DNA of 64,000 nt from Desulfobacterales bacterium (lineage in GTDB: Bacteria; Desulfobacterota; Desulfobacteria; Desulfobacterales; JAHEIW01): positions 1-64,000 of the forward strand of contig JASJAN010000025.1 in NCBI GenBank assembly GCA_030066985.1, written 5' to 3'. How positions within the stretch are numbered: position 1 is the stretch's first letter; the number at the start of each line of letters is the position of its first letter. The notes below the pieces were generated by a model. It was not told where the DNA came from and did no database searches. It was given only the letters and a program-made list of their open reading frames with translations. This document shows positions 1 to 64,000 of this stretch, piece after piece. The translations under genes were made by a program, and so were the position numbers.

Positions 1-695
1 TGAAACAACACAAACTGACCGGTCGTCAGCTTAAAAAAAAGATCAAAAAACTGCTGATGCAGGAAGACTTTGAAAGAGGATTGGCAGGGGTGGTCGCTAT
101 ACCGGGCCGAAAAGCCGTCAACCCTCTTTTCTCTTTTTTGTGCAGCACAGATGATATCTTAAAGTGGCGGTCGGTAAGCGCCATGGGTGAGGTGGTCCAC
201 CGGCTGGCTGGATCCGACATCAAGTCTGCGCGGGTGATCATGCGGCGTTTAATGTGGCACCTCAACGATGAATCCGGCGGTATTGGCTGGGGGTGTCCGG
301 AGGCCATGGGAGAGATCATGGCCCTCAATGAAAAATTGGCTGATGAATTCTGGTGTATACTCATATCCTATGCTCAACCCGAAGGAAACTTTCTTGAGCA
401 TCCAACCCTGCAACGAGGGCTTTTGTGGGGAATCGGCCGATTGGCGTATGCACGACCGCAGCTTTTAAGGGGCTCAGCAGATTATCTGCAACTATTTCTG
501 CAAGCCGACGATCCCCATTTGCGGGGCCTGGCCGCCTGGGCAGCGGGTGCGTTGCGTCAAAAAGAATATACGGATCTGCTTGAAACGTTAGCAAGCGATA
601 AGCAAAATTTAAGCATCTTTCTTGACCGACAACTCAGATCGTGCTCGGTGGCCGAACTGGCAAGGGCTGCGCTTCAAAATACACCTGCATCATAG
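1..695 (+). CDS. DVU0298-type HEAT-like repeat protein (5' base missing)
   Basis: About 230 aa, soluble and largely helical. The reading frame is open back to base 3 (KQHKLTGRQLKKKIKKLL...), and bases 1-2 are TG. The true start is therefore probably an NTG codon whose first base lies just outside the window, not the internal ATG at 57. The N-terminal K-rich segment, the phrase ERGLAGVVAIPGRK, and helical repeats near residues 60-200 resemble the DVU0298 family of sulfate reducers, which has HEAT-like repeats. No catalytic motif is visible, and a protein-binding role is only inference. It is followed by a 119-base gap and then the siroheme/ferredoxin gene on the same strand. The family call is from memory of the sequence style. 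Confidence 0.7.
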   Translation, partial: KQHKLTGRQLKKKIKKLLMQEDFERGLAGVVAIPGRKAVNPLFSFLCSTDDILKWRSVSAMGEVVHRLAGSDIKSARVIMRRLMWHLNDESGGIGWGCPEAMGEIMALNEKLADEFWCILISYAQPEGNFLEHPTLQRGLLWGIGRLAYARPQLLRGSADYLQLFLQADDPHLRGLAAWAAGALRQKEYTDLLETLASDKQNLSIFLDRQLRSCSVAELARAALQNTPAS

Positions 696-814
696 CCCAC
701 CGTCTACTGCAAGCGCTCAGACCTGCTTGTAAACCCAAAAATCGATCATTATAATAGGAATTACGGTTAACTATTGTAGCGATTCATCGGCACATGACTT
801 ACGAGGAAACTTAG

Positions 815-1618
815 ATGAAATGGACATCGGAGGCTGAAGAGGCCATAAAAAATGTTCCGTTCTTTGTTCGCAAACGGGTGCGGGCCCGTGTAGAGAAAGA
901 GGCCGGAGCAGCCGGCAACCCAGTGGTCTCACTGGCTGATGTCAAGGCCACCCAGGCACGTTTCCTGGCCAACATGGGTTCGGAAATCAAAGGTTATCAG
1001 GTTGAGACCTGTTTTGGACCCGGTGGATGCCCCAACCGCGCGATTATTAGCGATCAGCTGGTTGCCCAAATTGAAGCTGATGTTCAGAAAGAAGATTTAC
1101 TCGGTTTTTTAAAGCAACACGTCAAAGGCGATCTTAAATTTCATCATGAATTTCGCATCACACTGGCGGATTGCCCGAACGCATGCTCCCAGCCGCAAAT
1201 AAAAGACATTGGTATCATTGGCGCCTGTGCACCCGTCGTCACAGACGAACCCTGCACAATGTGTGAAGCTTGCGTTGAAGCCTGCAAAGAAGATGCAATC
1301 CATCTTGATAGCGCTCAAGAAGGCCCGGTCATCGATAATGATGGATGCCTCAAGTGCGGCAAATGTATTCCGGCATGTCCAACCGGCACCCTCGCCGAAG
1401 GTCAAACAGGATTCCGGGTCCAGCTGGGCGGAAAGCTCGGACGGCATCCCCAGCTTGCCAAAGAGCTTCCCGGTGTTTACACTGAAGCTCAGGTGTTGCA
1501 GATTGTTAAAGATTGCATCCAGTTTTACAAAAAACACAGCAAAGGTGGGAAACGCTTTGCTCAAATTCTGCAGCCCGAAGATTTTGAGGCGCTTGTAAGA
1601 CGTTATAGCGAGATCTAA
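815..1618 (+). CDS. PCP_red / siroheme-type / 2x[4Fe-4S] ferredoxin protein
   Basis: A 267-aa cytoplasmic redox protein. Residues 1-35 (MKWTSEAEEAIKNVPFFVRK) look like the PCP_red domain also found at the end of light-independent protochlorophyllide reductase subunits. Residues 55-150 resemble the siroheme/[4Fe-4S] half of sulfite and nitrite reductases, with the C-x5-C (CFGPGGC) and C-x3-C (CPNAC) ligand pairs. Residues 150-200 hold two classical C-x2-C-x2-C-x3-C ferredoxin clusters (CTMCEACVEAC, CLKCGKCIPAC). The arrangement recalls small sulfite-reductase-like proteins of anaerobes. An SD (GAGG) sits about 9 bases before the ATG. Substrate and partner are unknown; assimilatory-type sulfite reduction or electron transfer are both possible. 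Confidence 0.8.
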   Translation: MKWTSEAEEAIKNVPFFVRKRVRARVEKEAGAAGNPVVSLADVKATQARFLANMGSEIKGYQVETCFGPGGCPNRAIISDQLVAQIEADVQKEDLLGFLKQHVKGDLKFHHEFRITLADCPNACSQPQIKDIGIIGACAPVVTDEPCTMCEACVEACKEDAIHLDSAQEGPVIDNDGCLKCGKCIPACPTGTLAEGQTGFRVQLGGKLGRHPQLAKELPGVYTEAQVLQIVKDCIQFYKKHSKGGKRFAQILQPEDFEALVRRYSEI

Positions 1619-1641
1619 GCATACAAGGGAGGTTTTTCGAT

Positions 1642-1845
1642 ATGGAGAAAAAAACGTTTTCAATTCCCAGTATTTCATGCGGGCATTGTGTCAATGCCAT
1701 TAAAACTGAATTAAGCGAGCTGGAGGGTGTCACCAAAGTGGCAGGCGACATCGAGGGCAAAAGTGTGGCGGTTGAATGGGATGCCCCAACCACCGAAGAA
1801 TCCATAAAAAATAAATTGTCTGAAATCAATTATCCGGCTGCTTAG
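1642..1845 (+). CDS. copZ: Copper chaperone, heavy-metal-associated domain
   Basis: A 67-aa single HMA domain with the metal-binding SCGHC motif (residues 12-16) in the first loop. This is the usual size for CopZ/Atx1-type cytoplasmic chaperones that hand Cu(I) to CopA-type ATPases. A strong SD (GGGAGG) precedes the ATG. It lies 24 bases after the ferredoxin gene and two genes before a CopA ATPase with two HMA domains, so the cluster supports a Cu(I) delivery role. The loop His between the two Cys (C-G-H-C) differs from the commoner CxxC residue choices, but such variants exist in CopZ proteins. Confidence 0.85.
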   Translation: MEKKTFSIPSISCGHCVNAIKTELSELEGVTKVAGDIEGKSVAVEWDAPTTEESIKNKLSEINYPAA

Positions 1846-1888
1846 CGGCCGCGTAGATTAAATCAGCTTAATTTTTCAGCGGAGGCAT

Positions 1889-2737
1889 ATGGAACTAGAA
1901 TCGTATGTGGTAAAATCTATTCAGGCGGCCCTTGCAGCCGGCGATGCAATCAACAAAGTATACCATTCTGAGGATTTCAGGGTGGAATATAAATCCGACA
2001 GCTCTCCTTTGACCATTGCCGATCAAAAATCCCATGAGCACATCATGAATGTGCTAAAAGAATTTGATGATCCGATTCTCAGTGAGGAAGGCAAAGACAT
2101 ACCCTATGCGCAGCGCAAAGACTGGCAGCGTTTCTGGGTGGTGGATCCTTTGGATGGCACCAAAGAATTTATCAAGCGCAACGGGGAGTTTACGGTCAAT
2201 ATTGCCCTGGTTGAAAACAGCCGCCCTGTTCTGGGCACTATTTTTGTGCCGGATCGAGATACACTATATTTCGCAGCCCAGGGATTTGGCGCCTACAAGC
2301 TGACAGAAGGCCCTTTTAATGACCTGCAGCATGCCCCGGTAGAGTCAAATGCGCAGGCCCGCACTTTGTTTGAACAAATCGTTGCGCAGGCCACCTCACT
2401 GCCGATTGAACACGCCCGGCAAGCCGCACTGACCATCGTGGGCAGCCGCTCCCATAAAACGGCCGAACTGGAAGCCTATGTCGAGGAAAAACGCAAAGCC
2501 GTGGGTAAGGTAGAATTCATCTCTGCGGGCAGTTCGTTGAAAATCTGTCTGGTGGCAGAGGGTAAGGCGGATATATATCCGCGCTTGGGGCCCACCATGG
2601 AATGGGATACGGCCGCCGGACAGGCCATAGCTGAAGTGGCCGGTGCCAGCGTGTATGCATACGACAGCACAAAACCGCTGATTTATAATAAGGAAGATCT
2701 GCACAATCCCTGGTTTATCGTCCAAAGGGAAGCCTAA
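1889..2737 (+). CDS. cysQ: 3'(2'),5'-bisphosphate nucleotidase
   Basis: A 282-aa member of the Li+-sensitive, Mg2+-dependent inositol-monophosphatase-like fold. It shows the metal-binding D-P-L-D-G-T motif ([11 protein letters not shown], near residue 88) and the C-terminal W-D-x2-A-G motif ([10 protein letters not shown], near residue 237). CysQ removes the 3' phosphate of PAP/PAPS and so relieves inhibition during sulfate assimilation. SD GGAGG lies directly before the ATG. The gene is inserted between copZ and copA with almost no spacing, so it is probably cotranscribed with them. A sulfur-nucleotide enzyme inside a copper operon is unusual. An inositol monophosphatase activity cannot be excluded. 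Confidence 0.88.
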
Positions 2738-2738
2738 T

Positions 2739-5186
2739 ATGCCTGATAATACAGTAACGCTGCCGGTGGCGGGCATGACGTGCGCCAATTGCGCCATGAA
2801 TATTGAGCGTGCGGTTAAAAAACTCGACGGCATCAACGATGCCCGGGTTAATTTTGCTGCCGAGCAAGCATCCGTCTCTTTTGATCCCACCCGGATACAG
2901 GTAAAAGATGTCATCGCCAAAATACAGGGCTCTGGATTCTCGGTTCCGACAAATACGGTCGAGATGGCAATTACCGGTATGACCTGTGCCAACTGCGCCG
3001 CCAACATTGAAAGAGCCTTAAACAAAAAGGTTTCAGGGGTGGTAAAGGCCAGCGCAAATTTTGCCAGCGAGCGCGCCACCATTGAATATGTCCCGGGTGT
3101 TGTCGATCTTCAACAAATGATCCGTGCCATCGAAGCGGCCGGTTTTGGTGTGATTACACCCGAAGACACCGCAGACGAAGAGGATGCCGAACAAATTGCG
3201 CGCCAGGCCGAAATCCGGGATCAGACGCGCAAATTTATCGTCGGTGTGGTCTTTGCCATGCCCCTGTTTGTTTTGAGCATGGCCCGGGATTTTGGCCTTA
3301 TCGGGGCCTGGAGCCATGCAGCCTGGGTCAACTGGTTTTTCTGGGCCCTGGCCACGCCGGTTCAATTTTATACCGGCTGGGATTACTATATCAACGGAAT
3401 TAAAAGTCTTAAAAATAAAAGCGCCAATATGGATGTGCTGGTCGCCATGGGCTCTTCGGTGGCCTATTTTTATTCGCTGGCGCTGCTCTTTTTTCCGGTC
3501 CTGGGTCAACACGTCTATTTTGAAACCTCGGCTGTCATCATTACCCTGATCAAACTCGGCAAGATGCTGGAGTCCAGAACCAAGGGACGCACCGGCGGAG
3601 CCATTCGCAAACTGATCGGCCTGAGGCCGAAAACCGCCACGATTCTTGAAAATGATGCTGAAAAAGAAATTCCCATCGCCCGGGTGCAACTGGAGGATAC
3701 AGTGCTGGTGCGGCCAGGCGAGCGCATTCCGGTGGATGGTATCGTTATCGATGGGGCCTCATCGGTGGACGAATCCATGCTGAGCGGCGAGCCGCTGCCG
3801 GTGGACAAGCGTCAAGGCGACAAAATCGTCGGCGGCACCATTAATGGTGAGGGCCTGTTAAAATTCAGGGCAGCGGCTGTGGGCAAAGATACGGTTTTGG
3901 CCCAGATCATCCGACTGGTTCAAGAAGCCCAGGGGAGCAAAGCACCCATTCAGGCTTTGGCAGACAAGGTGGCCGCCATCTTTGTCCCGGCCATCATCGG
4001 ACTGGCGCTGGTTGTGTTCATCGTCTGGTGGGCTATTTCCGGAGAATTTGTACCTGCCATGATCCGCCTGGTGGCCGTGCTGGTCATCGCCTGCCCGTGT
4101 GCATTGGGGCTGGCCACCCCGACCGCTATCATGGCCGGCACCGGCAAAGCCGCCGAAAGGGGAATTCTGTTTAAAAACAGCGAAGCGCTTGAGACGGCCA
4201 CCAAGCTCGATGGCGTTGTGCTGGATAAAACCGGCACCATCACCATCGGCAAACCTGCCGTAATCGACATCATTCCAATCGAGCCAGAATGTCAGACGGC
4301 TGAAGCGCTATTGAAAATAGGGGCGTCGGTTGAAAAGGGCTCGGAACACCCGCTTGGCAAAGCAATTGTCCAGCATGCGGAATCGCAAGGGCTGACGCTT
4401 GCTGCACCTCAGGAGTTTAAAGCTCACGGTGGACGGGGGGTTGAGGCCAACATAAATGGCTATGCTGTGGTGGTTGGAAAGCCCGAGTGGTTTAATGAAT
4501 TGAAAATTTCCATTGGACCGGTCTCTGAACAAATCCAGCAGCTGCAATTCCAGGGCAAAACCGTGATGGTGGTGGCAAAAAAAGATCGGCTTTGCGGCCT
4601 GATTACCGTATCCGACGAACTCAAGAGCGATTCTAAAGAGGCGATTCGCGAAATGCAGGATCAAGGCCTCAAGGTGGTTATGCTCACCGGAGATAATCTT
4701 GCCACAGCTCAAACCATTGGCAACCAGGTCCACATTGATGATATCATTGCCGAAGTAAAGCCAGATGAAAAATCATCCAAAGTCAAACACTTGCAGGAAA
4801 ATGGCAAACGGATCGGTATGGTGGGCGACGGCATCAACGACGCCCCGGCGCTGGCCCAGGCCGATGTCGGCCTGGCCATCGGCACCGGCACCGATGTGGC
4901 CATTGAAACCGCTGATGTCATTCTTTCCAGCGGCAGTCTAAAAGGGGTATCCAGGGCCATTCGCTTAAGCCGCGCCACCATGAAAACCATCAAACAAAAT
5001 CTCTTCTGGGCCTTCGGCTACAATGTCATTTTAATTCCGGTGGCCGCCGGAATCCTCTATCCTTTTGAATCCCTACCGAACATGCTTCGCCAGCTGCACC
5101 CCATTCTGGCCGCGCTGGCCATGGCCTTCAGCAGTGTTTCGGTGGTGACCAATAGTCTCCGCCTGTATAAAACCCAAATCAAATAG
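2739..5186 (+). CDS. copA: Cu(I)-exporting P1B-type ATPase
   Basis: An 815-aa inner-membrane ATPase. Two N-terminal HMA domains carry MTCANC (near residues 14-19 and 82-87). The CPC metal site of TM6 is [10 protein letters not shown], the phosphorylation site is DKTGT, the SEHPLGK motif is the P1B His-Pro, and [20 protein letters not shown] is the hinge. These identify a Cu+ exporter of the CopA class. The ATG follows the cysQ stop by 1 base, indicating translational coupling, and the matching chaperone gene copZ is upstream. Length is normal. A long palindromic element starts at the base after the stop codon and could end or stabilise the transcript. Confidence 0.95.
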
Positions 5187-5332
5187 TTAGTGCTATCCAT
5201 AAATGGTTATTTTTCCCAATCTATGTGTCATAATCAGATGATAATCCTCGACATACTTCAAGTATGCCTCCGGTATATAATCTGATTCTTCCTTGACCTT
5301 GGAAAAAATCCTTCATTCCTAAATAGCACTAA
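5187..5332. repeat. 146-bp imperfect palindrome, MITE-like element
   Basis: Perfect 10-bp terminal inverted repeats, TTAGTGCTAT at 5187-5196 and ATAGCACTAA at 5323-5332, bound a sequence that is an imperfect palindrome throughout. Inner arms AATCAGAT and ATCTGATT pair, and the centre is CATACTTCAAGTATG. It has no coding capacity and begins at the base after the copA stop codon. Its structure fits a miniature inverted-repeat element or a large structured 3' mRNA end. No target duplication is obvious, because the left edge touches the stop codon. Confidence 0.65.
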
Positions 5333-5653
5333 ATATTTTTAAAAGAATATCTTTGGTTAAATTATTCAGCTTTTAATTCGAAATTTTTTAGGCCTTAACT
5401 TTCTTATCGGATAAAACGTGTACGCTCCGCTTTTGAATTGAATTGCGCCTTTTGAACACCTTAATTTTCATAAAAATAGGCGTGAAATCCCGCACATTGT
5501 TGCGGGAGCCCTCAAACAAAATCTGAGGTTTCAAACAATTTAAATATTGAATAAAACACGGCGGATAAGTCTTACCTCCGCGTCCCCTCAGAGACAATTG
5601 CGAAGGGCGCCGAAGATACCGATCGCCGATTAAAAGGCACTCATCGGCTCCCC
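5333..5653. other. Noncoding stretch after copA element
   Basis: No credible gene. A short hairpin, CCCGCA/TGCGGG with a 6-base loop (5489-5506), lies within a stretch that looks like degenerate repeat-derived sequence. One minus-strand reading of about 69 codons is open here (5388-5597) but has no SD and an atypical composition. Confidence 0.4.
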
Positions 5654-5729
5654 AAAAAAAATATGCCCGATGCTTTCCGAGATCAAAGCTGCATACTCAT
5701 AACTCGAAAAGATCGGGCATAGGTTTTTT
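5654..5729. terminator. Bidirectional intrinsic terminator
   Basis: A-tract 5654-5661, then a long stem whose ends are TATGCCCGAT (5662-5671) and ATCGGGCATA (5712-5721). The stem extends inward with CTTTCCGAG/CTCGAAAAG (one mismatch, one bulge), then a T-tract 5724-5729. It would stop transcription both from the copper operon side and from the minus-strand side (leftward gene 5831-6118). Confidence 0.75.
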
Positions 5730-5830
5730 AGGCCGTTTGATGGCAGAGTCATACAAAATTGAAGATAATCGCTCGCACTTCAATAGTGAATCTTATTTTA
5801 TCTAAATTAAGCTGACGTTTCAAACGATGT

Positions 5831-6118
5831 TTAATTAGAATCATATGTCGAGAAGATCGTATCCCAATCTTTGTCCTGACTTAACTCTTTTAGGATTTTG
5901 CTTGCTTCCTGATCATTACCATCCATACAGAGCTGATGAACCTCTTTGAGTTTTGAAGTCCACTTTTCTTTGGATTCACCTGTCATGTTGTATAGTGAAT
6001 TTACCTTTTTTATACCTCTGTAATATTTGTAATCACATTTATAATCTCCATGACCTCCTGCGTAAGCAGAGACTGCTAAGAACGACATTGCTACAGCTAA
6101 AAGTATGTATTTTTTCAT
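5831..6118 (-). CDS. Small secreted protein, unknown function
   Basis: A 95-aa protein with a clear Sec signal peptide (MKKYILLAVAMSFLAVSAYA, cleavage after AYA at about residue 20) and a mature part of about 75 aa. The mature part is rich in Lys, Asp and Tyr, with two Cys (CDYKYY near residue 29 and LC near 69) that could form a periplasmic disulfide. SD AAGGAGG lies 6-7 bases before the ATG. It is monocistronic: a bidirectional terminator lies downstream and 480 bases of AT-rich noncoding DNA upstream. No family is recognised. Confidence 0.75.
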   Translation of the reverse strand: MKKYILLAVAMSFLAVSAYAGGHGDYKCDYKYYRGIKKVNSLYNMTGESKEKWTSKLKEVHQLCMDGNDQEASKILKELSQDKDWDTIFSTYDSN

Positions 6119-6754
6119 GATGTACCTCCTTTTTGGTATATCGTTTGTCAGTCGTTACTTTATTGCGCCAGTAAAGCGACTAGATGCCATATATCATTAC
6201 AATTTATAATTTTGAATTCACATACACCGAACAGCTGTTTTATTTTTGATACCTTAATCATGAAACACATGTTGTAAAGCAAACTTTAGAATTTCTAATA
6301 CAATTTTAAGACAGTAAGTAGCATATAACGCTTTCAATTCTGCCGAATAAGATTCAAAGAGTTCGTTTGGTGAACTTGGCTTGGACATCAGGCAACGACA
6401 AATCGATGCATTTCGGATACTTACATTTCTTAGAGTACGTGATGATTAATTGAATTTAGCTAAAAATCTATTATTATACTAAATTGTTAACGCCAAAAAA
6501 CAGATAGTCAAAATCAAAGTTTTTAAAGCATATTGGCGATCTGGGCAGTGTTACAAAAGTTATAGAACAATGTGACACCACTCTTTGTGTAATTCCCGGG
6601 TTTGACAAAATGTTATGATTATCATTATATTGAACCCGAATCTTTTGCCATGTTAATGGGGAACAAAAATGGGTATTTGATTCGATGCTTATTGTTTCGC
6701 GTCGTAAATCGTATCTCCTACAAATACGAATCTATTCAGCAAAGGAGGTCTTCA
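6119..6754. other. AT-rich intergenic region with inverted repeat
   Basis: No credible gene; an apparent in-frame extension of the next gene back to 6602 lacks an SD. Probably holds the divergent promoters of the flanking genes. An inverted repeat TCGTAT-N9-ATACGA (6709-6729) lies 26 bases before the ATG of the ABM gene and resembles half of the palindrome at 9265-9278. Confidence 0.4.
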
Positions 6755-7048
6755 ATGGGTGTATTGATAATTATTAAACGTGTCTTTCGAATGGATCAAA
6801 CCAGGCAGCTTGTGCCACTTCTTCAAGAACTGCGAGCCAAGGCAGAAAAGCAGCCAGGCTTCATTTCACGGATAACCTATTCAAAATTGAATGATCCCGG
6901 AGAATTAATCGTGATTATGGAATGGGAAACAGTTGATGCCTGGTCAAAATGGATGGATAGTGAAGATGCCAAAGAACTACAGTGGAAAATAGATTCAATT
7001 GTAGGAGAGAAAACCTTTTTCGAGGTGTATAAGCCGGAGGATTACTAA
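6755..7048 (+). CDS. Antibiotic-biosynthesis-monooxygenase (ABM) domain protein
   Basis: 97 aa if started at the ATG at 6755, which has a near-perfect SD (AAAGGAGG) 6 bases upstream; the open frame further upstream is discounted. It is a single ferredoxin-like ABM fold: a beta strand (GVLIIIKRVF), a helix (LVPLLQELRAKAEKQPGF), then strands ending in LIVIMEWE, with W-S-K-W in the second helix. Family members are dimeric quinol monooxygenases or heme-degrading or unknown small proteins. Heme ligands cannot be judged from sequence. It sits alone, convergent with the sigma54 regulator. Confidence 0.8.
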   Translation: MGVLIIIKRVFRMDQTRQLVPLLQELRAKAEKQPGFISRITYSKLNDPGELIVIMEWETVDAWSKWMDSEDAKELQWKIDSIVGEKTFFEVYKPEDY

Positions 7049-7093
7049 GAAATCTATACTCACCCATTTTATCCTATTTTACCGCCGGTGTCG

Positions 7094-9172
7094 TTAACTG
7101 CCTGAAAGGATATATTCTTTTTTTATTCCTAATTTTTTCATCCGTGATTCCAAAGTCGTCGGCTTTATATCCAGAATAGCGGCAGCACCATCTTCTCCTC
7201 TAACTTTGCCGTTACAATGTTTTAAGACCTGCAGGATATGTCGGCTTTCGAGTTCTTTCAAAGTTTTAATGTGGGATGGCTTAAACGCTTCTGTATCAAT
7301 CGATTGTGAACTCTTATCACCAATCGGAACGCTAAGGATTTGCCCTTCAGATAAAATGACAGCCCTTTCGATGACATGCTCAAGCTCGCGCACATTGCCT
7401 GGCCACTGGTACGTCAACATTTCATTAAGGCTCTCATCCGTGAGCGTCTCGATATATTTATGCAGCTTTTTTGAAGACTTTTCTATAAAATGTGCCGCTA
7501 ACAATGGAATGTCTTCCTTCCTTTCGTGCAACGGCGGTAGATAAATGGGGAATACATTCAGCCGGTAAAATAGGTCTGATCGGAACTCTCCTTTTGATAC
7601 CATCTTGAGCAGGTCACGATTCGTAGCCGCAACAATGCGAATATCGACTCTAAGTGTGTTTTTCCCACCAATGCGCTCGATTTCCTTTTCCTGAAGAACC
7701 CTTAAAATTTTAGCCTGGAGCTCTACTGGCAGCTCACCAATTTCATCAAGAAAAATAGTGCTCTCATTGGCAAGTTCGAACTTACCGATTCTTCTTTCGG
7801 TAGCTCCTGTAAAGCTGCCCTTTTCATGCCCAAACAGTTCCGACTCGATCAATTGAGGGGATAAGGCAGCGCAGTTTACTTTGAGAAGCGTGCGGTCTTT
7901 TTGCGGTGATAGCTTATGAATTGCTCGGGCAATGAGTTCTTTGCCAGTACCCGTTTCTCCCTGAATTAATACGGTGCTCTTGGTAGGGGCAACTTGGCTG
8001 ACTTTCTGAAGGACCTCTCGTAAAGCGGAGCTAGTGCCAACGATTTCCTCAAAATTGTGTTCTGATTTGATTTCCTCTTCAAGATATATTTTTTCTTGTT
8101 TCAGTTGTTTAAAGGCCAGTAGGTTGTCAAGCGCTAAAGAAATTTGAGCGACACAATGTTCCAAGATACTTAGGTGTTTGGCTGTATATGCATTATCTTT
8201 TGTTGATGAAAAAATGATATGCGCTGACTTGTCCATACTCAAGTTAAAGGGAAGGCGCAGAACTGATTTTATACGGTATGCTTTTTGCGCATAGGCATAT
8301 ATTGGGAATCTGTTGCAAAGCTCATTGAATTTATCTGCAGTAAAGATACCCGGCAATTTATCTAAAGAATTCTTATTTTTCTCTAAAATCCGCAACTCTT
8401 GGGCAGCTTCTTTCGAGATCTGATCATTAATCGACCGGAAGCTTCCTTGCTCTTCTTTTTCAATTGCAAGCCAATCCGTCAAAAGTCCCGATCCGCTCCA
8501 AATCCGTAATGTAACCATTTCAAATGGGATATGATCGTTTAATAGGTTCGCCAGAGTAAAACCAAGCTCCTCTTTTGTGGTTGAGTTTAATAAGGCATTA
8601 TTAATGGATAACTGGAAAGATATATCCTGTTCTCGCTCCTCGAGCTCTTCTTTTATAAAGATATTATGGATTGCCCCGGCGAGCTGATTGGCAATGCTCA
8701 GAAAAAAAGATTGTTGGTTCGCCTGAAATGCCTTTATTTTCTTGAATTGAAAAATCAAAAAACCAATCTCACGACCGGCTGTGAGCAATTTAAGATTGTA
8801 TGCGTATTTAATTCCGTTTTGTTGCATAAGTTGGATACCGGGATCATTTGGAAATTTTTCAACCAAATTTTTGGGCTGCCACTCATAAAAATCTGTTTGC
8901 TGTATAAATAGTTCTACGGGTGAGCCTTTAATAGACTGAATATTATTCTCAATTGTTCTAAACAACGGATCGTAAGAACGCTCCGTTGAATCAATTTCTA
9001 AATAATGCATATAGTCCCTGCCTTGATTCTTAAAGACAATCACTGCAGCAGAATCAAAGCCAACCAGCCTTTGAAGCTCATTCATTGTGACTTTGTTCAG
9101 CCCATTTCTATTGCTTATTGCAGCAATGGCGGCACTTATCTCCAAAAGCGATTTTAGCTGCTCCTTTTCCAT
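7094..9172 (-). CDS. Sigma54-dependent activator with two GAF-like domains
   Basis: 692 aa. Two N-terminal GAF-like sensor regions (about 1-170 and 185-355) precede an AAA+ sigma54-interaction domain (about 375-610). That domain has Walker A GETGTGKE, the sigma54 loop GSFTGA (a Ser variant of the usual GAFTGA), Walker B FLDEIGEL and the arginine region RLNVFPI. A Fis-type HTH is at the C terminus. The layout resembles FhlA-type regulators that sense small molecules without phosphorylation. It is divergent from the genes starting at 9448. Two palindromes and a -24/-12-like promoter lie between them, so those genes are the likely targets. Ligand unknown. Confidence 0.92.
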   Translation of the reverse strand: MEKEQLKSLLEISAAIAAISNRNGLNKVTMNELQRLVGFDSAAVIVFKNQGRDYMHYLEIDSTERSYDPLFRTIENNIQSIKGSPVELFIQQTDFYEWQPKNLVEKFPNDPGIQLMQQNGIKYAYNLKLLTAGREIGFLIFQFKKIKAFQANQQSFFLSIANQLAGAIHNIFIKEELEEREQDISFQLSINNALLNSTTKEELGFTLANLLNDHIPFEMVTLRIWSGSGLLTDWLAIEKEEQGSFRSINDQISKEAAQELRILEKNKNSLDKLPGIFTADKFNELCNRFPIYAYAQKAYRIKSVLRLPFNLSMDKSAHIIFSSTKDNAYTAKHLSILEHCVAQISLALDNLLAFKQLKQEKIYLEEEIKSEHNFEEIVGTSSALREVLQKVSQVAPTKSTVLIQGETGTGKELIARAIHKLSPQKDRTLLKVNCAALSPQLIESELFGHEKGSFTGATERRIGKFELANESTIFLDEIGELPVELQAKILRVLQEKEIERIGGKNTLRVDIRIVAATNRDLLKMVSKGEFRSDLFYRLNVFPIYLPPLHERKEDIPLLAAHFIEKSSKKLHKYIETLTDESLNEMLTYQWPGNVRELEHVIERAVILSEGQILSVPIGDKSSQSIDTEAFKPSHIKTLKELESRHILQVLKHCNGKVRGEDGAAAILDIKPTTLESRMKKLGIKKEYILSGS

Positions 9173-9247
9173 GATTAATCAATTCCTTTTCAAAAGATGT
9201 AGAATAGAACATGGCCATTAAATTGAAAATTTCAAGAATAAACTACG

Positions 9248-9283
9248 AAATATCGGGCTGTTGTTCGTATTAATACGATATTT
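9248..9283. promoter_or_regulatory. Candidate activator binding site (nested palindromes)
   Basis: A perfect 14-bp palindrome TCGTATTAATACGA (9265-9278) is overlapped by an inverted repeat AAATATCG (9248-9255) / CGATATTT (9276-9283). It lies about 120-150 bp upstream of the sigma54-like promoter at 9398, a normal distance for an enhancer of a sigma54 activator, and 75-110 bp from the start of the activator gene itself. Function is inferred. Confidence 0.5.
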
Positions 9284-9397
9284 AATAGTTAAACTGTTTA
9301 TAAAATTCCACCAAAATATGAAAAAATTATGATGAAAATATATAATTTTTAAATAATTACAGTAAACTATATATTTTCTGATGTGATTTTTTCCATA

Positions 9398-9414
9398 CTG
9401 GCATAGATTATGTA
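9398..9414 (+). promoter_or_regulatory. Possible sigma54 (-24/-12) promoter
   Basis: CTGGCATAGATTATGTA matches the -24 half (TGGCA) well and keeps 12-bp phasing between GG and G, but the -12 dinucleotide is GT, not GC. It is correctly placed 33 bases before the ATG at 9448 and faces away from a sigma54 activator. The -12 mismatch keeps confidence low. Confidence 0.4.
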
Positions 9415-9447
9415 TTTAATCTTTGTAAACTCTTTTTCAACGGAAAA

Positions 9448-10038
9448 ATGATGAAGATTTTAGATAAAATTGTAAATTTAAAAAATAAACCCAATAACCT
9501 TTTAGCAGCTATAGATTCCGTAAACGGTCGGATGACTTTGGCTGAAGGTCCCGTCTTTTCTGATGGTATTTTTGAGCTGAACTTACCAGATATTGTTGTA
9601 GGATATAGCTACTTATCCTCGTTCAAAAATATCTGTAAAGACATCGATATTCAGCCAGAATCGCTAAAAATTGCAGTTGTTGATGCTTTTTGGTTACTAA
9701 ATTCTAAAAAAACGCTTATCGGTTATATTTTTCAAGGTTCTTCGCAGACATCGATTAACAGACGGTTGGGGGAAAAAATGATTTCAAGATGGTATGCAAA
9801 TCAAAGCAGCCAAATACGCGGTAACGCAATTTGTGGTCCCAATGGAGTGGCCGTCAATTTCAATTTGAATCTAAAAAAAGGCTGGAATGAAGTTATTCGG
9901 CATTTCCAATCTGATGCGACGGTAAGTATTCATACATGCCAAAACAGCGAATCAATGTTTTGGTTTATGTCTGAGGATAAAGAGGCACAAATAATACCAT
10001 CGCTTAATGGATTCATGAATCCATACGAAACATTTTAG
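9448..10038 (+). CDS. Hypothetical protein, likely target of adjacent activator
   Basis: A 196-aa soluble protein with no signal peptide or membrane segment. No motif is recognised. It is rich in Asn, Ser and beta-strand-like segments (IVVGYSYLSSF, LIGYIFQGSSQ) and contains two Trp-rich phrases (ISRWYANQ, SMFWFMSE). GGAA lies just before the paired ATGATG, and either ATG could start it. It is the first gene after the sigma54-like promoter and precedes the tandem USP gene by 122 bases. Transcription with the following stress-protein genes is plausible. Confidence 0.65.
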   Translation: MMKILDKIVNLKNKPNNLLAAIDSVNGRMTLAEGPVFSDGIFELNLPDIVVGYSYLSSFKNICKDIDIQPESLKIAVVDAFWLLNSKKTLIGYIFQGSSQTSINRRLGEKMISRWYANQSSQIRGNAICGPNGVAVNFNLNLKKGWNEVIRHFQSDATVSIHTCQNSESMFWFMSEDKEAQIIPSLNGFMNPYETF

Positions 10039-10160
10039 AGTATCAAAAAGCAATAAGGAGCAAAATTCAGCGTGAGATTCTGTTCATTCGATCGCAAGAA
10101 GACAACTCTAAGCTAAACGTGCCAACTACGCGTTAGGAGGGATTGAAAGGAGACCCTATC

Positions 10161-11093
10161 ATGAGCAAAAAATTTTTAATTGCCGTAGATGATTCAATAC
10201 ATTCAAAAAACGCAATAAAGTATGCATCTAACATTTTTGCCTCAGTCAAAGAGGCGAATTTTACCCTTTTCCATGTTCAGCCGATGATATCGGAATATTT
10301 GCTTGATGAAGCCAAAAATGATTTGGCAGCTGAGGCTGAATTAAAAAGAATGATCAAAAAAAACACAGAGGCCGGTGAGAGCCTGCTCCAAAAATATAGG
10401 GAGGAAATGATCCGATTGGGTGTTTCCGGACAGCATATTGACAGCATAACCCTCCCCAGAACGCTGGGGTTGGCCAAAGACATCCTGAAATACAGCTCCG
10501 GCGATGTTTATGATGCGATTATTATGGGTCGCAGGGGGCTGTCCGGTTTGCAAGAAATTATTCTTGGCAGTGTCTCAGCGAACGTCGTCGAGCATTCAAA
10601 ATCGACTCCCGTTTGGCTGATTGACGGAGAGGTTGTTTCACAAAAAATAATGTTTGCAGTGGATGGCTCTGAAAATTCATTGAAGGCATTAGACCACCTT
10701 GCACTTATGATGGGTGAAAATCCGGATGCAAGGCTAATGTTTTTTCACGTTCAGCCAAAAATTAGGGATTACTGCCCAATTGACTTCGAAACAACCGAAA
10801 CGGACCAGCTCGAAGATATGATTGTGCAAGGCGATAAAAGATGCATCGACCAGTTTTTTGCCCATGCGCATAAGAAACTCAAGGACGCCGGTTTTAATGA
10901 CAACCAAATCGAGGTAAAAGTATCCGATACGCTATTAAATCCCGGCAAAGCCATTATAGAAGAAGCCAAACAGGGTGATTACGGCACGGTTGTCATCGGG
11001 CGGCGCGGCATCAACAAAACCTTTTTTACCGGAAGTGTATCCCGTTACGTTATCAACCAGATGTCAGACAAAGCGTTGTGGATTGTTCCGTAG
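10161..11093 (+). CDS. Tandem universal stress protein
   Basis: 310 aa from the ATG at 10161, which has SD AAAGGAGA; the upstream in-frame TTG at 10143 overlaps that SD and is rejected. Two UspA domains: residues 1-150 (KKFLIAVDDS ... IIMGRRGLSGLQEIILGSVS) and 160-310 (KIMFAVDGSENS ... VVIGRRGINKTFFTGSVS). Each has the G-x2-G-x9-G-S nucleotide-loop pattern, so ATP binding is likely. Such proteins support survival under energy or oxidative stress. It lies downstream of a sigma54 activator and upstream of small membrane and secreted proteins and a DHH-CBS protein. Confidence 0.9.
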   Translation: MSKKFLIAVDDSIHSKNAIKYASNIFASVKEANFTLFHVQPMISEYLLDEAKNDLAAEAELKRMIKKNTEAGESLLQKYREEMIRLGVSGQHIDSITLPRTLGLAKDILKYSSGDVYDAIIMGRRGLSGLQEIILGSVSANVVEHSKSTPVWLIDGEVVSQKIMFAVDGSENSLKALDHLALMMGENPDARLMFFHVQPKIRDYCPIDFETTETDQLEDMIVQGDKRCIDQFFAHAHKKLKDAGFNDNQIEVKVSDTLLNPGKAIIEEAKQGDYGTVVIGRRGINKTFFTGSVSRYVINQMSDKALWIVP

Positions 11094-11168
11094 CTTTAAT
11101 CAACGGGTTGAATGAGCCTGCAGATAATATTCAGATTCATCGATCTTTTCATAACGGAGGATATTATA

Positions 11169-11339
11169 ATGAGAACAATATGCACAATTTCTTACATTAT
11201 CCTTGCGATTGTATTCGCAACGGTTAGCCTGTTTTTACCTTATGCAATATTGGTACTTGCAGCAGCCATAGCACTTGGATTTCCATGCAAAATTTTTCGA
11301 CGATCCAATAACAAAGAATGTCGTCTCGGATTTTGCTAA
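11169..11339 (+). CDS. Small membrane protein, unknown
   Basis: 56 aa from the ATG at 11169 with SD GGAGG; the longer frame from 11112 lacks an SD. Two closely spaced hydrophobic segments (about 5-24 and 25-40) are followed by a basic, Cys-containing tail (KIFRRSNNKECRLGFC). It probably forms a helical hairpin in the inner membrane. No family is recognised. It is flanked by the tandem USP and a secreted protein on the same strand. Confidence 0.6.
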   Translation: MRTICTISYIILAIVFATVSLFLPYAILVLAAAIALGFPCKIFRRSNNKECRLGFC

Positions 11340-11425
11340 CGGATGCCTTATCATTAGGAAATCCTGATTATCGCTTATACGTTAATAGGCAAGGACCCAA
11401 ATATAACTCTTTGGAGGTATCTTAA

Positions 11426-11785
11426 ATGAAAACAATAGGATCATATTTCGCATATTACATTGCAATTGTCGGCTCTATTTTCTTTCTCGTTGCAGATGCT
11501 CGAGCTGCGCTGATGAGCCCCGGAGAAATCGATTTATACCGCCAATTGGGCCTGCGGCTCGAAGAAAAAGTCGGCAATCAAGATGCTTTACAGCTGCATT
11601 GTGTCGTAGAAGACCCTCAGTTTCTCAAAAAACTGGGGATGACCAGTGTAGAAAGGGGTGACAAAGTGCGTCTCACTCAAGAAGATGTAGACACATGGGT
11701 TGTTGAAAACGAGACCAACGGCAGTGCTGTTTCCGTTGAAGCCACGATCAGAGAAATTTATGACCACTACAAACCGAAACTGTAA
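11426..11785 (+). CDS. Secreted protein, unknown function
   Basis: 119 aa with a signal peptide (about residues 1-28, ending ADARA) and a mature part of about 90 aa. The mature part has one Cys (LHCVVED) and regular helix-like segments. SD GGAGG precedes the ATG. The text around LGLRLEEKVGNQDALQLHC does not match a family I know. Same strand and close spacing with the USP gene upstream and the DHH-CBS gene (28 bases) downstream suggest one transcript. Confidence 0.65.
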   Translation: MKTIGSYFAYYIAIVGSIFFLVADARAALMSPGEIDLYRQLGLRLEEKVGNQDALQLHCVVEDPQFLKKLGMTSVERGDKVRLTQEDVDTWVVENETNGSAVSVEATIREIYDHYKPKL

Positions 11786-11812
11786 ATTTATTCAAAATTT
11801 GTAGTAAATCGC

Positions 11813-13111
11813 ATGCAGATAATAACCACGCATAAGGGTGCGGACTTCGATGCCGTAGCCTCCGTATTGGCTGCAAACCTTTTGTTTCCAGAAGCAGTCG
11901 CGGTGCTTCCCCGAAGCCTGAACCCGAATGTTAAAGACTTTTTATCGATCCACAAGGATGTCATTGATATTCAAGCACCTGATGAAGTTTCATCTGAAAA
12001 GGTGGAGCGTTTGATTATCGTTGATACCAATAGATGGGACCGCCTTGATCGCTTGAAGAATTTTAAGGAAAATGAAAATCTTGATATTTTCCTTTGGGAC
12101 CACCATTTAAACGAAGGCGACATTGAGGCAACCTGGAGATGCGTGGAAGCGGTCGGGGCTACCATTACTCTGTTGGTTCGCGTTTTAAAGGAACGAAAAA
12201 TGGAATTAACGCCCATTCAGGCCACGCTTTTTTTGGCCGGGCTTTATGAAGATACGGGCAATTTGACATTTCCTTCCACCACGGCAGAAGATGCCCTTGC
12301 TGCAGCTTACCTACTGGCTCAAGGAGCTGATCTTAACGTTCTGAGCACATTCCTGCGACCGGCATACGGTGAGCATCACAGAAATATTTTGACCCGCATG
12401 CTGCGGTCTGCGAAGAAGAAAAACATAGGCGCTTTTAAAATCAGCTTTAACAAACAGGATATAAATGGACATGTGAATAATCTGGCCGTCGTGGTAGGGA
12501 TGTACAGGGAAATTTTAAATGTTGACGTCGTTTTTGGAATCTTTGTGGATCTGAAGCGAGGTAACACTATGGTCATTGGCCGCAGCGGCGCAGATGGATT
12601 TGATGTCGGAATGATCATGCGTGCGATGGGCGGCGGCGGTCATCCTTCTGCGGGTTCCGCTTTAATCAAATCCATTGATCCTGATGTTGTGGAGCACAGA
12701 ATCATTGAGCTGATTCGCGGCAATAAACCTTCCGCTATACAGATAAGCGATCTGATGTCATATCCCGTTGTAACCGTATCGCCCAAAACCAAAATGAAGC
12801 AGGTTTACTCTATTTTGAATGAAAAAGGGCACATGGGACTTCCCGTGCTGGATGAAGGTAGACTGGTTGGCATTATCTCTAAAAGGGATTTTTGGAAAGC
12901 AAAAAAAACCTCCGCATTGAATGCCCCGGTAAAGGCATTCATGACCCCAAATGTTCTTTCAATAGAACCCCGAACAAGTCCGATGCAGGCGGCTCGCTTG
13001 ATGATAGATCATGATATCGGCCGCCTTCCGGTAGTGGATAACGGCAGCGTCATCGGCATCATAACCAGATCCGATACCATGCGCTATCTTTACGACTTGC
13101 AGCCTGAGTGA
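11813..13111 (+). CDS. DHH/DHHA1 phosphoesterase with CBS pair
   Basis: 432 aa. N-terminal DHH domain (1-170) with THKGADFDAVAS, DTNRWDR, the WDHH signature and GLYEDTGN. DHHA1 domain (190-310) with GGGGHPSAGSA. Tandem CBS domains (about 315-430; SDLMSYPVVTVSP, VKAFMTPNVLSI) that normally bind adenine nucleotides. The same DHH-CBS arrangement occurs fused to a CCA-adding nucleotidyltransferase, which is absent here. Likely a Mn2+-dependent phosphoesterase acting on short RNA or cyclic dinucleotides under nucleotide control. Substrate is inference. No strong SD is seen before the ATG. Confidence 0.85.
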   Translation: MQIITTHKGADFDAVASVLAANLLFPEAVAVLPRSLNPNVKDFLSIHKDVIDIQAPDEVSSEKVERLIIVDTNRWDRLDRLKNFKENENLDIFLWDHHLNEGDIEATWRCVEAVGATITLLVRVLKERKMELTPIQATLFLAGLYEDTGNLTFPSTTAEDALAAAYLLAQGADLNVLSTFLRPAYGEHHRNILTRMLRSAKKKNIGAFKISFNKQDINGHVNNLAVVVGMYREILNVDVVFGIFVDLKRGNTMVIGRSGADGFDVGMIMRAMGGGGHPSAGSALIKSIDPDVVEHRIIELIRGNKPSAIQISDLMSYPVVTVSPKTKMKQVYSILNEKGHMGLPVLDEGRLVGIISKRDFWKAKKTSALNAPVKAFMTPNVLSIEPRTSPMQAARLMIDHDIGRLPVVDNGSVIGIITRSDTMRYLYDLQPE

Positions 13112-13126
13112 GCAGATATGGCAAAT

Positions 13127-14473
13127 TTACTTGGCACGCAGCACCGGCACTCCTGTTAGAAAAAGCACCCAGACTGAACCTCTATTTCCTCCACCATCGT
13201 CGTCACCGACAGCGCCTACAACCATATCTGTAACTTTGTCGCCATCGAGATCTCTGATGGAAGCCATCGAGAAACCAAAAAGAGCACCGCTCCGCAGGTT
13301 ACCAGTGAAGTTTCCCTGGCTTTTACTAATTTTTTGATAGGACTTGATTGTGCCATTACGATTTAAAAATAACACCCACACTGCCCCGGTCTTAGCCCCC
13401 CCATCGCCATCAGAGGGTGCTCCCACAGCTAGATCCATTACATTATCACCATCCAAATCTTGTAAAGCGGCAACTGACGTGCCGAATTTGTCGCCATCGG
13501 CTAATCCTCCGGTAAAATTCCCCTGGGTATCACTGATTTTCTGATAAGTCCTGACTGTGCCGTCGCGGTTCAAAAACAGTATCCAGACCGCTCCACGACC
13601 AGGTCCGCCATCATCGTCACCAACGGCACCGACCGCCAGATCGCTAATGCCGTCACCGTTTAAATCGCCCAATGCGGTTACTGAAAATCCGAACTCGTCA
13701 TTATCGTCAAGAGTGGCGGTAAAATTTCCCTGGGTATCACTGATCTTCTGATAAGTCCTGACCGTGCCGTCGCGGTTTAAAAACAGCACCCAGACGGCCC
13801 CACGACCAGGTCCGCCATCATCGTCACCAACGGCACCGACCGCCAGATCGCTAATCCCGTCACCGTCTAAATCGCCCAATTCAGTCACAGAATAGCCAAA
13901 CTCATCGTCATCCTCAAGGCCGGCGGTAAAGTTCCCCTGGGTATCGCTAATCTTCTGATAGGCCTTGACTTTGCCGTCGCGGTTTAAAAATAAGATAAAT
14001 ACAGCCCCACGCAGAATTCCCCCGTCATTGTCGAAAGCTGCCCCGGCTGCAAGATCTGAAATTCCATCGTCGTTCATATCGCCTATAGACGATATTGAAA
14101 TTCCGAATTTATCGCCATCATCTAATGCCCCGGCAAAATTACCCTCAGTGTGACTTATCTTTTGTTGACCTTTTACTTTGCCCTCACGGTCCAAAAACAG
14201 CACCCATACAGAGCCGCGGCTTGTGCCACCGTCATCGTCAAACGGAACCCCAACTGCAATATCAGGAACACCGTCGCCGTTCAAATCGTTAAAGGAAGTA
14301 ACGGATCGACCGAACAGCTCTCGATTTTCAAGTTTTCCCTGGAAATTGCCTTCGGTGCTGCTAATTTTTTGGTTTGAGGGGTGTATTTTTCCATACTGGG
14401 CATAGGTGAAGCCTGTGCCTATTAATAGGATGCTTACAGCAACGGTTAAGTGGGTAATCGCCCTCGAGATCAT
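13127..14473 (-). CDS. Secreted FG-GAP (integrin-alpha-like) repeat protein
   Basis: 448 aa from the ATG at 14473, chosen because AGGAG lies 10 bases upstream; an earlier ATG at 14500 has no SD. A signal peptide (about 1-25, ending FTYA) is followed by roughly six or seven repeats of about 65 aa. Each carries a Ca2+-loop of the type D-x-D-G-D-x3-D-L-A-V-G-A and the phrase VLFLNRDG. The fold is a predicted beta-propeller on the cell surface or in the periplasm. Neighbouring repeats are nearly identical at DNA level, which points to recent internal duplication. Adhesion or a structural role is inferred. Confidence 0.88.
   Translation of the reverse strand: MISRAITHLTVAVSILLIGTGFTYAQYGKIHPSNQKISSTEGNFQGKLENRELFGRSVTSFNDLNGDGVPDIAVGVPFDDDGGTSRGSVWVLFLDREGKVKGQQKISHTEGNFAGALDDGDKFGISISSIGDMNDDGISDLAAGAAFDNDGGILRGAVFILFLNRDGKVKAYQKISDTQGNFTAGLEDDDEFGYSVTELGDLDGDGISDLAVGAVGDDDGGPGRGAVWVLFLNRDGTVRTYQKISDTQGNFTATLDDNDEFGFSVTALGDLNGDGISDLAVGAVGDDDGGPGRGAVWILFLNRDGTVRTYQKISDTQGNFTGGLADGDKFGTSVAALQDLDGDNVMDLAVGAPSDGDGGAKTGAVWVLFLNRNGTIKSYQKISKSQGNFTGNLRSGALFGFSMASIRDLDGDKVTDMVVGAVGDDDGGGNRGSVWVLFLTGVPVLRAK
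13543..13950. repeat. Near-identical ~195-bp tandem units inside FG-GAP gene
   Basis: Two adjacent units of about 195 bp (around 13550-13745 and 13746-13940) share long identical runs, for example around the segments beginning CCACGACCAGGTCCGCC. Weaker copies flank them. The period matches one 65-aa FG-GAP repeat. Confidence 0.75.
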
Positions 14474-14765
14474 GATCTTTTTTCTCCTAAAGTTGTCCAT
14501 CTTAATAGGTTTTCACTTCTTTCAGAAACCGACCATATGACTGCCAGGATTTTTATGTGGATGAAAAATCGATTATCTGATACATGAAACGACTGAGCTG
14601 CCTGAAGGGTTCTCAGGCTAAATGGTCAAATCGATTATCTTTCCAGATAACAACCGAAATACTGATATGTTGTTAAAGTTCCAGCGTCCATCCAAGTTAA
14701 CTCAAGCATCTTAAACCATATGATGGAACTTAGACAGTGATTCTAAGGACAAATTATTCAAAATT

Positions 14766-15281
14766 ATGCCGGCCAAAAAGCAACTCGCAGCTATAAAAGT
14801 AGCACTCTTATCAAAAGAAGCAATATTTCGCATTATATTATTTGCAATTATCTGGTGGATTCTGTCGGCTGGTAGATCCGATTCTTGGGTGGTCGGTGTG
14901 CCAACGGTGATCATTTCTGTTTTTGTCAGTATGGCCTTGACAAATCAATCCCGTAACAGCTGGCGTATTTTGAACATCATACAATTTGTTGCTTTTTTTG
15001 CAAAAGCTTCAGTTCGTGGCGGTTTCGATGTCGCCAGACGTGTCTTTCATCCTCGGTTGCCATTGAATCCCGATTTGGTCGATTACCCATTAACGCTCAA
15101 AAAACAGTCTGCACGCATCCTCATGGCGAATATCATCAGCCTTCTTCCGGGGACGCTGAGTGTCGAATTGCAGGACAAACAAATCAAAGTTCATGTTCTT
15201 GATAACGATCAGGACGTAAGAGCCGAGCTGCAAGCCGTTGAATCGGCCGTCGGAGCGCTGCTGGGCAGTGATTCGGATTAG
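14766..15281 (+). CDS. mnhE: Mrp-type antiporter subunit E
   Basis: A 171-aa membrane protein with two or three N-terminal membrane segments (about 20-70) and a soluble C-terminal part containing ILMANIISLLPGTLSVEL, a hallmark region of MnhE/MrpE. First gene of a nine-gene cluster whose later members encode F, G, MbhD-, MbhE/MnhB-, C- and three D/NuoL-like subunits. The 290 bases upstream are noncoding and presumably hold the promoter. In Mrp complexes E is an accessory subunit needed for assembly or full activity. Confidence 0.9.
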   Translation: MPAKKQLAAIKVALLSKEAIFRIILFAIIWWILSAGRSDSWVVGVPTVIISVFVSMALTNQSRNSWRILNIIQFVAFFAKASVRGGFDVARRVFHPRLPLNPDLVDYPLTLKKQSARILMANIISLLPGTLSVELQDKQIKVHVLDNDQDVRAELQAVESAVGALLGSDSD

Positions 15282-15306
15282 CTAACCATCCCGGAGGAGG
15301 CCCTAA

Positions 15307-15567
15307 TTGGATCAGATCTACTTAACTATTGCAGCATTCATATTGATCACGCTTGTCATTGGTCTTTTGCGTGTTTTTTGGGGACCGACCCGCGCGGATC
15401 GAATACTTTCTGCTCAGCTTATGGGCACCACCGGAGTGGCAATCATTCTGTTACTCTCACAAGCGATGCAAATGTCAAGCCTTGTTGATGTGGCGTTGAT
15501 ATTTGCATTGCTGTCGGCGGTAACCGCAACAGTATTTATATCGCGGTTTTGGCAGAATTCCAAATAA
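15307..15567 (+). CDS. mnhF: Mrp-type antiporter subunit F
   Basis: 86 aa with three transmembrane helices. The sequence LLRVFWGPTRADRILSAQL is the MnhF/MrpF signature (R-G-P-x2-A-D-R). Starts with TTG at 15307 after a strong SD (GGAGGAGG). It lies 25 bases after mnhE and 15 before mnhG. Its family is a small structural subunit of Mrp and Mbh complexes. Confidence 0.9.
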   Translation: MDQIYLTIAAFILITLVIGLLRVFWGPTRADRILSAQLMGTTGVAIILLLSQAMQMSSLVDVALIFALLSAVTATVFISRFWQNSK

Positions 15568-15582
15568 TACCGGGAGCATAAA

Positions 15583-15885
15583 ATGAATATTAGGGAAATC
15601 GTGGGATTGGTTATGATGTTGCTGGGGGTACCCTTTTTTTTAGCCGGTACGATCGGCCTTTTAAGGCTTCCTGATGTGTTTACACGGTCGCATGCGCTAA
15701 CAAAGGCAGATAATCTTGGCCTTGGACTCATCGTTATGGGTCTAATTGTCCAGGCAGAGGTCTGGACCAGTGCATTAAAATTGTTTTTGACATGGATTTT
15801 GGTTCTCATTTCAAGTGCCGGTGTTTGTCATATAGTTGCCAATACTGCTGTTAGGAGAGGAATTAAAATTTGGAAGAAACCATAA
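15583..15885 (+). CDS. mnhG: Mrp-type antiporter subunit G
   Basis: 100 aa with three transmembrane helices and the MnhG signature GLLRLPDVFTRSHALTKADN. SD GGGAG precedes the ATG. Its 3' end overlaps the start of the MbhD-like gene by 16 bases, indicating translational coupling. Family role: small membrane subunit of the Mrp/Mbh ion-translocating module. Confidence 0.92.
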   Translation: MNIREIVGLVMMLLGVPFFLAGTIGLLRLPDVFTRSHALTKADNLGLGLIVMGLIVQAEVWTSALKLFLTWILVLISSAGVCHIVANTAVRRGIKIWKKP

Positions 15886-16148
15886 ATGCCACTTTACCGA
15901 TATTTGATTTGCTGCTTGCCCTGACGCTTGTAGGTCTGGCATGGACAGCTTTGACAGCTAAAGATCTTTTTAAGGCGATTGTGCTATTCATTTCATTTGG
16001 AATGCTCATGGCCGTTGCCTGGTTGCGGCTACAGGCAGTCGATATCGCCTTGGCAGAGGCTGCTATCGGTGCCGGTTTAACCGGCGCAATTTTTATCATG
16101 GCTCTTAAACGAATGTCCAAAAATCAGCCGCCTAAAAAAAAACCTTAA
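15870..16148 (+). CDS. MbhD-like (DUF4040) antiporter subunit
   Basis: 92 aa with three predicted helices and the phrase ALAEAAIGAGLTGAIFI typical of the MbhD/DUF4040 family, which corresponds to a C-terminal part of long MrpA proteins. Start is TTG at 15870 within the end of mnhG, with AGGAG upstream. Having this as a separate gene resembles the split arrangement of Mbh-type hydrogenases and group-2 Mrp systems rather than classical Mrp with a fused A subunit. Confidence 0.85.
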   Translation: MEETINATLPIFDLLLALTLVGLAWTALTAKDLFKAIVLFISFGMLMAVAWLRLQAVDIALAEAAIGAGLTGAIFIMALKRMSKNQPPKKKP

Positions 16149-16207
16149 AAAAGCCAGTCTGACAAGAGCATGCAAAGCATCCAACGTTTTGGATCACCTC
16201 CAGTCCT

Positions 16208-16894
16208 ATGATTCATAAGATTCATCATTCTTCGGCTCGATTTACTTTTGCAAACGGAATTTTATCCGTTCTGATAATCGTGCTGTCTGCATTTTTGATA
16301 TGGGCCTTAAAATCCTTGCCTGCCGTCTCACCAAGTTTACGGCAACAAGTTCTTGGCAAAATTGAATACAGTGGCGTTATAAATCCGGTCACAGCCGTGC
16401 TACTGAACTTTCGGGCATATGATACGTTGCTCGAAATAGGGGTATTGCTTTTGGTCGTAGTCGGCGCGTGGTCGTTTAGCAAGGCACCATCGAATGACCC
16501 GAAACAAAAATTTAGCCCCGTATTGTTCGCCATGGTTCGAGTTCTTGTTCCTTTAATGATTCTTATAGCCGGGTATATGCTATGGGTTGGCGGGCATGCA
16601 CCTGGCGGCGCGTTTCAGGCCGGTGCCATTTTGGGGGCTGCGGGTGTGTTTTGGTTAGTAACCCGTCCTTCCACTGACATGCCAAAAGCCTCTTGGGTGT
16701 TTAGATTATTGCTTATCGCGGGATTTTCGGTGTTTTTGATCATTGCCTTTATGGTCATGTTGGCTGAAAATAATTTCATACAGTACCCCTTGGATTGGGC
16801 GGGCAGTTTGATTTTATGTATTGAGGCTGCTGCAGCGCTTTCTATCGGAGCGACTCTGGCAGCGCTATTTCTGGGAGGACGTCTGCGAAACTGA
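16208..16894 (+). CDS. MbhE + MnhB-like antiporter subunit
   Basis: 228 aa. The N-terminal third (about 1-85) resembles the short MbhE-type segment ending NPVTAVLLNFRAYDTLLEIGVLL. Residues 100-225 are an MnhB/MbhF domain with the conserved phrase GGHAPGGAFQAGAILGAA. It therefore joins two parts that in other systems are the end of MrpA and the MrpB subunit. No obvious SD is seen before the ATG at 16208. Surrounded by the other Mrp genes on the same strand. Confidence 0.85.
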   Translation: MIHKIHHSSARFTFANGILSVLIIVLSAFLIWALKSLPAVSPSLRQQVLGKIEYSGVINPVTAVLLNFRAYDTLLEIGVLLLVVVGAWSFSKAPSNDPKQKFSPVLFAMVRVLVPLMILIAGYMLWVGGHAPGGAFQAGAILGAAGVFWLVTRPSTDMPKASWVFRLLLIAGFSVFLIIAFMVMLAENNFIQYPLDWAGSLILCIEAAAALSIGATLAALFLGGRLRN

Positions 16895-16946
16895 TTCGAT
16901 ATTCAAAGCCCTTACAGAGACCCAAAATTAACGAAGGCGGGACAGA

Positions 16947-17255
16947 ATGAATACGGTTACCCTTTATTGTATCGTCGGTATCATTTTATTCGCCATGGCG
17001 CTTTATGCATTAATCGTTTATGACCATCTCCTGCGCAAAATCCTGGCATTAAATATCATGGGCAGCGGCATATTTCTTATGCTCGTGGCGGTGGCACACC
17101 GACCACCGAATACCCCGTCCGATCCAGTGCCCCATGCAATGGTTTTGACAGGGATCGTGGTCGCGGTGAGCGCCACTGCCTTGGCATTGACGCTGGCCTG
17201 TCGAATTTCCGAGTTAGACGAACACATTCAACAACCCCAAAGCAAAACCGAATAA
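16947..17255 (+). CDS. mnhC: Mrp-type antiporter subunit C (NuoK-like)
   Basis: 102 aa with three membrane helices. It resembles MnhC/MrpC and NuoK, with LNIMGSGIFLMLVAVAHR and the DPVPHAMVLTGIVVAVSATAL segment containing the conserved D-P-x-P-x-A-x-V-L-T-x-I-V signature. Only 1 base separates it from the next gene. NuoK-type subunits contribute charged residues to the proton or cation path. Confidence 0.92.
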   Translation: MNTVTLYCIVGIILFAMALYALIVYDHLLRKILALNIMGSGIFLMLVAVAHRPPNTPSDPVPHAMVLTGIVVAVSATALALTLACRISELDEHIQQPQSKTE

Positions 17256-17256
17256 T

Positions 17257-18759
17257 ATGTCTTTTTTTGATACCATACCGTGGATGATATGGATTGTAAC
17301 GTTGCCCTTAGCCGCAGCAATTTTGACATTTCTATTTCCACGGATTGCGGCCGGTTTGAGTTTGCTCCTGGGTTTTACGATGTCGATTCCAGCGATTGGG
17401 CTGTGTATGCAGGTTGTTCGAATGGGCTCTCAACGGTATGCGATTGGTGGCTGGGGTGCTCCGCTCGGAATCGAGCTTTATGCGGACGGACTTGCCACCG
17501 CTATGATTGCCCTGACAGCACTTGTGGCGCTGAGCACAACCGTATATGCGAGGTCGTATTTTTCACATACGCAACCGATTCAAGACCAGCCCGAACGCCC
17601 GAGCACGGATTATTTTTGGCCGTTATGGATGTTTTTATGGGCAGCATTGAACGCACTTTTTCTATCCGGCGATATTTTCAATTTATACGTTACCCTGGAA
17701 CTCACCAGTCTTTCTGCAGTTGCCCTCGTGGCCCTGGCCGGTGGTGCTGCGCTCAAAGCAGCCATGCGATATCTGCTCGTAAGCCTACTGGGATCTTTGA
17801 TCTATTTATTGGGAGTCGTTTATTTATACGCATTTACAGGCACACTCAGTTTGAGTGCCCTCGGAAGTCGCATTGACGGTTCATTGGCTTGCTTGACCGC
17901 TTTAGCCCTGATGGCCGGCGGTTTGATTATGAAAACCGCTCTATTTCCCATGCATTTTTGGCTCCCTCCCGCCCATGCCAGTGCGCCGGCTCCGGTCAGT
18001 GCAGCGCTATCCGGGCTGGTTGTTAAGGCTTCTTTTTATCTTTTGCTGCGGCTCTGGTTTGATGTTTTCATGACGGCGGTCACGGTACCCATTTCCGATA
18101 TCCTCGGCCTGATGGGCGCTGCAGCTGTTTTTTGGGGTTCAATCAATGCGCTTAGAGCTAAACGCCTAAAGCTTTTAGTCGCCTATTCAACTGTGGCGCA
18201 GTTAGGTTATTTATTTCTGGTCTTTCCACTGGTTGGGACACTTAAAGATGGCGTAACAGCCTGGCTTGGGTGTATCTATTTTATTCTTGCGCATGCCTGT
18301 GCCAAGGCAGCGGCATTTTTTTCGGCAGGTGCTATCCGATACGCCTTGGGTCACGATAATATCGATGATATGGTTGGTATCGTTCGCTGCCTGCCGGTAC
18401 CCGTTTTCGCTTTTGCAATCGCGGGTATCAGCCTAATTGGTTTGCCACCCAGCGGTGGTTTCATCGCCAAGTGGCTTTTGATCAACGCAGCCCTGGTTCA
18501 CGGCCAGTGGTGGTGGGTGGTTTTAATTTTAGCCGGCGGGCTGTTTTCCGCCGCCTATATATTCAGGGTTTTCTCCAAAACATTTGCGTATAAAACGGAA
18601 TTCGTTGACGCTCACCCCATATCGTTAAGCTTTCAATACCCGGCCCTCGGGTTAGCGCTTTTGACACTCGTGTTGGGGATCATCGCGCCCTACCCGTTGA
18701 CGTTGCTGCTTATCGATTCCCCGCTGAGCGGCCCGGTTCTTCAAATGGTCTTGCCATGA
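17257..18759 (+). CDS. mnhD: Mrp-type antiporter subunit D (first NuoL/M/N-like)
   Basis: 500 aa, about 14 transmembrane helices. It has the TM5 glutamate (LYVTLELTSLSA), the TM7 lysine (GGLIMKTALFPMHFWLPPAH) and a TM8 lysine (GLVVKASFY) that define proton-conducting antiporter-like subunits. Shares a 4-base overlap with the next gene. One of three such subunits in this operon; key residues look intact, so active H+ or Na+ translocation is expected. Confidence 0.93.
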   Translation: MSFFDTIPWMIWIVTLPLAAAILTFLFPRIAAGLSLLLGFTMSIPAIGLCMQVVRMGSQRYAIGGWGAPLGIELYADGLATAMIALTALVALSTTVYARSYFSHTQPIQDQPERPSTDYFWPLWMFLWAALNALFLSGDIFNLYVTLELTSLSAVALVALAGGAALKAAMRYLLVSLLGSLIYLLGVVYLYAFTGTLSLSALGSRIDGSLACLTALALMAGGLIMKTALFPMHFWLPPAHASAPAPVSAALSGLVVKASFYLLLRLWFDVFMTAVTVPISDILGLMGAAAVFWGSINALRAKRLKLLVAYSTVAQLGYLFLVFPLVGTLKDGVTAWLGCIYFILAHACAKAAAFFSAGAIRYALGHDNIDDMVGIVRCLPVPVFAFAIAGISLIGLPPSGGFIAKWLLINAALVHGQWWWVVLILAGGLFSAAYIFRVFSKTFAYKTEFVDAHPISLSFQYPALGLALLTLVLGIIAPYPLTLLLIDSPLSGPVLQMVLP

Positions 18760-20255
18760 GTTTTGATGCTTTTTTGCCCCTAATCATTATTCTAAGCTCA
18801 CTGATTCCCGGTATCATCATTTTCATGTTGCCGGAAGCCCGCCACGGTTGGCGTACGCTTTTAAACATGCTCGGCGCCTCGATCAAAATGCTGCTGATCG
18901 GTGTCATGATCTGGGGTATTTTTAATGGTCATGTTTACGAAACGCGTCTGCCATTATTGCCGGGTTTGGATTTGGTGTTACATGCCGATAAAATGTCAGT
19001 GCTCATCGCAGCTTTGTCCGCTATTTTATGGTTTGTGACCACCATTTACGCGATTGGTTACCTGGAAGATTCACCACAGCCCCGCAGCCGGTTTTTTGGG
19101 TTTTTCAGCTTGTGTGTGAGTTCAACTATGGGTATTGCATTGGCCGGCAATTTGATGACCTTCTTGCTGTTTTATGAAATGTTGACGATTTCCACCTATC
19201 CGCTGGTTGTTCATCGCGGAACAAATAAAAGCATGCGGGCCGGCCAAATTTACCTAGCCTATACCCTTAGCGGTGGGACGGTGCTGCTGCTCGCCATCGC
19301 CTGGCTAAAATCTCTGGTCGGCCCCCTGGATTTTACGGCAGGGGGCATGCTGGCAGGTTTTGCACAGCAGTATCATCATGAATTCAAAATCATTTTTTTT
19401 CTATTAATTGCCGGTTTGGGGGTAAAAGCGGCACTGGTTCCGCTACACGGCTGGCTGCCAATGGCAATGATCGCCCCGGCACCCGTAAGTGCTTTACTTC
19501 ACGCCGTAGCCGTCGTTAAAGCCGGGGCCTTTGGTATTGTAAGGGTTGTGTATGATGTTTACGGTGTTGAGCTGGCACAGCAATTGGGACTGCTAAATCC
19601 GTTGGCCTATCTGGCTTCTTTTACCATCATATACGGCTCAGTAAAGGCCCTATACCAGGATGAATTAAAAAAGCGATTGGCCTATTCCACGGTGAGCCAG
19701 GTTTCCTATATTGCTCTGGGGGCCGGCCTTTTTGGTCCAATTGCGACCATTGGCGGAGTGGTTCATCTGGTTCATCAAGGATTAATGAAAATCACTCTTT
19801 TTTTCTGCGCAGGAAATTTGGCCGAAACTCTGGGCATCCATCACGTTGGCGAAATAAACGGCGCGGGACGCCGGATGCCCTGGACGATGGCCGCATTTAC
19901 CATCGGTGCCATGGGAATGATCGGCATACCGCCGATGGCCGGTTTTATCAGCAAGTGGTATCTGGGAACAGGGGCTTTGGCCGCCGGCCAAGATTGGGTT
20001 ATCCTCGTGCTGCTATCCAGCAGCATACTGAACGCCGGCTATTTTTTGCCGATCATTTACAGGGCCTGGTTCAAAGAGCCCCCTGACACCTGGCCCGCCG
20101 AGCATGTTTTCGGCAGGTTTGAAACTCATTGGTTGCTTTTTATACCACCTTTGATTACCGCATTTTTGGCGCTGATGGTCGGTTTGCTGGCGGATGCACC
20201 ATTTAGTCCCTTGGAGTGGACACGCCTGATTGCAGCAGCAGAGTACAGTCCATAA
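18756..20255 (+). CDS. Second antiporter-like subunit (NuoM/MnhD type)
   Basis: 499 aa, about 14 helices. TM5 glutamate is present (LLFYEMLTISTYPLVVH), TM7 lysine is in GLGVKAALVPLHGWLP, and a further lysine in VAVVKAGAFG. Overlaps the first D subunit by 4 bases (ATGA). It closely resembles MnhD-like subunits of Mbh/Mbx and group-2 Mrp systems. No hydrogenase or quinone-module genes accompany it, so I read the cluster as an antiporter rather than an oxidoreductase. Confidence 0.92.
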   Translation: MSFDAFLPLIIILSSLIPGIIIFMLPEARHGWRTLLNMLGASIKMLLIGVMIWGIFNGHVYETRLPLLPGLDLVLHADKMSVLIAALSAILWFVTTIYAIGYLEDSPQPRSRFFGFFSLCVSSTMGIALAGNLMTFLLFYEMLTISTYPLVVHRGTNKSMRAGQIYLAYTLSGGTVLLLAIAWLKSLVGPLDFTAGGMLAGFAQQYHHEFKIIFFLLIAGLGVKAALVPLHGWLPMAMIAPAPVSALLHAVAVVKAGAFGIVRVVYDVYGVELAQQLGLLNPLAYLASFTIIYGSVKALYQDELKKRLAYSTVSQVSYIALGAGLFGPIATIGGVVHLVHQGLMKITLFFCAGNLAETLGIHHVGEINGAGRRMPWTMAAFTIGAMGMIGIPPMAGFISKWYLGTGALAAGQDWVILVLLSSSILNAGYFLPIIYRAWFKEPPDTWPAEHVFGRFETHWLLFIPPLITAFLALMVGLLADAPFSPLEWTRLIAAAEYSP

Positions 20256-20260
20256 TCGCT

Positions 20261-22012
20261 ATGAATTCAACATTATCTTTCTCAAATCAGCTTTTGATCA
20301 TCTTGACAGCGGTGTTGCCCCTTATTTTAGGCCTCTGTTATGCCGTTCGAGGGTGGCGGACCGCTTTTTTTAGATTGGCACCATGGTCGGCTTTGCCGGC
20401 TCTGGCTGTAAGTGTAACAGGCCCGTTCGGCGGGCATGCCGAGTTGACCTGGTTTCTACTTGAAATACAATTGGGCTTGGATGCCGTTGCACGCACATTT
20501 TTATTTTTCACGGCGCTGTTGTGGTTTTTATCCGGGATCTACGGTCAGCGGTATTTGGCCACCGATCCTCGTCGATCACGCTTTTTTTTCTTTTATTTGC
20601 TGGCGATGAGCGGCAATTTCGGCCTGATTATCGCCCAGGATATGATCACTTTTTATGTGTTTTTTGCGATAATGAGTTTTTCTTCCTACGGTCTGGTGGT
20701 CCATAATCAGGACAAGGATGCCCTTCGAGCTGGAAAAATCTATATCATTTTGGTTATCGTCGGTGAAATTTTACTGTTCACAGCATTGGCGCTGATTTTT
20801 CGGACAACCGGCTCATTAAGCCTGAATGCGATAACATCGATACCGTTAAACCATCTGGTCATTTTGCTTGTGCTGGTTGGATTTGGCATCAAGGCCGGCG
20901 CCTTACCGTTGCATGTTTGGCTACCGTTAGCGCATCCGGCGGCCCCGACACCGGCCAGTGCGGTCTTGAGCGGTGCCATGATCAAAGCGGGCTTGCTCGG
21001 ATGGCTGCGATTTCTTCCGTGGGGACAGCCTGCAGCGGCAATCTGGGGCTCACCCTGCATTGTTGCCGGCATGCTGGCTGCCTTTTTCGGGGTGATCGTG
21101 GGCCTGAATCAAAAAAATCCCAAAACACTTCTGGCTTATTCCAGCATCAGTCAAATGGGCCTGATGACAGCCGGTATCGGAATAGGGCTTTTATTACCCG
21201 ATGCTGCACCTTTGGTGATCGCAGCAGTTTCGGTCTATGCCGTCCACCACGGTTTTGCCAAAGGTGCGCTTTTCCTCAGTGTCGGTTTCACATCGGGCAC
21301 AGTAAAAAATTATTGGATGCGTGTTTTCTTGGCGGGAGGAACCGGCCTGGCAGCTTTAGCGCTGGCCGGGGCACCTTTTACCAGCGGCATGATTGCGAAA
21401 ACAGCATTAAAATCTACCGTTAATCTGTTGGGGGGCCCCGGGTCTGAATGGCTTAATTTTTTGCTGCCGTTTGCTGCTGTGGGAACATCGCTATTGATGA
21501 TTTGTTTCTTGCGTTTGATACGACCCGATCAATCCAAAGACGATCATCTGTCAGCGGGGTTGTGGCTGCCGTGGATGTTTGTGGTCATGCTTGTCGTCAT
21601 CGCAGTATGGTATTTGGCTGAGGCCAGGCTGGCTGTTAGCAAAGCACTCAGCCCCACAACGCTGTGGGTTGCAACCTGGCCGGTAGGTCTCAGTGTCGGC
21701 CTCTACAGCATTTTTTATTTTTTTAGGCGCAAAAGCGATCGCAAAATAGAGCACATCATACCGGCCGGCGATATATTGGCAATGTTTAACCGCATACCGT
21801 TAGATCGTATTTCCAATTGGCTCCAAAAATTGCTGCAAATCCCGGGGGTTATAAAGGCGCATATCAACGATATCACCCAGCGTTTTTCAAAACGATTCAT
21901 ACGACAGGATTTATTGGATCAACTCGAGCAAAGGCTGGTCCGCTGGCCGATGGCAGGTATTCTGTTTGCTGGTCTTATATGTGCTTTTTTATTCATGTTG
22001 GCCGTTGGCTGA
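20261..22012 (+). CDS. Third antiporter-like subunit lacking the TM5 glutamate
   Basis: 583 aa from the ATG at 20261; the frame is open further back into the previous gene, but that overlap is unlikely. It keeps the TM7 lysine (GFGIKAGALPLHVWLPLAH) and a TM8 lysine (GAMIKAGLLG). The equivalent of the TM5 glutamate is replaced (FYVFFAIMSFSSYGLVVH). A C-terminal hydrophilic extension (about residues 485-565) precedes a last helix. Loss of Glu may mean a structural or regulatory role in the complex. Last gene of the operon. Confidence 0.9.
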   Translation: MNSTLSFSNQLLIILTAVLPLILGLCYAVRGWRTAFFRLAPWSALPALAVSVTGPFGGHAELTWFLLEIQLGLDAVARTFLFFTALLWFLSGIYGQRYLATDPRRSRFFFFYLLAMSGNFGLIIAQDMITFYVFFAIMSFSSYGLVVHNQDKDALRAGKIYIILVIVGEILLFTALALIFRTTGSLSLNAITSIPLNHLVILLVLVGFGIKAGALPLHVWLPLAHPAAPTPASAVLSGAMIKAGLLGWLRFLPWGQPAAAIWGSPCIVAGMLAAFFGVIVGLNQKNPKTLLAYSSISQMGLMTAGIGIGLLLPDAAPLVIAAVSVYAVHHGFAKGALFLSVGFTSGTVKNYWMRVFLAGGTGLAALALAGAPFTSGMIAKTALKSTVNLLGGPGSEWLNFLLPFAAVGTSLLMICFLRLIRPDQSKDDHLSAGLWLPWMFVVMLVVIAVWYLAEARLAVSKALSPTTLWVATWPVGLSVGLYSIFYFFRRKSDRKIEHIIPAGDILAMFNRIPLDRISNWLQKLLQIPGVIKAHINDITQRFSKRFIRQDLLDQLEQRLVRWPMAGILFAGLICAFLFMLAVG

Positions 22013-22130
22013 CTTTACCGGCGACATACGCCTGGGATTTTCTAAAGCGGTATCCGGCGTAAGCAAGCGCCAAGATCAAGGCCGAATTTCGTTAGCGCGC
22101 TCTGCAATACCATCCTGCGAATTTCATGGC

Positions 22131-22796
22131 TTAATGACCGCTTTGAGCCTCAACCTGGCGGCGCAGTTCTATGGCCAACTCCGGCGGAATATTCAAACGC
22201 GCAGCCAGCATATTCAAGTAGGATTCCTCGGCGGCGGTATCCACATCGATAGCCAGCAAGGAGGCGATATAGATTTCAGCCGCCACTTCGGGGCTGGTAG
22301 CACTTGCGACGATCTCATCCATGTCCACCGGCCGCCCCATTTCCGCCACCAGCAAGCCCCGACTTTCGGGATCCAGACCCAACGACTCGATCCGCTGAAA
22401 AATGGCCTGGCTTTCCTGAGCATCGAGCCGCCCGTCTGATCTTGCCGCTGCAATCATGGCGCGAACCAGGGTCAATCCCAGTGACGCTTGACCGGCCGAG
22501 TCATCTTTGGCCGGTAAGAACGCCGATCCCTCGGGAGCCGGGGCAAGCTCAGTATCAACAGGTTGAGGTGCAACGTTATCAGCAGTGCCTTGGCCGGAGC
22601 TGTACCGCTGGTATGCGGCATAGGCGAGCGCTCCGACGGCAGCAATTCCACCCATTTTGAGGGCTTTTTTGCCCATTTTGCGGCCCGATTTGTTGGTTAA
22701 TAGATTGCCGGCCAGTCCGCCGGCCAATCCACCGGCAAAACCGCCAGCCGCACCGCTTCCAAGCAGCTGACCTAACAACTTGTTCATATCGGCCAT
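22131..22796 (-). CDS. DUF533 / TerB-like protein
   Basis: 221 aa. The N-terminal Gly-rich membrane-associated segment (LLGSGAAGGFAGGLAGGL, about 8-35), a helix around 45-60, and a C-terminal TerB-like helical domain (about 105-215; MIAAARSDGRLDAQE) match the DUF533 family of inner-membrane proteins of unknown function. SD AGGAAG precedes the ATG. Convergent with the Mrp operon and divergent from the P-type ATPase. Confidence 0.88.
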   Translation of the reverse strand: MADMNKLLGQLLGSGAAGGFAGGLAGGLAGNLLTNKSGRKMGKKALKMGGIAAVGALAYAAYQRYSSGQGTADNVAPQPVDTELAPAPEGSAFLPAKDDSAGQASLGLTLVRAMIAAARSDGRLDAQESQAIFQRIESLGLDPESRGLLVAEMGRPVDMDEIVASATSPEVAAEIYIASLLAIDVDTAAEESYLNMLAARLNIPPELAIELRRQVEAQSGH

Positions 22797-23084
22797 GATC
22801 TTCGCTTCCTTTTTTTTATTTTTTTGTTGAATTGGTAAATTGAGTTCTAATAATAACTAAGTTGGAACCAAAAAAATATATCGGCGCCGAAAAATGTCAA
22901 GTATCCAGTTTTTAATTCGGCAAACACTATGGAGAACTTGCCAAAAGCAGGCGCTTGCCATGGGCAAATGGCAGAACCGGACACTCAGAAACAAGGTGTC
23001 CAGTGGCCATCTTATAATGCATATGGGCTCAACTTTATCTCAACGAAAAATACCAGCTACAACTGATGACAAGGAGTTTTTTGA

Positions 23085-25808
23085 ATGGAGACACTTTTTA
23101 GCCGACACTGGCATGCAACAGACCCCAAAAATGCCGCTCGTTTTCTTGACAGCAATCTGGAATTCGGTCTTGACCAGTTTGAAACACGTCGCCGCCAGGC
23201 GCATTTCGGCCCCAACATCCTCACACCGAAAAAGAAGCAAAATCCACTGCTGCTGTTCATGCAGCAATTTCACCAGCCCCTGGTTTACATCCTCATTGCC
23301 GCTGCTGTGGTGACCATTTTTCTGCAGGAATGGGTTGAGTCCTCTTTTATAGCCGGCGTCATTCTGATCAACGCCATCATCGGCTTTCTGCAGGAGTCAA
23401 AAGCCGTGGCGGCTATTGAAGCTCTGGCGCAGTCCATGAAGACCGAAGCTACGGTCATTCGATCCGGCCGGCAGGAGAGAGTGGATGCGGCGGTCCTTGT
23501 TCCTGGCGACATTGTTCTGCTGCAAAGCGGCGAGAAAGTGCCGTCCGACATGCGCCTTTTCGATGTTCATACATTGCGTGTGGACGAATCTGCCTTGACC
23601 GGCGAATCTGTTCCGGTTGACAAAGTGCATGATTCTTTGGACCGCAGCCTGCCATTGGCGGATCGCATCAACATGGCCTATGCCTCAACACTGGTGACCT
23701 ATGGCCGAGCGACGGGTATCGTGACGGCCACCGGAGACAAAACCGAAGTGGGTCGCATTTCGAAGCTGATTTCGACCGCAACCGAACTGCAGACGCCGCT
23801 GACGCGCAAAATCACCCAGTTCAGCCGCTACCTGCTGGTCGTCATTTTACTGCTGGCAGGCTTGACTTTCTTTGTGGGGTTGTGGCGCGGTGAACCGCTG
23901 GTTGACATGTTTCTGGCTGCCGTTGCCCTTGCAGTAGGCGCGATCCCTGAGGGTATGCCGGCGGCCATAACCATCATGTTGGCCATGGGGGTGTCTCGTA
24001 TGGCCAAACGTCAGGCCATCATCCGAAAGCTTCCAGCAGTCGAAACACTCGGTAGTACGACAGTCATCTGTTCCGACAAAACCGGTACCCTGACCCAGAA
24101 TGAAATGACGGTGCAGGAGATCTTCACGGCAGCGGGCAGTTATTCTGTGGACGGGTCCGGCTACAACCCTGATGGAGAAATCAAACCCATTGGAGGGGAC
24201 GCCTCCGCCCTTGATTCCGAGTCCTTCCGCGAATGCCTGATTTGTGGTGTATTGTGTAATGATAGTATGTATTCGGAAAATGAAGGGCAATGGAGAATAG
24301 ACGGCGATCCCACTGAAGGAGCCCTGATTGTCGCGGCAGTCAAGGCCGGTATCGATCTCGAGCTGCTTCGCAAAAACCTCCCTCGCGATGACGAAATTCC
24401 ATTTGATTCCGGTCGACAGTACATGGCCACCTTAAATTCGAACCCGAATACTGGCGAACGCTGCATCTACATGAAAGGCGCCCTCGAGACGATGTTGCAC
24501 CGCTGCACATCAACACTGAACAAAAATGGCGAACTGATCGGGTTGAATCACGCCGATATATCTCAGGCGGCAACAGATCTCGCCGCTAAAGGCCTGAGGG
24601 TACTGACTTTCGCCAAATCCAAACCGCTCAGTGACGATCAGGGAATCGAACGGGCGGAAAAAGTGAATGATCTTATTTTTCTCGGGTTCCAGGCAATGAT
24701 GGATCCGCCGCGGGAAAGCACGTACAAGGCGGTGGAGAGATGCCGGCGAGCGGGCATTGAAGTGAAAATGATCACTGGTGACCATGCCTTGACCGCTGAA
24801 GCCATTGCAAATCAAATCCAAATGTACGACCCCTCCGAAGACGGACAGCAGCCTGTTGTCCAAGGTGCTGAGATGGCTGAGATGAACGACGAGCGCCTCA
24901 CCGAAGTTGCAAATAGCGCATTTGTGTTTGCACGAGTGACGCCGGAGCAGAAGCTGCGGCTGGTGGAGGCCTTGCAGGAAGAATCACATGTTGTTGCCAT
25001 GACGGGCGACGGGGTCAACGACGCACCGGCGCTCCGCAAGGCCGATATCGGCGTTGCCATGGGGCATCAAGGCACTGAGGTTGCCAAGGAAGCAGCGGAT
25101 ATGGTGCTGTTGGATGATAATTTTGCCACTATTGTTGCCGCCGTCGAGGAAGGCAGAAGCGTGTTTGACAATCTAATTAAATTTATAGTCTGGACGCTGC
25201 CGACAAATCTCGGTGAAGGTTTGGTCATACTTGCAGCTGTTTTCGCGGGTGTGACACTGCCGATCCTGCCGATACAGATTCTGTGGATAAATATGAGCAC
25301 CGCCGTGCTGCTCGGATTAATGCTGGCATTTGAGCCGCGGGAATCGGATATCATGCAGCGTACGCCGCGCGATCCCAAGCTGCCTATTTTGACCGGGGAA
25401 TTGGTTTTCCGCATTTTTTTTGTGGGGTTTTTGATGTTGATAGGTGGTTTTGGTTTGTTCGAATTGGCGGAATTGCGCGGAATGGATATTGATCGGGCAC
25501 GCACGATTGCGGTAAACGTGTTTATATTTACCGAAATTTTTTATCTGTTCAACAGCCGCTCTTTAAATTATTCTGTATTGCGCATCGGATTATTTACGAA
25601 CCCCTGGGCGTTCGCCGGTGTAGCGGTTATGGTGATTTTGCAGATGCTTTTCACTTATTTGCCCCAAGCTAATTTTATATTCAAGAGTGCTCCCATTGGG
25701 TTGGCGGATTGGGCTAAAATACTGGGCTTCGCCTTGCTGGTCTTTTTTCTGGTGGAAATTGAAAAGGCGCTTCGTCAGCGCAGGAAGCAAAAAAAATCAA
25801 AACCGTAG
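23085..25808 (+). CDS. P2-type cation ATPase (Ca2+-ATPase-like)
   Basis: 907 aa. The N-terminal cation-ATPase domain (about 8-70) is followed by the actuator motif TGESVPVDK, the TM4 ion-site region AIPEGMPAAIT, the phosphorylation site CSDKTGTLTQ, MITGDHALTAEAI and GDGVNDAPALRKADIGVAMG. Six C-terminal helices complete the P2A/P2-like plan. Ca2+ is the commonest substrate in the family. Ion choice (Ca2+, Mg2+, Na+ or K+) cannot be settled here. SD AAGGAG is present. Only 11 bases separate it from the sugar dehydrogenase gene, so they are likely cotranscribed. Confidence 0.92.
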   Translation: METLFSRHWHATDPKNAARFLDSNLEFGLDQFETRRRQAHFGPNILTPKKKQNPLLLFMQQFHQPLVYILIAAAVVTIFLQEWVESSFIAGVILINAIIGFLQESKAVAAIEALAQSMKTEATVIRSGRQERVDAAVLVPGDIVLLQSGEKVPSDMRLFDVHTLRVDESALTGESVPVDKVHDSLDRSLPLADRINMAYASTLVTYGRATGIVTATGDKTEVGRISKLISTATELQTPLTRKITQFSRYLLVVILLLAGLTFFVGLWRGEPLVDMFLAAVALAVGAIPEGMPAAITIMLAMGVSRMAKRQAIIRKLPAVETLGSTTVICSDKTGTLTQNEMTVQEIFTAAGSYSVDGSGYNPDGEIKPIGGDASALDSESFRECLICGVLCNDSMYSENEGQWRIDGDPTEGALIVAAVKAGIDLELLRKNLPRDDEIPFDSGRQYMATLNSNPNTGERCIYMKGALETMLHRCTSTLNKNGELIGLNHADISQAATDLAAKGLRVLTFAKSKPLSDDQGIERAEKVNDLIFLGFQAMMDPPRESTYKAVERCRRAGIEVKMITGDHALTAEAIANQIQMYDPSEDGQQPVVQGAEMAEMNDERLTEVANSAFVFARVTPEQKLRLVEALQEESHVVAMTGDGVNDAPALRKADIGVAMGHQGTEVAKEAADMVLLDDNFATIVAAVEEGRSVFDNLIKFIVWTLPTNLGEGLVILAAVFAGVTLPILPIQILWINMSTAVLLGLMLAFEPRESDIMQRTPRDPKLPILTGELVFRIFFVGFLMLIGGFGLFELAELRGMDIDRARTIAVNVFIFTEIFYLFNSRSLNYSVLRIGLFTNPWAFAGVAVMVILQMLFTYLPQANFIFKSAPIGLADWAKILGFALLVFFLVEIEKALRQRRKQKKSKP

Positions 25809-25819
25809 AGGGGTCCATT

Positions 25820-27010
25820 ATGAAACCGCGTTTGAGTTTTGCAATACTCTTTTTTTCTCTGGTAATGTGCACCGATCTGCTTCTGGCGAAATCCTACATC
25901 ACCCAAAGTGATGTCCCGGCCGAGAGGGGTTTTCGTGCCGTAGCGCTTCTACAGGGGCTGGAGCATCCTTGGGGCATGGCCTGGCTGCCCAACGGTGATA
26001 TAATCGTTACCGAGCGACCGGGAAGGCTGCGACGGGTGCAGGATGGCCGGCTTGCTTCTGGTTCGATTGCCGGAGTTCCGGAGGTTTTTGATTCCGGGCA
26101 GGGCGGACTGCTTGATGTCAGTCTGCACCCCCGATTTGAAAAAAACCGCCGAATCTACTTCACTTATGCGCATGGCAATAAAATTGCCAATCGCACCCGC
26201 GTGGCAGCTGCTGTTTTAAACGGTAACCAGCTTAAAAACTGGCAGGTGATTTTTGAAGTGGCGACCAACAAATTCGGCGGCCAGCATTTCGGCTCACGCC
26301 TGCTATGGCTGCAAGACGAAACCTTGCTTGTTTCCATCGGCGACGGGGGGAATCCGCCGGTCAGACTGGACGGCGATTGGATTCGCAAGCAAGCGCAAAA
26401 CCGCCAGAGCCATTTGGGAAAGATCCTGCGTTTGAAAGATGACGGCTCTGTTCCGCCGGACAATCCTTTTACCAACTCTGCCGATGCCCAACCAGCGATC
26501 TTCAGCTATGGCCACCGCAATATTCAGGGAATGGCATACGATCCTCTGCGTTCGATGGTTTGGGCGTCAGAGCACGGCGCTTTGGGAGGCGATGAGCTCA
26601 ATCTCGTCCAGGCGGGCAAAAATTACGGTTGGCCAACAGTAACCTTCAGTCGTGAATATTTTGACGGGTCCAAAATATCGCCGCACACATCCAAACCCGG
26701 CATGGTCGATCCTGTGGCGGTGTGGATGACGGCCATTGCACCTTCCGGAATGGTGGTTTACACCGGCAAGCAGTTTGAAAAATGGAGGGGAGACCTGTTT
26801 GTGGGCGGTCTGAAATCCCAGGACATTCGGCGCATCGACCTGAATGAGGCCGGCCAGGTTGTCGGCCAGTCTGCCCTGCGTATCGGCCAGCGGGTAAGGG
26901 ATGTCCGCCAGGGGCCCGACGAGCTGCTGTATGTGCTGACTGACGAATCCAACGGCAGTCTTATACGCCTTGAGCCGGTTAGCGATCAAGAGTCGCCCCG
27001 CTCCCCTTAA
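25820..27010 (+). CDS. Periplasmic PQQ-type soluble sugar dehydrogenase
   Basis: 396 aa with a signal peptide (about 1-24, ending LLLAK/S) and a six-bladed propeller of the soluble aldose/glucose dehydrogenase (YliI/Asd) family. Landmarks: GLEHPWGMAWLPNGDIIVTERPG, SLHPRFEKNRRIYFTY, VSIGDGGN, GHRNIQGMAYDP and WASEHGALGGDELN. Homologs use PQQ and Ca2+ to oxidise sugars to lactones outside the cytoplasm. No PQQ synthesis genes are seen in the window, so cofactor supply is unknown. GAGGGG precedes the ATG. Confidence 0.9.
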   Translation: MKPRLSFAILFFSLVMCTDLLLAKSYITQSDVPAERGFRAVALLQGLEHPWGMAWLPNGDIIVTERPGRLRRVQDGRLASGSIAGVPEVFDSGQGGLLDVSLHPRFEKNRRIYFTYAHGNKIANRTRVAAAVLNGNQLKNWQVIFEVATNKFGGQHFGSRLLWLQDETLLVSIGDGGNPPVRLDGDWIRKQAQNRQSHLGKILRLKDDGSVPPDNPFTNSADAQPAIFSYGHRNIQGMAYDPLRSMVWASEHGALGGDELNLVQAGKNYGWPTVTFSREYFDGSKISPHTSKPGMVDPVAVWMTAIAPSGMVVYTGKQFEKWRGDLFVGGLKSQDIRRIDLNEAGQVVGQSALRIGQRVRDVRQGPDELLYVLTDESNGSLIRLEPVSDQESPRSP

Positions 27011-27144
27011 AATTAGCTATGCGTCTGATAGTTCGGCACAAACCACATTAAATGGTCAACAGTAATTGTATGGCTTTAAAGTAAAGGACCCCCCTGAAGA
27101 CAACCGGCAGGATGGTCTGTAACGGGTGGCAAATGTCGATGGCC

Positions 27145-28626
27145 TCACGTCCCGCAAAAGGTTCGATAGGGCTGTGCCGAAGGCGGCGGTGGCAGGTGAT
27201 AGTCGACCTTTTCCGGCAAATCCTGATAGGGTTGGGACAGAATACCCAGCAGTTTTTCCATGACCGTAAAATCGGCCCGCTCCACAGCCGCCTCCAATGC
27301 CTCTTCCACACGGTGGTTGCGGGGAATGACCGCCGGGTTGTGGGTGTGCATGAGCCGGCAGGCTGCCTCCCAGGAATCGGGTTGCCGTTTTAGCCGGGCC
27401 TGCCAGCGCGCGAACCACTGCTTAAAATCCGGGGCCCGGAAAACAGAGGCTTCCGGCAAGGAACCCGATGATAGGTCGCGAAAGGTGTTGGTAAAATCCG
27501 CCCCTTGTCGATGCATGCAATCAAGCAGGTCCTCCACCAGGGCGCCGTCGTCCGCTTCCTGATTCAACAGTCCCAGTTTGGCCCGCATGCCCGCCAGCCA
27601 GTAATGACGGAAAATGTCTGAAAATCCATAGATTTTCTCGTTTGCCATCGATGCGGCCTCTTGCGGATCCTTGTTAATTAACGGCAACAGCGTTTCAGCA
27701 AACCGGGCAAGGTTCCACTGGGCGATCTGCGGCTGCTGACCGTAAGCGTATCGACCGCTGTGATCGATGGAACTGAAAACGGTATTCGGATCGCAGGCGT
27801 CCATGAACGCGCAGGGACCGTAATCGAGGGTTTCACCGCAAAGGGCCATGTTATCCGTGTTCATGACGCCGTGGATGAAGCCAACCAGCTGCCAGCGAGC
27901 TACCAGGGATGCCTGCCGCTCCATGACGGCCCCAAGCAAAGCAAGATAAGGATTGCCGTTCGTGGTCAGATCAGGAAAGTGGCGACGGATTGTGTAATCG
28001 GCCAGCGTACGGATTTCGTTGGGCTTGCCCCTCGCCACCGCATACTCGAAAGTGCCCACGCGGATATGACTAGCCGCCGTGCGGGTGAGAATTGCCCCCT
28101 GCAGGGCAGTTTCACGCAACACCGGTTCACCTGTGGTCACCACCGCGAGGCTGCGGGTTGTCGGTATGCCCAGTGCGTGCAGGGCCTCACTGATGATGTA
28201 TTCCCGAAGCATCGGCCCCAAGGCAGCCCGCCCGTCTCCCTGCCGCGAAAACGGGGTCTTGCCAGACCCTTTGTACTGGATGTCGAAGCGCGCACCTTTC
28301 GGCGTCACTTGCTCGCCCAACAATATTGCCCGCCCATCGCCAAGCATGGTGAAAAAGCCGAATTGATGCCCGGCATAAGCCTGAGCGAGAGGCTCGGCCC
28401 CCTCGGGAATTTTGTTGCCCGAGAAAACGGCGGAGCCCTCGTCGCCCATTAGGACATCAGGATTCAGCCCTAAACACTGCGCCAGCGCCACGTTGAAAAT
28501 CACGAGTTTCGGTGTGCGCACCGGGACTGGATTCAACCGGACATAAAAAGCCTCCGGCAACATCGTGTAGCTGTTGTCGAATTTCCACCCGGCGTCAGGG
28601 CGGTCTTGTCTGCTACTGTGCGTCAT
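27145..28626 (-). CDS. selO: Protein adenylyltransferase SelO
   Basis: 493 aa pseudokinase-fold enzyme of the SelO/YdiU family that transfers AMP to protein Ser/Thr/Tyr. Visible: [11 protein letters not shown], the [16 protein letters not shown] segment, the metal/catalytic [18 protein letters not shown] region, and the C-terminal FCGT with the conserved redox Cys in place of selenocysteine. Normal length. Convergent with the sugar dehydrogenase; a 384-base noncoding gap separates it from the blh end of the rhodopsin cluster. Family role is in redox stress. Confidence 0.95.
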
Positions 28627-29010
28627 TCAATTCTTCTGCCAGTTAAATGAGTTTTATAAAGTAAAAACATTATGCCGGGATACCCGGTGGTCAAGAGAGA
28701 GCGTGCAATAAAACGTCCATTGATCTTTTCATTTTTCCTGACTTCAGCAAAATCGCTTAACGCTTCGATCGTACTGTTAAATAACTCCGCCATAAGAACC
28801 AATGCCGTTGCAATCAGATAAAAAATGAAATCGAGCCATTAGCGCAGAGCAAAACATGCAATCAAAATAACAATCGAACCGTGCCTCCGAATCCCAGCCC
28901 CAAAAGAAGGAGATATTGCTGGAACTGGTTGCAATCATAATAGCGCTAACCACATCGCCTTAATGTCAGTACGTCGGTCACTGAACTACAAGCTGCAAGC
29001 TATAAAAATA
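28627..29010. other. Noncoding gap downstream of blh
   Basis: No gene, RNA or clear hairpin terminator seen. It separates the 3' end of the minus-strand retinal/rhodopsin block from selO, whose 5' flank lies at the left end. Confidence 0.5.
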
Positions 29011-30012
29011 CTAGTGCGGCAATTCCATTTTCATTTTGGCGGGCACCTTACACTGAATCGGGATGGCACCCGCGTGCTCCGCCAGTGAAACGACCAGCGC
29101 GTGCGGGTAGGTCATGCAGGCGATGCCGATAAAGATGACACGGACCAGTTCGGGCATGTCGAAGCTGACACCGCTGAGCAACAAATAGGCCGATCCGCCC
29201 AGCGCCAGAGTCGCCGCGGTGACGGGCAGCGCCATTCGCATCATACCGGCGACGGCAGACAAGGCAGAGCCCGATGCGGTATTGCCCGACAGCCGGAGCA
29301 TGTGGCGAATAGAATGCAAAAAACTAAAGTAGACGCCGAAGGCCAGCAGGGCCGGAAGGATGCAAAAAAGTGCTGCCAGTGCCGCCAGCTCGATGGCTGG
29401 CAGCAAAAAAAGCAGCTCTTTGCGGCGAATGAATTGGAACCCGGCCCAGGTTATGCATACAAGCAGGCAGACAACAAAAACGGGCATGATTGCGACCAGC
29501 ATTGAAACCACGCTTCGGGCGCCCGGCTCCGAAATCAGATATGAAAACAGCTGCAAAATCTCCTGCCGGTTAAATACGGCTGGCAATGTCAGCACAAGCC
29601 CGCCACGGGCGAGAATCTCAGCGATGCGGACCAACAGCGGGGTTGAGTGTGTTGCTAAGCTGTCGCCCGCCCCGAAATGGTAGAGCGTCAGGGCAAGAAA
29701 TGCAACAAAGCTGGCAGTTGGATGGATCCACCACGCTACCAGCACAATTGCCATAGTGAGCACATAAGCCGTCAAGAAGTAAAGCGCCCAGGCTTTTCCG
29801 ATTCGCGGTTGCAGAAATTGTTTAGCCAGGGCGTAATCAAGCGCCCCGTGCGGAATCCCCACAAAGGGCAACAAAACGATGAGCAGCTTGATGTGCAGTT
29901 CGGTCGAACCGGGTCCAAAAAGTACGCTTCCGATAATGGCAACCACGCCAATGCAGCTAAATGCAAATGCGTGGCGAGCCAACCAACTGCGAGATGTCAT
30001 CCGAGCGATCAC
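29011..30012 (-). CDS. blh: Brp/Blh beta-carotene 15,15'-dioxygenase
   Basis: A 333-aa integral membrane enzyme with about eight helices. Conserved histidines that bind the catalytic iron in Brp/Blh proteins are present: GIPHGALDY (near residue 55), LYHFGAGDS (about 111) and SFLHSIRHMLRLSG (about 237). It splits beta-carotene into two retinals, the chromophore of the rhodopsin encoded upstream. Its start overlaps the crtY stop by 4 bases (ATGA), so it is the last gene of a coupled crtI-crtB-crtY-blh unit. O2 is a substrate of this family, notable in a presumed anaerobe. Confidence 0.93.
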   Translation of the reverse strand: MIARMTSRSWLARHAFAFSCIGVVAIIGSVLFGPGSTELHIKLLIVLLPFVGIPHGALDYALAKQFLQPRIGKAWALYFLTAYVLTMAIVLVAWWIHPTASFVAFLALTLYHFGAGDSLATHSTPLLVRIAEILARGGLVLTLPAVFNRQEILQLFSYLISEPGARSVVSMLVAIMPVFVVCLLVCITWAGFQFIRRKELLFLLPAIELAALAALFCILPALLAFGVYFSFLHSIRHMLRLSGNTASGSALSAVAGMMRMALPVTAATLALGGSAYLLLSGVSFDMPELVRVIFIGIACMTYPHALVVSLAEHAGAIPIQCKVPAKMKMELPH

Positions 30013-31169
30013 GACGCTGTGCCTCCAGCAAGGCTAACCCGTCCTGCCTGGCGTATAAAAGGGCGCTTCGGCATTGCTGCAATTACCCGAAAAATATCGA
30101 TAACCGATGCCTTATCGGATAAGAACCGCACCAGCCGGTCAGCCGGCACGCGCTGGAAAAGGTGAAAAAATACCTCCGGTGCTTCTGATGGATGCGCCGC
30201 TAAAAATGAAAGAAAAATCCTGTCCATGTAGGTAGACAGCCATGGACGTGGCTTTGGCAGCCGCTGATGCCGACCAGCAGCGATATCCCCGGCAACTGCC
30301 CGGCTCCACTTTTGAATGGGAAGAAAGCCGTATCCTGTGCTTCCTTTTACCATCCCTGCCGCTGTGCCGATAGGTATCAAACGCGTCGGCATTTTCGGCG
30401 GCGAGAGTTCCGCTGTCATGGGAATAACGCCTTGCTCCTGAAATAGAACCTCATAGTTGTTCAGGTCAAAGCGATCACTCAAATAATCTCTGATCAATTT
30501 AATATATACGTCGGTTTCAAGCGGCAAATGAGAAATCACGGTGGGTTCGACAAGCGCTTCGCTCTCAGAAAAAGGCAGCACGTAGACAAAGGTTATGCCG
30601 TGGCGCTGTGTAACGTCGAAGTCCATGAGTGTGACGGTCCTGCTGTCGAATACCGGTCTGTGAGCTCGTATTCTTTGACCGGTGTAATGCTGTAGAAGAC
30701 AACCCAATTTTGATAGTTGATGACCATCATTTCTGCCGTCAAACATGATCCGCGCTCTGAAGGTACCCCTGTTTGTCGAAATGCAAACATCACTCTTATT
30801 TTCAACGATATCCGTTACGGCCGTTTGAAGGAAAAGATCGGTCGATGGGGACCGGTTGATGGTATCCAAAGCAGCTTCATAGAAGGCATCAGCGGGCAGA
30901 CACTGATAGGGAAATTGCGAAGATGCCTGCATCAGCTCACGTCGGCCGAACCGGACCTTCCATTGGCGCCACTCATGGCCGACAGCGTGCGAAAACCGGT
31001 GCGTTGCAGTCTTCCAGAAACACCAGACGCGATCAAAATGGTACGAGCGGCGGGGTTCGAGCACAGCAATGCGCCGATCGCCAGATAATGCGTGAACCAG
31101 CTCGACCGCCAGCGACAGACCGGAGCAGCCCGCACCGACAATGGCGACATCATAAACCCTTTCCATCAA
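30009..31169 (-). CDS. crtY: Lycopene beta-cyclase
   Basis: 386-aa flavoprotein with the N-terminal dinucleotide site DVAIVGAGCSGLSLAVEL. CrtY/CrtL-type features follow: a DGR loop (MFDGRN near residue 147), MDFDVTQ, and PTRLIPIGTAAGMVKGSTGYGF near residue 275. It cyclises both ends of lycopene to make beta-carotene for cleavage by Blh. Start overlaps the crtB stop by 4 bases and its stop overlaps the blh start. Membrane-associated FAD enzyme by family knowledge. Confidence 0.92.
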   Translation of the reverse strand: MMERVYDVAIVGAGCSGLSLAVELVHALSGDRRIAVLEPRRSYHFDRVWCFWKTATHRFSHAVGHEWRQWKVRFGRRELMQASSQFPYQCLPADAFYEAALDTINRSPSTDLFLQTAVTDIVENKSDVCISTNRGTFRARIMFDGRNDGHQLSKLGCLLQHYTGQRIRAHRPVFDSRTVTLMDFDVTQRHGITFVYVLPFSESEALVEPTVISHLPLETDVYIKLIRDYLSDRFDLNNYEVLFQEQGVIPMTAELSPPKMPTRLIPIGTAAGMVKGSTGYGFLPIQKWSRAVAGDIAAGRHQRLPKPRPWLSTYMDRIFLSFLAAHPSEAPEVFFHLFQRVPADRLVRFLSDKASVIDIFRVIAAMPKRPFIRQAGRVSLAGGTAS

Positions 31170-32119
31170 TAACCTCTATGGGTTCCAGGCAGCCCTTTGA
31201 GCGCCCGGTGCAATTTCATATCATGATGCGGCTGACGACCGGCGTTCCAGTAAAACGGGTTAAACAGCACGCTGCCGACAGCGCAAAGAGTTCGCCATAT
31301 TTTCTCCGAATCTCTGACAAAAGCCCTGCTGCCCCAAATAGTTTCTGACCGAATACGCAGGCCAATGGCTTCGTAAAGACGCGCTGCAGTAATTACCGCT
31401 AAACGTGCGCGAAACGGGATAAATCGCATTCCTTTATCAGCGCTTCGATAATACTGTGCAGCACGGTCAAGAAGCTGTTCTCTGGCATTGGTGATTCGCC
31501 GTCTGATATCGGGCCTGCCGTTTAAAATGTGGTGCGGCTCGACATCTATTCCCAGCATTTCATGCGGCAGATAAATACGGTCGTTGCGGGCATCATCGAC
31601 GACATCTCTTGCAATGTTGGTCAATTGCATCGCTATGCCCAGGTCGACGGCGAACGGCAGGGCAACCGGATCCTTGACCCTCATGACGCCACACATCATT
31701 AAGCCCACTGTTGAAGCCACACCGTATGCATAGCGAATCAAATCGTCCCATGATTCTACTCTAACTTTGCCGGTGTCGGATTTGATGGCGTCGACGAGTA
31801 TATGCGGAAGCCGGGAGTCGATTCCAATTTGTTGCGCCAAATCTATGAAAGCCTGCACATCCGGCTGGCAACTGAAGGCGGCGTTTAGATCGGAGCGGAT
31901 GTTACCTAATTTGTGCCCGGCAACATATGCTGTTTGATGGTCAGCGATATCATCTACGTATCGGCAGAATGCATATAAAACGGCGACGTCAGCCGCTGTT
32001 TGGCGAGAAAACAGACTAGCAGCCCAGGTAAAGCTTTTGGCATGACGCGCCATTGTCTTTTGGGCGCTGCCCTGATGATTGATTCTGCTATAGGGTGCTG
32101 CACATGAGTGGATTTCCAT
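31166..32119 (-). CDS. crtB: Phytoene synthase
   Basis: 317 aa, helical squalene/phytoene synthase family. The first aspartate motif is RYVDDIADH (near residue 53) and the second is DVVDDARNDRIYLP (near 160), both Mg2+-diphosphate binding. It condenses two geranylgeranyl diphosphates to phytoene. No geranylgeranyl diphosphate synthase (crtE) lies in this cluster, so the precursor must come from a host enzyme elsewhere. It starts 17 bases after crtI and overlaps crtY by 4 bases. Confidence 0.95.
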   Translation of the reverse strand: MEIHSCAAPYSRINHQGSAQKTMARHAKSFTWAASLFSRQTAADVAVLYAFCRYVDDIADHQTAYVAGHKLGNIRSDLNAAFSCQPDVQAFIDLAQQIGIDSRLPHILVDAIKSDTGKVRVESWDDLIRYAYGVASTVGLMMCGVMRVKDPVALPFAVDLGIAMQLTNIARDVVDDARNDRIYLPHEMLGIDVEPHHILNGRPDIRRRITNAREQLLDRAAQYYRSADKGMRFIPFRARLAVITAARLYEAIGLRIRSETIWGSRAFVRDSEKIWRTLCAVGSVLFNPFYWNAGRQPHHDMKLHRALKGLPGTHRGY

Positions 32120-32136
32120 TGATGATACCTTTCTGT

Positions 32137-33681
32137 TTAATCTGACACATAACGGATATGCCGATGATCAATCACGTTCTGTAATACCTTGGCCGAACTG
32201 AGCACACCGGGCAGGCCGGCGCCGGGGTGGGTGCCGGCGCCGACAAAATATAAGCCCTTTAGCCGCTTGTTTTTGTTATGGAACCGAAACCAGGCCGACT
32301 GGGTGAATTTGGGCGCAATGGAAAAGCCGCTTCCCCACAGGGAGAGATAATTTCGCTCAAAGTCAAGCGGAGTCATGTAAAATGAGTGGACGATGTGGCG
32401 CTTCAGACCGGGAAGCAAATGCGATTCCAGAGTATCCAAAATGCGGTCTCGATACCTGTCACCCACGCGCCGCCAATCTATTCCGCTTTTAAGATTCGGC
32501 ACCGGAGAAAGAACATAGAAACTGTCGCATCCCTCCGGCGCCATGGTCCTGTCCGTTGCGGTGGGACGGTGAAGATAAAGGCTGAGATCATCTGCCAGGC
32601 GCTTGTGGTCAAAAACATCCTTGAGTAGCCCTTTGAACCGTGGCCCCAGCCAGATGGTATGATGCGCTATCTCATCGTACCGGCGGGAAGTCCCAAAATA
32701 AAGCACGAACAAGCCCATTGAGTAAGTCATGTGTTTGATGCGTTGATCAATTACGGGACTATCGTGGTCTTCCGGCATCATACGCGTGTAGACGTATGGA
32801 GGATCAGCATTCATGACGACAATGTCGGATCGCAACTGCTCGTTATTTTCGATGATGACCCCGCCCGCACGTTGATTTTTATTCACAATTCGCTCAACAG
32901 TTGTGCCGAGCCGCAAATGGATACCTTGGCGGCGCATCAAGTCGCCAAGCGCATCAATCAAAAAGCCCATCCCTCCCATGCAGTAATGTATGCCCCACCG
33001 CCTCTCAAGATAGTGGATCAAGGTGTATATCGAAGTTGTGTCAAACGGATTGCCGCCGACCAATAGAGGGTGAATACTGAATATCTGGCGCAGGTAAGGG
33101 TCCCGGATATAGCGCGACACCATCCCGTATACGCTCCTGTAGCTTTGAAGACGCATAAGTTTCGGCACCTGGGCGACCATGTCAGAAAGGCGATGGAAGG
33201 GTCTATCGGCCAGTTGATCGAAACCGACGTCGAAAATCTTGCGAGACATATCAAGCAATCGCAGGTACCCTTTACGGTCACCCGGATTAAATCGCTCGAT
33301 TTCTCTCAATGTGTCCTCTACCGTTCCACCGTAGTTGAATTCCCTTCGATCTGAAAAAACGATACGATACCACGGATCAAGCGGCCTTAGATCGACATAA
33401 TTATAAAGGTTTTCGTTATAAAGTGAGAACAGCTCCTCGAACAAAAACGGAGCCGTTATCACAGTGGGGCCGGCATCGTATGTGAAGCCGTCCTTTTTGA
33501 AAACCTGCGCACGCCCTCCCAGGCGCTTCATCCGATCAATGAGGGTAACGCGATACCCCAACGCCCTGAGCCTCAAAGCCGAGGCCATTCCGCCGAATCC
33601 GGCCCCGACAACGACAGCATGAAGCGCATCGTCAGTGTCACAATGGACCATTGTCAAAGTCATGCTCGCAGCCTTCCACAT
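32137..33681 (-). CDS. crtI: Phytoene desaturase (lycopene-forming)
   Basis: 514 aa FAD-dependent CrtI-type desaturase with VVGAGFGGMASALRLRALG at the N terminus, GGRAQVF and DAGPTVITAPF following, and the C-terminal FAD region YFVGAGTHPGAGLPGVLSSA. It turns phytoene into lycopene in four steps. Several ATGs lie at the 5' end (33681, 33663, 33654); the one at 33663 has GGAAGG upstream and may be the true start. The stop of the rhodopsin gene is about 100 bases upstream on the same strand. Confidence 0.95.
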   Translation of the reverse strand: MWKAASMTLTMVHCDTDDALHAVVVGAGFGGMASALRLRALGYRVTLIDRMKRLGGRAQVFKKDGFTYDAGPTVITAPFLFEELFSLYNENLYNYVDLRPLDPWYRIVFSDRREFNYGGTVEDTLREIERFNPGDRKGYLRLLDMSRKIFDVGFDQLADRPFHRLSDMVAQVPKLMRLQSYRSVYGMVSRYIRDPYLRQIFSIHPLLVGGNPFDTTSIYTLIHYLERRWGIHYCMGGMGFLIDALGDLMRRQGIHLRLGTTVERIVNKNQRAGGVIIENNEQLRSDIVVMNADPPYVYTRMMPEDHDSPVIDQRIKHMTYSMGLFVLYFGTSRRYDEIAHHTIWLGPRFKGLLKDVFDHKRLADDLSLYLHRPTATDRTMAPEGCDSFYVLSPVPNLKSGIDWRRVGDRYRDRILDTLESHLLPGLKRHIVHSFYMTPLDFERNYLSLWGSGFSIAPKFTQSAWFRFHNKNKRLKGLYFVGAGTHPGAGLPGVLSSAKVLQNVIDHRHIRYVSD

Positions 33682-33782
33682 GGCTGGACAACAGATGAGA
33701 TGAATCGTATTTTCAATTTGTCACCTGGTTGACCCCAGTTTTATTTAACAGCCTCATCGGCTACACGTACACTGCTCATTAA

Positions 33783-34583
33783 TCAAGCAATCGCAAAACC
33801 TTGCTGTTCGCTCAGCATTGAAGCCGTTACCGTTAGCATAATGCCGTAGATGACCTTGGAAGCGATATCTGCAATGGTATAAATAACCTGCTGGCTCACA
33901 ATAGTAATCTCATAGGAAACACCGGCCTGCATTAAGATCGGTGCCGCATAAGCTATCGGGTATAGCCACCAGGCAATGTAAAAAAGCGGGAGAATCGCGC
34001 CGAATACCTTGCGCGGGGAGTCTTCCATACGGGCCTTTCCGTCATTGATCACCCGGGTGATGAGGACCAACACATAAATAAAGAACAGCGTTGAGACAAT
34101 TCCCCAAAAAGCCCACCAGAAAATATTCTCGTTAAGCCGGCCAGGCTCGTAAAATTGGCCGATGTAACCGAGTATGATCATCATACAGCCTGAAAATGAA
34201 AACCGGGTGATGTATTTGGCGCGTTCGGTCCCGACGATCTCAGCAACAAACAGTATCTGGATCAACAACATGGGCACATCAATCAGCCAATTCAGGTACC
34301 GGTAGCCGTTGGTGAACAGATCCGCTCCGGGCTTCAGCGCATAGGCCTGCCCATTGAAGGCGTACGCAGCCGTCCAGCTTTCTTTCTGTATGAACAGAAG
34401 TAAAAATGCCGATACCATGACAACAACCGATATGACCGATGACATCCGGTACTTTGGCAGGCAATTGTTTTTGGTGAGGATAAAAAATAGCAAGGCGGCT
34501 GCCATCGCAGCGTACCCAAGTGTCAGAATGTGATTGACTATTTCAAACCCTTCGACAGACACTGTAAAAACTTCAGCATTCAT
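33783..34583 (-). CDS. NDQ-motif microbial rhodopsin, light-driven Na+ pump (KR2 type)
   Basis: 266 aa, seven helices, from the ATG at 34583 with SD GGAGG (an upstream TTG overlaps the SD). Helix C reads YRYLNWLIDVPMLLIQ, giving N98, D102 and Q109, the NDQ set of Na+ pumps (N112/D116/Q123 in KR2), not the D-T-E of proton pumps. Retinal lysine is K243 in ADIASKVIYG with counter-ion D239. H18, D88 and R95 also match KR2 H30, D102 and R109. Position 106 is Leu (PR L105), which suggests green absorption. KR2 R243 is Gln here, and KR2 N61 is Ser. The gene heads crtI-crtB-crtY-blh. Ion choice needs electrophysiology. Confidence 0.95.
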   Translation of the reverse strand: MNAEVFTVSVEGFEIVNHILTLGYAAMAAALLFFILTKNNCLPKYRMSSVISVVVMVSAFLLLFIQKESWTAAYAFNGQAYALKPGADLFTNGYRYLNWLIDVPMLLIQILFVAEIVGTERAKYITRFSFSGCMMIILGYIGQFYEPGRLNENIFWWAFWGIVSTLFFIYVLVLITRVINDGKARMEDSPRKVFGAILPLFYIAWWLYPIAYAAPILMQAGVSYEITIVSQQVIYTIADIASKVIYGIMLTVTASMLSEQQGFAIA

Positions 34584-34799
34584 AAACGCCTCCAATCTGA
34601 CTTTATTTTAAGCTTATTTTGTATTCAAATCGATTTACTATATTCTTAAAAATCGCAGAACATCCGCATCAATTAGTGACTTGATCATTTTCAAATTTTT
34701 GTGTCAGAATCATATTGTTGCCGTCCCAATCGATGCAGCTGCAGACATCCGGCTTATTTTTGGTTCACAGGTTCGGGCTGCGGGTTTAATAAAACGTGC

Positions 34800-35618
34800 T
34801 TATTTGCCAGACTGGTAGTGGATGACAGCAGCAGGCTCAAGAATCCGGAATGTAAAGGACTCGGTGTAGTACAGTTTTACCGTATCGGTTGTGTGCGACT
34901 CATATCCCACTGCGAGATCTTGGCCTAAAATAAGCTCCAGGTCACCGCCGCGCTGTGACAACATGAAAGCCTCGTTTGCATATTTGCCGGTCAGATAGGG
35001 ACTCAAAACCACCTGACCGTTGAGGATATTTTCAGCCTGCATTTTAACAGGGTAGCCTTGCAGCGTGGCCGACATGACCTTCCATAGCTTCGGTCCCACG
35101 ACAAAAGAATAAGGCCCCTCAATAGAGCGCCCGGCGAAAACGGTGATGCCCTCGGCAACGGCTTCCAGCAATTGCGCAGGTTTTGAGTTCAGCGTCAGGC
35201 ATTCACCCTCAGCACACAATGCCAATCCTTTGATATTGGCCTCCGGCAAGCCATGGTATACGACTTGTTCTTCAAACAGAGCAATTTTCCGGGCAGCATC
35301 TTCTAAATTGTCAAGGTTTACATCTTTGGCACCCCGAACCACGCTGTCCAATTCCCTGATGTCCAGCTCAAATGGAATCCGGGTTTCAACAAGATGATGC
35401 ACCTTATGAATGCCACATGAAACACCCCCCTTGGGCTGCTTTTTGGGAAATTCAAGACGCCCCTCAGGGACACCGGGAAAATCGGTTCCCATCGGCCCGG
35501 AAACATCAACCACCTGCCGGGCAGAAAGCATCGCTTTTAGGCTGCTGATCGCCTGTTCATCGATTTCGATCCAGGCTTCAGCGGGAATCGGCGCCAGTTC
35601 TCTTTTTAAAATATCCAT
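34800..35618 (-). CDS. Encapsulin shell protein (family 1, HK97 fold)
   Basis: 272 aa from the ATG at 35618 with SD AAAGGAG. The N-terminal helix MDILKRELAPIPAEAWIEID, the strand-rich E-loop region and FELDIRELDSVVRGAKDVNLD are typical of linocin/encapsulin shells that self-assemble into roughly 24-32 nm cages. It lies 48 bases downstream of a hemerythrin gene whose product ends in a targeting peptide, so the cargo is evident. The rhodopsin gene starts 216 bases further on. Pore residues cannot be judged from sequence alone. Confidence 0.93.
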   Translation of the reverse strand: MDILKRELAPIPAEAWIEIDEQAISSLKAMLSARQVVDVSGPMGTDFPGVPEGRLEFPKKQPKGGVSCGIHKVHHLVETRIPFELDIRELDSVVRGAKDVNLDNLEDAARKIALFEEQVVYHGLPEANIKGLALCAEGECLTLNSKPAQLLEAVAEGITVFAGRSIEGPYSFVVGPKLWKVMSATLQGYPVKMQAENILNGQVVLSPYLTGKYANEAFMLSQRGGDLELILGQDLAVGYESHTTDTVKLYYTESFTFRILEPAAVIHYQSGK

Positions 35619-35666
35619 TAGATCTCCTTTCACTGAATGCGATAATGATTTGCAACGATACACCCA

Positions 35667-36212
35667 TTACGTTTTTAGACCGCCGATGCCCAGCCCCATA
35701 GCGGTGATGGTGGCATCGCCGATTACTTTGGCCTTAGGCCCTTTTTCGGACTTGGCAGCGCGATTGGCGATCGCGCCGGGGACCTCAGGAACTTTGATGT
35801 TTAAAGCGTTATCCTTGGCTTCGACAAAAAGTTTGCCGAGTGTTTCAAGATCTTCAGGCGGGATCACACCCTGGGACATTGGAAATATATCAGCCTCCTC
35901 TTCATCCAAATGATGCGTTGTATATTCACCCAGCCCTTCGATTTTAACTGGAAAATGTTCGTGTTCATTTGGAAATCCTTCTGCATCCTTGATAATGAGT
36001 TCTATAATATGATGTTCGTTGACCGCCTCCAGTGCATCGTGCTCAGCCTCAGGGAAGGTTTGCAAAATGTCATAAAAATATTTTTCTTCCAGGGTATGGT
36101 GAACGACCAAGTGGCGCATAAATTCGTCAAAAACTTTGGGGTCATTCATAGACTGTTTAAAGAGCTGACGCAAAACACCGTGGTGAGAGACCAAATTGTC
36201 GATGATGCTCAT
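35667..36212 (-). CDS. Encapsulin cargo: hemerythrin-like protein with targeting tail
   Basis: 181 aa from the ATG at 36212 with SD GGAGG; the longer open frame upstream lacks an SD. Residues 1-115 are a hemerythrin four-helix bundle with iron ligands H10/H11 (SHHG), HHTLEEKYF, EHH and HHLDEEEADIF. A flexible, Ala/Lys-rich linker leads to a C-terminal tail, TAMGLGIGGLKT, which matches the encapsulation peptides of hemerythrin cargoes. Encapsulated hemerythrins are linked to binding of O2 or NO and to protection from oxidative or nitrosative stress. Function here is inferred. Confidence 0.9.
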   Translation of the reverse strand: MSIIDNLVSHHGVLRQLFKQSMNDPKVFDEFMRHLVVHHTLEEKYFYDILQTFPEAEHDALEAVNEHHIIELIIKDAEGFPNEHEHFPVKIEGLGEYTTHHLDEEEADIFPMSQGVIPPEDLETLGKLFVEAKDNALNIKVPEVPGAIANRAAKSEKGPKAKVIGDATITAMGLGIGGLKT

Positions 36213-36320
36213 AGATCCTCCATGGATTAAAATGTTTGTAAGTTTGTAAGATCGATGCCGGGGAGTCTTCCCAACCTTAAAGACCTTTTTGTAAGCCATC
36301 TTCTCTGCGAAACGACTCCG

Positions 36321-37331
36321 CTATGAATTCCCGAAAACGCCTTCAGCGTGTGCGGCATAATCGGGCAGTGTGCGCCTGAATGAATCCTTCATATTTGAGA
36401 TGATGTTCTTTTGAATTTGACGAACACGTTCTCTTGATATTCCATACTGTTTGCCGATCTCTGCTAACGTCTTGGGATTTTCAGTAAAAATGCGCATATC
36501 AAAAATATCAAGCTCACGCTGGTTCATTTCTTTTCGGAATTCTGCAATTCTTTGATGAAGTATGACATTAAATTCCTTTTTGGATATTTTTTCTTCAATG
36601 GATTCAGCGGGCGCTTTCATGAATTCGATTCTGGTGGTATCCGAATCATCTGTTATAGGCGCATCGAGAGATACATCCCACGCGCTGAGGCGCTGGTCCA
36701 TTTCGACAACTTCCTTTTTTGGCACTCCCAACCGCTTTGAAATAAGCTCTGGCTTCGGCTCAAATCCCATATCCCGCAATTTCTGTTTTTCTTTTTTGAG
36801 TCTGAAAAATAGTTTTCTTTGCGCCTGTGTGGTTCCAATTTTTACCAGGCGAGAGTTGTCCATTAAATACTTGACGATATACGCTTTAATCCAGAATGAG
36901 GCGTAATATGAAAATTTGACATTTTTGTCCGGATCGAATTTTTCAACCGCTTTTATCAGCCCGATATTGCCCTCCTGGATGAGGTCCATCAGATTTTGCA
37001 TCCAGAGTCTCTTATAATCCAGGGCGATCTTCACGACGAGCCTTAAATTGGAAGTCACCAACACATGCGTTGCCCGGCGATCAGCATTCTTACGTAGTCT
37101 TAGAGCCAGCTCTCGCTCTTGATCCCGCGTCAAAAGCTGGTATTTGCTGATATTCGCCAGATAGCTCCGGAGTGTATTGGGGTGGTCAGATACATTCGTC
37201 CGCTGATTCGGTTTTTTCGTCGAATTTGCAGAATCAACTGCCTCTTTTGTGTCTATTTTCGTTGGCTTAGCCTTGTTTGGATTTGCCCGACTTTGTCTGG
37301 ATTTTCGCGCTGGATTTCTCATTTTCGACAT
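36321..37331 (-). CDS. rpoH: RpoH-type (sigma-32) sigma factor
   Basis: 336 aa from the ATG at 37331 (SD GAGGGGGG); an in-frame TTG is upstream. About 50 residues of Lys/Asn-rich N-terminal extension are followed by sigma70 regions 2 (DLIQEGNIGLIKAVEKFD, YASFWIKAYIV), 3 and 4 (GISRERVRQIQ). The RpoH box QRKLFFRLKK (about 171-180) identifies the heat-shock subclass. In other bacteria RpoH paralogs respond to photo-oxidative stress; this role is only suggested by its position between light-signalling and encapsulin/rhodopsin genes. Confidence 0.9.
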   Translation of the reverse strand: MSKMRNPARKSRQSRANPNKAKPTKIDTKEAVDSANSTKKPNQRTNVSDHPNTLRSYLANISKYQLLTRDQERELALRLRKNADRRATHVLVTSNLRLVVKIALDYKRLWMQNLMDLIQEGNIGLIKAVEKFDPDKNVKFSYYASFWIKAYIVKYLMDNSRLVKIGTTQAQRKLFFRLKKEKQKLRDMGFEPKPELISKRLGVPKKEVVEMDQRLSAWDVSLDAPITDDSDTTRIEFMKAPAESIEEKISKKEFNVILHQRIAEFRKEMNQRELDIFDMRIFTENPKTLAEIGKQYGISRERVRQIQKNIISNMKDSFRRTLPDYAAHAEGVFGNS

Positions 37332-37359
37332 CCTGCCCCCCTCTCTTAACAATGAACCC

Positions 37360-37746
37360 TTACTTTAAGGTATTGTACGTTTCCCCGCTCAACACTTTAT
37401 CAATAGCTTGGATTATTTCCTTTGCTGCCGACCGCTTGAGAATGTATCCTGAAGCGCCAGATGACATGCATTGTTGCATATACTCCGGTTCTTCGTATGT
37501 GCTTAACACAATGATTTTTAGGCCCGGATCGTATTTATTCACCAGAGAAACAACATCAGGCGCCTGGGTAACGATAAAGGACTGATCAAGCAAGACAAGG
37601 TCCGGATCTATTTTTGGCAGCATCTCTGTAAGCGACTTCTCATCACATACCATAACGATTGAATTGAACTTGGTTTTCAATAATCCTCTGATACTGTCCA
37701 GTGTCGCCATATGCCTGTCTGCCAATAAAACAGTTCTTTTTTTCAT
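37360..37746 (-). CDS. Single-domain response regulator
   Basis: 128 aa, receiver only. Phospho-accepting Asp is in LVLLDQSF (near residue 54), switch Thr/Ser is in VLSTYEE, and the conserved Lys in ILKRSAA. No output domain follows, so it works by protein contact or in a phosphorelay. It lies between the sigma factor gene (about 30 bases) and the LuxR-type regulator gene, with twin 12-bp repeats about 195 bases upstream of its start. It may connect the two kinases to the RpoH-type factor. Confidence 0.85.
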   Translation of the reverse strand: MKKRTVLLADRHMATLDSIRGLLKTKFNSIVMVCDEKSLTEMLPKIDPDLVLLDQSFIVTQAPDVVSLVNKYDPGLKIIVLSTYEEPEYMQQCMSSGASGYILKRSAAKEIIQAIDKVLSGETYNTLK

Positions 37747-37939
37747 TGAATTGCCTTAATTTTCTGAAGAAAATCGCACATGAGCTAATATGATTGATGG
37801 TTAGAAGGGACGCCTCAGGTCAATGCCGCAATATGAATATTAAGACAACTGACTATAGCGGTTATCGCGCAGACGTTGAGTGAAATCAATTCGGAGAATT
37901 ACAGATTTTGAGAAAAGAATTTACTGACATATGCTGGCA

Positions 37940-37971
37940 AAAAATACGTATTAATCAGTAAAAATACGTAT
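37940..37971. promoter_or_regulatory. Twin direct repeat AAAAATACGTAT, 20-bp spacing
   Basis: AAAAATACGTAT occurs at 37940-37951 and at 37960-37971, exactly two helical turns apart, in the gap between the LuxR-type regulator and the single-domain receiver. Such phasing fits a dimeric or side-by-side activator site for the downstream genes. It could be bound by the NarL-type regulator encoded next to it, but it does not match the E. coli NarL heptamer. Confidence 0.45.
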
Positions 37972-38612
37972 CAGAGGGTTGTGAGATTATTCTTGATGGC
38001 AAACTTAATCAGATCGGCTGTGGTTTTGAGATTTAATTCTTGCATCATATTGTACTTATGCGTTTCAACTGTTCGGGGAGAAATGGAAAGCATATTGGCG
38101 ATTTCTTTGGCAGAATATCCTTCGACGACAAGGTGCAAAATCTCTTTTTGTCTGTCGGTAAGTTTACTGACCATTAAGTTTTCACCGGGGCGGGATTTTT
38201 TATAAGTTTGCATTAACTCCCCGGCGATAATCGGCGTTACATATATCTTGCCTTGCAAGGCCTCTTTAATTGCCGTTACGAGTTCACGAGATGCTGAATT
38301 CTTCAAGACATAACCGGATGCGCCGGCATCAAAGGCACTAGCAGCATAGACCACATCCGGATGCATGGTGAGGAAGATGACTTTACACTGTTCATCCATT
38401 TTTTTAATCTGACGCACAGCTTCGATGCCATTAAGCAGCGGCATAGAGATATCGACCACAATGAGGTCGGGATGTAGTTTTAGAGCCTCTGCCACCAGAG
38501 CCCTTCCATCCTCAACGGTTCCAACAATTTCAAACTCCGGCTCAAGAAGATTTTTCAACCCCTCAAGAACGATCTGATGATCATCTGCCAACAAAATACG
38601 CGTCTTGCGCAT
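37971..38612 (-). CDS. NarL/LuxR-type response regulator
   Basis: 213 aa. Receiver (1-120) with phospho-Asp in LIVVDISMPLLNG (near 54) and Lys in VLKNSAS. A C-terminal LuxR HTH (about 148-205) carries LTDRQKEILHLVVEGYSAKE, IANMLSISPRTVETHKYNMM. It follows its likely kinase (38616-40982) by 3 bases, and the kinase has a HisKA_3-type dimerisation region, the normal partner for NarL-type regulators. Targets are probably nearby; the repeat at 37940 is a candidate. Confidence 0.93.
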   Translation of the reverse strand: MRKTRILLADDHQIVLEGLKNLLEPEFEIVGTVEDGRALVAEALKLHPDLIVVDISMPLLNGIEAVRQIKKMDEQCKVIFLTMHPDVVYAASAFDAGASGYVLKNSASRELVTAIKEALQGKIYVTPIIAGELMQTYKKSRPGENLMVSKLTDRQKEILHLVVEGYSAKEIANMLSISPRTVETHKYNMMQELNLKTTADLIKFAIKNNLTTL

Positions 38613-38615
38613 GGT

Positions 38616-40982
38616 TTACCTCGTCATATTCATCTGATTTAAATGTGAAAGCGTTTTCAATTTTATGGTCGTTCCTTTGCCGGGGCCGGATTCAACAGAA
38701 AAATCGGCGTCGATCATGCTAGCCCGCTCTGCCATGCTGGCCAGCCCGATTCCTGCCATTTCAACAGTCGAATTGTGTTCAAACCCGATACCATTGTCTT
38801 TCAGCAATAAACAGATAGAATCATTTTTTTTGTAAAGCCGAACCTGGATATGTTTTGCCCTGGCATGTTTGCCGATGTTTTTTAATCCCTCCTGCAGGAT
38901 GCGATATATGCAAATGGCTGTCTCTTTGGGAACATCTTCAATTGTCGTATCCAGATCCAGAGTCGGTGATATGCCATAAATTCGAAAAAAATTATTGCTT
39001 TCGATCTCAACCGCTTTAACCAATCCTAAATCGTATAAAATAGAGGGATGAAGTTGGCGTGAAATCATATGAATATCAGATGAAAGCTCCCCAAGATGTT
39101 TTCCAATTTTTTGCAGTTTTTCCTTTAAAAACCTGGATAAAGACGGGTGTTTCATCTCCAGTTCGTCCACCTCGATATTCAAAATAGCCAGCCTTTGGGT
39201 AATATCGTCGTGCAGTTCACGGGCAAGAAGTGCCCGCTCCGTTTCTTGGGCGTTCAGCAGTTTTCGAGTGAGCAATCTGGCTTCTTTTTGGCTTTCAATT
39301 AAAGATTCCTCTGACTGTTTTCTTCTTGTTATATCACGATTACTGGCGCGGAAACCTAAAAATTGGTTTCGCCCATCGCGTACCCCCTGGCAGGCATGTT
39401 CGATCCAGCGTATCTCACCCTTCTTTGTGCGGATACGAAATTGAATCTCTCCTCGTTCCGGCTTTTCAATTGCCTCCTGGCGGTGATCAAACCAGATATT
39501 TTTGTCTTCCGGCACAATGATCTGATCTAAGAGCTTGGGATTGTCAATAAATTCTTCAGCCCTGTAACCGGTGATGCGCTCGCATGAAGGTGAAATGTAA
39601 ATGAAATTTCCATCAGGGCCTCGCCAGTATTCCCAGTCATATGTATAATCGGCGACTGTGCGATAGTCGAGCTCTGCTTGGCGTAGTTGTATCTCAGCTT
39701 TTTTTCGTGCGGAAATGTCTGTGTGGGCAATGACAACCCCCCCTTTTTCTCCTTTAAACGGGATGACATTCATCAAGAACCAACGTTGCATTAATGGAGA
39801 GTGACAAGGATACTCCAATGCAAAGTGATCTTGCGAACCTTCCAGTACCGCCTCTATGCCGCTTAAGGCCTTTTGCGCGCTCTCGTCCGAATCTTCAGAG
39901 GCACGGCGGCAGGCCTCCAAATAATTTACCCCTTCACCGACAAGTTTTTGTGAGGGCACATCATTTTTACGCGCAAATTCAAACCAGCTGCTATTGGCTG
40001 AAAGGATTTGCCCGGCCTTGCCTAAAACGACAATATGGTCTGTCATCGACATGAGGATCGCACGATTAAAATCTTTGCTTTGGGCCAATATTTTCTCTGA
40101 GATCTTTTGATCCGTAATATCTTGATCTGTGCCTAAAATGCGCAACGGATTTCCATGAGTATCGCGTTCAAAGCGGTAACGTGCCAGAATGTTACGAACT
40201 TCATCGTCTTTCCTCACGATCCTATATTCAAAAGAGTGCCATTCGCTGTCAGAAGCCCAGCCGTCTCTGAATTCTCGATCGTAAACAGCTCTATCATCAG
40301 GGTGAACACATTCCAGGCGAAGATCGTGACTCGGCTTCACGTTCTTTGGCAGATCGTGGATGGCGTATTCATTTTCTGACCACCACTCCTCACCGGTTTT
40401 CATATCTTGCACCCGGTATCCAAAGTTGCCGATCCGTTCAGCTTCGTTGAGCCGATCCAGCGTTTCACGCAAAATCGATTCTTTCCGTTGGCGTTCTTCT
40501 ATTTCAATTTGCAACTGCTCATTAACTTTTGCAAGTTCGTCGGTACGTTCTCTCACACGTATTTCAAGCGCATCATGGGCTTCTTGCAATTCTTTTTCGG
40601 CGAGTCTGATGCGATCCATCGCTTGGATCCTGGCCAAAAGCTCCTTACTTGAAACAGGTCTGGCAATGAAGCCATCTGCCCCCAGGTTGAGGCCTTCAAC
40701 CTGATCATTGGAAGACGTCTTCATACCAGAAAGCAAAACGACAAAAATCCCCTGCAGATCGGGATCTGCCTTAATCTGCGAGCAGAGCTGGCGACCATCT
40801 CCGTCGGGAAGGACCACATCCAGAAGCAGTAGATCCGGATGGTCCGCACGGAGTTCTGCTATGCACTCCTTTGCCGATGATGCTTCATGAACCTCGTAGC
40901 CCGCGGATTTCAGGACCCGTGTCGTGGCAAAGCGAATATCTGCATCGTCGTCGACCAGAAGAATTTTGGATTTTTTAATCAT
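38616..40982 (-). CDS. Receiver / multi-PAS hybrid histidine kinase (NarX type)
   Basis: 788 aa, soluble. Receiver at the N terminus (1-120; LLLLDVVLPDGDG), coiled coil (about 130-175), three PAS domains (about 190-300, 305-425 and 430-555), then a HisKA_3 region (ARELHDDITQRLAILNIEVD) and HATPase (DNGIGFEH, AGIGLASMAERA). No GAF/PHY or LOV cysteine signature is visible in the PAS domains, so a direct light-sensing role is not shown. It precedes a LuxR-type regulator by 3 bases and follows the PAS kinase and B12 protein on the same strand. Confidence 0.92.
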   Translation of the reverse strand: MIKKSKILLVDDDADIRFATTRVLKSAGYEVHEASSAKECIAELRADHPDLLLLDVVLPDGDGRQLCSQIKADPDLQGIFVVLLSGMKTSSNDQVEGLNLGADGFIARPVSSKELLARIQAMDRIRLAEKELQEAHDALEIRVRERTDELAKVNEQLQIEIEERQRKESILRETLDRLNEAERIGNFGYRVQDMKTGEEWWSENEYAIHDLPKNVKPSHDLRLECVHPDDRAVYDREFRDGWASDSEWHSFEYRIVRKDDEVRNILARYRFERDTHGNPLRILGTDQDITDQKISEKILAQSKDFNRAILMSMTDHIVVLGKAGQILSANSSWFEFARKNDVPSQKLVGEGVNYLEACRRASEDSDESAQKALSGIEAVLEGSQDHFALEYPCHSPLMQRWFLMNVIPFKGEKGGVVIAHTDISARKKAEIQLRQAELDYRTVADYTYDWEYWRGPDGNFIYISPSCERITGYRAEEFIDNPKLLDQIIVPEDKNIWFDHRQEAIEKPERGEIQFRIRTKKGEIRWIEHACQGVRDGRNQFLGFRASNRDITRRKQSEESLIESQKEARLLTRKLLNAQETERALLARELHDDITQRLAILNIEVDELEMKHPSLSRFLKEKLQKIGKHLGELSSDIHMISRQLHPSILYDLGLVKAVEIESNNFFRIYGISPTLDLDTTIEDVPKETAICIYRILQEGLKNIGKHARAKHIQVRLYKKNDSICLLLKDNGIGFEHNSTVEMAGIGLASMAERASMIDADFSVESGPGKGTTIKLKTLSHLNQMNMTR

Positions 40983-40997
40983 GTCGGTCCTTAGCCA

Positions 40998-42131
40998 TTA
41001 AATTGCCTGATATCCTTTTTGTGTGGGTATTTTGAAGTAAACCGTTGTGCCCTCACCCACTCTGCTGTCTATCCATATTTCTCCCCCGTGCGCCTCGATT
41101 ATTTTTCGAGTAATCAGCATACCAAGTCCCGTGCTTTTTTCCCCCGCAGTCTTTTTAGTGCTCGTTTTTTCAAAAGGTTTGAAAAGTTTGTCCATTTCCT
41201 CCGGTGCCATTCCAGGGCCTTTATCTTTAACTGAAAAAGTTATAAATTGCTGATCACACGAAAGGGAAATCGATACATGGCTGTTGGGAGCTGTGTGTTC
41301 AATAGCATTAGAGACCAGGTTGGTCATGGCCTGTTCTATTTTGGACGCATCCAGGACTGAACGCGGCAAGCTTTCGTCGGAATTGACCTGCAAGTCAATC
41401 CCTTTTTTATCCGCCTGAAGTGTATTGAGTCGCAGGCTATTTACCAAGACCTCATGGATGAGTGCCGGCTGCAAGTCCAGCTCGAATCTGCCGGCCTCGA
41501 TGGCGCTTACGTCCAAAAAATCATCCACCAGAGATTTCATAAAAACACAGGATGCGTTAATTGTATTTAAAAAACCGATTTGATCCGCGTCCAGCAGTTT
41601 CTTGGCCTCTTCGATGAGAAATTCGGAATAGGAAATGATCAGATTGATGGGTTTGCGTAGGTCGTGAGCCGCCATTCCCAAAAAGCGGTTTTTTTCTTGA
41701 TTAAGCCTTTTTAGTTGAGCATTTGTTTTATGGAGCTCACGCATAAGATTGTTCAGCTCCTGGTTTAGGGACACCAGTTCTTTCCGCATATTTTCAAGTT
41801 CTTCGGTGTCCAGCCGCCCGAACATCACGATTTGGTTTAAGACCTTTTTAAATGAGAAATAAAAGCTTTGCGGCAGGCCGGATGCAGTGCTGATATTGAA
41901 CAGATATTCTTTGGAAGGCTCGTTTATCAATGCGGGCAAATGAAACGTATCGTTAAAGTCAACCATCAAGCCCTGGATATTTTCACCGATTAAACGACGA
42001 CCTGCTATGGTTTTAGCGTATTGGTTGGCCTCGACGATCTTGCCACCACTAGAAAGGAGAAAAAACAAAACCGGGGCCCTGTTTTTGAAATAGGTATTGG
42101 TTTCAAAAGAGATATGTTGATCCCATTCCAT
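40998..42131 (-). CDS. PAS histidine kinase
   Basis: 377 aa, soluble. A PAS-like N-terminal domain (about 15-110) is followed by a long coiled coil (about 112-150), HisKA (MAAHDLRKPINLI, His near residue 155) and HATPase (NLVSNAIEH, DKGPGMAPEEM, STGLGMLITRKI). The ATG follows the B12-domain stop by 1 base, a coupled arrangement suggesting the two products work together. I infer that the B12 protein, or a complex with it, gates this kinase. Heme or flavin in the PAS domain cannot be judged from sequence. Confidence 0.92.
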   Translation of the reverse strand: MEWDQHISFETNTYFKNRAPVLFFLLSSGGKIVEANQYAKTIAGRRLIGENIQGLMVDFNDTFHLPALINEPSKEYLFNISTASGLPQSFYFSFKKVLNQIVMFGRLDTEELENMRKELVSLNQELNNLMRELHKTNAQLKRLNQEKNRFLGMAAHDLRKPINLIISYSEFLIEEAKKLLDADQIGFLNTINASCVFMKSLVDDFLDVSAIEAGRFELDLQPALIHEVLVNSLRLNTLQADKKGIDLQVNSDESLPRSVLDASKIEQAMTNLVSNAIEHTAPNSHVSISLSCDQQFITFSVKDKGPGMAPEEMDKLFKPFEKTSTKKTAGEKSTGLGMLITRKIIEAHGGEIWIDSRVGEGTTVYFKIPTQKGYQAI

Positions 42132-42132
42132 A

Positions 42133-42768
42133 TCACATACCGCTAATCATATTTTCAAGATCATCCAGTGATTGAATATATTCGGTGCCGGCGTATTGTT
42201 TGATGGTATCAATGCCCCCCCATCTGAAAGCCTGTCCGCCAATCAGCAAATTCAAGTTTGGAAAATCTGAGCGAAAGACTTCGATACCCCGCTTCAAATG
42301 ATCCAGGTTTGATAATATGCTTAGTGAAAATCCAACGACATCCGGTCGAGTTTCATGGATAAACCGGACCGTTTCTTCAATCGGTGAATTGGCACCAAGA
42401 AAATACCCATCCCACCCATTCAGCTCAAAGATGTCAGCGACCATTTTTCCACCGATCTGATGGAATTCATTAGCAGCGCAAGCGATCACCACTTTTCTAC
42501 CGATACGTTCACTAGCAAATATGGACGGATAAGCCAGGTTAAGAAGGCTTTCGGTGATGGAAGTCGATAGATGCTCGGTGGCAACGGTTATTCGATTGTT
42601 TTCCCATAACTCGCCGACTCGATACATACTGCGCTGAAAAAGGTCGGTATAAAGCTTTTTAAGATTTATTTTTTCGCCCAGCAGTTTTTGGACGATGTCA
42701 TGGCATTTTGACCGATCGCCGTCAAGCAAGGAGGCGAGGTAGGCTTCATACAATTTTTCTGCGATCAT
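42133..42768 (-). CDS. Stand-alone B12-binding photoreceptor-like protein
   Basis: 211 aa: a helical cap (1-85) and a Rossmann B12-binding domain (90-205). The cap has the W-x9-E-H signature (W55 ... E65-H66) of CarH/LitR-type light sensors, and E101-F-H103-Q-I-G106 is the E/D-x-H-x2-G motif whose His binds cobalt from below. There is no DNA-binding domain, unlike CarH. The residue after W55 is Glu56, where CarH has the His that binds cobalt after light. Thus light-driven bis-His ligation may be absent. Genes: heme oxygenase upstream, kinase coupled downstream. Confidence 0.9.
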   Translation of the reverse strand: MIAEKLYEAYLASLLDGDRSKCHDIVQKLLGEKINLKKLYTDLFQRSMYRVGELWENNRITVATEHLSTSITESLLNLAYPSIFASERIGRKVVIACAANEFHQIGGKMVADIFELNGWDGYFLGANSPIEETVRFIHETRPDVVGFSLSILSNLDHLKRGIEVFRSDFPNLNLLIGGQAFRWGGIDTIKQYAGTEYIQSLDDLENMISGM

Positions 42769-42774
42769 TTTTAT

Positions 42775-44112
42775 TTACTCTGAATCTCCGGTTGGTGGTT
42801 TACGGTTTGGATTTGAAGCAATCGCCATTGTTTTGCTAATAATATTTTTGGCACCGGAAATCCACTTGTCTGGAAAAAGAGCGTCGTCCGTCAGCCACCC
42901 CTTGATCGCTGCGACGGCACCATTTATCCCGTTTTTCTCATCAGTAACCGAGGCTACCAGCAATTTGCCGGTATTTTTAAATTGTTTTGCAAACTCGGCT
43001 CCCGCCAATTGGTCAAATTCACCGGATAGTGATTCAAATTCCTTTTCAGACACTAACTCAGTCCTATCGCGCCTCAGAATCTCTGCTGCTGACAGCAGCT
43101 TGTCATAGGATGCCGTATTTTCAGGAATTGCAAGCGTTAGCTCTTCATGTAAATATTTAAGCGTCTGCTCCAGCATTATTTGAGGCATTCCCCTGTTGGC
43201 AAGCACTCTGCCAATCCACTCGATCTGGCTTTGCAAACTTTTCTGATCTAACCGTGTCAACGTCACCAGCCAGCATGAATCACTGTCGGAAAATCGTTTG
43301 CCGCGTTCTCCAAAGCGATGTTCATAATATGGGAACTCCGTCCAACTTCGCGTACTTGCTTTGAGAGCAGCTTGAATTTCCCGTTCATCATCGGGAATGG
43401 GGTAATTGCCCGCCTCAGGATTAATCCGTGCCACATGCAAGGATTTCTCGGTATTATCCAAGGGGTATAAAAGTTTGTACAATTCCTCCAGACCGGCGAA
43501 AGCCTCATAGGCTGCTTCAACGATCCGGTCGTGTAATGCTGGATTGTCCAGTACTTCGTTCATTTTATCTGAGAATTGTTTCCAATGGGTTGACACGTCA
43601 TCCCTGTAACTCGAATAGTAACGACAGCCATTTATTTCATCTAAGTGAAAGGTCTCTGAAATATCCGGTCGATGCATGTTGTTGCCCAGTGTCGATCCTT
43701 CATACACATACAAATAGCCAAGCAACGTAATGGGATTGTCAACCCGCCTCAGGCGGATTTTTTCAGTTATTGCTGTTGCAGCTTCAATGCAAGAAGTATG
43801 GGTCAATTCAATTCGCGGCTCGAAAAATTTAAGATCTTCCTGCAAAAATCTGAGTTTCTTAAGGCCATCGTTCCATATGGATAATACGCGTTTGTCTTTT
43901 GAAATTGCAATCTCATTTTCGAATACACTATGAATAACGGCCAAGGCCTGGAGCTGGTTCACATAGCTTTCCAGGGGAAGTTTATGGTCTATCAGGGCTT
44001 TAAAATAAGGCAGGGACTCAAGTTTGGCATGATATTCTTGAGTCTCCACTTTGAGTTTTGCCATTACTTTGATCGAGCGATCTTTTTGAGTTTGGATATC
44101 GTTGGCACTCAA
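42775..44112 (-). CDS. Heme oxygenase with unknown C-terminal domain
   Basis: 445 aa, TTG start. Residues 15-215 are a heme oxygenase domain. Proximal His is H28 (ETQEYHAKLE), and the distal helix has YVYEGSTLGNN (about 136-145) with the flexible Gly. Residues 220-445 form an unrecognised, mostly helical region (FGERGKRFSDSDSCWL, WIGRVLANRGM) followed by more helices and a Pro-rich end. It could produce biliverdin or act as a heme sensor. The gene is 6 bases upstream of the B12 protein. No phytochrome is present in the window to use biliverdin. Confidence 0.88.
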   Translation of the reverse strand: MSANDIQTQKDRSIKVMAKLKVETQEYHAKLESLPYFKALIDHKLPLESYVNQLQALAVIHSVFENEIAISKDKRVLSIWNDGLKKLRFLQEDLKFFEPRIELTHTSCIEAATAITEKIRLRRVDNPITLLGYLYVYEGSTLGNNMHRPDISETFHLDEINGCRYYSSYRDDVSTHWKQFSDKMNEVLDNPALHDRIVEAAYEAFAGLEELYKLLYPLDNTEKSLHVARINPEAGNYPIPDDEREIQAALKASTRSWTEFPYYEHRFGERGKRFSDSDSCWLVTLTRLDQKSLQSQIEWIGRVLANRGMPQIMLEQTLKYLHEELTLAIPENTASYDKLLSAAEILRRDRTELVSEKEFESLSGEFDQLAGAEFAKQFKNTGKLLVASVTDEKNGINGAVAAIKGWLTDDALFPDKWISGAKNIISKTMAIASNPNRKPPTGDSE

Positions 44113-44455
44113 TTTATTATTCCCTTTTCTTTTCGGGTCGAATCATGAAAATGGAGATGGACATCATTAGAGTGACCATGGTTATAATTAATTGAGATTA
44201 TTTCAGATAACATCTGGATACATGATGCCTGACAGCGAGTCAAATGGTATTCATCATTTTGATCAACTCAGCTATCATCAAGGCACCTTTATGTGACGGT
44301 AAAGCCCGACTGCTTCTTGAATCATGCAGAGTAAGCAATCCGGGTTAGCCTCACGCTAAGGATAATGAGTCAAAATCGAAGGTTTAGGGGTGTATGGGAA
44401 AACTTTATGGTTGGCACCAAAGATGTACAGTGTGGCTGATGGAGAGATTTCTGAA
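44113..44455. other. Gap between heme oxygenase gene and tRNA-Cys
   Basis: No gene seen. It should contain the promoter of the minus-strand block that runs to 29011, since the heme oxygenase start codon is at 44112 and the tRNA, also minus strand, is upstream. I could not assign a -10/-35 pair or a B12 riboswitch from inspection. Confidence 0.45.
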
Positions 44456-44526
44456 GGCGGCACCCGGAGTCGAACCAGGGGATAAAGGATTTGCAATCCT
44501 CTGCCTTACCACTTGGCTATGCCGCC
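44456..44526 (-). tRNA. tRNA-Cys (GCA)
   Basis: 71 nt, minus strand. Acceptor stem GGCGGCA/TGCCGCC is 7 perfect pairs. The anticodon loop is TTGCAAA (anticodon GCA) and the T loop contains GGTTCGACTCC. No encoded CCA; the following bases are TTC. A complete cloverleaf can be drawn with the usual D-loop GG. Confidence 0.95.
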
Positions 44527-44749
44527 ATATTTACAAAGAGTTTTACCTTAACACAGTACTTAGCATAAATGAAGAGTTATGATTCAGGCTCAAGGAATTG
44601 ATATCATCATTTCCATGGCCCTTCGATTAACGAATCAACAATAGGATCAAAGACGATATTCCCTGCGAAGAGGCCTGGCTTGTTAGGCTTAAATTTAAAC
44701 TGAGAGAATCTTAAAGTAGTTTGAGCCATAGAGTCTGAAATATTCGAAG

Positions 44750-45373
44750 CTAAAAGTTTCCGGAGGCTATGGACATTATCTGGGTTTCCGTGTTGATGAC
44801 GTTTTCCTGATGTGCCCATTGGTTCCAGTTGTTGCGGAATTGAAGTGTCTGAATCTGCTCTATCTGTATCTGCGAAAGCACGGTTTGGATGACACCCTCG
44901 ACTTCATTGTTGAGCTGGGCGCCCAGCGGTTCGCCGATAAGCACTCGGATGGTGGGTGAGTGACGATCCAAAGAAGTGTCTATTAACGGAAACCCCCGCT
45001 CGGCCGCAACGATTTCAGAAATGCGGGCGATAAACCGGCAGGCAAGGTAGGCGTCGTCCAGCAAACCATACAGTCCCTTGTCGTCCGGTATGTAATCCTT
45101 GGGGTTAAGGAAGTACGCCGCAGCAGTCCGAATAATAGGCGATGTAAACCGCTGTATCCCAGCCGCAGCAGCTGCCATGTCACACTCGATCAGCAAATTA
45201 GCGACGGCCCTTACGTAACCTTCAGCCAGTTCCGTCATGGCGGCTTTGTCATTGGGTCCAAGGGTTATCGCATTATCATCTGCAAACTGTTCGAGCCTGG
45301 CCTGTAGGGCATTGTAAGCGGTCGAACTGGAAAGCAGCGTATCAATGTGCTCGATAATGGCTTGGGCAGTCAT
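44750..45373 (-). CDS. YkvA/DUF1232-like protein
   Basis: 207 aa, helical and soluble or peripheral. The centre has YFLNPKDYIPDDKGLYGLLDDAYLACRF (about 97-124), close to the DUF1232/YkvA motif (a P-x-D-x-I-P-D core). AGGA precedes the ATG. Flanks (N-terminal 1-95, C-terminal 130-207) are not recognised. Function unknown. Lies between a 400-base noncoding stretch and the tRNA-Cys gene on the same strand. Confidence 0.7.
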   Translation of the reverse strand: MTAQAIIEHIDTLLSSSTAYNALQARLEQFADDNAITLGPNDKAAMTELAEGYVRAVANLLIECDMAAAAAGIQRFTSPIIRTAAAYFLNPKDYIPDDKGLYGLLDDAYLACRFIARISEIVAAERGFPLIDTSLDRHSPTIRVLIGEPLGAQLNNEVEGVIQTVLSQIQIEQIQTLQFRNNWNQWAHQENVINTETQIMSIASGNF

Positions 45374-45731
45374 AGTGCAATCCTATTTTTAATTTTTTTG
45401 GTACATAAAAGAAGTAAATATTTTAGACGATATGTTGGTACAATGATTAACCATGCATGTTTAGGAGGTCAAGAAGAGGTAAAATATTAGCTTCAAGATA
45501 AAGCGTTTTAAATTGGCGCCCAAGCATTAAATCCGGAAGACCCGTTTTTCTTTTAAAAATTATCATGTGGCATACCATTTGGGGATATTGCGGATGTTTA
45601 CTTGACCGGAATAGAATTTTGATTCGCTTCCGTAAAATTTCGTTATGGTTTATTGTTACTTTATGTTTAAATAGTAAGGAAATTTTAATTTAAATGTTTA
45701 TAAATTAATTCAATCCATCAAGGCTAAATGA
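45374..45731. other. AT-rich noncoding stretch
   Basis: No gene, RNA or repeat seen. Probably contains the promoter of the minus-strand YkvA-like gene at its left edge. It runs into the remnant at 45732. Confidence 0.45.
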
Positions 45732-46001
45732 ACTCAACTCCTGACGGTCAATCAGCCGAATCCGGCGCCCCAAAAAGAGCACCTGTTGTTTCTTTTAGCA
45801 GCCTTACTGGTTATCATCATTTATAGCAACACCCTGACCGGCCCGTTTATTTTTGACGACCGGCCGCACAAGGATTTTGGCTTTTGGCGTACTTTGTTGT
45901 ACGTCACAAGCCATAAATCCGCGGAGAACAAAGCTCATCGAGAAAATAGCCGCTCAGAAAGCAAAAATATTGTAACCGAATACCATCTGTTGGTTCTTTA
46001 G
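45732..46001 (+). pseudogene. Remnant of membrane TPR/glycosyltransferase-like protein
   Basis: An open frame (45732-46001) encodes LLFLLAALLVIIIYSNTLTG then PFIFDDRPH, typical of the first transmembrane helix and periplasmic start of large TPR-containing membrane proteins. It has no ATG. A separate frame with an ATG at 45728 (MNSTPDGQSAESG) runs just upstream and stops after about 33 codons, which suggests one frameshift. Downstream of FDD the similarity stops and the frame ends after about 40 residues. The rest of the gene is missing. Confidence 0.55.
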
Positions 46002-46061
46002 GGGCAACATTTCAAATAGTAGAGGAACCCAAGACGATATTGATGTGAAAGGAACTTAGCA

Positions 46062-47036
46062 TTGGGGCAAAACATTTCCAGAAGAACTTTCCTAAGAGGC
46101 GGCATGGCAACGGCAGCCGGTCTGGCAGCCGACAGCATTCCGGGTGCCGCTGCAGCTTCACGACCCGAAGAAAAAACACAACTGGCCACCTTGCTGGACA
46201 TTAGCAAATGCATCGGCTGCGGTGCGTGTGTGGAAGCCTGTAACGAAACCAATGCCCATAAATATCCGATTCCCCAGAAGCCCTTTCCCAAAATGGTTCC
46301 TTCCCGGGCCAAGGTATCGGATTGGTCCGACAAAAGAGATGTTACCGAGCGGCTGACGCCTTACAACTGGCTTTTTATTCAGCAGGCCAGCGTCGATATC
46401 AATGGTGAAGAAACCGAATTGACGATTCCGCGCCGCTGCATGCACTGCATAAACCCGCCCTGTGTTAAACTGTGCCCCTGGGGTGCAGCCAAACAGCTCG
46501 AAAACGGAATTTCCAGAATAGACCCGGAGATCTGCCTGGGCGGCTCCAAATGCAATGCGGTCTGCCCCTGGGATATTCCGCAGCGCCAAACCGGAGTAGG
46601 ATTGTATCTGGACATTCTGCCCAACTTTGCCGGAAACGGTGTGATGTTTAAATGCGACCGCTGCTATGATCAGGTTGAGGCCGGCCAACTGCCTGCCTGT
46701 ATTGATGCCTGCCCGGAGGATGTCCAAACCATCGGACCGCGCGATGAGATCATAAAACAAGCCCATCAACTGGCCAAAGAGATGAATGGTTATATCTACG
46801 GTGAAACCGAAAACGGCGGCACCAACACCCTTTACGTTTCGCCGGTTCCCTTCGGGGCCCTGGACGATGCCATTGAAAAAGGAAAAGGCAAACCACACCT
46901 GGCGCCCGTTTCCGATCGGATGGCGGATGCCAATAACCTGGCCGCTGCCATGGTGATCGCCCCGTTGGCCGGAATCGCGGCCGCCGCCAGGAAGATTTAC
47001 AACTATACAAGAAAAACCCAAGAGGAGCGTGCCTGA
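46062..47036 (+). CDS. Tat-exported ferredoxin-type subunit (FdnH/HybA-like), one cluster altered
   Basis: 324 aa, TTG start with SD AAAGGAA. Tat motif SRRTFLRGG and cleavage near AAA. Four cluster sites: CIGCGACVEAC, CMHCINPPC then VKLC, CLGGSKCNAVC, and CDRCYDQVEAGQLPAC then IDAC. In the third, the second Cys is Gly (C-L-G-G-S-K-C), leaving three ligands; a [3Fe-4S] cluster is possible. A C-terminal helix (about 285-305) may anchor it. The following gene encodes the matching cytochrome b. No molybdenum catalytic subunit lies nearby. Confidence 0.9.
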   Translation: MGQNISRRTFLRGGMATAAGLAADSIPGAAAASRPEEKTQLATLLDISKCIGCGACVEACNETNAHKYPIPQKPFPKMVPSRAKVSDWSDKRDVTERLTPYNWLFIQQASVDINGEETELTIPRRCMHCINPPCVKLCPWGAAKQLENGISRIDPEICLGGSKCNAVCPWDIPQRQTGVGLYLDILPNFAGNGVMFKCDRCYDQVEAGQLPACIDACPEDVQTIGPRDEIIKQAHQLAKEMNGYIYGETENGGTNTLYVSPVPFGALDDAIEKGKGKPHLAPVSDRMADANNLAAAMVIAPLAGIAAAARKIYNYTRKTQEERA

Positions 47037-47518
47037 TGAAAACAACCGCCGCCTCGCTCGCTCAATCAAACAGCCAAAATCGATCGCTGCAGCTCTTATA
47101 TGCCCTGACCGTTTTTTTGATGGCGTTAACCGGATTCGGTCAGATGCCGATTTACAAGCGCTACTACCTGTCCGATATTCCCGGATTTGGCTGGCTGGCC
47201 AATTTTTGGACCACCCGCTATGTGCATTATATAGGGGCTGCCATGCTGCTGGCGATTGTCGCTTATATGATCGTTGAGTACGTCATCTTAATTCGAGCGC
47301 AACGCAAAATATCCTTCAGTGGTTATCTGCGCGGGGCATTGCTGCTGGGTATCTTGCTGACCGGAATATGTTTTGTGATTAAAAATTTTGCCGTGTTCGT
47401 CTTTTCTCCCGAATTTATCATTGCTTTAAACCTAAGCCATCTGGGTTTTGTCATGGCATTTTTGCTGGCCAACCTGTATTGTCTGGTTTTTAAAAAACAG
47501 TGGACAAATGCCCGCTAA
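47036..47518 (+). CDS. Membrane cytochrome b subunit (FdnI-like)
   Basis: 160 aa with four helices and His residues suited to heme b (TTRYVHYIGAAM, near residue 62, and LSHLGFVMA, near 140). It resembles the gamma subunits of formate dehydrogenases/hydrogenases that pass electrons to quinone. It overlaps the ferredoxin gene by 1 base. With no catalytic subunit next to them, the pair may serve a partner encoded elsewhere. Confidence 0.88.
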   Translation: MKTTAASLAQSNSQNRSLQLLYALTVFLMALTGFGQMPIYKRYYLSDIPGFGWLANFWTTRYVHYIGAAMLLAIVAYMIVEYVILIRAQRKISFSGYLRGALLLGILLTGICFVIKNFAVFVFSPEFIIALNLSHLGFVMAFLLANLYCLVFKKQWTNAR

Positions 47519-47546
47519 GACCTTATTAATTACGAGGAGTAAGGCT

Positions 47547-47636
47547 ATGAAAGAAATTTTGATTATGCTGGCCATTGTAGGGATCTGGTATCTCCTGCAG
47601 GCCTATATCCTGCCTAAAATGGGCATTTCGACCTGA
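47547..47636 (+). CDS. 29-aa membrane peptide
   Basis: From the ATG at 47547 with SD GAGGAG; a longer frame from 47448 overlaps the cytochrome gene and lacks an SD. One predicted helix, ILIMLAIVGIWYLLQAYIL, followed by PKMGIST. Position after a cytochrome b gene suggests a small stabilising subunit of the complex. Too short to confirm by similarity alone. Confidence 0.55.
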   Translation: MKEILIMLAIVGIWYLLQAYILPKMGIST

Positions 47637-47646
47637 CTGAAGGATT

Positions 47647-47662
47647 CTTGTCAGGTGACAAG
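47647..47662 (+). promoter_or_regulatory. Hairpin covering the SD of the ECF sigma gene
   Basis: CTTGTC (47647-47652) and GACAAG (47657-47662) form a 6-bp stem with loop AGGT; the AGGTGA that would be the SD of the gene at 47668 lies in the loop and stem. It may reduce or gate translation. No experiment supports this. Confidence 0.4.
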
Positions 47663-47667
47663 CAATC

Positions 47668-48285
47668 ATGACAGCACCCAAGAAAGCGAACCGCAAACCG
47701 ATAAAAGATAAAGATTTTGAGCTTATTCGTGCCATCAATTCAGGCCAATTCGACCGATTTCCGGATCTTGTCAAGCGCTACGAACAAAAGCTTTACAATT
47801 TCAGCCTCAGAATGTGCCGGGATGCAGCTGATGCTGAAGATACGGTTCAGGAAACCTTTCTGAATGTTTTCAGATATTTGAAAGATTTCCGCTACGAAAC
47901 GAAGTTCAAAAACTGGCTTTACCGCGTGGCTGCCAGTACGTGCATCAAGAAAAGACGAAGATCAAAGTTTGCACCCCAGCGGGAACTATCCCTGGATGAG
48001 TTTTATCCCCAGAGCGAAGCCGAAATTCCCGGCCAGGTTCCCGATTGGGCCCAAATGCCCCTGGATAAAGTGCTGAGCAATGAGCTTTTGGACAAGATTA
48101 ACGAAGCCATTGTCACGCTGCCGGAAAAGTACCGACTCGTGATCGTATTGCGAGACATTGAAGGATTCAGTACCGCTGAAACCGCCCAGATTTTGAACTT
48201 ATCCGATGCAAATGTGAAAGTCAGACTGCACCGGGCGCGTTTATTTTTGAGAGATAGGTTGAAAGGGTATTTTGAAAATGAATAA
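47668..48285 (+). CDS. ECF-type (RpoE-like) sigma factor
   Basis: 205 aa. Region 2: DAEDTVQETFLNVFRYL and FKNWLYRVAASTCIKK. Region 4: LPEKYRLVIVLRDIEGFSTA then ETAQILNLSDANVKVRLHRA. Basic N terminus (1-20). Its end overlaps the start of an anti-sigma gene, the normal pairing. Situated downstream of the FdnH/FdnI-like genes, so it may respond to periplasmic or envelope stress. Start codon is preceded by AGGTGA inside a small hairpin. Confidence 0.93.
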   Translation: MTAPKKANRKPIKDKDFELIRAINSGQFDRFPDLVKRYEQKLYNFSLRMCRDAADAEDTVQETFLNVFRYLKDFRYETKFKNWLYRVAASTCIKKRRRSKFAPQRELSLDEFYPQSEAEIPGQVPDWAQMPLDKVLSNELLDKINEAIVTLPEKYRLVIVLRDIEGFSTAETAQILNLSDANVKVRLHRARLFLRDRLKGYFENE

Positions 48286-48547
48286 AGATGAGCACGATCA
48301 TAAACACTGCCTGGAGCTGTTTGAAAAGCTTTCCGAGTATCTGGATCATGAACTGGATGAAGTGACCTGCCAAGACATCGAAAAACACATCAAAGAATGC
48401 GTGCCGTGCTTTGTATGCCTGCAGACCCTTAAACGGACCATTGACCTGTGCAAACAGACCGAAAATAGATCGGTCCCAGAAGAATTCTCAAAAAGGCTGA
48501 AAGACGTCATTCAAAATATGCCCAACCCCGGCCCGACAGCCAAATAA
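48278..48547 (+). CDS. Anti-sigma factor, zinc-finger (zf-HC2) type
   Basis: 89 aa from the ATG at 48278, overlapping the sigma gene by 8 bases; an in-frame TTG lies 6 bases earlier. Contains H-x3-C-x2-C (HIKECVPC, about residues 38-45) plus a preceding His-rich stretch and helices of the ZAS type. No transmembrane segment, so it is a soluble anti-sigma protein likely sensitive to redox or metal state. Binding of the ECF sigma is inferred from the operon. Confidence 0.88.
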   Translation: MNKDEHDHKHCLELFEKLSEYLDHELDEVTCQDIEKHIKECVPCFVCLQTLKRTIDLCKQTENRSVPEEFSKRLKDVIQNMPNPGPTAK

Positions 48548-48586
48548 AGCCTACCGATAAATGGCCCCATTGAGCGCAAAGACCTA

Positions 48587-49126
48587 TCAAGACTGACGGT
48601 TCTGCAAAGAAGCCATTTGCCGCTCTCTTTTTTTCAGATCCTCAAGACACACCGCGATGTAGTCGCCGCATAGCTTGGCCGTATCGCCGTTTTCGCAATG
48701 GCGCTGGAATCCCTTGATCCATTCTTTGCCGCCCCGGGGACAGATTTCCATAAATTCGACAAAGCGAATCAGCCGATCGATAATGTTTTTAGAAACGGCG
48801 TGCTCGACCCTGCAGGACGCTTCCTCGGCCTCATCTGGATCAATTAACAGGATTTTGACAAAAAATTCTTTGAGCGCAGCATGCCGTCTTACTATTTCGG
48901 CCGCCCGTTTTTTGCCTTTGGCGGTCAGGGTAATAATATCGTAAGGCGCATAATTGACCAGGCCTTTTTCGGAAAGCGAACGCAAAGCTCCAGTGACAGA
49001 AGATTTGTTGACCGCCATCCGGTCCGCGATATCTTTGGCTCTGGCGGCCTGTTTTTCCGCCGAAATGTGGAAGATGGCCTCCAGATAATCTTCCATATTG
49101 GCACTGAGCGTTTTTAAACGGCGCAT
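48587..49126 (-). CDS. DtxR/MntR-family metal-dependent repressor
   Basis: 179 aa. N-terminal winged HTH (about 1-75; MEDYLEAIFHISAEKQ, VNKSSVTGALRSLSEKGLV) and a metal-binding/dimerisation domain (about 75-145; EEASCRVEHAVSKNIIDRL) with the E-x2-C-x2-E-H ligand set, plus a Cys-containing tail (CPRGG, HCENGDTAKLC). It lies downstream of feoA-feoB and a Cys-rich peptide on the same strand; a matching palindrome sits before feoA. Iron is the likely co-repressor. SD AAGGA present. Confidence 0.92.
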   Translation of the reverse strand: MRRLKTLSANMEDYLEAIFHISAEKQAARAKDIADRMAVNKSSVTGALRSLSEKGLVNYAPYDIITLTAKGKKRAAEIVRRHAALKEFFVKILLIDPDEAEEASCRVEHAVSKNIIDRLIRFVEFMEICPRGGKEWIKGFQRHCENGDTAKLCGDYIAVCLEDLKKRERQMASLQNRQS

Positions 49127-49206
49127 TTGATGGTTCCTTTAAGGGTGTCTGAGATTGAATCCAATCGCCAACAACCAGCTGGTCGGGCTAATTGATATTT
49201 TTTTTT

Positions 49207-49280
49207 ACCACGAAGGTCACGAAGTTTTTTAAGGTTTTTCATAAGACATCTTTCTTTGTGTTCTTCGTGCTCTTCGTGGT
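49207..49280. repeat. Intergenic inverted repeat, ACCACGAAG family
   Basis: Left arm ACCACGAAGGTCACGAAG (49207-49224), right arm CTTTGTGTTCTTCGTGCTCT then TCGTGGT (49254-49280), about 30 bases apart. The motif (ACGAAG tandem copies) is of a kind scattered between genes in many bacterial genomes. It could form an RNA hairpin or be a mobile intergenic element. Confidence 0.65.
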
Positions 49281-49310
49281 TAATTTAGCGTCTCGATTTC
49301 ACCTCGAAAT

Positions 49311-49481
49311 TTAAGGCGGCTGAACATTATCCGGGTTTTCTTCACACGTTGCGGCTGTGTCTGACGGGCAGCTTGAGCACCCGCAACTGCACGGGTCTTC
49401 CTGTTTAAAATTCTTCAAGAACTTTCGGATTAAAAACGCCGCGGCAATCGCAACGATGATGATAACAATAATGGTTTGCAT
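49311..49481 (-). CDS. FeoB-associated Cys-rich membrane peptide
   Basis: 56 aa. One N-terminal helix (IIVIIIVAIAAAFLIRKF, about 4-21) followed by a Cys-rich tail (CSCGCSSC, then ATCEEN). It starts 3 bases after the feoB stop on the same strand and matches the FeoB-associated Cys-rich family (PF12669-like). Family knowledge links it to ferrous iron uptake through FeoB. Short, but the sequence pattern and position are convincing. Confidence 0.85.
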   Translation of the reverse strand: MQTIIVIIIVAIAAAFLIRKFLKNFKQEDPCSCGCSSCPSDTAATCEENPDNVQPP

Positions 49482-49483
49482 GC

Positions 49484-51706
49484 TTAATTCACCATAATCC
49501 CCAGGGCGGATCCGATTTGAAAGATGAGTACCGCTAATAGAAATGCCAGCACTGTATTAAAAAGCATGGCAAACGCTCCCCACTTCCAGGAGCCAGCTTC
49601 CCTTGAAATGCAGACCACTGAAACAAAACAGGGCGAATAAAACATGGTAAACACAATCAGGCCGATGGCCATCAGCGGCGACCAGCCGGGCTTCCTGGCC
49701 AGCGTATCTGATAACGATCCGCTCTGCTCCGGATCCACCTCACCCAGTGAATAAGCGGTACCCAGAGTTGACACCACCACTTCTTTGGCGGCAAATCCGC
49801 CGACCAGGGCGATATTGGTGCGCCAGTCAAAACCGGCCCATTTCGAAACAACTTCCAGCGCAGTCCCGATGCGGCCGGCAATTGAGCCGCGCAAGCCAGC
49901 TTCGGCTTCAAGGGCATCGATGCTTTGCAGCCTTTGTTTAAGGTCGCGCGCGGCCGGCGAAAGTTCAGTGTTATCGTCGGTTGCATCCAGTTCATTGGCT
50001 GCCGCAGGCAACGCCTTGCGTATTTCTATCTGGCGTTGCTTTTCAAATTCAGCAAGCTTGGTCTCTGGCAATCCGGGAAAAGTCATCATCGCCCACAGCA
50101 CAATCGACAATCCTAAAATGACGGTGCCGGCCTTTTTGATATATTGCCAGGTGCGTTCCCAGGTATGAATAGCCAGGCCTTTAAAGGTCGGCATACGGTA
50201 GGGCGGCAGCTCCATTACAAATGGTGTCGGCGCGCCTTTGATGACGGTGACGCGCAGCAGCTTGGCAACCAGCAGCGCCCCTCCCCAGGCGCCAAGGGTA
50301 ATCAAAAACATAATAAGTGCCTCATATTTTGCAAAAAAGGCAGCAATCAGCAGGGCAAATATGGGTAATTTGGCACCACAGTTCATAAATGGCACCGTCA
50401 ACAAGGTCGCCAAACGTTCGCGCGGCGACTTGAGTGTACGGGTCGCCATCACTCCCGGTACCGCACAGCCCCCGGCAATCCCGCCGGATACGATAAAGGC
50501 CATCACTGAGCTGCCGTGCAGGCCAAAAATGCGAAATATGCGATCCAGCATGAAAGCCACCCGGGCCAGGTAACCGGAGTCCTCCAGGATGGCAATACCG
50601 AAGAACATAAACATGATTAGGGGCACAAAACCCAGAACGCCACCGACACCATCAATGATACCCGATACAATCAATGATTGCAGCAATCCCTCGGGTAAAA
50701 CAGCCGTCGCCGTTGACCCCAACCAGCCGAAAAAACTTTCCATCAATCCCACCGGCACCTCACTGTAGGTAAACGTAAAATGATAAAGCCCGGCAATGAC
50801 CGCCAGCATGATCAGGGGGCCCACAAAGCGATTGGTCAATACCTTGTCGATTCGGTCCGAACTGTAAAGCCGGTTACGGTCGTATTTGTGGTGGATCACT
50901 CCCTGCTTAAGTATTGATTTGATATATCCGTAGCGCTGGTCGGCAATCATGGCTTCAGGATAAGTGTCGAGGGTATTCTGCAAATGGCGGGAAACCTTAC
51001 GCACCCGCTCTTCCAGCCGGCTGGAAAGATCGGCATCGGCCTTTCGGCCAAGGGTCAGGATTTGTTCATCACTTTCCATGTATTTTAAGGCAATCCAGCG
51101 GGCTTGATAGGTGTCGGTCAAAAAGTGTTTGTCGGCAATTTCTTTTTCCATTTCAGACAGCACCGGATCGATATCCGCGCCATAGGAAATTTTCAAGGGA
51201 TAGAATTCATTGTTTTCACCGATGATCCGGGCGGCGCTGGCCATGAGCTCTTTTTTGCCCCGGCCGGTGCGTGCCACAGTCGGAACCACAGGTATACCCA
51301 ACAGAGATGAAAGTTTTTCGGCATTCACCTTGATGCCGCGCTTTTTGGCCACATCGATCATGTTAAGGGCAATGCAGATCGGGATACCCATTTCCAAAAA
51401 CTGGATGGCCAGGTACAGATTGCGCTCCAGGTTGGAGGCATCCACGATATTGATGACCACTTCCGGTTTCTGGTTGACCAAAAAATCGCGCGCCACCACT
51501 TCTTCAAGTGAGTAGGCAGTCAGCGAGTACGTGCCGGGAAGATCCACAATGTGCAACCTGAACCCGTCGCGCACATAGGTGCCTTCTTTCTTTTCAACCG
51601 TCACGCCCGGATAATTTCCAACGTGCTGTCGTGATCCGGTCAACTCATTAAATAGTGTTGTCTTGCCGGCGTTCGGATTACCGGCCAGAGCTACCGTTGG
51701 TGCCAT
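49484..51706 (-). CDS. feoB: Ferrous iron transporter B
   Basis: 740 aa. N-terminal G domain: GNPNAGKTTLFNELTG (P loop), DLPGTYSLTAYS (G3) and LNMIDVAKKRG (G4), followed by a GDI-like helical domain, then about 10 membrane helices with two gate regions (GIAGGCAVPGVMATR near residue 415 and a second near MFYSPCFVSVV at about 690). Normal length. feoA is 3 bases upstream. Inner membrane Fe(II) uptake under low iron or anaerobic conditions. Confidence 0.96.
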   Translation of the reverse strand: MAPTVALAGNPNAGKTTLFNELTGSRQHVGNYPGVTVEKKEGTYVRDGFRLHIVDLPGTYSLTAYSLEEVVARDFLVNQKPEVVINIVDASNLERNLYLAIQFLEMGIPICIALNMIDVAKKRGIKVNAEKLSSLLGIPVVPTVARTGRGKKELMASAARIIGENNEFYPLKISYGADIDPVLSEMEKEIADKHFLTDTYQARWIALKYMESDEQILTLGRKADADLSSRLEERVRKVSRHLQNTLDTYPEAMIADQRYGYIKSILKQGVIHHKYDRNRLYSSDRIDKVLTNRFVGPLIMLAVIAGLYHFTFTYSEVPVGLMESFFGWLGSTATAVLPEGLLQSLIVSGIIDGVGGVLGFVPLIMFMFFGIAILEDSGYLARVAFMLDRIFRIFGLHGSSVMAFIVSGGIAGGCAVPGVMATRTLKSPRERLATLLTVPFMNCGAKLPIFALLIAAFFAKYEALIMFLITLGAWGGALLVAKLLRVTVIKGAPTPFVMELPPYRMPTFKGLAIHTWERTWQYIKKAGTVILGLSIVLWAMMTFPGLPETKLAEFEKQRQIEIRKALPAAANELDATDDNTELSPAARDLKQRLQSIDALEAEAGLRGSIAGRIGTALEVVSKWAGFDWRTNIALVGGFAAKEVVVSTLGTAYSLGEVDPEQSGSLSDTLARKPGWSPLMAIGLIVFTMFYSPCFVSVVCISREAGSWKWGAFAMLFNTVLAFLLAVLIFQIGSALGIMVN

Positions 51707-51709
51707 ATA

Positions 51710-51940
51710 TTACTCAACCTCCACTTCGATGTAGTCGGCTTCATTATTGCGCAGCGTCAGCGTTGTCCCCATGACCCTTAAGGCCACAGGGTCATTCAAG
51801 GGTGCGCGACCCTGAATTTTAATCTCTGTCCCCGGCACCAGCCCCATGTCGCGGATGCGTCGGCCAAGCTCACCAGCCACTTTAATGCTGGCAATGGTGC
51901 CAGCTTGATTATCGCTCATGTTGCGCATATTGATTCGCAT
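51710..51940 (-). CDS. feoA: FeoA, iron transport accessory protein
   Basis: 76 aa from the ATG at 51940; the frame extends further but then runs through the operator palindrome, so the shorter start is preferred. SH3-like fold with GELGRRIRDMGLVPGT and NDPVALRVMGTTLTLRNNEA, hallmarks of FeoA. It is cytoplasmic and supports FeoB function. SD GGGGAG lies 11 bases before the ATG. Confidence 0.92.
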   Translation of the reverse strand: MRINMRNMSDNQAGTIASIKVAGELGRRIRDMGLVPGTEIKIQGRAPLNDPVALRVMGTTLTLRNNEADYIEVEVE

Positions 51941-51986
51941 GTTGCGTCCGTCTCCCCTGATTTCTGCGGTTAAGCGCGAAATTGAA

Positions 51987-52008
51987 AAAGTTAGGTATAC
52001 CAAACTTT
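51987..52008. promoter_or_regulatory. DtxR-type operator before feoA
   Basis: AAAGTT-A-GGTATACC-A-AACTTT is a 22-bp nearly perfect palindrome (only two symmetric mismatches), 47-68 bases before the feoA start. It includes TTAGGTATACC, close to the TTAGGT...ACCTAA consensus of DtxR/IdeR/MntR repressors. A DtxR-type repressor is encoded at 48587-49126, so metal-dependent repression of feoAB is likely. Confidence 0.75.
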
Positions 52009-52248
52009 ATACGGAGTCAAGAAAAAAATTAGGAATAATGAATTATTTGAAGTTGGCAATGGAATAGTCCTGTGTAAATTGACATTCATTAAATCCGGAA
52101 ATTGAACCGCCTAACGACAACTCGCGGCAGGAAGGGCAGGCATCCGAAAATCACGGCTGGGTAAGCCCGTGATGGAAGGTTGATGGTGATCGGGCAGATC
52201 AGAATCATCACTAATTGAGCGGTAGGCAAGCCGATTTATCGGCTGTCA

Positions 52249-52656
52249 TCAACTGTCACCTGAATTAAATTCTATAAATAAATTCGCGTCTTCACCGTCG
52301 ATTTCGGGTCTGTTTTTCATCCAGTTGAGTATGCGGCAGCCGTCGGTAGCGCCGTTGGGGGCTGAGCAGCTGATGTAAGGCATAATCGGATCCCCGGCAA
52401 CGGATTTGTAGTAGAGCATTTTTGCGCGTGCGCTGGGAAATTCCGCCATCTCCAGAAGATGGACGATATATATCGTGCAGTCACCTTCAAACAAATCACT
52501 TTTCTCGCGCGAATCCGTGATGCGCTTTTTAAAAGATTCAATCGCCGCCTGGCTGTCTTCAGCCTCAACAATCAGGTTAAATTCTCCGTGTCTTCGTTCC
52601 GATTCCAGTTCGGCCTGCTGATTGGTCATATGCAGAAATTTACCAATGTAAAGCAT
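52249..52656 (-). CDS. Hypothetical protein, 135 aa
   Basis: Soluble protein with strands and helices (EFNLIVEAEDSQAAIESFKK, DCTIYIVHLLEMAEFP). A short Cys-containing stretch (ISCSAPNGATDGCRI, about residues 93-107) and acidic C terminus. SD AGAAAGGG lies 6 bases before the ATG. Conserved-looking but not recognised by family; similar small proteins occur in sulfate reducers as far as I recall. Sits between feoA and the metallo-hydrolase on the same strand. Confidence 0.65.
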   Translation of the reverse strand: MLYIGKFLHMTNQQAELESERRHGEFNLIVEAEDSQAAIESFKKRITDSREKSDLFEGDCTIYIVHLLEMAEFPSARAKMLYYKSVAGDPIMPYISCSAPNGATDGCRILNWMKNRPEIDGEDANLFIEFNSGDS

Positions 52657-52954
52657 CTTTTACCCTTTCTGTGTGCCAATCGGTTGCATTTAAAATGGGG
52701 TACCTTAAACCCGCAATCACTTCTCTCTGACCGCTAGGCATCTTAGACCTTCCAGATCGTTTTGTCCAGAGCCATGCCAATTTTAGATCTTAGCTCTGGG
52801 TATAAATTATATTTCAAAGTTAATTCAAGGCTTAGTTCAAACGTACTGCTTTTAAATGGCTATGTTTATTTTCAGGAGTAGTAAATATAAGGGATACAAC
52901 TTGCAGATTGTTGGCCTGTTTTTTGCCTCTTAAAAAAACAGGTCGCAAAAAATA

Positions 52955-52985
52955 TTCTCTGCGATCTCTGCGTCTTTGCGGTGAA
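52955..52985. repeat. Single copy of CTCTGCG intergenic repeat
   Basis: TTCTCTGCGATCTCTGCGTC then TTTGCGGTGAA at 52955-52985, a close relative of the arms at 58190 and 58390. The rest of 52657-52995 is noncoding and holds a hairpin made of CCTGTTTTTT and AAAAAACAGG (52916-52942 region), which may end transcription. Confidence 0.55.
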
Positions 52986-52995
52986 TGATAAATCA

Positions 52996-54051
52996 TCATT
53001 CGAGGATGATGGTTTGGCCGTGCTGCAGCACTGCAAAATCTTCTTGCGGAATCTGGTTTTGTTTTAGAGCGCTGGCCAGCCGTTTGGGGGGCTCATCCAG
53101 TGGCTCATCGGTTAAAATAAAGGTGCCCCAGTGTATGGCTACTGATTTTTTGGAACGAAGATCTTTGTGGATTTGAACCGACTCTTCAGGGTTGACGTGG
53201 TGTTTTTTCATAAACCAGCGCGGCTCATACGCGCCGATGGGTATGGCTGCCAGATCGAAGGGGCCCAGTTTTTCTCCAATTTCCCTGAAATGAGGTGCAT
53301 ACCCGGTATCCCCCACAAAAATAAATTGAAAGTTCTTGGCTTTGATGACCCAACCGGACCACAGCGTTTTATTTCTGGAAAAAACGCTGCGCTTGCTCCA
53401 GTGCTGTACCGGCACTGCAATGATCTCGAGATCGCCGTCCGGTTGCCGGTCCCACCAGTCCATCTCAACCACCTGATCGATACCGCGGATGGCAACCCAG
53501 CTCTTTAACCGCAGGGGTACATAAAAACGGGTTTTTTCACCTCCGGGTCTTTGGCGCAATTTTTTGATGGATTGCTCATCCAGGGAATCATAGTGGTCAT
53601 GGGAGATCAAAACGATATCGATCGGCGGCAAATCTTCGAGTGCCAACCCCAACGGAGCCGCTCTTTTCGGGCCGGCCCACTGCACCGGTGAGGTTCGCTC
53701 TGAAAAATGAGGATCCGTTAAGATATTATAACCTGCCACCTGCAACAACACGGTGGCATGTCCGATCCAGGTCACGGTGATCTTCTCTCGATTCTGTCTC
53801 AGGAAATCAGGATCGTTTTCAGCCAAGGGGAAATCGTAGCTTTCCGGGCCCGGGATATCCATTTTGGCACGTTCGCGCCGCCATTTGATGAAATCCCCAA
53901 AGCTGTTTTCCTCATAGGCATGGACATTTCTAAAGCCGTTGGCCGTATGATGGGGTTTGTCGGGCGGAGGCGCTTGAGCCGCACAGTTCAATGCCGTCAT
54001 GCACAAAATAGCCATCATCAGATATCGATAAACGCAATTTGAATTCAACAT
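52996..54051 (-). CDS. MBL-fold metallo-hydrolase (RomA/NAPE-PLD type)
   Basis: 351 aa with an N-terminal hydrophobic signal (about 1-25, LMMAILCMTALNCAAQA), so exported. The core has TWIGHATVLLQVAGYNILTD, the SHDHYDSLD metal motif (H-x-D-H type), FVGDTGYAPHF and a late AIHWGTF His. These match the UlaG/NAPE-PLD-like lactonase-phospholipase group. Substrate unknown. Two inverted-repeat elements flank the gene. No good SD before the ATG. Confidence 0.88.
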   Translation of the reverse strand: MLNSNCVYRYLMMAILCMTALNCAAQAPPPDKPHHTANGFRNVHAYEENSFGDFIKWRRERAKMDIPGPESYDFPLAENDPDFLRQNREKITVTWIGHATVLLQVAGYNILTDPHFSERTSPVQWAGPKRAAPLGLALEDLPPIDIVLISHDHYDSLDEQSIKKLRQRPGGEKTRFYVPLRLKSWVAIRGIDQVVEMDWWDRQPDGDLEIIAVPVQHWSKRSVFSRNKTLWSGWVIKAKNFQFIFVGDTGYAPHFREIGEKLGPFDLAAIPIGAYEPRWFMKKHHVNPEESVQIHKDLRSKKSVAIHWGTFILTDEPLDEPPKRLASALKQNQIPQEDFAVLQHGQTIILE

Positions 54052-54086
54052 GAAAATATCGTTAGCATCCCAGCGACTTTGTTTTT

Positions 54087-54175
54087 CATCACAGAGAACA
54101 CAGAGATTGCATTCATTTGGATTGAAATGATCACCTGTTTTAGCTTTCTCTGTGTGCTCTGTGCGCTCTGTGGTT
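54087..54175. repeat. Intergenic inverted repeat, CACAGAG family
   Basis: Left arm CATCACAGAGAACACAGAG (54089-54107), right arm TTTCTCTGTGTGCTCTGTGC then GCTCTGTGGT (54145-54175). Same architecture as the elements at 49207 and 58190: tandem copies of a short motif facing each other around an unrelated loop. Confidence 0.65.
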
Positions 54176-54190
54176 AGAGTTCACAATTTC

Positions 54191-55009
54191 TCATAATTTA
54201 CTGCCGCAATACTTGCAATATTTGGCGTCTTTATCATGTCCTTCAGCACTGCACTCCGGACACGCCTGGGTGGAGATCTGGCGTTTGAATGCTTGCGCCA
54301 ATTCTACCGTCACAATGCCGGTCGGAACGGCAATAATACCATATCCTATAATCATGATCAGTGACGAAAGCAACTGGCCCAAAATGGTCTGGGGTGATAT
54401 GTCACCGTAGCCGACGGTGGTCAGCGTTACGATGGCCCAGTAAATACTTTTGGGTATGCTGGTAAAACCGTGTTGCGGATCTTCTACCAGGTAAATAAAT
54501 GCGCCAAAAATGGTCACCAGCGTCAATACGGCAATCAGAAAGACAATAACTTTGCGCAGACTGGCACGCAATGCCTGTGTGAGCATCCGGGCCTCACCCA
54601 GATATTGCACCAGTTTAAGAATTCGAAATATTCTCAAAACCCGCAAAATGCGGATGACCAGTAGATACTGGGCACCCGGAACAAAGATACTCAGATAGGT
54701 GGGCAGAATCGCCATAAGATCAACAACACCATAGAAGCTGGTGGCATAGGCTCCCGGGCGCCCCACGCTCATCAGTCGCAGGATATATTCGATGGTAAAC
54801 AGAATCGTAAAAATCCATTCACCGACCAGTAAAATCGGACCGTAGGATTTTTGAACAACGCTGACACTGTCAAGCATCACCAAAAGAACACTGGCCAGGA
54901 TAGCCACAATCAACAAGACATCGAACCATTTCCCGGCCGGTGTGTCGGCTTCAAAAATGACTTCATGCACTTTCAGCCGCCAGGGACTCCGCGCGTTTGT
55001 TGGGCTCAT
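54191..55009 (-). CDS. Voltage-gated K+ channel-like protein with zinc ribbon
   Basis: 272 aa with six helices. S4 region has regular Arg/Leu (LVIRILRVLRIFRILKL) and the pore carries TLTTVGYGDISPQ, the K+ selectivity filter. The C-terminal tail (CPECSAEGHDKDAKYCKYCG) is a four-Cys zinc ribbon, a possible cytoplasmic redox or metal sensor. Its start overlaps the GumN-like stop by 4 bases (ATGA). Confidence 0.93.
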   Translation of the reverse strand: MSPTNARSPWRLKVHEVIFEADTPAGKWFDVLLIVAILASVLLVMLDSVSVVQKSYGPILLVGEWIFTILFTIEYILRLMSVGRPGAYATSFYGVVDLMAILPTYLSIFVPGAQYLLVIRILRVLRIFRILKLVQYLGEARMLTQALRASLRKVIVFLIAVLTLVTIFGAFIYLVEDPQHGFTSIPKSIYWAIVTLTTVGYGDISPQTILGQLLSSLIMIIGYGIIAVPTGIVTVELAQAFKRQISTQACPECSAEGHDKDAKYCKYCGSKL

Positions 55010-55932
55010 TTTTGTTTGACCTCATACCCCTTTTTTCTTAATAAATCGACAACACTTTCGGGGCCGACCAGATGGCCGGCACCCACCACAAAAAGAACAT
55101 TTTTATTTTTGCCCATAGCGTGTTCGACTTCTTTCACCCATTTTAGATTGCGCTGTATCAGCAGGCGATCATTCAAATCCGGATAATTCTTAAAGCTTTT
55201 GTGCAAAAGCTTATGCAGCTCGTCGGCATTGCCGGTTTTCCAATTTTTCACCAGATCACCAGCCAGTTCACTGACCAATTCCAAGTCCTTTAACGTCTGG
55301 TTTAAAAAATCTTTTTGATTCGTGTCTGTCATGTTGCCTAGCAAATTTATTTGATACTCCGGGTCTTCCAAAAAGCCGATTTCCTTACCGCCATTTTTAG
55401 CCTTGTTAAAAAAATAAACATCAATCCCGTATAAGGGATTGTAACCCAGGCGCTGCAATTCCACGGTGGTTAATGTAAGGGCCACAAACCAGGGTTTGAA
55501 TCGTGCAAATGCCTCCGGGGGTAGGCCGAGCTCACTCAATTTTTTCTTGAGCTGTTGACGGGTATTGCCGGCAAGATTTTGAAACAGGTTCTGCCCTTCC
55601 GGATACATCCCCAGCGCCAGCATTTTGCCCTGCATGGACGGATCCTGCATGGCGCCGATATCGGTTTCAAATACAATCCGCTGGCTGTTGGCAAAAGCGC
55701 TTTCGATGGCGGCAGCCAGCGGATAGCTATCCTGTTTGAGGACATGCAAAGATCCCAGCAGATAAACATTGTTCGACTGGGTTTGAATCGACCAGAGACA
55801 ATTTTTTGTGGTCTGCTGGGTGGTGACGGTTTTTGCCGGCAGCTCTGAGATGTTCGCCGAAAAAGTTGTTAAAAAGAGAAAGGCAAACAAAGCAAAACGA
55901 AACGCGTATTTTATCAGAAGTCGCTGTCGCAT
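55006..55932 (-). CDS. TraB/GumN family protein
   Basis: 308 aa with a signal peptide or N-terminal anchor (about 1-30) and two copies of the GxxH-type motif: VYLLGSLHVLK (near residue 57) and VLFVVGAGHLVG (near 284) with the catalytic-like Glu in IVFETD. TraB/GumN proteins are thought to be metalloprotease-like enzymes, though in GumN-type bacterial members the activity is not established. SD AAAGGA before the ATG. Coupled to the channel gene by a 4-base overlap. Confidence 0.9.
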   Translation of the reverse strand: MRQRLLIKYAFRFALFAFLFLTTFSANISELPAKTVTTQQTTKNCLWSIQTQSNNVYLLGSLHVLKQDSYPLAAAIESAFANSQRIVFETDIGAMQDPSMQGKMLALGMYPEGQNLFQNLAGNTRQQLKKKLSELGLPPEAFARFKPWFVALTLTTVELQRLGYNPLYGIDVYFFNKAKNGGKEIGFLEDPEYQINLLGNMTDTNQKDFLNQTLKDLELVSELAGDLVKNWKTGNADELHKLLHKSFKNYPDLNDRLLIQRNLKWVKEVEHAMGKNKNVLFVVGAGHLVGPESVVDLLRKKGYEVKQK

Positions 55933-55958
55933 GAAGGTTCCTTTCTAAGAAGGATGTT

Positions 55959-56519
55959 TTAAGCATCAAAAGAAGTCATTTCCAGTAGGGGCGGATCCGG
56001 TTGGCCGGATTTTAATTTATCCAGAAGCGCTTGTGTGTTGGCAATAAACGACAGACAATGACGGTATTGCTGCAAAAGAGCATGGGCTTTCATGGCCAGA
56101 CTTTCGGCCGCCTGCTGGTGATCTTGCTCCAGGTGGACATACACACCGGCGGCTTTGATCAAACCTTTTAAGGCCTGCCGTTTGTCGCCGGATTCAGCCT
56201 TCCAGATGGCTTCCAGATGATCATGGAACTCAAAGAAAAGGCCCTGGTTCCAGATCAGCAGGGCCTGCTGCAAGGGGTCATTAATAGCGTCGCGGCGGAT
56301 GGTATCAAAAACCCGCTGATAGCTGAGAAGGCGCGCATCAATGTAAGCCGTATAGACGGATGCCAGGTTTTGCTCGCGCCATCGACGCGCGGCGTTCGTA
56401 ACCGCATCTAATTTCATGACATCCAGCGTCTCAACAAAGGCATCGGACAACGAGTTGCGGATATCTCTTGCCGTTCGATCTGTAAACGGATCAAACTTTC
56501 CGTGTGCTTTTACTCCCAT
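55959..56519 (-). CDS. DUF309 protein
   Basis: 186 aa, helical. The central phrase FFEFHDHLEAIWKAESGDKR followed by QALKGLIKAAGVYVHLEQ, with E-x2-H-x2-E-x2-W, matches DUF309 (about residues 95-160). The start overlaps the YqeY gene end by 10 bases. Function unknown; conserved His/Glu hint at metal or substrate binding. Confidence 0.85.
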   Translation of the reverse strand: MGVKAHGKFDPFTDRTARDIRNSLSDAFVETLDVMKLDAVTNAARRWREQNLASVYTAYIDARLLSYQRVFDTIRRDAINDPLQQALLIWNQGLFFEFHDHLEAIWKAESGDKRQALKGLIKAAGVYVHLEQDHQQAAESLAMKAHALLQQYRHCLSFIANTQALLDKLKSGQPDPPLLEMTSFDA

Positions 56520-57004
56520 TGTTTCAGAATCTCATTGACCATCTTACCATCCGCCTGCTTGCCAAAATGCTTCATAATGGTGCCCATCGCCTGCATTTTG
56601 TTTTTGTATTCGGAAAAATCAATGTTCTCCTTGATCCAGGCAATGACCTCTTCACGGTCGGCCATACGGGGCAAATACTGCTTAAGAATTGCCAGATATT
56701 CGGAAGAATCTTCGTCTTTGGCTTCCAGGACCAGTCGCTCCGACTTGGCCAATCCCAGAATGATACCGATGATGTCATCGTCGGTAATTTCTTCACCGCT
56801 TTTAAGGCGGGTGGATTCTTTACCGCTTTCCAGGGTAATCGGAACCGTCAGTTTTGGAAATTCAGCCATAATTTGACGGATGGCGCTGCGCGCGGCCACG
56901 TTTTTTTGCAGCATGGACTGCTTCAGGTCTGCTTTTAGCTTTTCCAGCAAAGGCGTGTCCATTTCCGGATTCCATCCGTAGGTCTCATTTGGTCTGTTGC
57001 TCAT
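56510..57004 (-). CDS. GatB/YqeY domain protein
   Basis: 164 aa from the ATG at 57004 with SD AAAGGAG; the longer frame back to 57043 is rejected. Two helical lobes with KADLKQSMLQKNVAARSAIR at the start and YLPRMADREEVIAWIKE, MGTIMKHFGKQADGK near the end, typical of YqeY (related to the tail of GatB). Role in tRNA-dependent amidation is not shown. Overlaps DUF309. Confidence 0.9.
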   Translation of the reverse strand: MSNRPNETYGWNPEMDTPLLEKLKADLKQSMLQKNVAARSAIRQIMAEFPKLTVPITLESGKESTRLKSGEEITDDDIIGIILGLAKSERLVLEAKDEDSSEYLAILKQYLPRMADREEVIAWIKENIDFSEYKNKMQAMGTIMKHFGKQADGKMVNEILKQWE

Positions 57005-57032
57005 GGCGCTCTCCTTTACTGTCGTTAAAATT

Positions 57033-57506
57033 CTAGGCATCAATAAATTTGGGGGGCAACGGTGGATCGGCGGTAATGGCCTTGCCGGGCAAAATGATCA
57101 CCGTCGAGGTCCCGTGCGCCAGGACCTTGCCCTCCTGATCGACAACCTGAGCCTCTGCATAACCCAGCGTCCGGCCGACTTTGATCTGACGTCCACGGGC
57201 AATTAACTTGCCGGATACCGCCGGTGCAAGATAGTTTAATTTCAGATCTACAGTGGTAAGTCCCGTATCGGGATCCTCTATTCCATAATAGAGGGACCAA
57301 AAGGCGGCGGCATCGATGATCGAAGCAAACACACCGCCATGGACCACACCGAAGGGTTGTAAATGCTTTTTTGCCAGCTCGATTTCAAGGATCGCGTAAC
57401 CAATGCCGACGTCCGTTAGCTTCATTGAAAGCAATTCAAAGTAAGGGCAGATGTTAGCGATATTGTTAAGGCGCTTTATGTATTCAGGGTTGGGTTTTCT
57501 CATCAT
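57033..57506 (-). CDS. PaaI-type hotdog thioesterase
   Basis: 157 aa hotdog fold with the helix motif VVHGGVFASIIDAAAFWSL (catalytic HGG region, about 53-70) and TTVDLKLNYLAP (about 88-98), typical of PaaI/YbgC-like acyl-CoA thioesterases. Substrate not predictable. It is 28 bases upstream of YqeY on the same strand. Confidence 0.9.
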   Translation of the reverse strand: MMRKPNPEYIKRLNNIANICPYFELLSMKLTDVGIGYAILEIELAKKHLQPFGVVHGGVFASIIDAAAFWSLYYGIEDPDTGLTTVDLKLNYLAPAVSGKLIARGRQIKVGRTLGYAEAQVVDQEGKVLAHGTSTVIILPGKAITADPPLPPKFIDA

Positions 57507-57648
57507 TTATTAAGACCGGAGAAATTGGGGGACTCTGTGGGTATCGTTTATGTTAGAATTGGGAACAATTTGGCAGCTTCTTTTTTTTTATTTATCAAAA
57601 AGGTTCAATGTTCACAAGCAAAACCTATTCGCGCAGCAGCTTGCCGGG

Positions 57649-58164
57649 TTAGCCATCAGCAACTGTGGCATCTGGGTTGATGCGCTCATAAATATAAAAA
57701 TCGTAGGGTTCAATTCCGGGTGTTGCAATCGTTTTAGATTCAATGGTCTTAAATTCAGATGCGGGTATTTCCGGAAAAAAGGTATCGCCGTCGATATCTC
57801 TGGGGATAACGGTCAAATAAATGCGGTCGGCCATGGTAAAGGCAAGCTCGTACAACTGCCCGCCACCGCAAATAAACGCTTCATCTTCCCCCTGCGGGCA
57901 GCTGCTTAATGCCTGTGCAAGGTCATGCACGACGATACACCCAGCGGCAACATAATCCTGTTGGCGCGTAACGACGATATTGGTTCTTTGGGGAAGAGGC
58001 TGTTTGAGGGATTCGAAGGTTTTTCTTCCCATAATCACCGTATGACCCAGCGTGATCTTTTTAAACATCTTCTGCTCCCCGGGTATTTTCCAGGGAATAT
58101 CGCCCTGCCGCCCTATCACACGGTTCTTGGCCATCGCCGCAATCAGCGAGATCCTCATGTGCAT
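57649..58164 (-). CDS. folA: Dihydrofolate reductase
   Basis: 171 aa. Conserved features: SLIAAMAKNRVIGRQGDIPW at the N terminus, MGRKTFESL (about residue 46), NIVVTR, FICGGGQLYELAF (nucleotide site, about 96-108) and the C-terminal YDFYIYER. NADPH-dependent enzyme of folate metabolism. GAGGGG precedes two possible ATGs (58164 and 58158). Region downstream (57507-57648) is noncoding. Confidence 0.95.
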   Translation of the reverse strand: MHMRISLIAAMAKNRVIGRQGDIPWKIPGEQKMFKKITLGHTVIMGRKTFESLKQPLPQRTNIVVTRQQDYVAAGCIVVHDLAQALSSCPQGEDEAFICGGGQLYELAFTMADRIYLTVIPRDIDGDTFFPEIPASEFKTIESKTIATPGIEPYDFYIYERINPDATVADG

Positions 58165-58189
58165 TGCCCCTCTTAATTTTGTATAAGCT

Positions 58190-58420
58190 CACCGCAGAGA
58201 CGCAGAGGTCGCAGAGAAACAATCTTTTCATTTGGCGGTGAGAGGCCGGCAAATGAAAAACTTCTCAGCCGCTTCGCGGCAATATACTTGTTAAGTAAAC
58301 GAATACCGTTCTAAAAACGCCCCTGGCACCACGCGCATGGCAGATTAATTTTGATTTGCCGGCCTCTCACCGGCAAATCAAAAAAACAATTATCTCTGCG
58401 CCCTCTGCGTCTCTGCGGTG
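58190..58420. repeat. 231-bp nested inverted-repeat element
   Basis: Outer arms CACCGCAGAGACGCAGAGG (58190-58208) and a matching CCTCTGCGTCTCTGCGGTG ending at 58420; inner arms GGTGAGAGGCCGGCAAAT (58237-58254) and ATTTGCCGGCCTCTCACC (58354-58371), an 18-bp perfect match. A small hairpin (GCCGC-TTC-GCGGC) lies in the centre. No coding capacity. Looks like a nonautonomous mobile or structured element. Confidence 0.7.
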
Positions 58421-58431
58421 AAAAAATTTGA

Positions 58432-59178
58432 TCATACAAATCCGCCATTGACGTGAATACATTGTCCCGTAATCCAGCGGGCATTGTCGCTGGCCAGAAA
58501 GGCAACGGCATCGGCGATATCCTCCACCTGCCCAATGCGTCCCAGCGCGGCCATTTGCGCCATCTGCTGAATCTGCTCATCGGATTTGCCATCGCGAAAA
58601 AGTTCGGTGTCCACCGGCCCCGGAGCTACGGCGTTAACGGTGATTTTTCGTTCCCCTAATTCTTTGGCCAGCACCCGGGTAATTTGATCGACAGCCCCTT
58701 TGCTGGCGGCATAGATGCTATAGCCGGGCAACATCATGCGCGTCACGGCCGATGAAATGTTGATGATCCTGCCGCCCTCAGAAAGTCGGCGTGCTGCCTG
58801 TTGACATGCAAAAAATGTCCCTTTTACGTTGATGGCAAACAGCTGGTCATATTCTGCCTCATCGATGTCGGCGACATCTTTGCTGATGCGGATACCGGCA
58901 TTATTGACTAAAATATCAAAACGGCCAAAGTGTTCAATGGCTTGATCGAAAAGCCGTTGAATATCTGCAGGTTTTGAAACATCCGCCTGTAGTGCAATGG
59001 CGTCACCGCCGGCAGTCTTGATTTCCGCCTTAACCTCTTCAGCGCCAGCCGCATTATTGACATAGTTGATTGCCACGGCCGCGCCATCGTGGCCTAATCG
59101 TAAGGCTAACGCCCGCCCGATCCCGCGCGAGGCGCCGGTCACTATCGCAATTTTACCTGACAATTTTGGGGAACTCAT
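58432..59178 (-). CDS. Short-chain dehydrogenase (FabG-like)
   Basis: 248 aa. NAD(P) site TGASRGIGRALALRLG, NNAGIRI, catalytic Ser-Tyr-Lys set ISSAVTRM ... YSIYAASKGAV and the C-terminal GQCIHVNGGFV. Typical length and order for the classical SDR family, often annotated 3-oxoacyl-ACP reductase or glucose dehydrogenase; substrate unknown. SD AAAGGAG. Confidence 0.92.
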   Translation of the reverse strand: MSSPKLSGKIAIVTGASRGIGRALALRLGHDGAAVAINYVNNAAGAEEVKAEIKTAGGDAIALQADVSKPADIQRLFDQAIEHFGRFDILVNNAGIRISKDVADIDEAEYDQLFAINVKGTFFACQQAARRLSEGGRIINISSAVTRMMLPGYSIYAASKGAVDQITRVLAKELGERKITVNAVAPGPVDTELFRDGKSDEQIQQMAQMAALGRIGQVEDIADAVAFLASDNARWITGQCIHVNGGFV

Positions 59179-59190
59179 ATAGATCTCCTT

Positions 59191-59661
59191 TTATGGATCC
59201 AATTTTAGTTCAAAATAAGATGGATTATAAAGGGGATTATAGCGATACGCTTTTATCGGTTGAAAACCCAGCGAACGATATAGCGCCTGTGCTGCCGTCA
59301 TGGATTCGATGGTATCAAGGCGCATCCGTTTATAACCAGCAGCACGCGCCCAGTCAATGACGGCCTCTGCCAGCGCCCGCCCAATTTTTTGGCTGCGATA
59401 ACCCGGAGCGACGTACAGCCGCTTCATTTCGCAAATCCCTTTGCCCAGGGACCGCAGAGCCACGCACCCTACAACTTCATCAGCCTTTTCAGCCAGAAGA
59501 ATACAGCCTTTTGGCGGCGCATAATCCCCTGGAAGTGACGCCAGCTCACGGCTGAAACCTTGAAATTCAAGATCAAAACCCAAAGCGCCCGCATACTGCT
59601 GAAACAGATGGCGTGCCCATCGATAATGATCTTCCGTTTGCGCCGGGTTGATTCGGGTCAT
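59191..59661 (-). CDS. GNAT-family N-acetyltransferase
   Basis: 156 aa. Acetyl-CoA loop in MKRLYVAPGYRSQKIGRAL (R-x2-G-x-G/A type, about 92-105), followed by GYKRMRLDTIESMTAAQALY and SLGFQPI. Substrate unknown. Same strand as the flanking SDR and ADH genes. Confidence 0.9.
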   Translation of the reverse strand: MTRINPAQTEDHYRWARHLFQQYAGALGFDLEFQGFSRELASLPGDYAPPKGCILLAEKADEVVGCVALRSLGKGICEMKRLYVAPGYRSQKIGRALAEAVIDWARAAGYKRMRLDTIESMTAAQALYRSLGFQPIKAYRYNPLYNPSYFELKLDP

Positions 59662-59711
59662 GGTTTTCTCGGGGTCTTCGTAATGCGCCCTTTCTGATGT
59701 TGAAACCCGTT

Positions 59712-60866
59712 TTAACCAATGAGGCGTTGAAACAGACTTAAATAATCATCCTTGGCCATGGGCCGCGGATTATCAATATTGCTGCCGTTTTTAAAAGAGT
59801 TCACTGCCAGCTCTTCGATGTCCCCTTTTTGAACACCCAGCGAGCTGAATTCAGGCAGCTGCACATCGGCGGCCAGTTGCTGGACGGCCCTGACGGCCTG
59901 ACGGGCGCCATCATCCACATCTTCATAGGTCAGCCCCATGGCTCCGGCAATGCGGGCATATCTTTCTTTGCAATATTCCATGTTATATTCCATCACAGCC
60001 GGCAAAACCACCGCATTGCAAACCCCGTGGGCGGCGTCATATTTTCCGCCGAGCGCCTCAGCCACGCAATGGACGGCGGCAACATCGGAGTGGCTGAAGG
60101 CAATTCCGGCCAACACGCTGCCCAGAAGCATCCCCGCCCGGGCTTCCAGGTCGTCGCCTCTAATTACCGCGTTTCTGAGATGGGCTGTAATCAATTCAGT
60201 TGCATAAAGCGCGGCGGCATCCGCCAATGGCTCTGAGGCTTTGGCCGTAAATGCTTCGATCGCATGCGTTAAAGCATCCATACCGGTCGCTGCAGTTAGT
60301 TCGGGCGGCATGGTCAGCGTCATCTCAGGATCAACCAACGCCACCTGCGGCGCAATTCTGGCATCTTTAATGCTGAATTTGTATTTATCACTGCTATCGG
60401 TGATCACCGAACTGAAGGTCACCTCACTGCCGGTCCCGGCGGTTGTCGGAATGGCAATCAACGGCAGCACATCAGGACCTATTTTGCCAGGGCCTTCGTA
60501 ATCGCGGACCGCCCCGCCCTGACGTGATACCACCGCAATGGCTTTGGCACAATCGATTGGGCTGCCGCCGCCGATGGCCACCAGCGCATCTGCGCCGAAC
60601 TGGCGGGCCATTTCAGTGCCCTCCTGCACGTTGTAATCTTTTGGATTGGGTTCAACCCGGTCAAAAAGGGTCCATTTCAGCTGATGCGCTTCCAGTAAAT
60701 CATATACCTGTTGAAGCAAACCGGAACGCACAACACCTTCATCACTGACCAAAACCAGACGCTTCCACTTTTCATCTTTAATCACATCAACCAGGCGTTT
60801 GGTGACGCCGACGCCGTAAACGATTTTAGTCGGCAACTCAAAGCTGAAAGAATTCAATAGGTTCAT
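59712..60866 (-). CDS. Iron-containing alcohol dehydrogenase
   Basis: 384 aa from the ATG at 60866 (an in-frame TTG is 6 bases upstream); GGSPIDCAKA (nucleotide loop, about 97-106), AIPTTAGTGSEVT, and metal ligands in MDALTHAIEAF, SHSDVAAVHCVAEALGGKYDAAHG. This is family III (Fe-type) with NAD(P). Substrate unknown; in anaerobes often alcohols or aldehydes such as 1,3-propanediol. SD AAGGA. Confidence 0.93.
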   Translation of the reverse strand: MNLLNSFSFELPTKIVYGVGVTKRLVDVIKDEKWKRLVLVSDEGVVRSGLLQQVYDLLEAHQLKWTLFDRVEPNPKDYNVQEGTEMARQFGADALVAIGGGSPIDCAKAIAVVSRQGGAVRDYEGPGKIGPDVLPLIAIPTTAGTGSEVTFSSVITDSSDKYKFSIKDARIAPQVALVDPEMTLTMPPELTAATGMDALTHAIEAFTAKASEPLADAAALYATELITAHLRNAVIRGDDLEARAGMLLGSVLAGIAFSHSDVAAVHCVAEALGGKYDAAHGVCNAVVLPAVMEYNMEYCKERYARIAGAMGLTYEDVDDGARQAVRAVQQLAADVQLPEFSSLGVQKGDIEELAVNSFKNGSNIDNPRPMAKDDYLSLFQRLIG

Positions 60867-60934
60867 CGTCAAATATTCCTTTCCATACTTTTTTTATCTC
60901 AACCGATTTTAAAAACCTCCTGTGGTTAGTCGTC

Positions 60935-61049
60935 GGGTTCAAAGGTTCAGCGTTCAGAGGTTATGCGGCTAAATAACTGCAAAAGAAGAAGGGTTGCTTA
61001 GATTTGAAACCTTTGAACCATGAACCTTGAACCTTGAACCCTGAACCTG
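60935..61049. repeat. GGTTCAAGGTTCA-type inverted repeat
   Basis: Left arm GGGTTCAAAGGTTCAGCGTT (60935-60954 and on), right arm about four tandem copies of TGAACCT (61006-61049) in inverted orientation. The loop is about 40 bases. A second family of facing short-tandem repeats, lying between the ADH and CDF genes. Confidence 0.65.
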
Positions 61050-61147
61050 TTTTTTGATACCCAAGGCGGTATCATTTTATAAGCTAAAATGTTATATATA
61101 GCAATAAGATGAAGATTTTACGGATAAAGCGACAGGAGATTTAGTCT

Positions 61148-62089
61148 TTGGCAGAAATGCAAGAGGTCGAACCGGCCACAGAAACCGATAGCGATACCAG
61201 GGCACGAGTCATTCGTAAGGTTACCTGGGTAGGACTGTTCGTCAATTTAGGTCTTGCCGGCATTAAATTTGCTGCCGGTATATTGGGAAGAAGTCAGGCC
61301 CTGGTGGCGGATGCCATCCACAGTCTTACGGATTTGACAACCGATGCCGCTGTGATTGCGGGCTCGCATTACTGGGACCGCCCACCCGATGACGATCATC
61401 CATATGGCCACAAGCGACTGGAAACCCTGGTGACCGTATTTATCGGTGTCATGCTTGCGGTGGCAGGGATTGGTATCGGATGGAAGGCCATCTCCACCTT
61501 GCATCAAAAAAGCGTTATCCCCCCGGGCTGGATCGCCCTCCTGGCCGTATTGGTGTCCATTGTTTGCAAGGAGGTCATTTACCGCTGGACGGCCCGAACC
61601 GGCAATCGAATCAAAAGCGCGGCTCTGGCTGCCAATGCCTGGCACCATCGAACAGATGCGCTGAGTTCGCTGCCGGTTTTAATTGCCGTTGCGGGTGCTA
61701 AAATTTTCCCAACCTGGTCGTTTCTTGATCGCGTGGGCGCGGCGGTGGTCTCTATTTTTATTCTGCATGCTGCTGCAAAAATCATCTGGCCGGCGCTGGC
61801 CGAACTGATTGATGCCGGTGCGCCGGCTGATACGCGCAAAAAAATACGTCAGGTTGCCCATGAAAATGACAATGTTTTGCAGGTGCATAACATCAGAACC
61901 CGCTATATCAGCACCAGTATTCAGGTGGATCTGCATATTGTCATCGAAGGCTCACTGACCGTTCGGCAGGGTCATGATATTGCCGATGACGTCAGGAATC
62001 GAATCGTAAAAGGCATACCGGATATATTGGATGTCACTGTTCATGTGGACCCACCGGAAAAAGCGCTTCAGGAAATGGACTTGCATTGA
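61148..62089 (+). CDS. CDF cation efflux transporter
   Basis: 313 aa from the TTG at 61148 (AGGAG 9-10 bases upstream); an ATG at 61157 is possible. Five or six helices with the two D-x3-D-type metal sites (ADAIHSLTDLTTD in TM2 and HHRTDALSSLPV in TM5) and the C-terminal cytoplasmic dimerisation domain (about 215-305). Exports divalent metals such as Zn2+, Fe2+ or Mn2+; substrate unknown. Confidence 0.92.
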   Translation: MAEMQEVEPATETDSDTRARVIRKVTWVGLFVNLGLAGIKFAAGILGRSQALVADAIHSLTDLTTDAAVIAGSHYWDRPPDDDHPYGHKRLETLVTVFIGVMLAVAGIGIGWKAISTLHQKSVIPPGWIALLAVLVSIVCKEVIYRWTARTGNRIKSAALAANAWHHRTDALSSLPVLIAVAGAKIFPTWSFLDRVGAAVVSIFILHAAAKIIWPALAELIDAGAPADTRKKIRQVAHENDNVLQVHNIRTRYISTSIQVDLHIVIEGSLTVRQGHDIADDVRNRIVKGIPDILDVTVHVDPPEKALQEMDLH

Positions 62090-62321
62090 TAAGCCAGGCA
62101 AAAACAGACCTGCAGTATTATATTTTAAAGAGCTACATCTTGCATGAAAATTATTGAAAAGGTAAAATTGCCTTAATTGCCAGCAAGATTATCAAATTGT
62201 GTGGATCAGAAAAAACCGATCGGTTATAATAGACAGAACGCAAACATCATTCTGGACATCGGAAATCTTATAGCTGCTGCTGTTTCCATGGCCGACTTGC
62301 AAATTACGGAGTAACTGTAAA

Positions 62322-63548
62322 ATGCCCGTTTTTGAATACACCGCCCTGGATGCCAAAGGCAAAATGACATCCGGCATCATCGATGCGGACGGTGCCCGTG
62401 CTGCTCGACAAAAGTTAAGGGCCAACGGCATCTTTCCGGTTGATGTCAAAGAAGCCCAGGAAAAACCGGAAAAAAAGACCGAACGGGTGACCGATCTATC
62501 GCGCTACCTGCGGCGGGTTAAGCCGTCTGAAATTGCGATTATGACGCGACAGCTGTCCACCTTGATCACAGCCGGTTTTCCGTTGGTCTCCGCCATTGAC
62601 GCCCTTGTGCCCCAGACCAAATCCCACCAACTCAAAACCGTCTTGGCACAGGTCAAGGATGCCATTGTCGAGGGACAGAGTTTTGCGCAGGCCTTGTCGC
62701 AATATCCTAAGATCTTTTCAGAGCTTTTTGTGAATATGGTGCGTGCCGGGGAGACGTCTGGCACGCTGGAAATTGTACTCGAGCGATTGGCTGATATTAC
62801 TGAAAAGCAGCAGGATTTGACCAATCGGATTCAGACCGCCCTGGCATACCCGATATTTATGTGCGTGATCGGAACGATCGTTTTGTTTGTACTCTTAACT
62901 TACATTGTTCCTAGCATCACCTCTATATTTTTGGATATGGGCCAGACATTGCCAACACCGACCCGCATATTAATCTTCTTAAGTGGTTTTTTTAAATCAT
63001 TTTGGTGGGTTATCCTGATCGCCATCTTTGGCGCAGCCATTGCTTTGCACCGCGCAAAAAAGACGGAAAAAGGGCGTTATGCCTACGATAAAACCGTGCT
63101 GGCAATGCCCGGATTTGGTGTTTTGGCAAAAAAACTGGCTGTGGCCCGTTTTACGCGCACCCTGGGCTCATTGCTTGAAAACGGTGTCTCCATGTTAATC
63201 GCGTTGGACATTGTCAAAAATATTGCCGGCAATGTGCTGCTTTCCAATGCCATTCAAAATGCGGCGCAGGAAGTCGGTAAGGGCCAAGCTTTGTGGGCGG
63301 CTTTGAATGAAGCTCAAGTTTTTCCACAATTGTCAATTCAAATGATTCAGGTGGGCGAACAAAGCGGCGAATTGGAAGGGATGCTCAATAAAATCGCTGA
63401 TGTTTTTGAAAAAGAAGTCGAAAATACGATCATGCGCCTGACATCTTATCTGGAGCCAGTCATGATTCTGGTAATGGGCTGTATTGTCGGATTTATTGTG
63501 CTGTCGATTTGTTTGCCTATTTTTGAAATGAACACGCTCATCAAATAA
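62322..63548 (+). CDS. gspF: Type II secretion inner-membrane protein F
   Basis: 408 aa. Two T2SSF cytoplasmic domains (about 65-190 and 270-390) each with PxFxxxLxxxxAGExSGxL-like motifs: [20 protein letters not shown] and [19 protein letters not shown], and three membrane helices. SD GGAG. First T2SS gene visible here, followed by gspG 43 bases later. Upstream genes of the operon may be missing or elsewhere. Confidence 0.95.
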
Positions 63549-63591
63549 TGGTGCGGACATCATACAACTTGCAAGAGAAGGGAAATGGGAT

Positions 63592-64000
63592 ATGAGGACC
63601 ATATCTAGCAATGACAACCGGGGGTTTACGTTAATTGAATTAATGGTTGTTGTCATCATATTGGGCATCCTGGCGCTTTATGTAGGCCCCAAAATAATGG
63701 GAGAACCCGATAAAGCCAAGCGTGTTAAGGCCCAATTGGATATTGCCACCTTTGAGACGGCTTTAAAAATGTACAAGCTCGATAATGGCATTTACCCGTC
63801 AACCGATCAGGGGCTTCAGGCGCTGGTCGAAAAGCCAGAAACCGGCACAATTCCCCCGAAATGGCGCGAAGGCGGATATCTTGAGAAACGCAAGGTGCCC
63901 AAAGATCCCTGGGGAAACGAATTCGTGTATATTGCACCGGGTGTAAACGGCGACTATGATTTGATCTCCTATGGCAAAGACGGCGTCCCTGGCGGCGAGG
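63592..64000 (+). CDS. gspG: Type II secretion major pseudopilin G (3' end outside window)
   Basis: The first 136 aa lie in the window. Prepilin motif [18 protein letters not shown], with cleavage after Gly; then GspG landmarks [57 protein letters not shown] and SYGKDG. It assembles the periplasmic pseudopilus and is matured by a prepilin peptidase. Starts 43 bases after gspF with GAAGGG upstream. Incomplete only because of the window end. Confidence 0.96.

Follow-up and report, generated by a model that had tools for sequence, protein, structure and literature searches.

The window analysed here, a stretch of 64,000 nucleotides that is contig C25 of a 97.8% complete genome (G000), carries a gene that we consider, with a probability of about 0.8, to encode an NDQ rhodopsin of the KR2 type that binds retinal and, driven by light, pumps Na+ out of the cell; the retinal would be made by the host itself with the four genes immediately downstream. 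The features around this gene are collected in Table 1. Papers are cited by their PMC numbers.

Table 1. Features of the rhodopsin region, with window positions, strand and supporting evidence
Feature	Position	Strand	Evidence
blh, beta-carotene 15,15'-dioxygenase, retinal-forming	29011..30012	-	TIGR03753 188.4 bits, cut-off 95.25
crtY-like lycopene cyclase	30009..31169	-	PF05834 207.3 bits; under all NCBIfam cut-offs listed
crtB-like squalene/phytoene synthase	31166..32119	-	PF00494 203.5 bits; under all NCBIfam cut-offs listed
crtI, phytoene desaturase family	32137..33681	-	TIGR02734 568 bits, cut-off 238
NDQ rhodopsin	33783..34583	-	266 aa from ATG 34583; alternative TTG start 34595
Family 1 encapsulin shell protein	34800..35663	-	NF041155 252.8 bits, cut-off 100
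Hemerythrin with C-terminal LGIGGLKT tail	35667..36299	-	PF01814
RpoH-like sigma-70 family factor	36321..37352	-	NF005143 256.4 bits, cut-off 241; under TIGR02392 cut-off
Two response regulators, receiver-PAS-histidine kinase hybrid, histidine kinase	37360..42131	-	Pfam
Stand-alone cobalamin-binding domain protein	42133..42768	-	most CarH/photocobilin-type signature residues (by eye)
Heme-oxygenase domain protein	42775..44112	-	PF01126 71.7 bits

The interval that the first-pass annotation had named as a rhodopsin gene is confirmed as one, with the minus strand as the coding strand; on the plus strand of the same interval the frame is interrupted by stops and gives no protein. The TTG, four codons 5' of the ATG, would open a 270-aa version of the frame, and the GGAGG directly before the ATG favours the shorter protein. 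The rhodopsin matches PF01036 with 132.8 bits, where the cut-off is 24.6 (E-value 1.6e-38), and it is the sole match to this family at E <= 0.001 across the 5.07 Mb of the genome. Its best solved relatives are the KR2 chains (E 3.8e-69, 236 bits), with 47-50% identity and 123 identical residues among the 244 aligned. All of the residues on which the first identification had relied (H18, D88, R95, N98, D102, Q109, D239 and K243) were found in the KR2 alignments, and the identity as a KR2-type NDQ rhodopsin is borne out both by KR2 as the best solved match and by a complete set of core residues. In the numbering of KR2, which was taken from chain 3x3b, the residues kept are H30, S64, S70, D102, R109, N112, D116, Q123, Q157, E160, W215, Y218, P219, Y247, D251, S254 and K255. 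The RNDQDK motif (R109, N112, D116, Q123, D251 and K255), used as the selection criterion for NDQ rhodopsins (PMC11006869), is therefore complete. A contig scan found 142 relatives, and the further analysis drew on the best 80 of them; among the 81 homologues formed by these 80 and the window protein, R109, N112, D116, Q123, D251, S254 and K255 are invariant, and S64, S70 and E160 are likewise invariant.

An AlphaFold2 model of the rhodopsin was built on a 28-sequence alignment and has a mean pLDDT of 90.0. When it was searched with Foldseek, the best 50 rows consisted of 49 KR2 entries and one of the Na+ pump IaNaR, and VIA-align against the listed KR2 chains gave Z values of 32.4-34.0 and TM scores (query) of 0.87-0.91. 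The model has the seven-helix KR2-like fold, although Cl- pumps equal KR2 by Z: KR2 and the Cl- pump 5b2n are tied at 34.0, so that the fold by itself cannot name the ion. By sequence, the best Cl- pump chain (163 bits) scores above the Na+ pump ErNaR (9tbd, 155.5 bits). For both reasons the ion was assigned from the motif and not from overall likeness, and from the motif we infer that Na+ is the ion moved. KR2 itself switches to H+ pumping when Na+ is scarce (PMC7195465).

Two differences from KR2 had been proposed as possible changes to the ion path or gating, and both are real as differences, but neither is peculiar to this protein. At KR2 position 61, Ser is the commonest state (Ser in 52, Asn in 20 and Ala in 9 of the 81 homologues, that is, the best 80 of 142 and the window), which rules it out as a special feature; Thr263 is also the commonest state, again in 52/81 of the same set. 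At position 243, Gln is found in 19 and Arg in 62 of these 81, and the Gln marks a sublineage spread over several phyla. In the careful tree, which adds KR2 to the 81 homologues (82 rows), a branch 1.43 changes per column long, with support 100/100, separates the Gln243 side from the rest. Its members come from Desulfobacterota, Ningiella, one Planctomycetota, one Spirochaetaceae, MAGs of Bacilli, Acholeplasmataceae and Mollicutes, and two further bacteria, and, judged from the names, this branch appears to be rich in lineages usually thought anaerobic. I122, G132, P161, W167, V181, I185, F204 and L208 are common to all 19 sequences. In the passages covered by a limited literature search on R243, a naturally occurring group with Gln243 is nowhere mentioned.

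In KR2, R243 is part of the extracellular E11-E160-R243 triad (PMC10608830, PMC7195465), a trait that KR2 and ErNaR have in common but that does not define NDQ rhodopsins. This triad is incomplete in the window rhodopsin, which has Gln at 243 and keeps E160 (E11 lies outside the aligned KR2 stretch). NDQ rhodopsins are divided into two subgroups by position 74 (PMC11006869), and the window protein, like its clade, has at KR2 L74 the residue of subgroup 1, in which Leu or Ile stands there; in the window protein it is Leu. KR2 from Krokinobacter eikastus belongs to subgroup 1 (PMC11006869) and resembles the window protein in RNDQDK, H30, S70, L74, D102, E160 and the model. The window protein differs from KR2 by R243Q, N61S, N81S, Y25F and G263T, and is parted from the KR2 side by the long, fully supported branch given above. 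ErNaR and SrNaR of subgroup 2 share the NDQ motif, but they have Glu at L74 and no D102 (PMC11006869); the Leu and Asp of the window protein at these positions rule out its membership of that subgroup. ErNaR also retains the Arg of the triad (PMC11006869), unlike the window protein with its Gln243.

The rhodopsin is the first gene of a tight same-strand operon and is followed by crtI, crtB, crtY and blh. The gap from the rhodopsin stop to the crtI start is 101 bp, crtB begins 17 bp after crtI, and the overlaps of crtB with crtY and of crtY with blh are 4 bp each. CrtI and Blh exceed the cut-offs of NCBIfam subfamilies, and CrtB and CrtY exceed those of Pfam only. By these matches the retinal operon is complete, and the four genes represent the full path from geranylgeranyl diphosphate to retinal, in which CrtB would make phytoene, CrtI lycopene, CrtY beta-carotene and Blh retinal. 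Blh is a dioxygenase, and O2 is required for its retinal synthesis. Promoter-like sites number 9, the same as in shuffled sequences (mean 9.0), and terminator-like sites number 15, compared with 9.7 in shuffles (sd 3.3).

Rhodopsins 76-95% identical to that of the window are found in 7 other Desulfobacterota MAGs (L002-L008, among the best 80 of 142). One of them is Desulfofustis sp. PB-SRB1 (L005), and another is of the same genus as the window (L002, genome G002). PF01036 was matched in 4 of 146 relatives, three with the NDQ type (G000, G002 and G007, the genome of L003) and one with another type (G058); in a phylum-wide draw, a rhodopsin was found in 1 of 395 genomes, namely G000 itself. 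From both counts, the rhodopsin is rare and patchy. The gene of G058, another member of the order (L084, G058:C1:6733652-6734278), is rhodopsin-like, reads NLADFVNQIAFG and, by eye, has Gln at the expected retinal Lys. Among the 8 Desulfobacterota genomes with the rhodopsin, dsrA is full length in 5, cut by a contig end in 1 and a weak match in 2 (G148 and G151). A search of 11 rhodopsin genomes found Blh in 9 and not in G152 and G155 (the duplicates G146 and G147 being counted once), and COX1 is present in 7 of the 11 genomes searched. COX1 is unmatched in the rhodopsin carriers G150, G151, G152 and G155 and matched in G001, which has no rhodopsin, so the oxidase and the rhodopsin are not strictly coupled in these draft genomes.

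The window rhodopsin adds to a kind of pump that is already known, and its host group already had a named sequence. In PMC7714340, the legend to a tree includes the entry 'DsNaR: NaR from Desulfofustis sp. PB-SRB1', together with PmNaR from Phycisphaera mikurensis, so that by 2020 the literature already credited one bacterium of the group with a Na+ pump gene of the NDQ type. DsNaR is presumably the protein of L005, the two being matched by organism only. Beyond DsNaR, the literature passages covered name no sulfate reducer with an NDQ rhodopsin, nor do they give any account of the DsNaR-type clade, operon or bioenergetic setting. The L005 protein is like that of the window in belonging to the Gln243 clade, in being about 83% identical and in having a Desulfobacterota host with dsrA, but its locus differs, with the order crtI-crtB-crtY-blh-rhodopsin, blh directly upstream of the rhodopsin, and carotenoid proteins only 31-58% identical to those of the window. 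The rhodopsins of L002-L004 and L006-L008 are of the same clade (76-95% identical, best 80 of 142), and outside the genus the carotenoid genes, in those loci that contain them, are 28-73% identical and differently ordered. As the carotenoid proteins are far more diverged than the rhodopsin, the rhodopsin seems to travel partly independently of them.

The trees also point to gene transfer. Rooting of the rhodopsin tree was tried with L084 and a second Ningiella rhodopsin; this root was discarded because of end branches above 4, and the tree was rebuilt without both. In a quick tree the Desulfobacterota rows do not form one clade and the Gln243 rows do not either, but better scores were obtained with trees in which one or the other set was forced to be a clade (AU p 0.864 and 0.866, respectively). 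In the careful 82-row tree, the rhodopsin of L004 groups with Ningiella (98/67), so the Desulfobacterota rhodopsins may not be monophyletic. Compared with the window, RpoB is 59.8% and rhodopsin 82.3% identical in L005, and the corresponding values are 59.2% and 77.8% in L004, 81.9% and 75.6% in L006, and 79.0% and 88.5% in L003. The quick RpoB tree pairs L004 and L005 with support 100; the RpoB row of L010, a mistaken pick with 19-23% identity to the others compared, sat in this tree and was excluded from the conclusions. The rhodopsin data reject this pairing with an AU p of 0.008 and leave unrejected a tree in which the six non-Desulfocapsaceae rhodopsin rows are held together (p 0.15), both values coming from 27 of the 82 rows and from a group chosen on RpoB with the rhodopsin tree already seen. 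Given this conflict between the rhodopsin and RpoB histories, the rhodopsin gene has been passed horizontally from lineage to lineage.

Within the genus, the region from the kinases to blh is repeated in G002 as four long DNA segments in the same order with 87-88% identity, and the block proteins of this genome are 84-95% identical to those of the window. G001 is also of the window's genus, is 97% complete, and its RpoB is closer to the window than that of L002 (94.2 vs 94.1%, support 95). No rhodopsin, blh or encapsulin was found in G001 or in G003, another genome of the genus, and nearly all of the 20-kb region is missing from G001. In view of the nearness of G001, either this genome has lost the block or the block was acquired repeatedly. 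SelO lies near blh in the window (27145-28626), and its counterpart in G002 (91%) sits at the opposite end of the block; it is also near the rhodopsin in the Bacilli/Mollicutes loci L013 (5634-7055) and L018 (951-2387). These 2 of 80 loci (best 80 of 142) and the window are too few for an association of SelO with the rhodopsin to be claimed.

Upstream of the rhodopsin, the tail of the hemerythrin, in the form LGIG[GS]LK, is found again in L002 and L007, and the tailed hemerythrin is a probable cargo of the encapsulin. An encapsulin and a hemerythrin with a cargo-like tail lie close to the rhodopsin in L002 and L007 too. Encapsulin of the window's kind is present in 6 of 7 rhodopsin genomes vs 0 of 5 without rhodopsin, as raw counts uncorrected for kinship. 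For the B12-binding protein, the nearest solved chains are 8j2w and 8j2x, which are named photocobilin (PMC10979010). When it was compared by eye with PMC10979010 and PMC11796333, the light-sensor signatures GELW, EH, ExH and GxxxP were found, with a departure from the GxxH signature in which Asn replaces Gly, and we predict that this protein is a light sensor. It adjoins the heme-oxygenase protein and the kinases, and 42133-44112 may belong to a split light-sensing system. On the other side, about 7 kb from blh, MrpB/MrpD/NuoLMN-like membrane subunits are found at 16208-22012; by eye, they belong to a multi-subunit Na+/H+ antiporter or a related complex.

The host had been described as Desulfobacterota-like, and this holds: it is of the same order as G007 (L003, Desulfobacterales MO_071.B1), which agrees with G147 in its matches and contigs, and dsrA is present. 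The dsrA gene on contig C4 is full length (613.7 bits, cut-off 392.85) and is adjoined by a dsrB-like gene with 83.7 bits on the dsrA model, by which the host carries genes of sulfate respiration. The earlier presumption of an anaerobe or sulfate reducer is supported in its second part by these genes. The host is no plain anaerobe, however, given a cbb3-like oxidase, whose subunits are above the Pfam and under the NCBIfam cut-offs, and a Blh that needs O2. As for Na+ machinery, NqrA and NqrB are above cut-off and adjoin a DASS sodium:anion symporter, also above cut-off; MrpD is above cut-off as well, and an Rnf-like set is present with RnfC under cut-off.

The genome has one F1 beta gene above cut-off, in an F1 operon that is full by eye, and two F0 loci. 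One of these, on contig C23, comprises F0 genes only, a, b' and b among them, and no F1 adjoins it; Mrp antiporter genes come after it. Its single c subunit reads GPGVGQG ... SESTGIYS and so has the Gln and the Glu-Ser-Thr that we take to be the Na+-binding residues of c subunits. Its best solved relatives are 4bem c1/c2 and then 1yce, 'sodium ion specific', and the c subunit of the second F0, presumed to be of the H+ type, also has its best match in this structure (4bem_J), followed by chloroplast c chains; the Na+-type call for the C23 subunit therefore rests on its residues. Beside this Na+-type c subunit (L126:5932-6213) there is a four-hairpin fused F-type c subunit of 324 aa (L126:4860-5834; with the single c, G000:C23 about 104859-106212), in which, by eye, the carboxylate is kept in the first hairpin only. 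Five-hairpin versions of 404 aa occur in G147 and G150.

The reading as a Na+ pump has to be weighed against a loss of this function in the Gln243 clade, which might instead pump H+, accept a broader range of cations or have a slow photocycle with a regulatory role. The 19 Gln243 sequences are indeed set apart by a split with full support and have I122, G132, P161, W167 and L208 in common, and KR2 pumps less and is less stable when it carries R243A or R243Q (PMC10608830). Against this, KR2 continues to pump Na+ after replacement of R243, the triad perhaps serving stability (PMC7195465), and S64, S70, R109, N112, D116, Q123, E160, D251 and S254 do not vary in any of the 81 homologues (best 80 of 142 and the window). 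We regard such a loss as improbable. Much less probable still is a role mainly in light sensing or stress signalling in place of energy supply: the predicted B12 light sensor, kinases and regulators are nearby, but the rhodopsin is flanked by encapsulin and crtI with no transducer, and its residues are those of a pump. Moreover, among the loci listed, several of which are short, the whole kinase cluster occurs in L002 only, with one distant kinase match each in L010 and L028.

An assembly or binning chimera, with the cluster coming from another organism, is the explanation to which we give the least credence. The GC content is 0.50-0.56 over 26-34 kb against 0.42-0.46 over 36-46 kb, and the absence of rhodopsin, blh and encapsulin from G001 and G003, and of most of the 20-kb region from G001, would fit a foreign origin. 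However, the separate same-genus MAG of L002 has the same ordered block, which practically rules chimerism out, and rhodopsins of the same clade occur in six further Desulfobacterota MAGs. The cluster most probably belongs to the host.

For an NDQ-type Na+ pump in this host, the mechanism would be as follows. Light would drive Na+ outward through the rhodopsin, and the resulting gradient could feed Nqr, the Rnf-like set, Mrp, the DASS symporter and the F0 with the Na+-type c subunit. Since Blh needs O2, charging of the pump would presumably require light and O2 at the same time, a setting that photic mats and aggregates would offer by day, and there it may sustain the Na+ gradient while O2 hampers sulfate respiration. 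A more far-reaching proposal, which we put forward tentatively and hold to be rather doubtful as a whole, is that a Na+ cycle powered by light operates in some of the sulfate reducers that inhabit photic mats. The membrane would be charged by a separate NDQ branch whose extracellular exit has been rebuilt (no R243); the Na+ would be spent on symport of anions, perhaps sulfate, and on the alternative F0 with the four-hairpin c subunit, which may share the only F1 found; and the cycle would be switched on by light and O2 via the B12 sensor and Blh.

The best-described rhodopsins that pump Na+ come from aerobic bacteria. A complete pump-plus-retinal unit that moves horizontally, in bacteria with dsrA, would, if true, mean light as an energy source for a group treated as dark and anaerobic. 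What is added beyond DsNaR is the clade, the operon and its neighbours, the history of transfer and the host's Na+ machinery. The route by which Na+ leaves KR2 is disputed, and the Gln243 clade offers naturally occurring variants for its study. The home of PB-SRB1 is the pink berries, consortia with a phototrophic partner (PMC4262008), and as these form a natural consortium open to sampling, the idea of light as an energy source for such bacteria would be testable.
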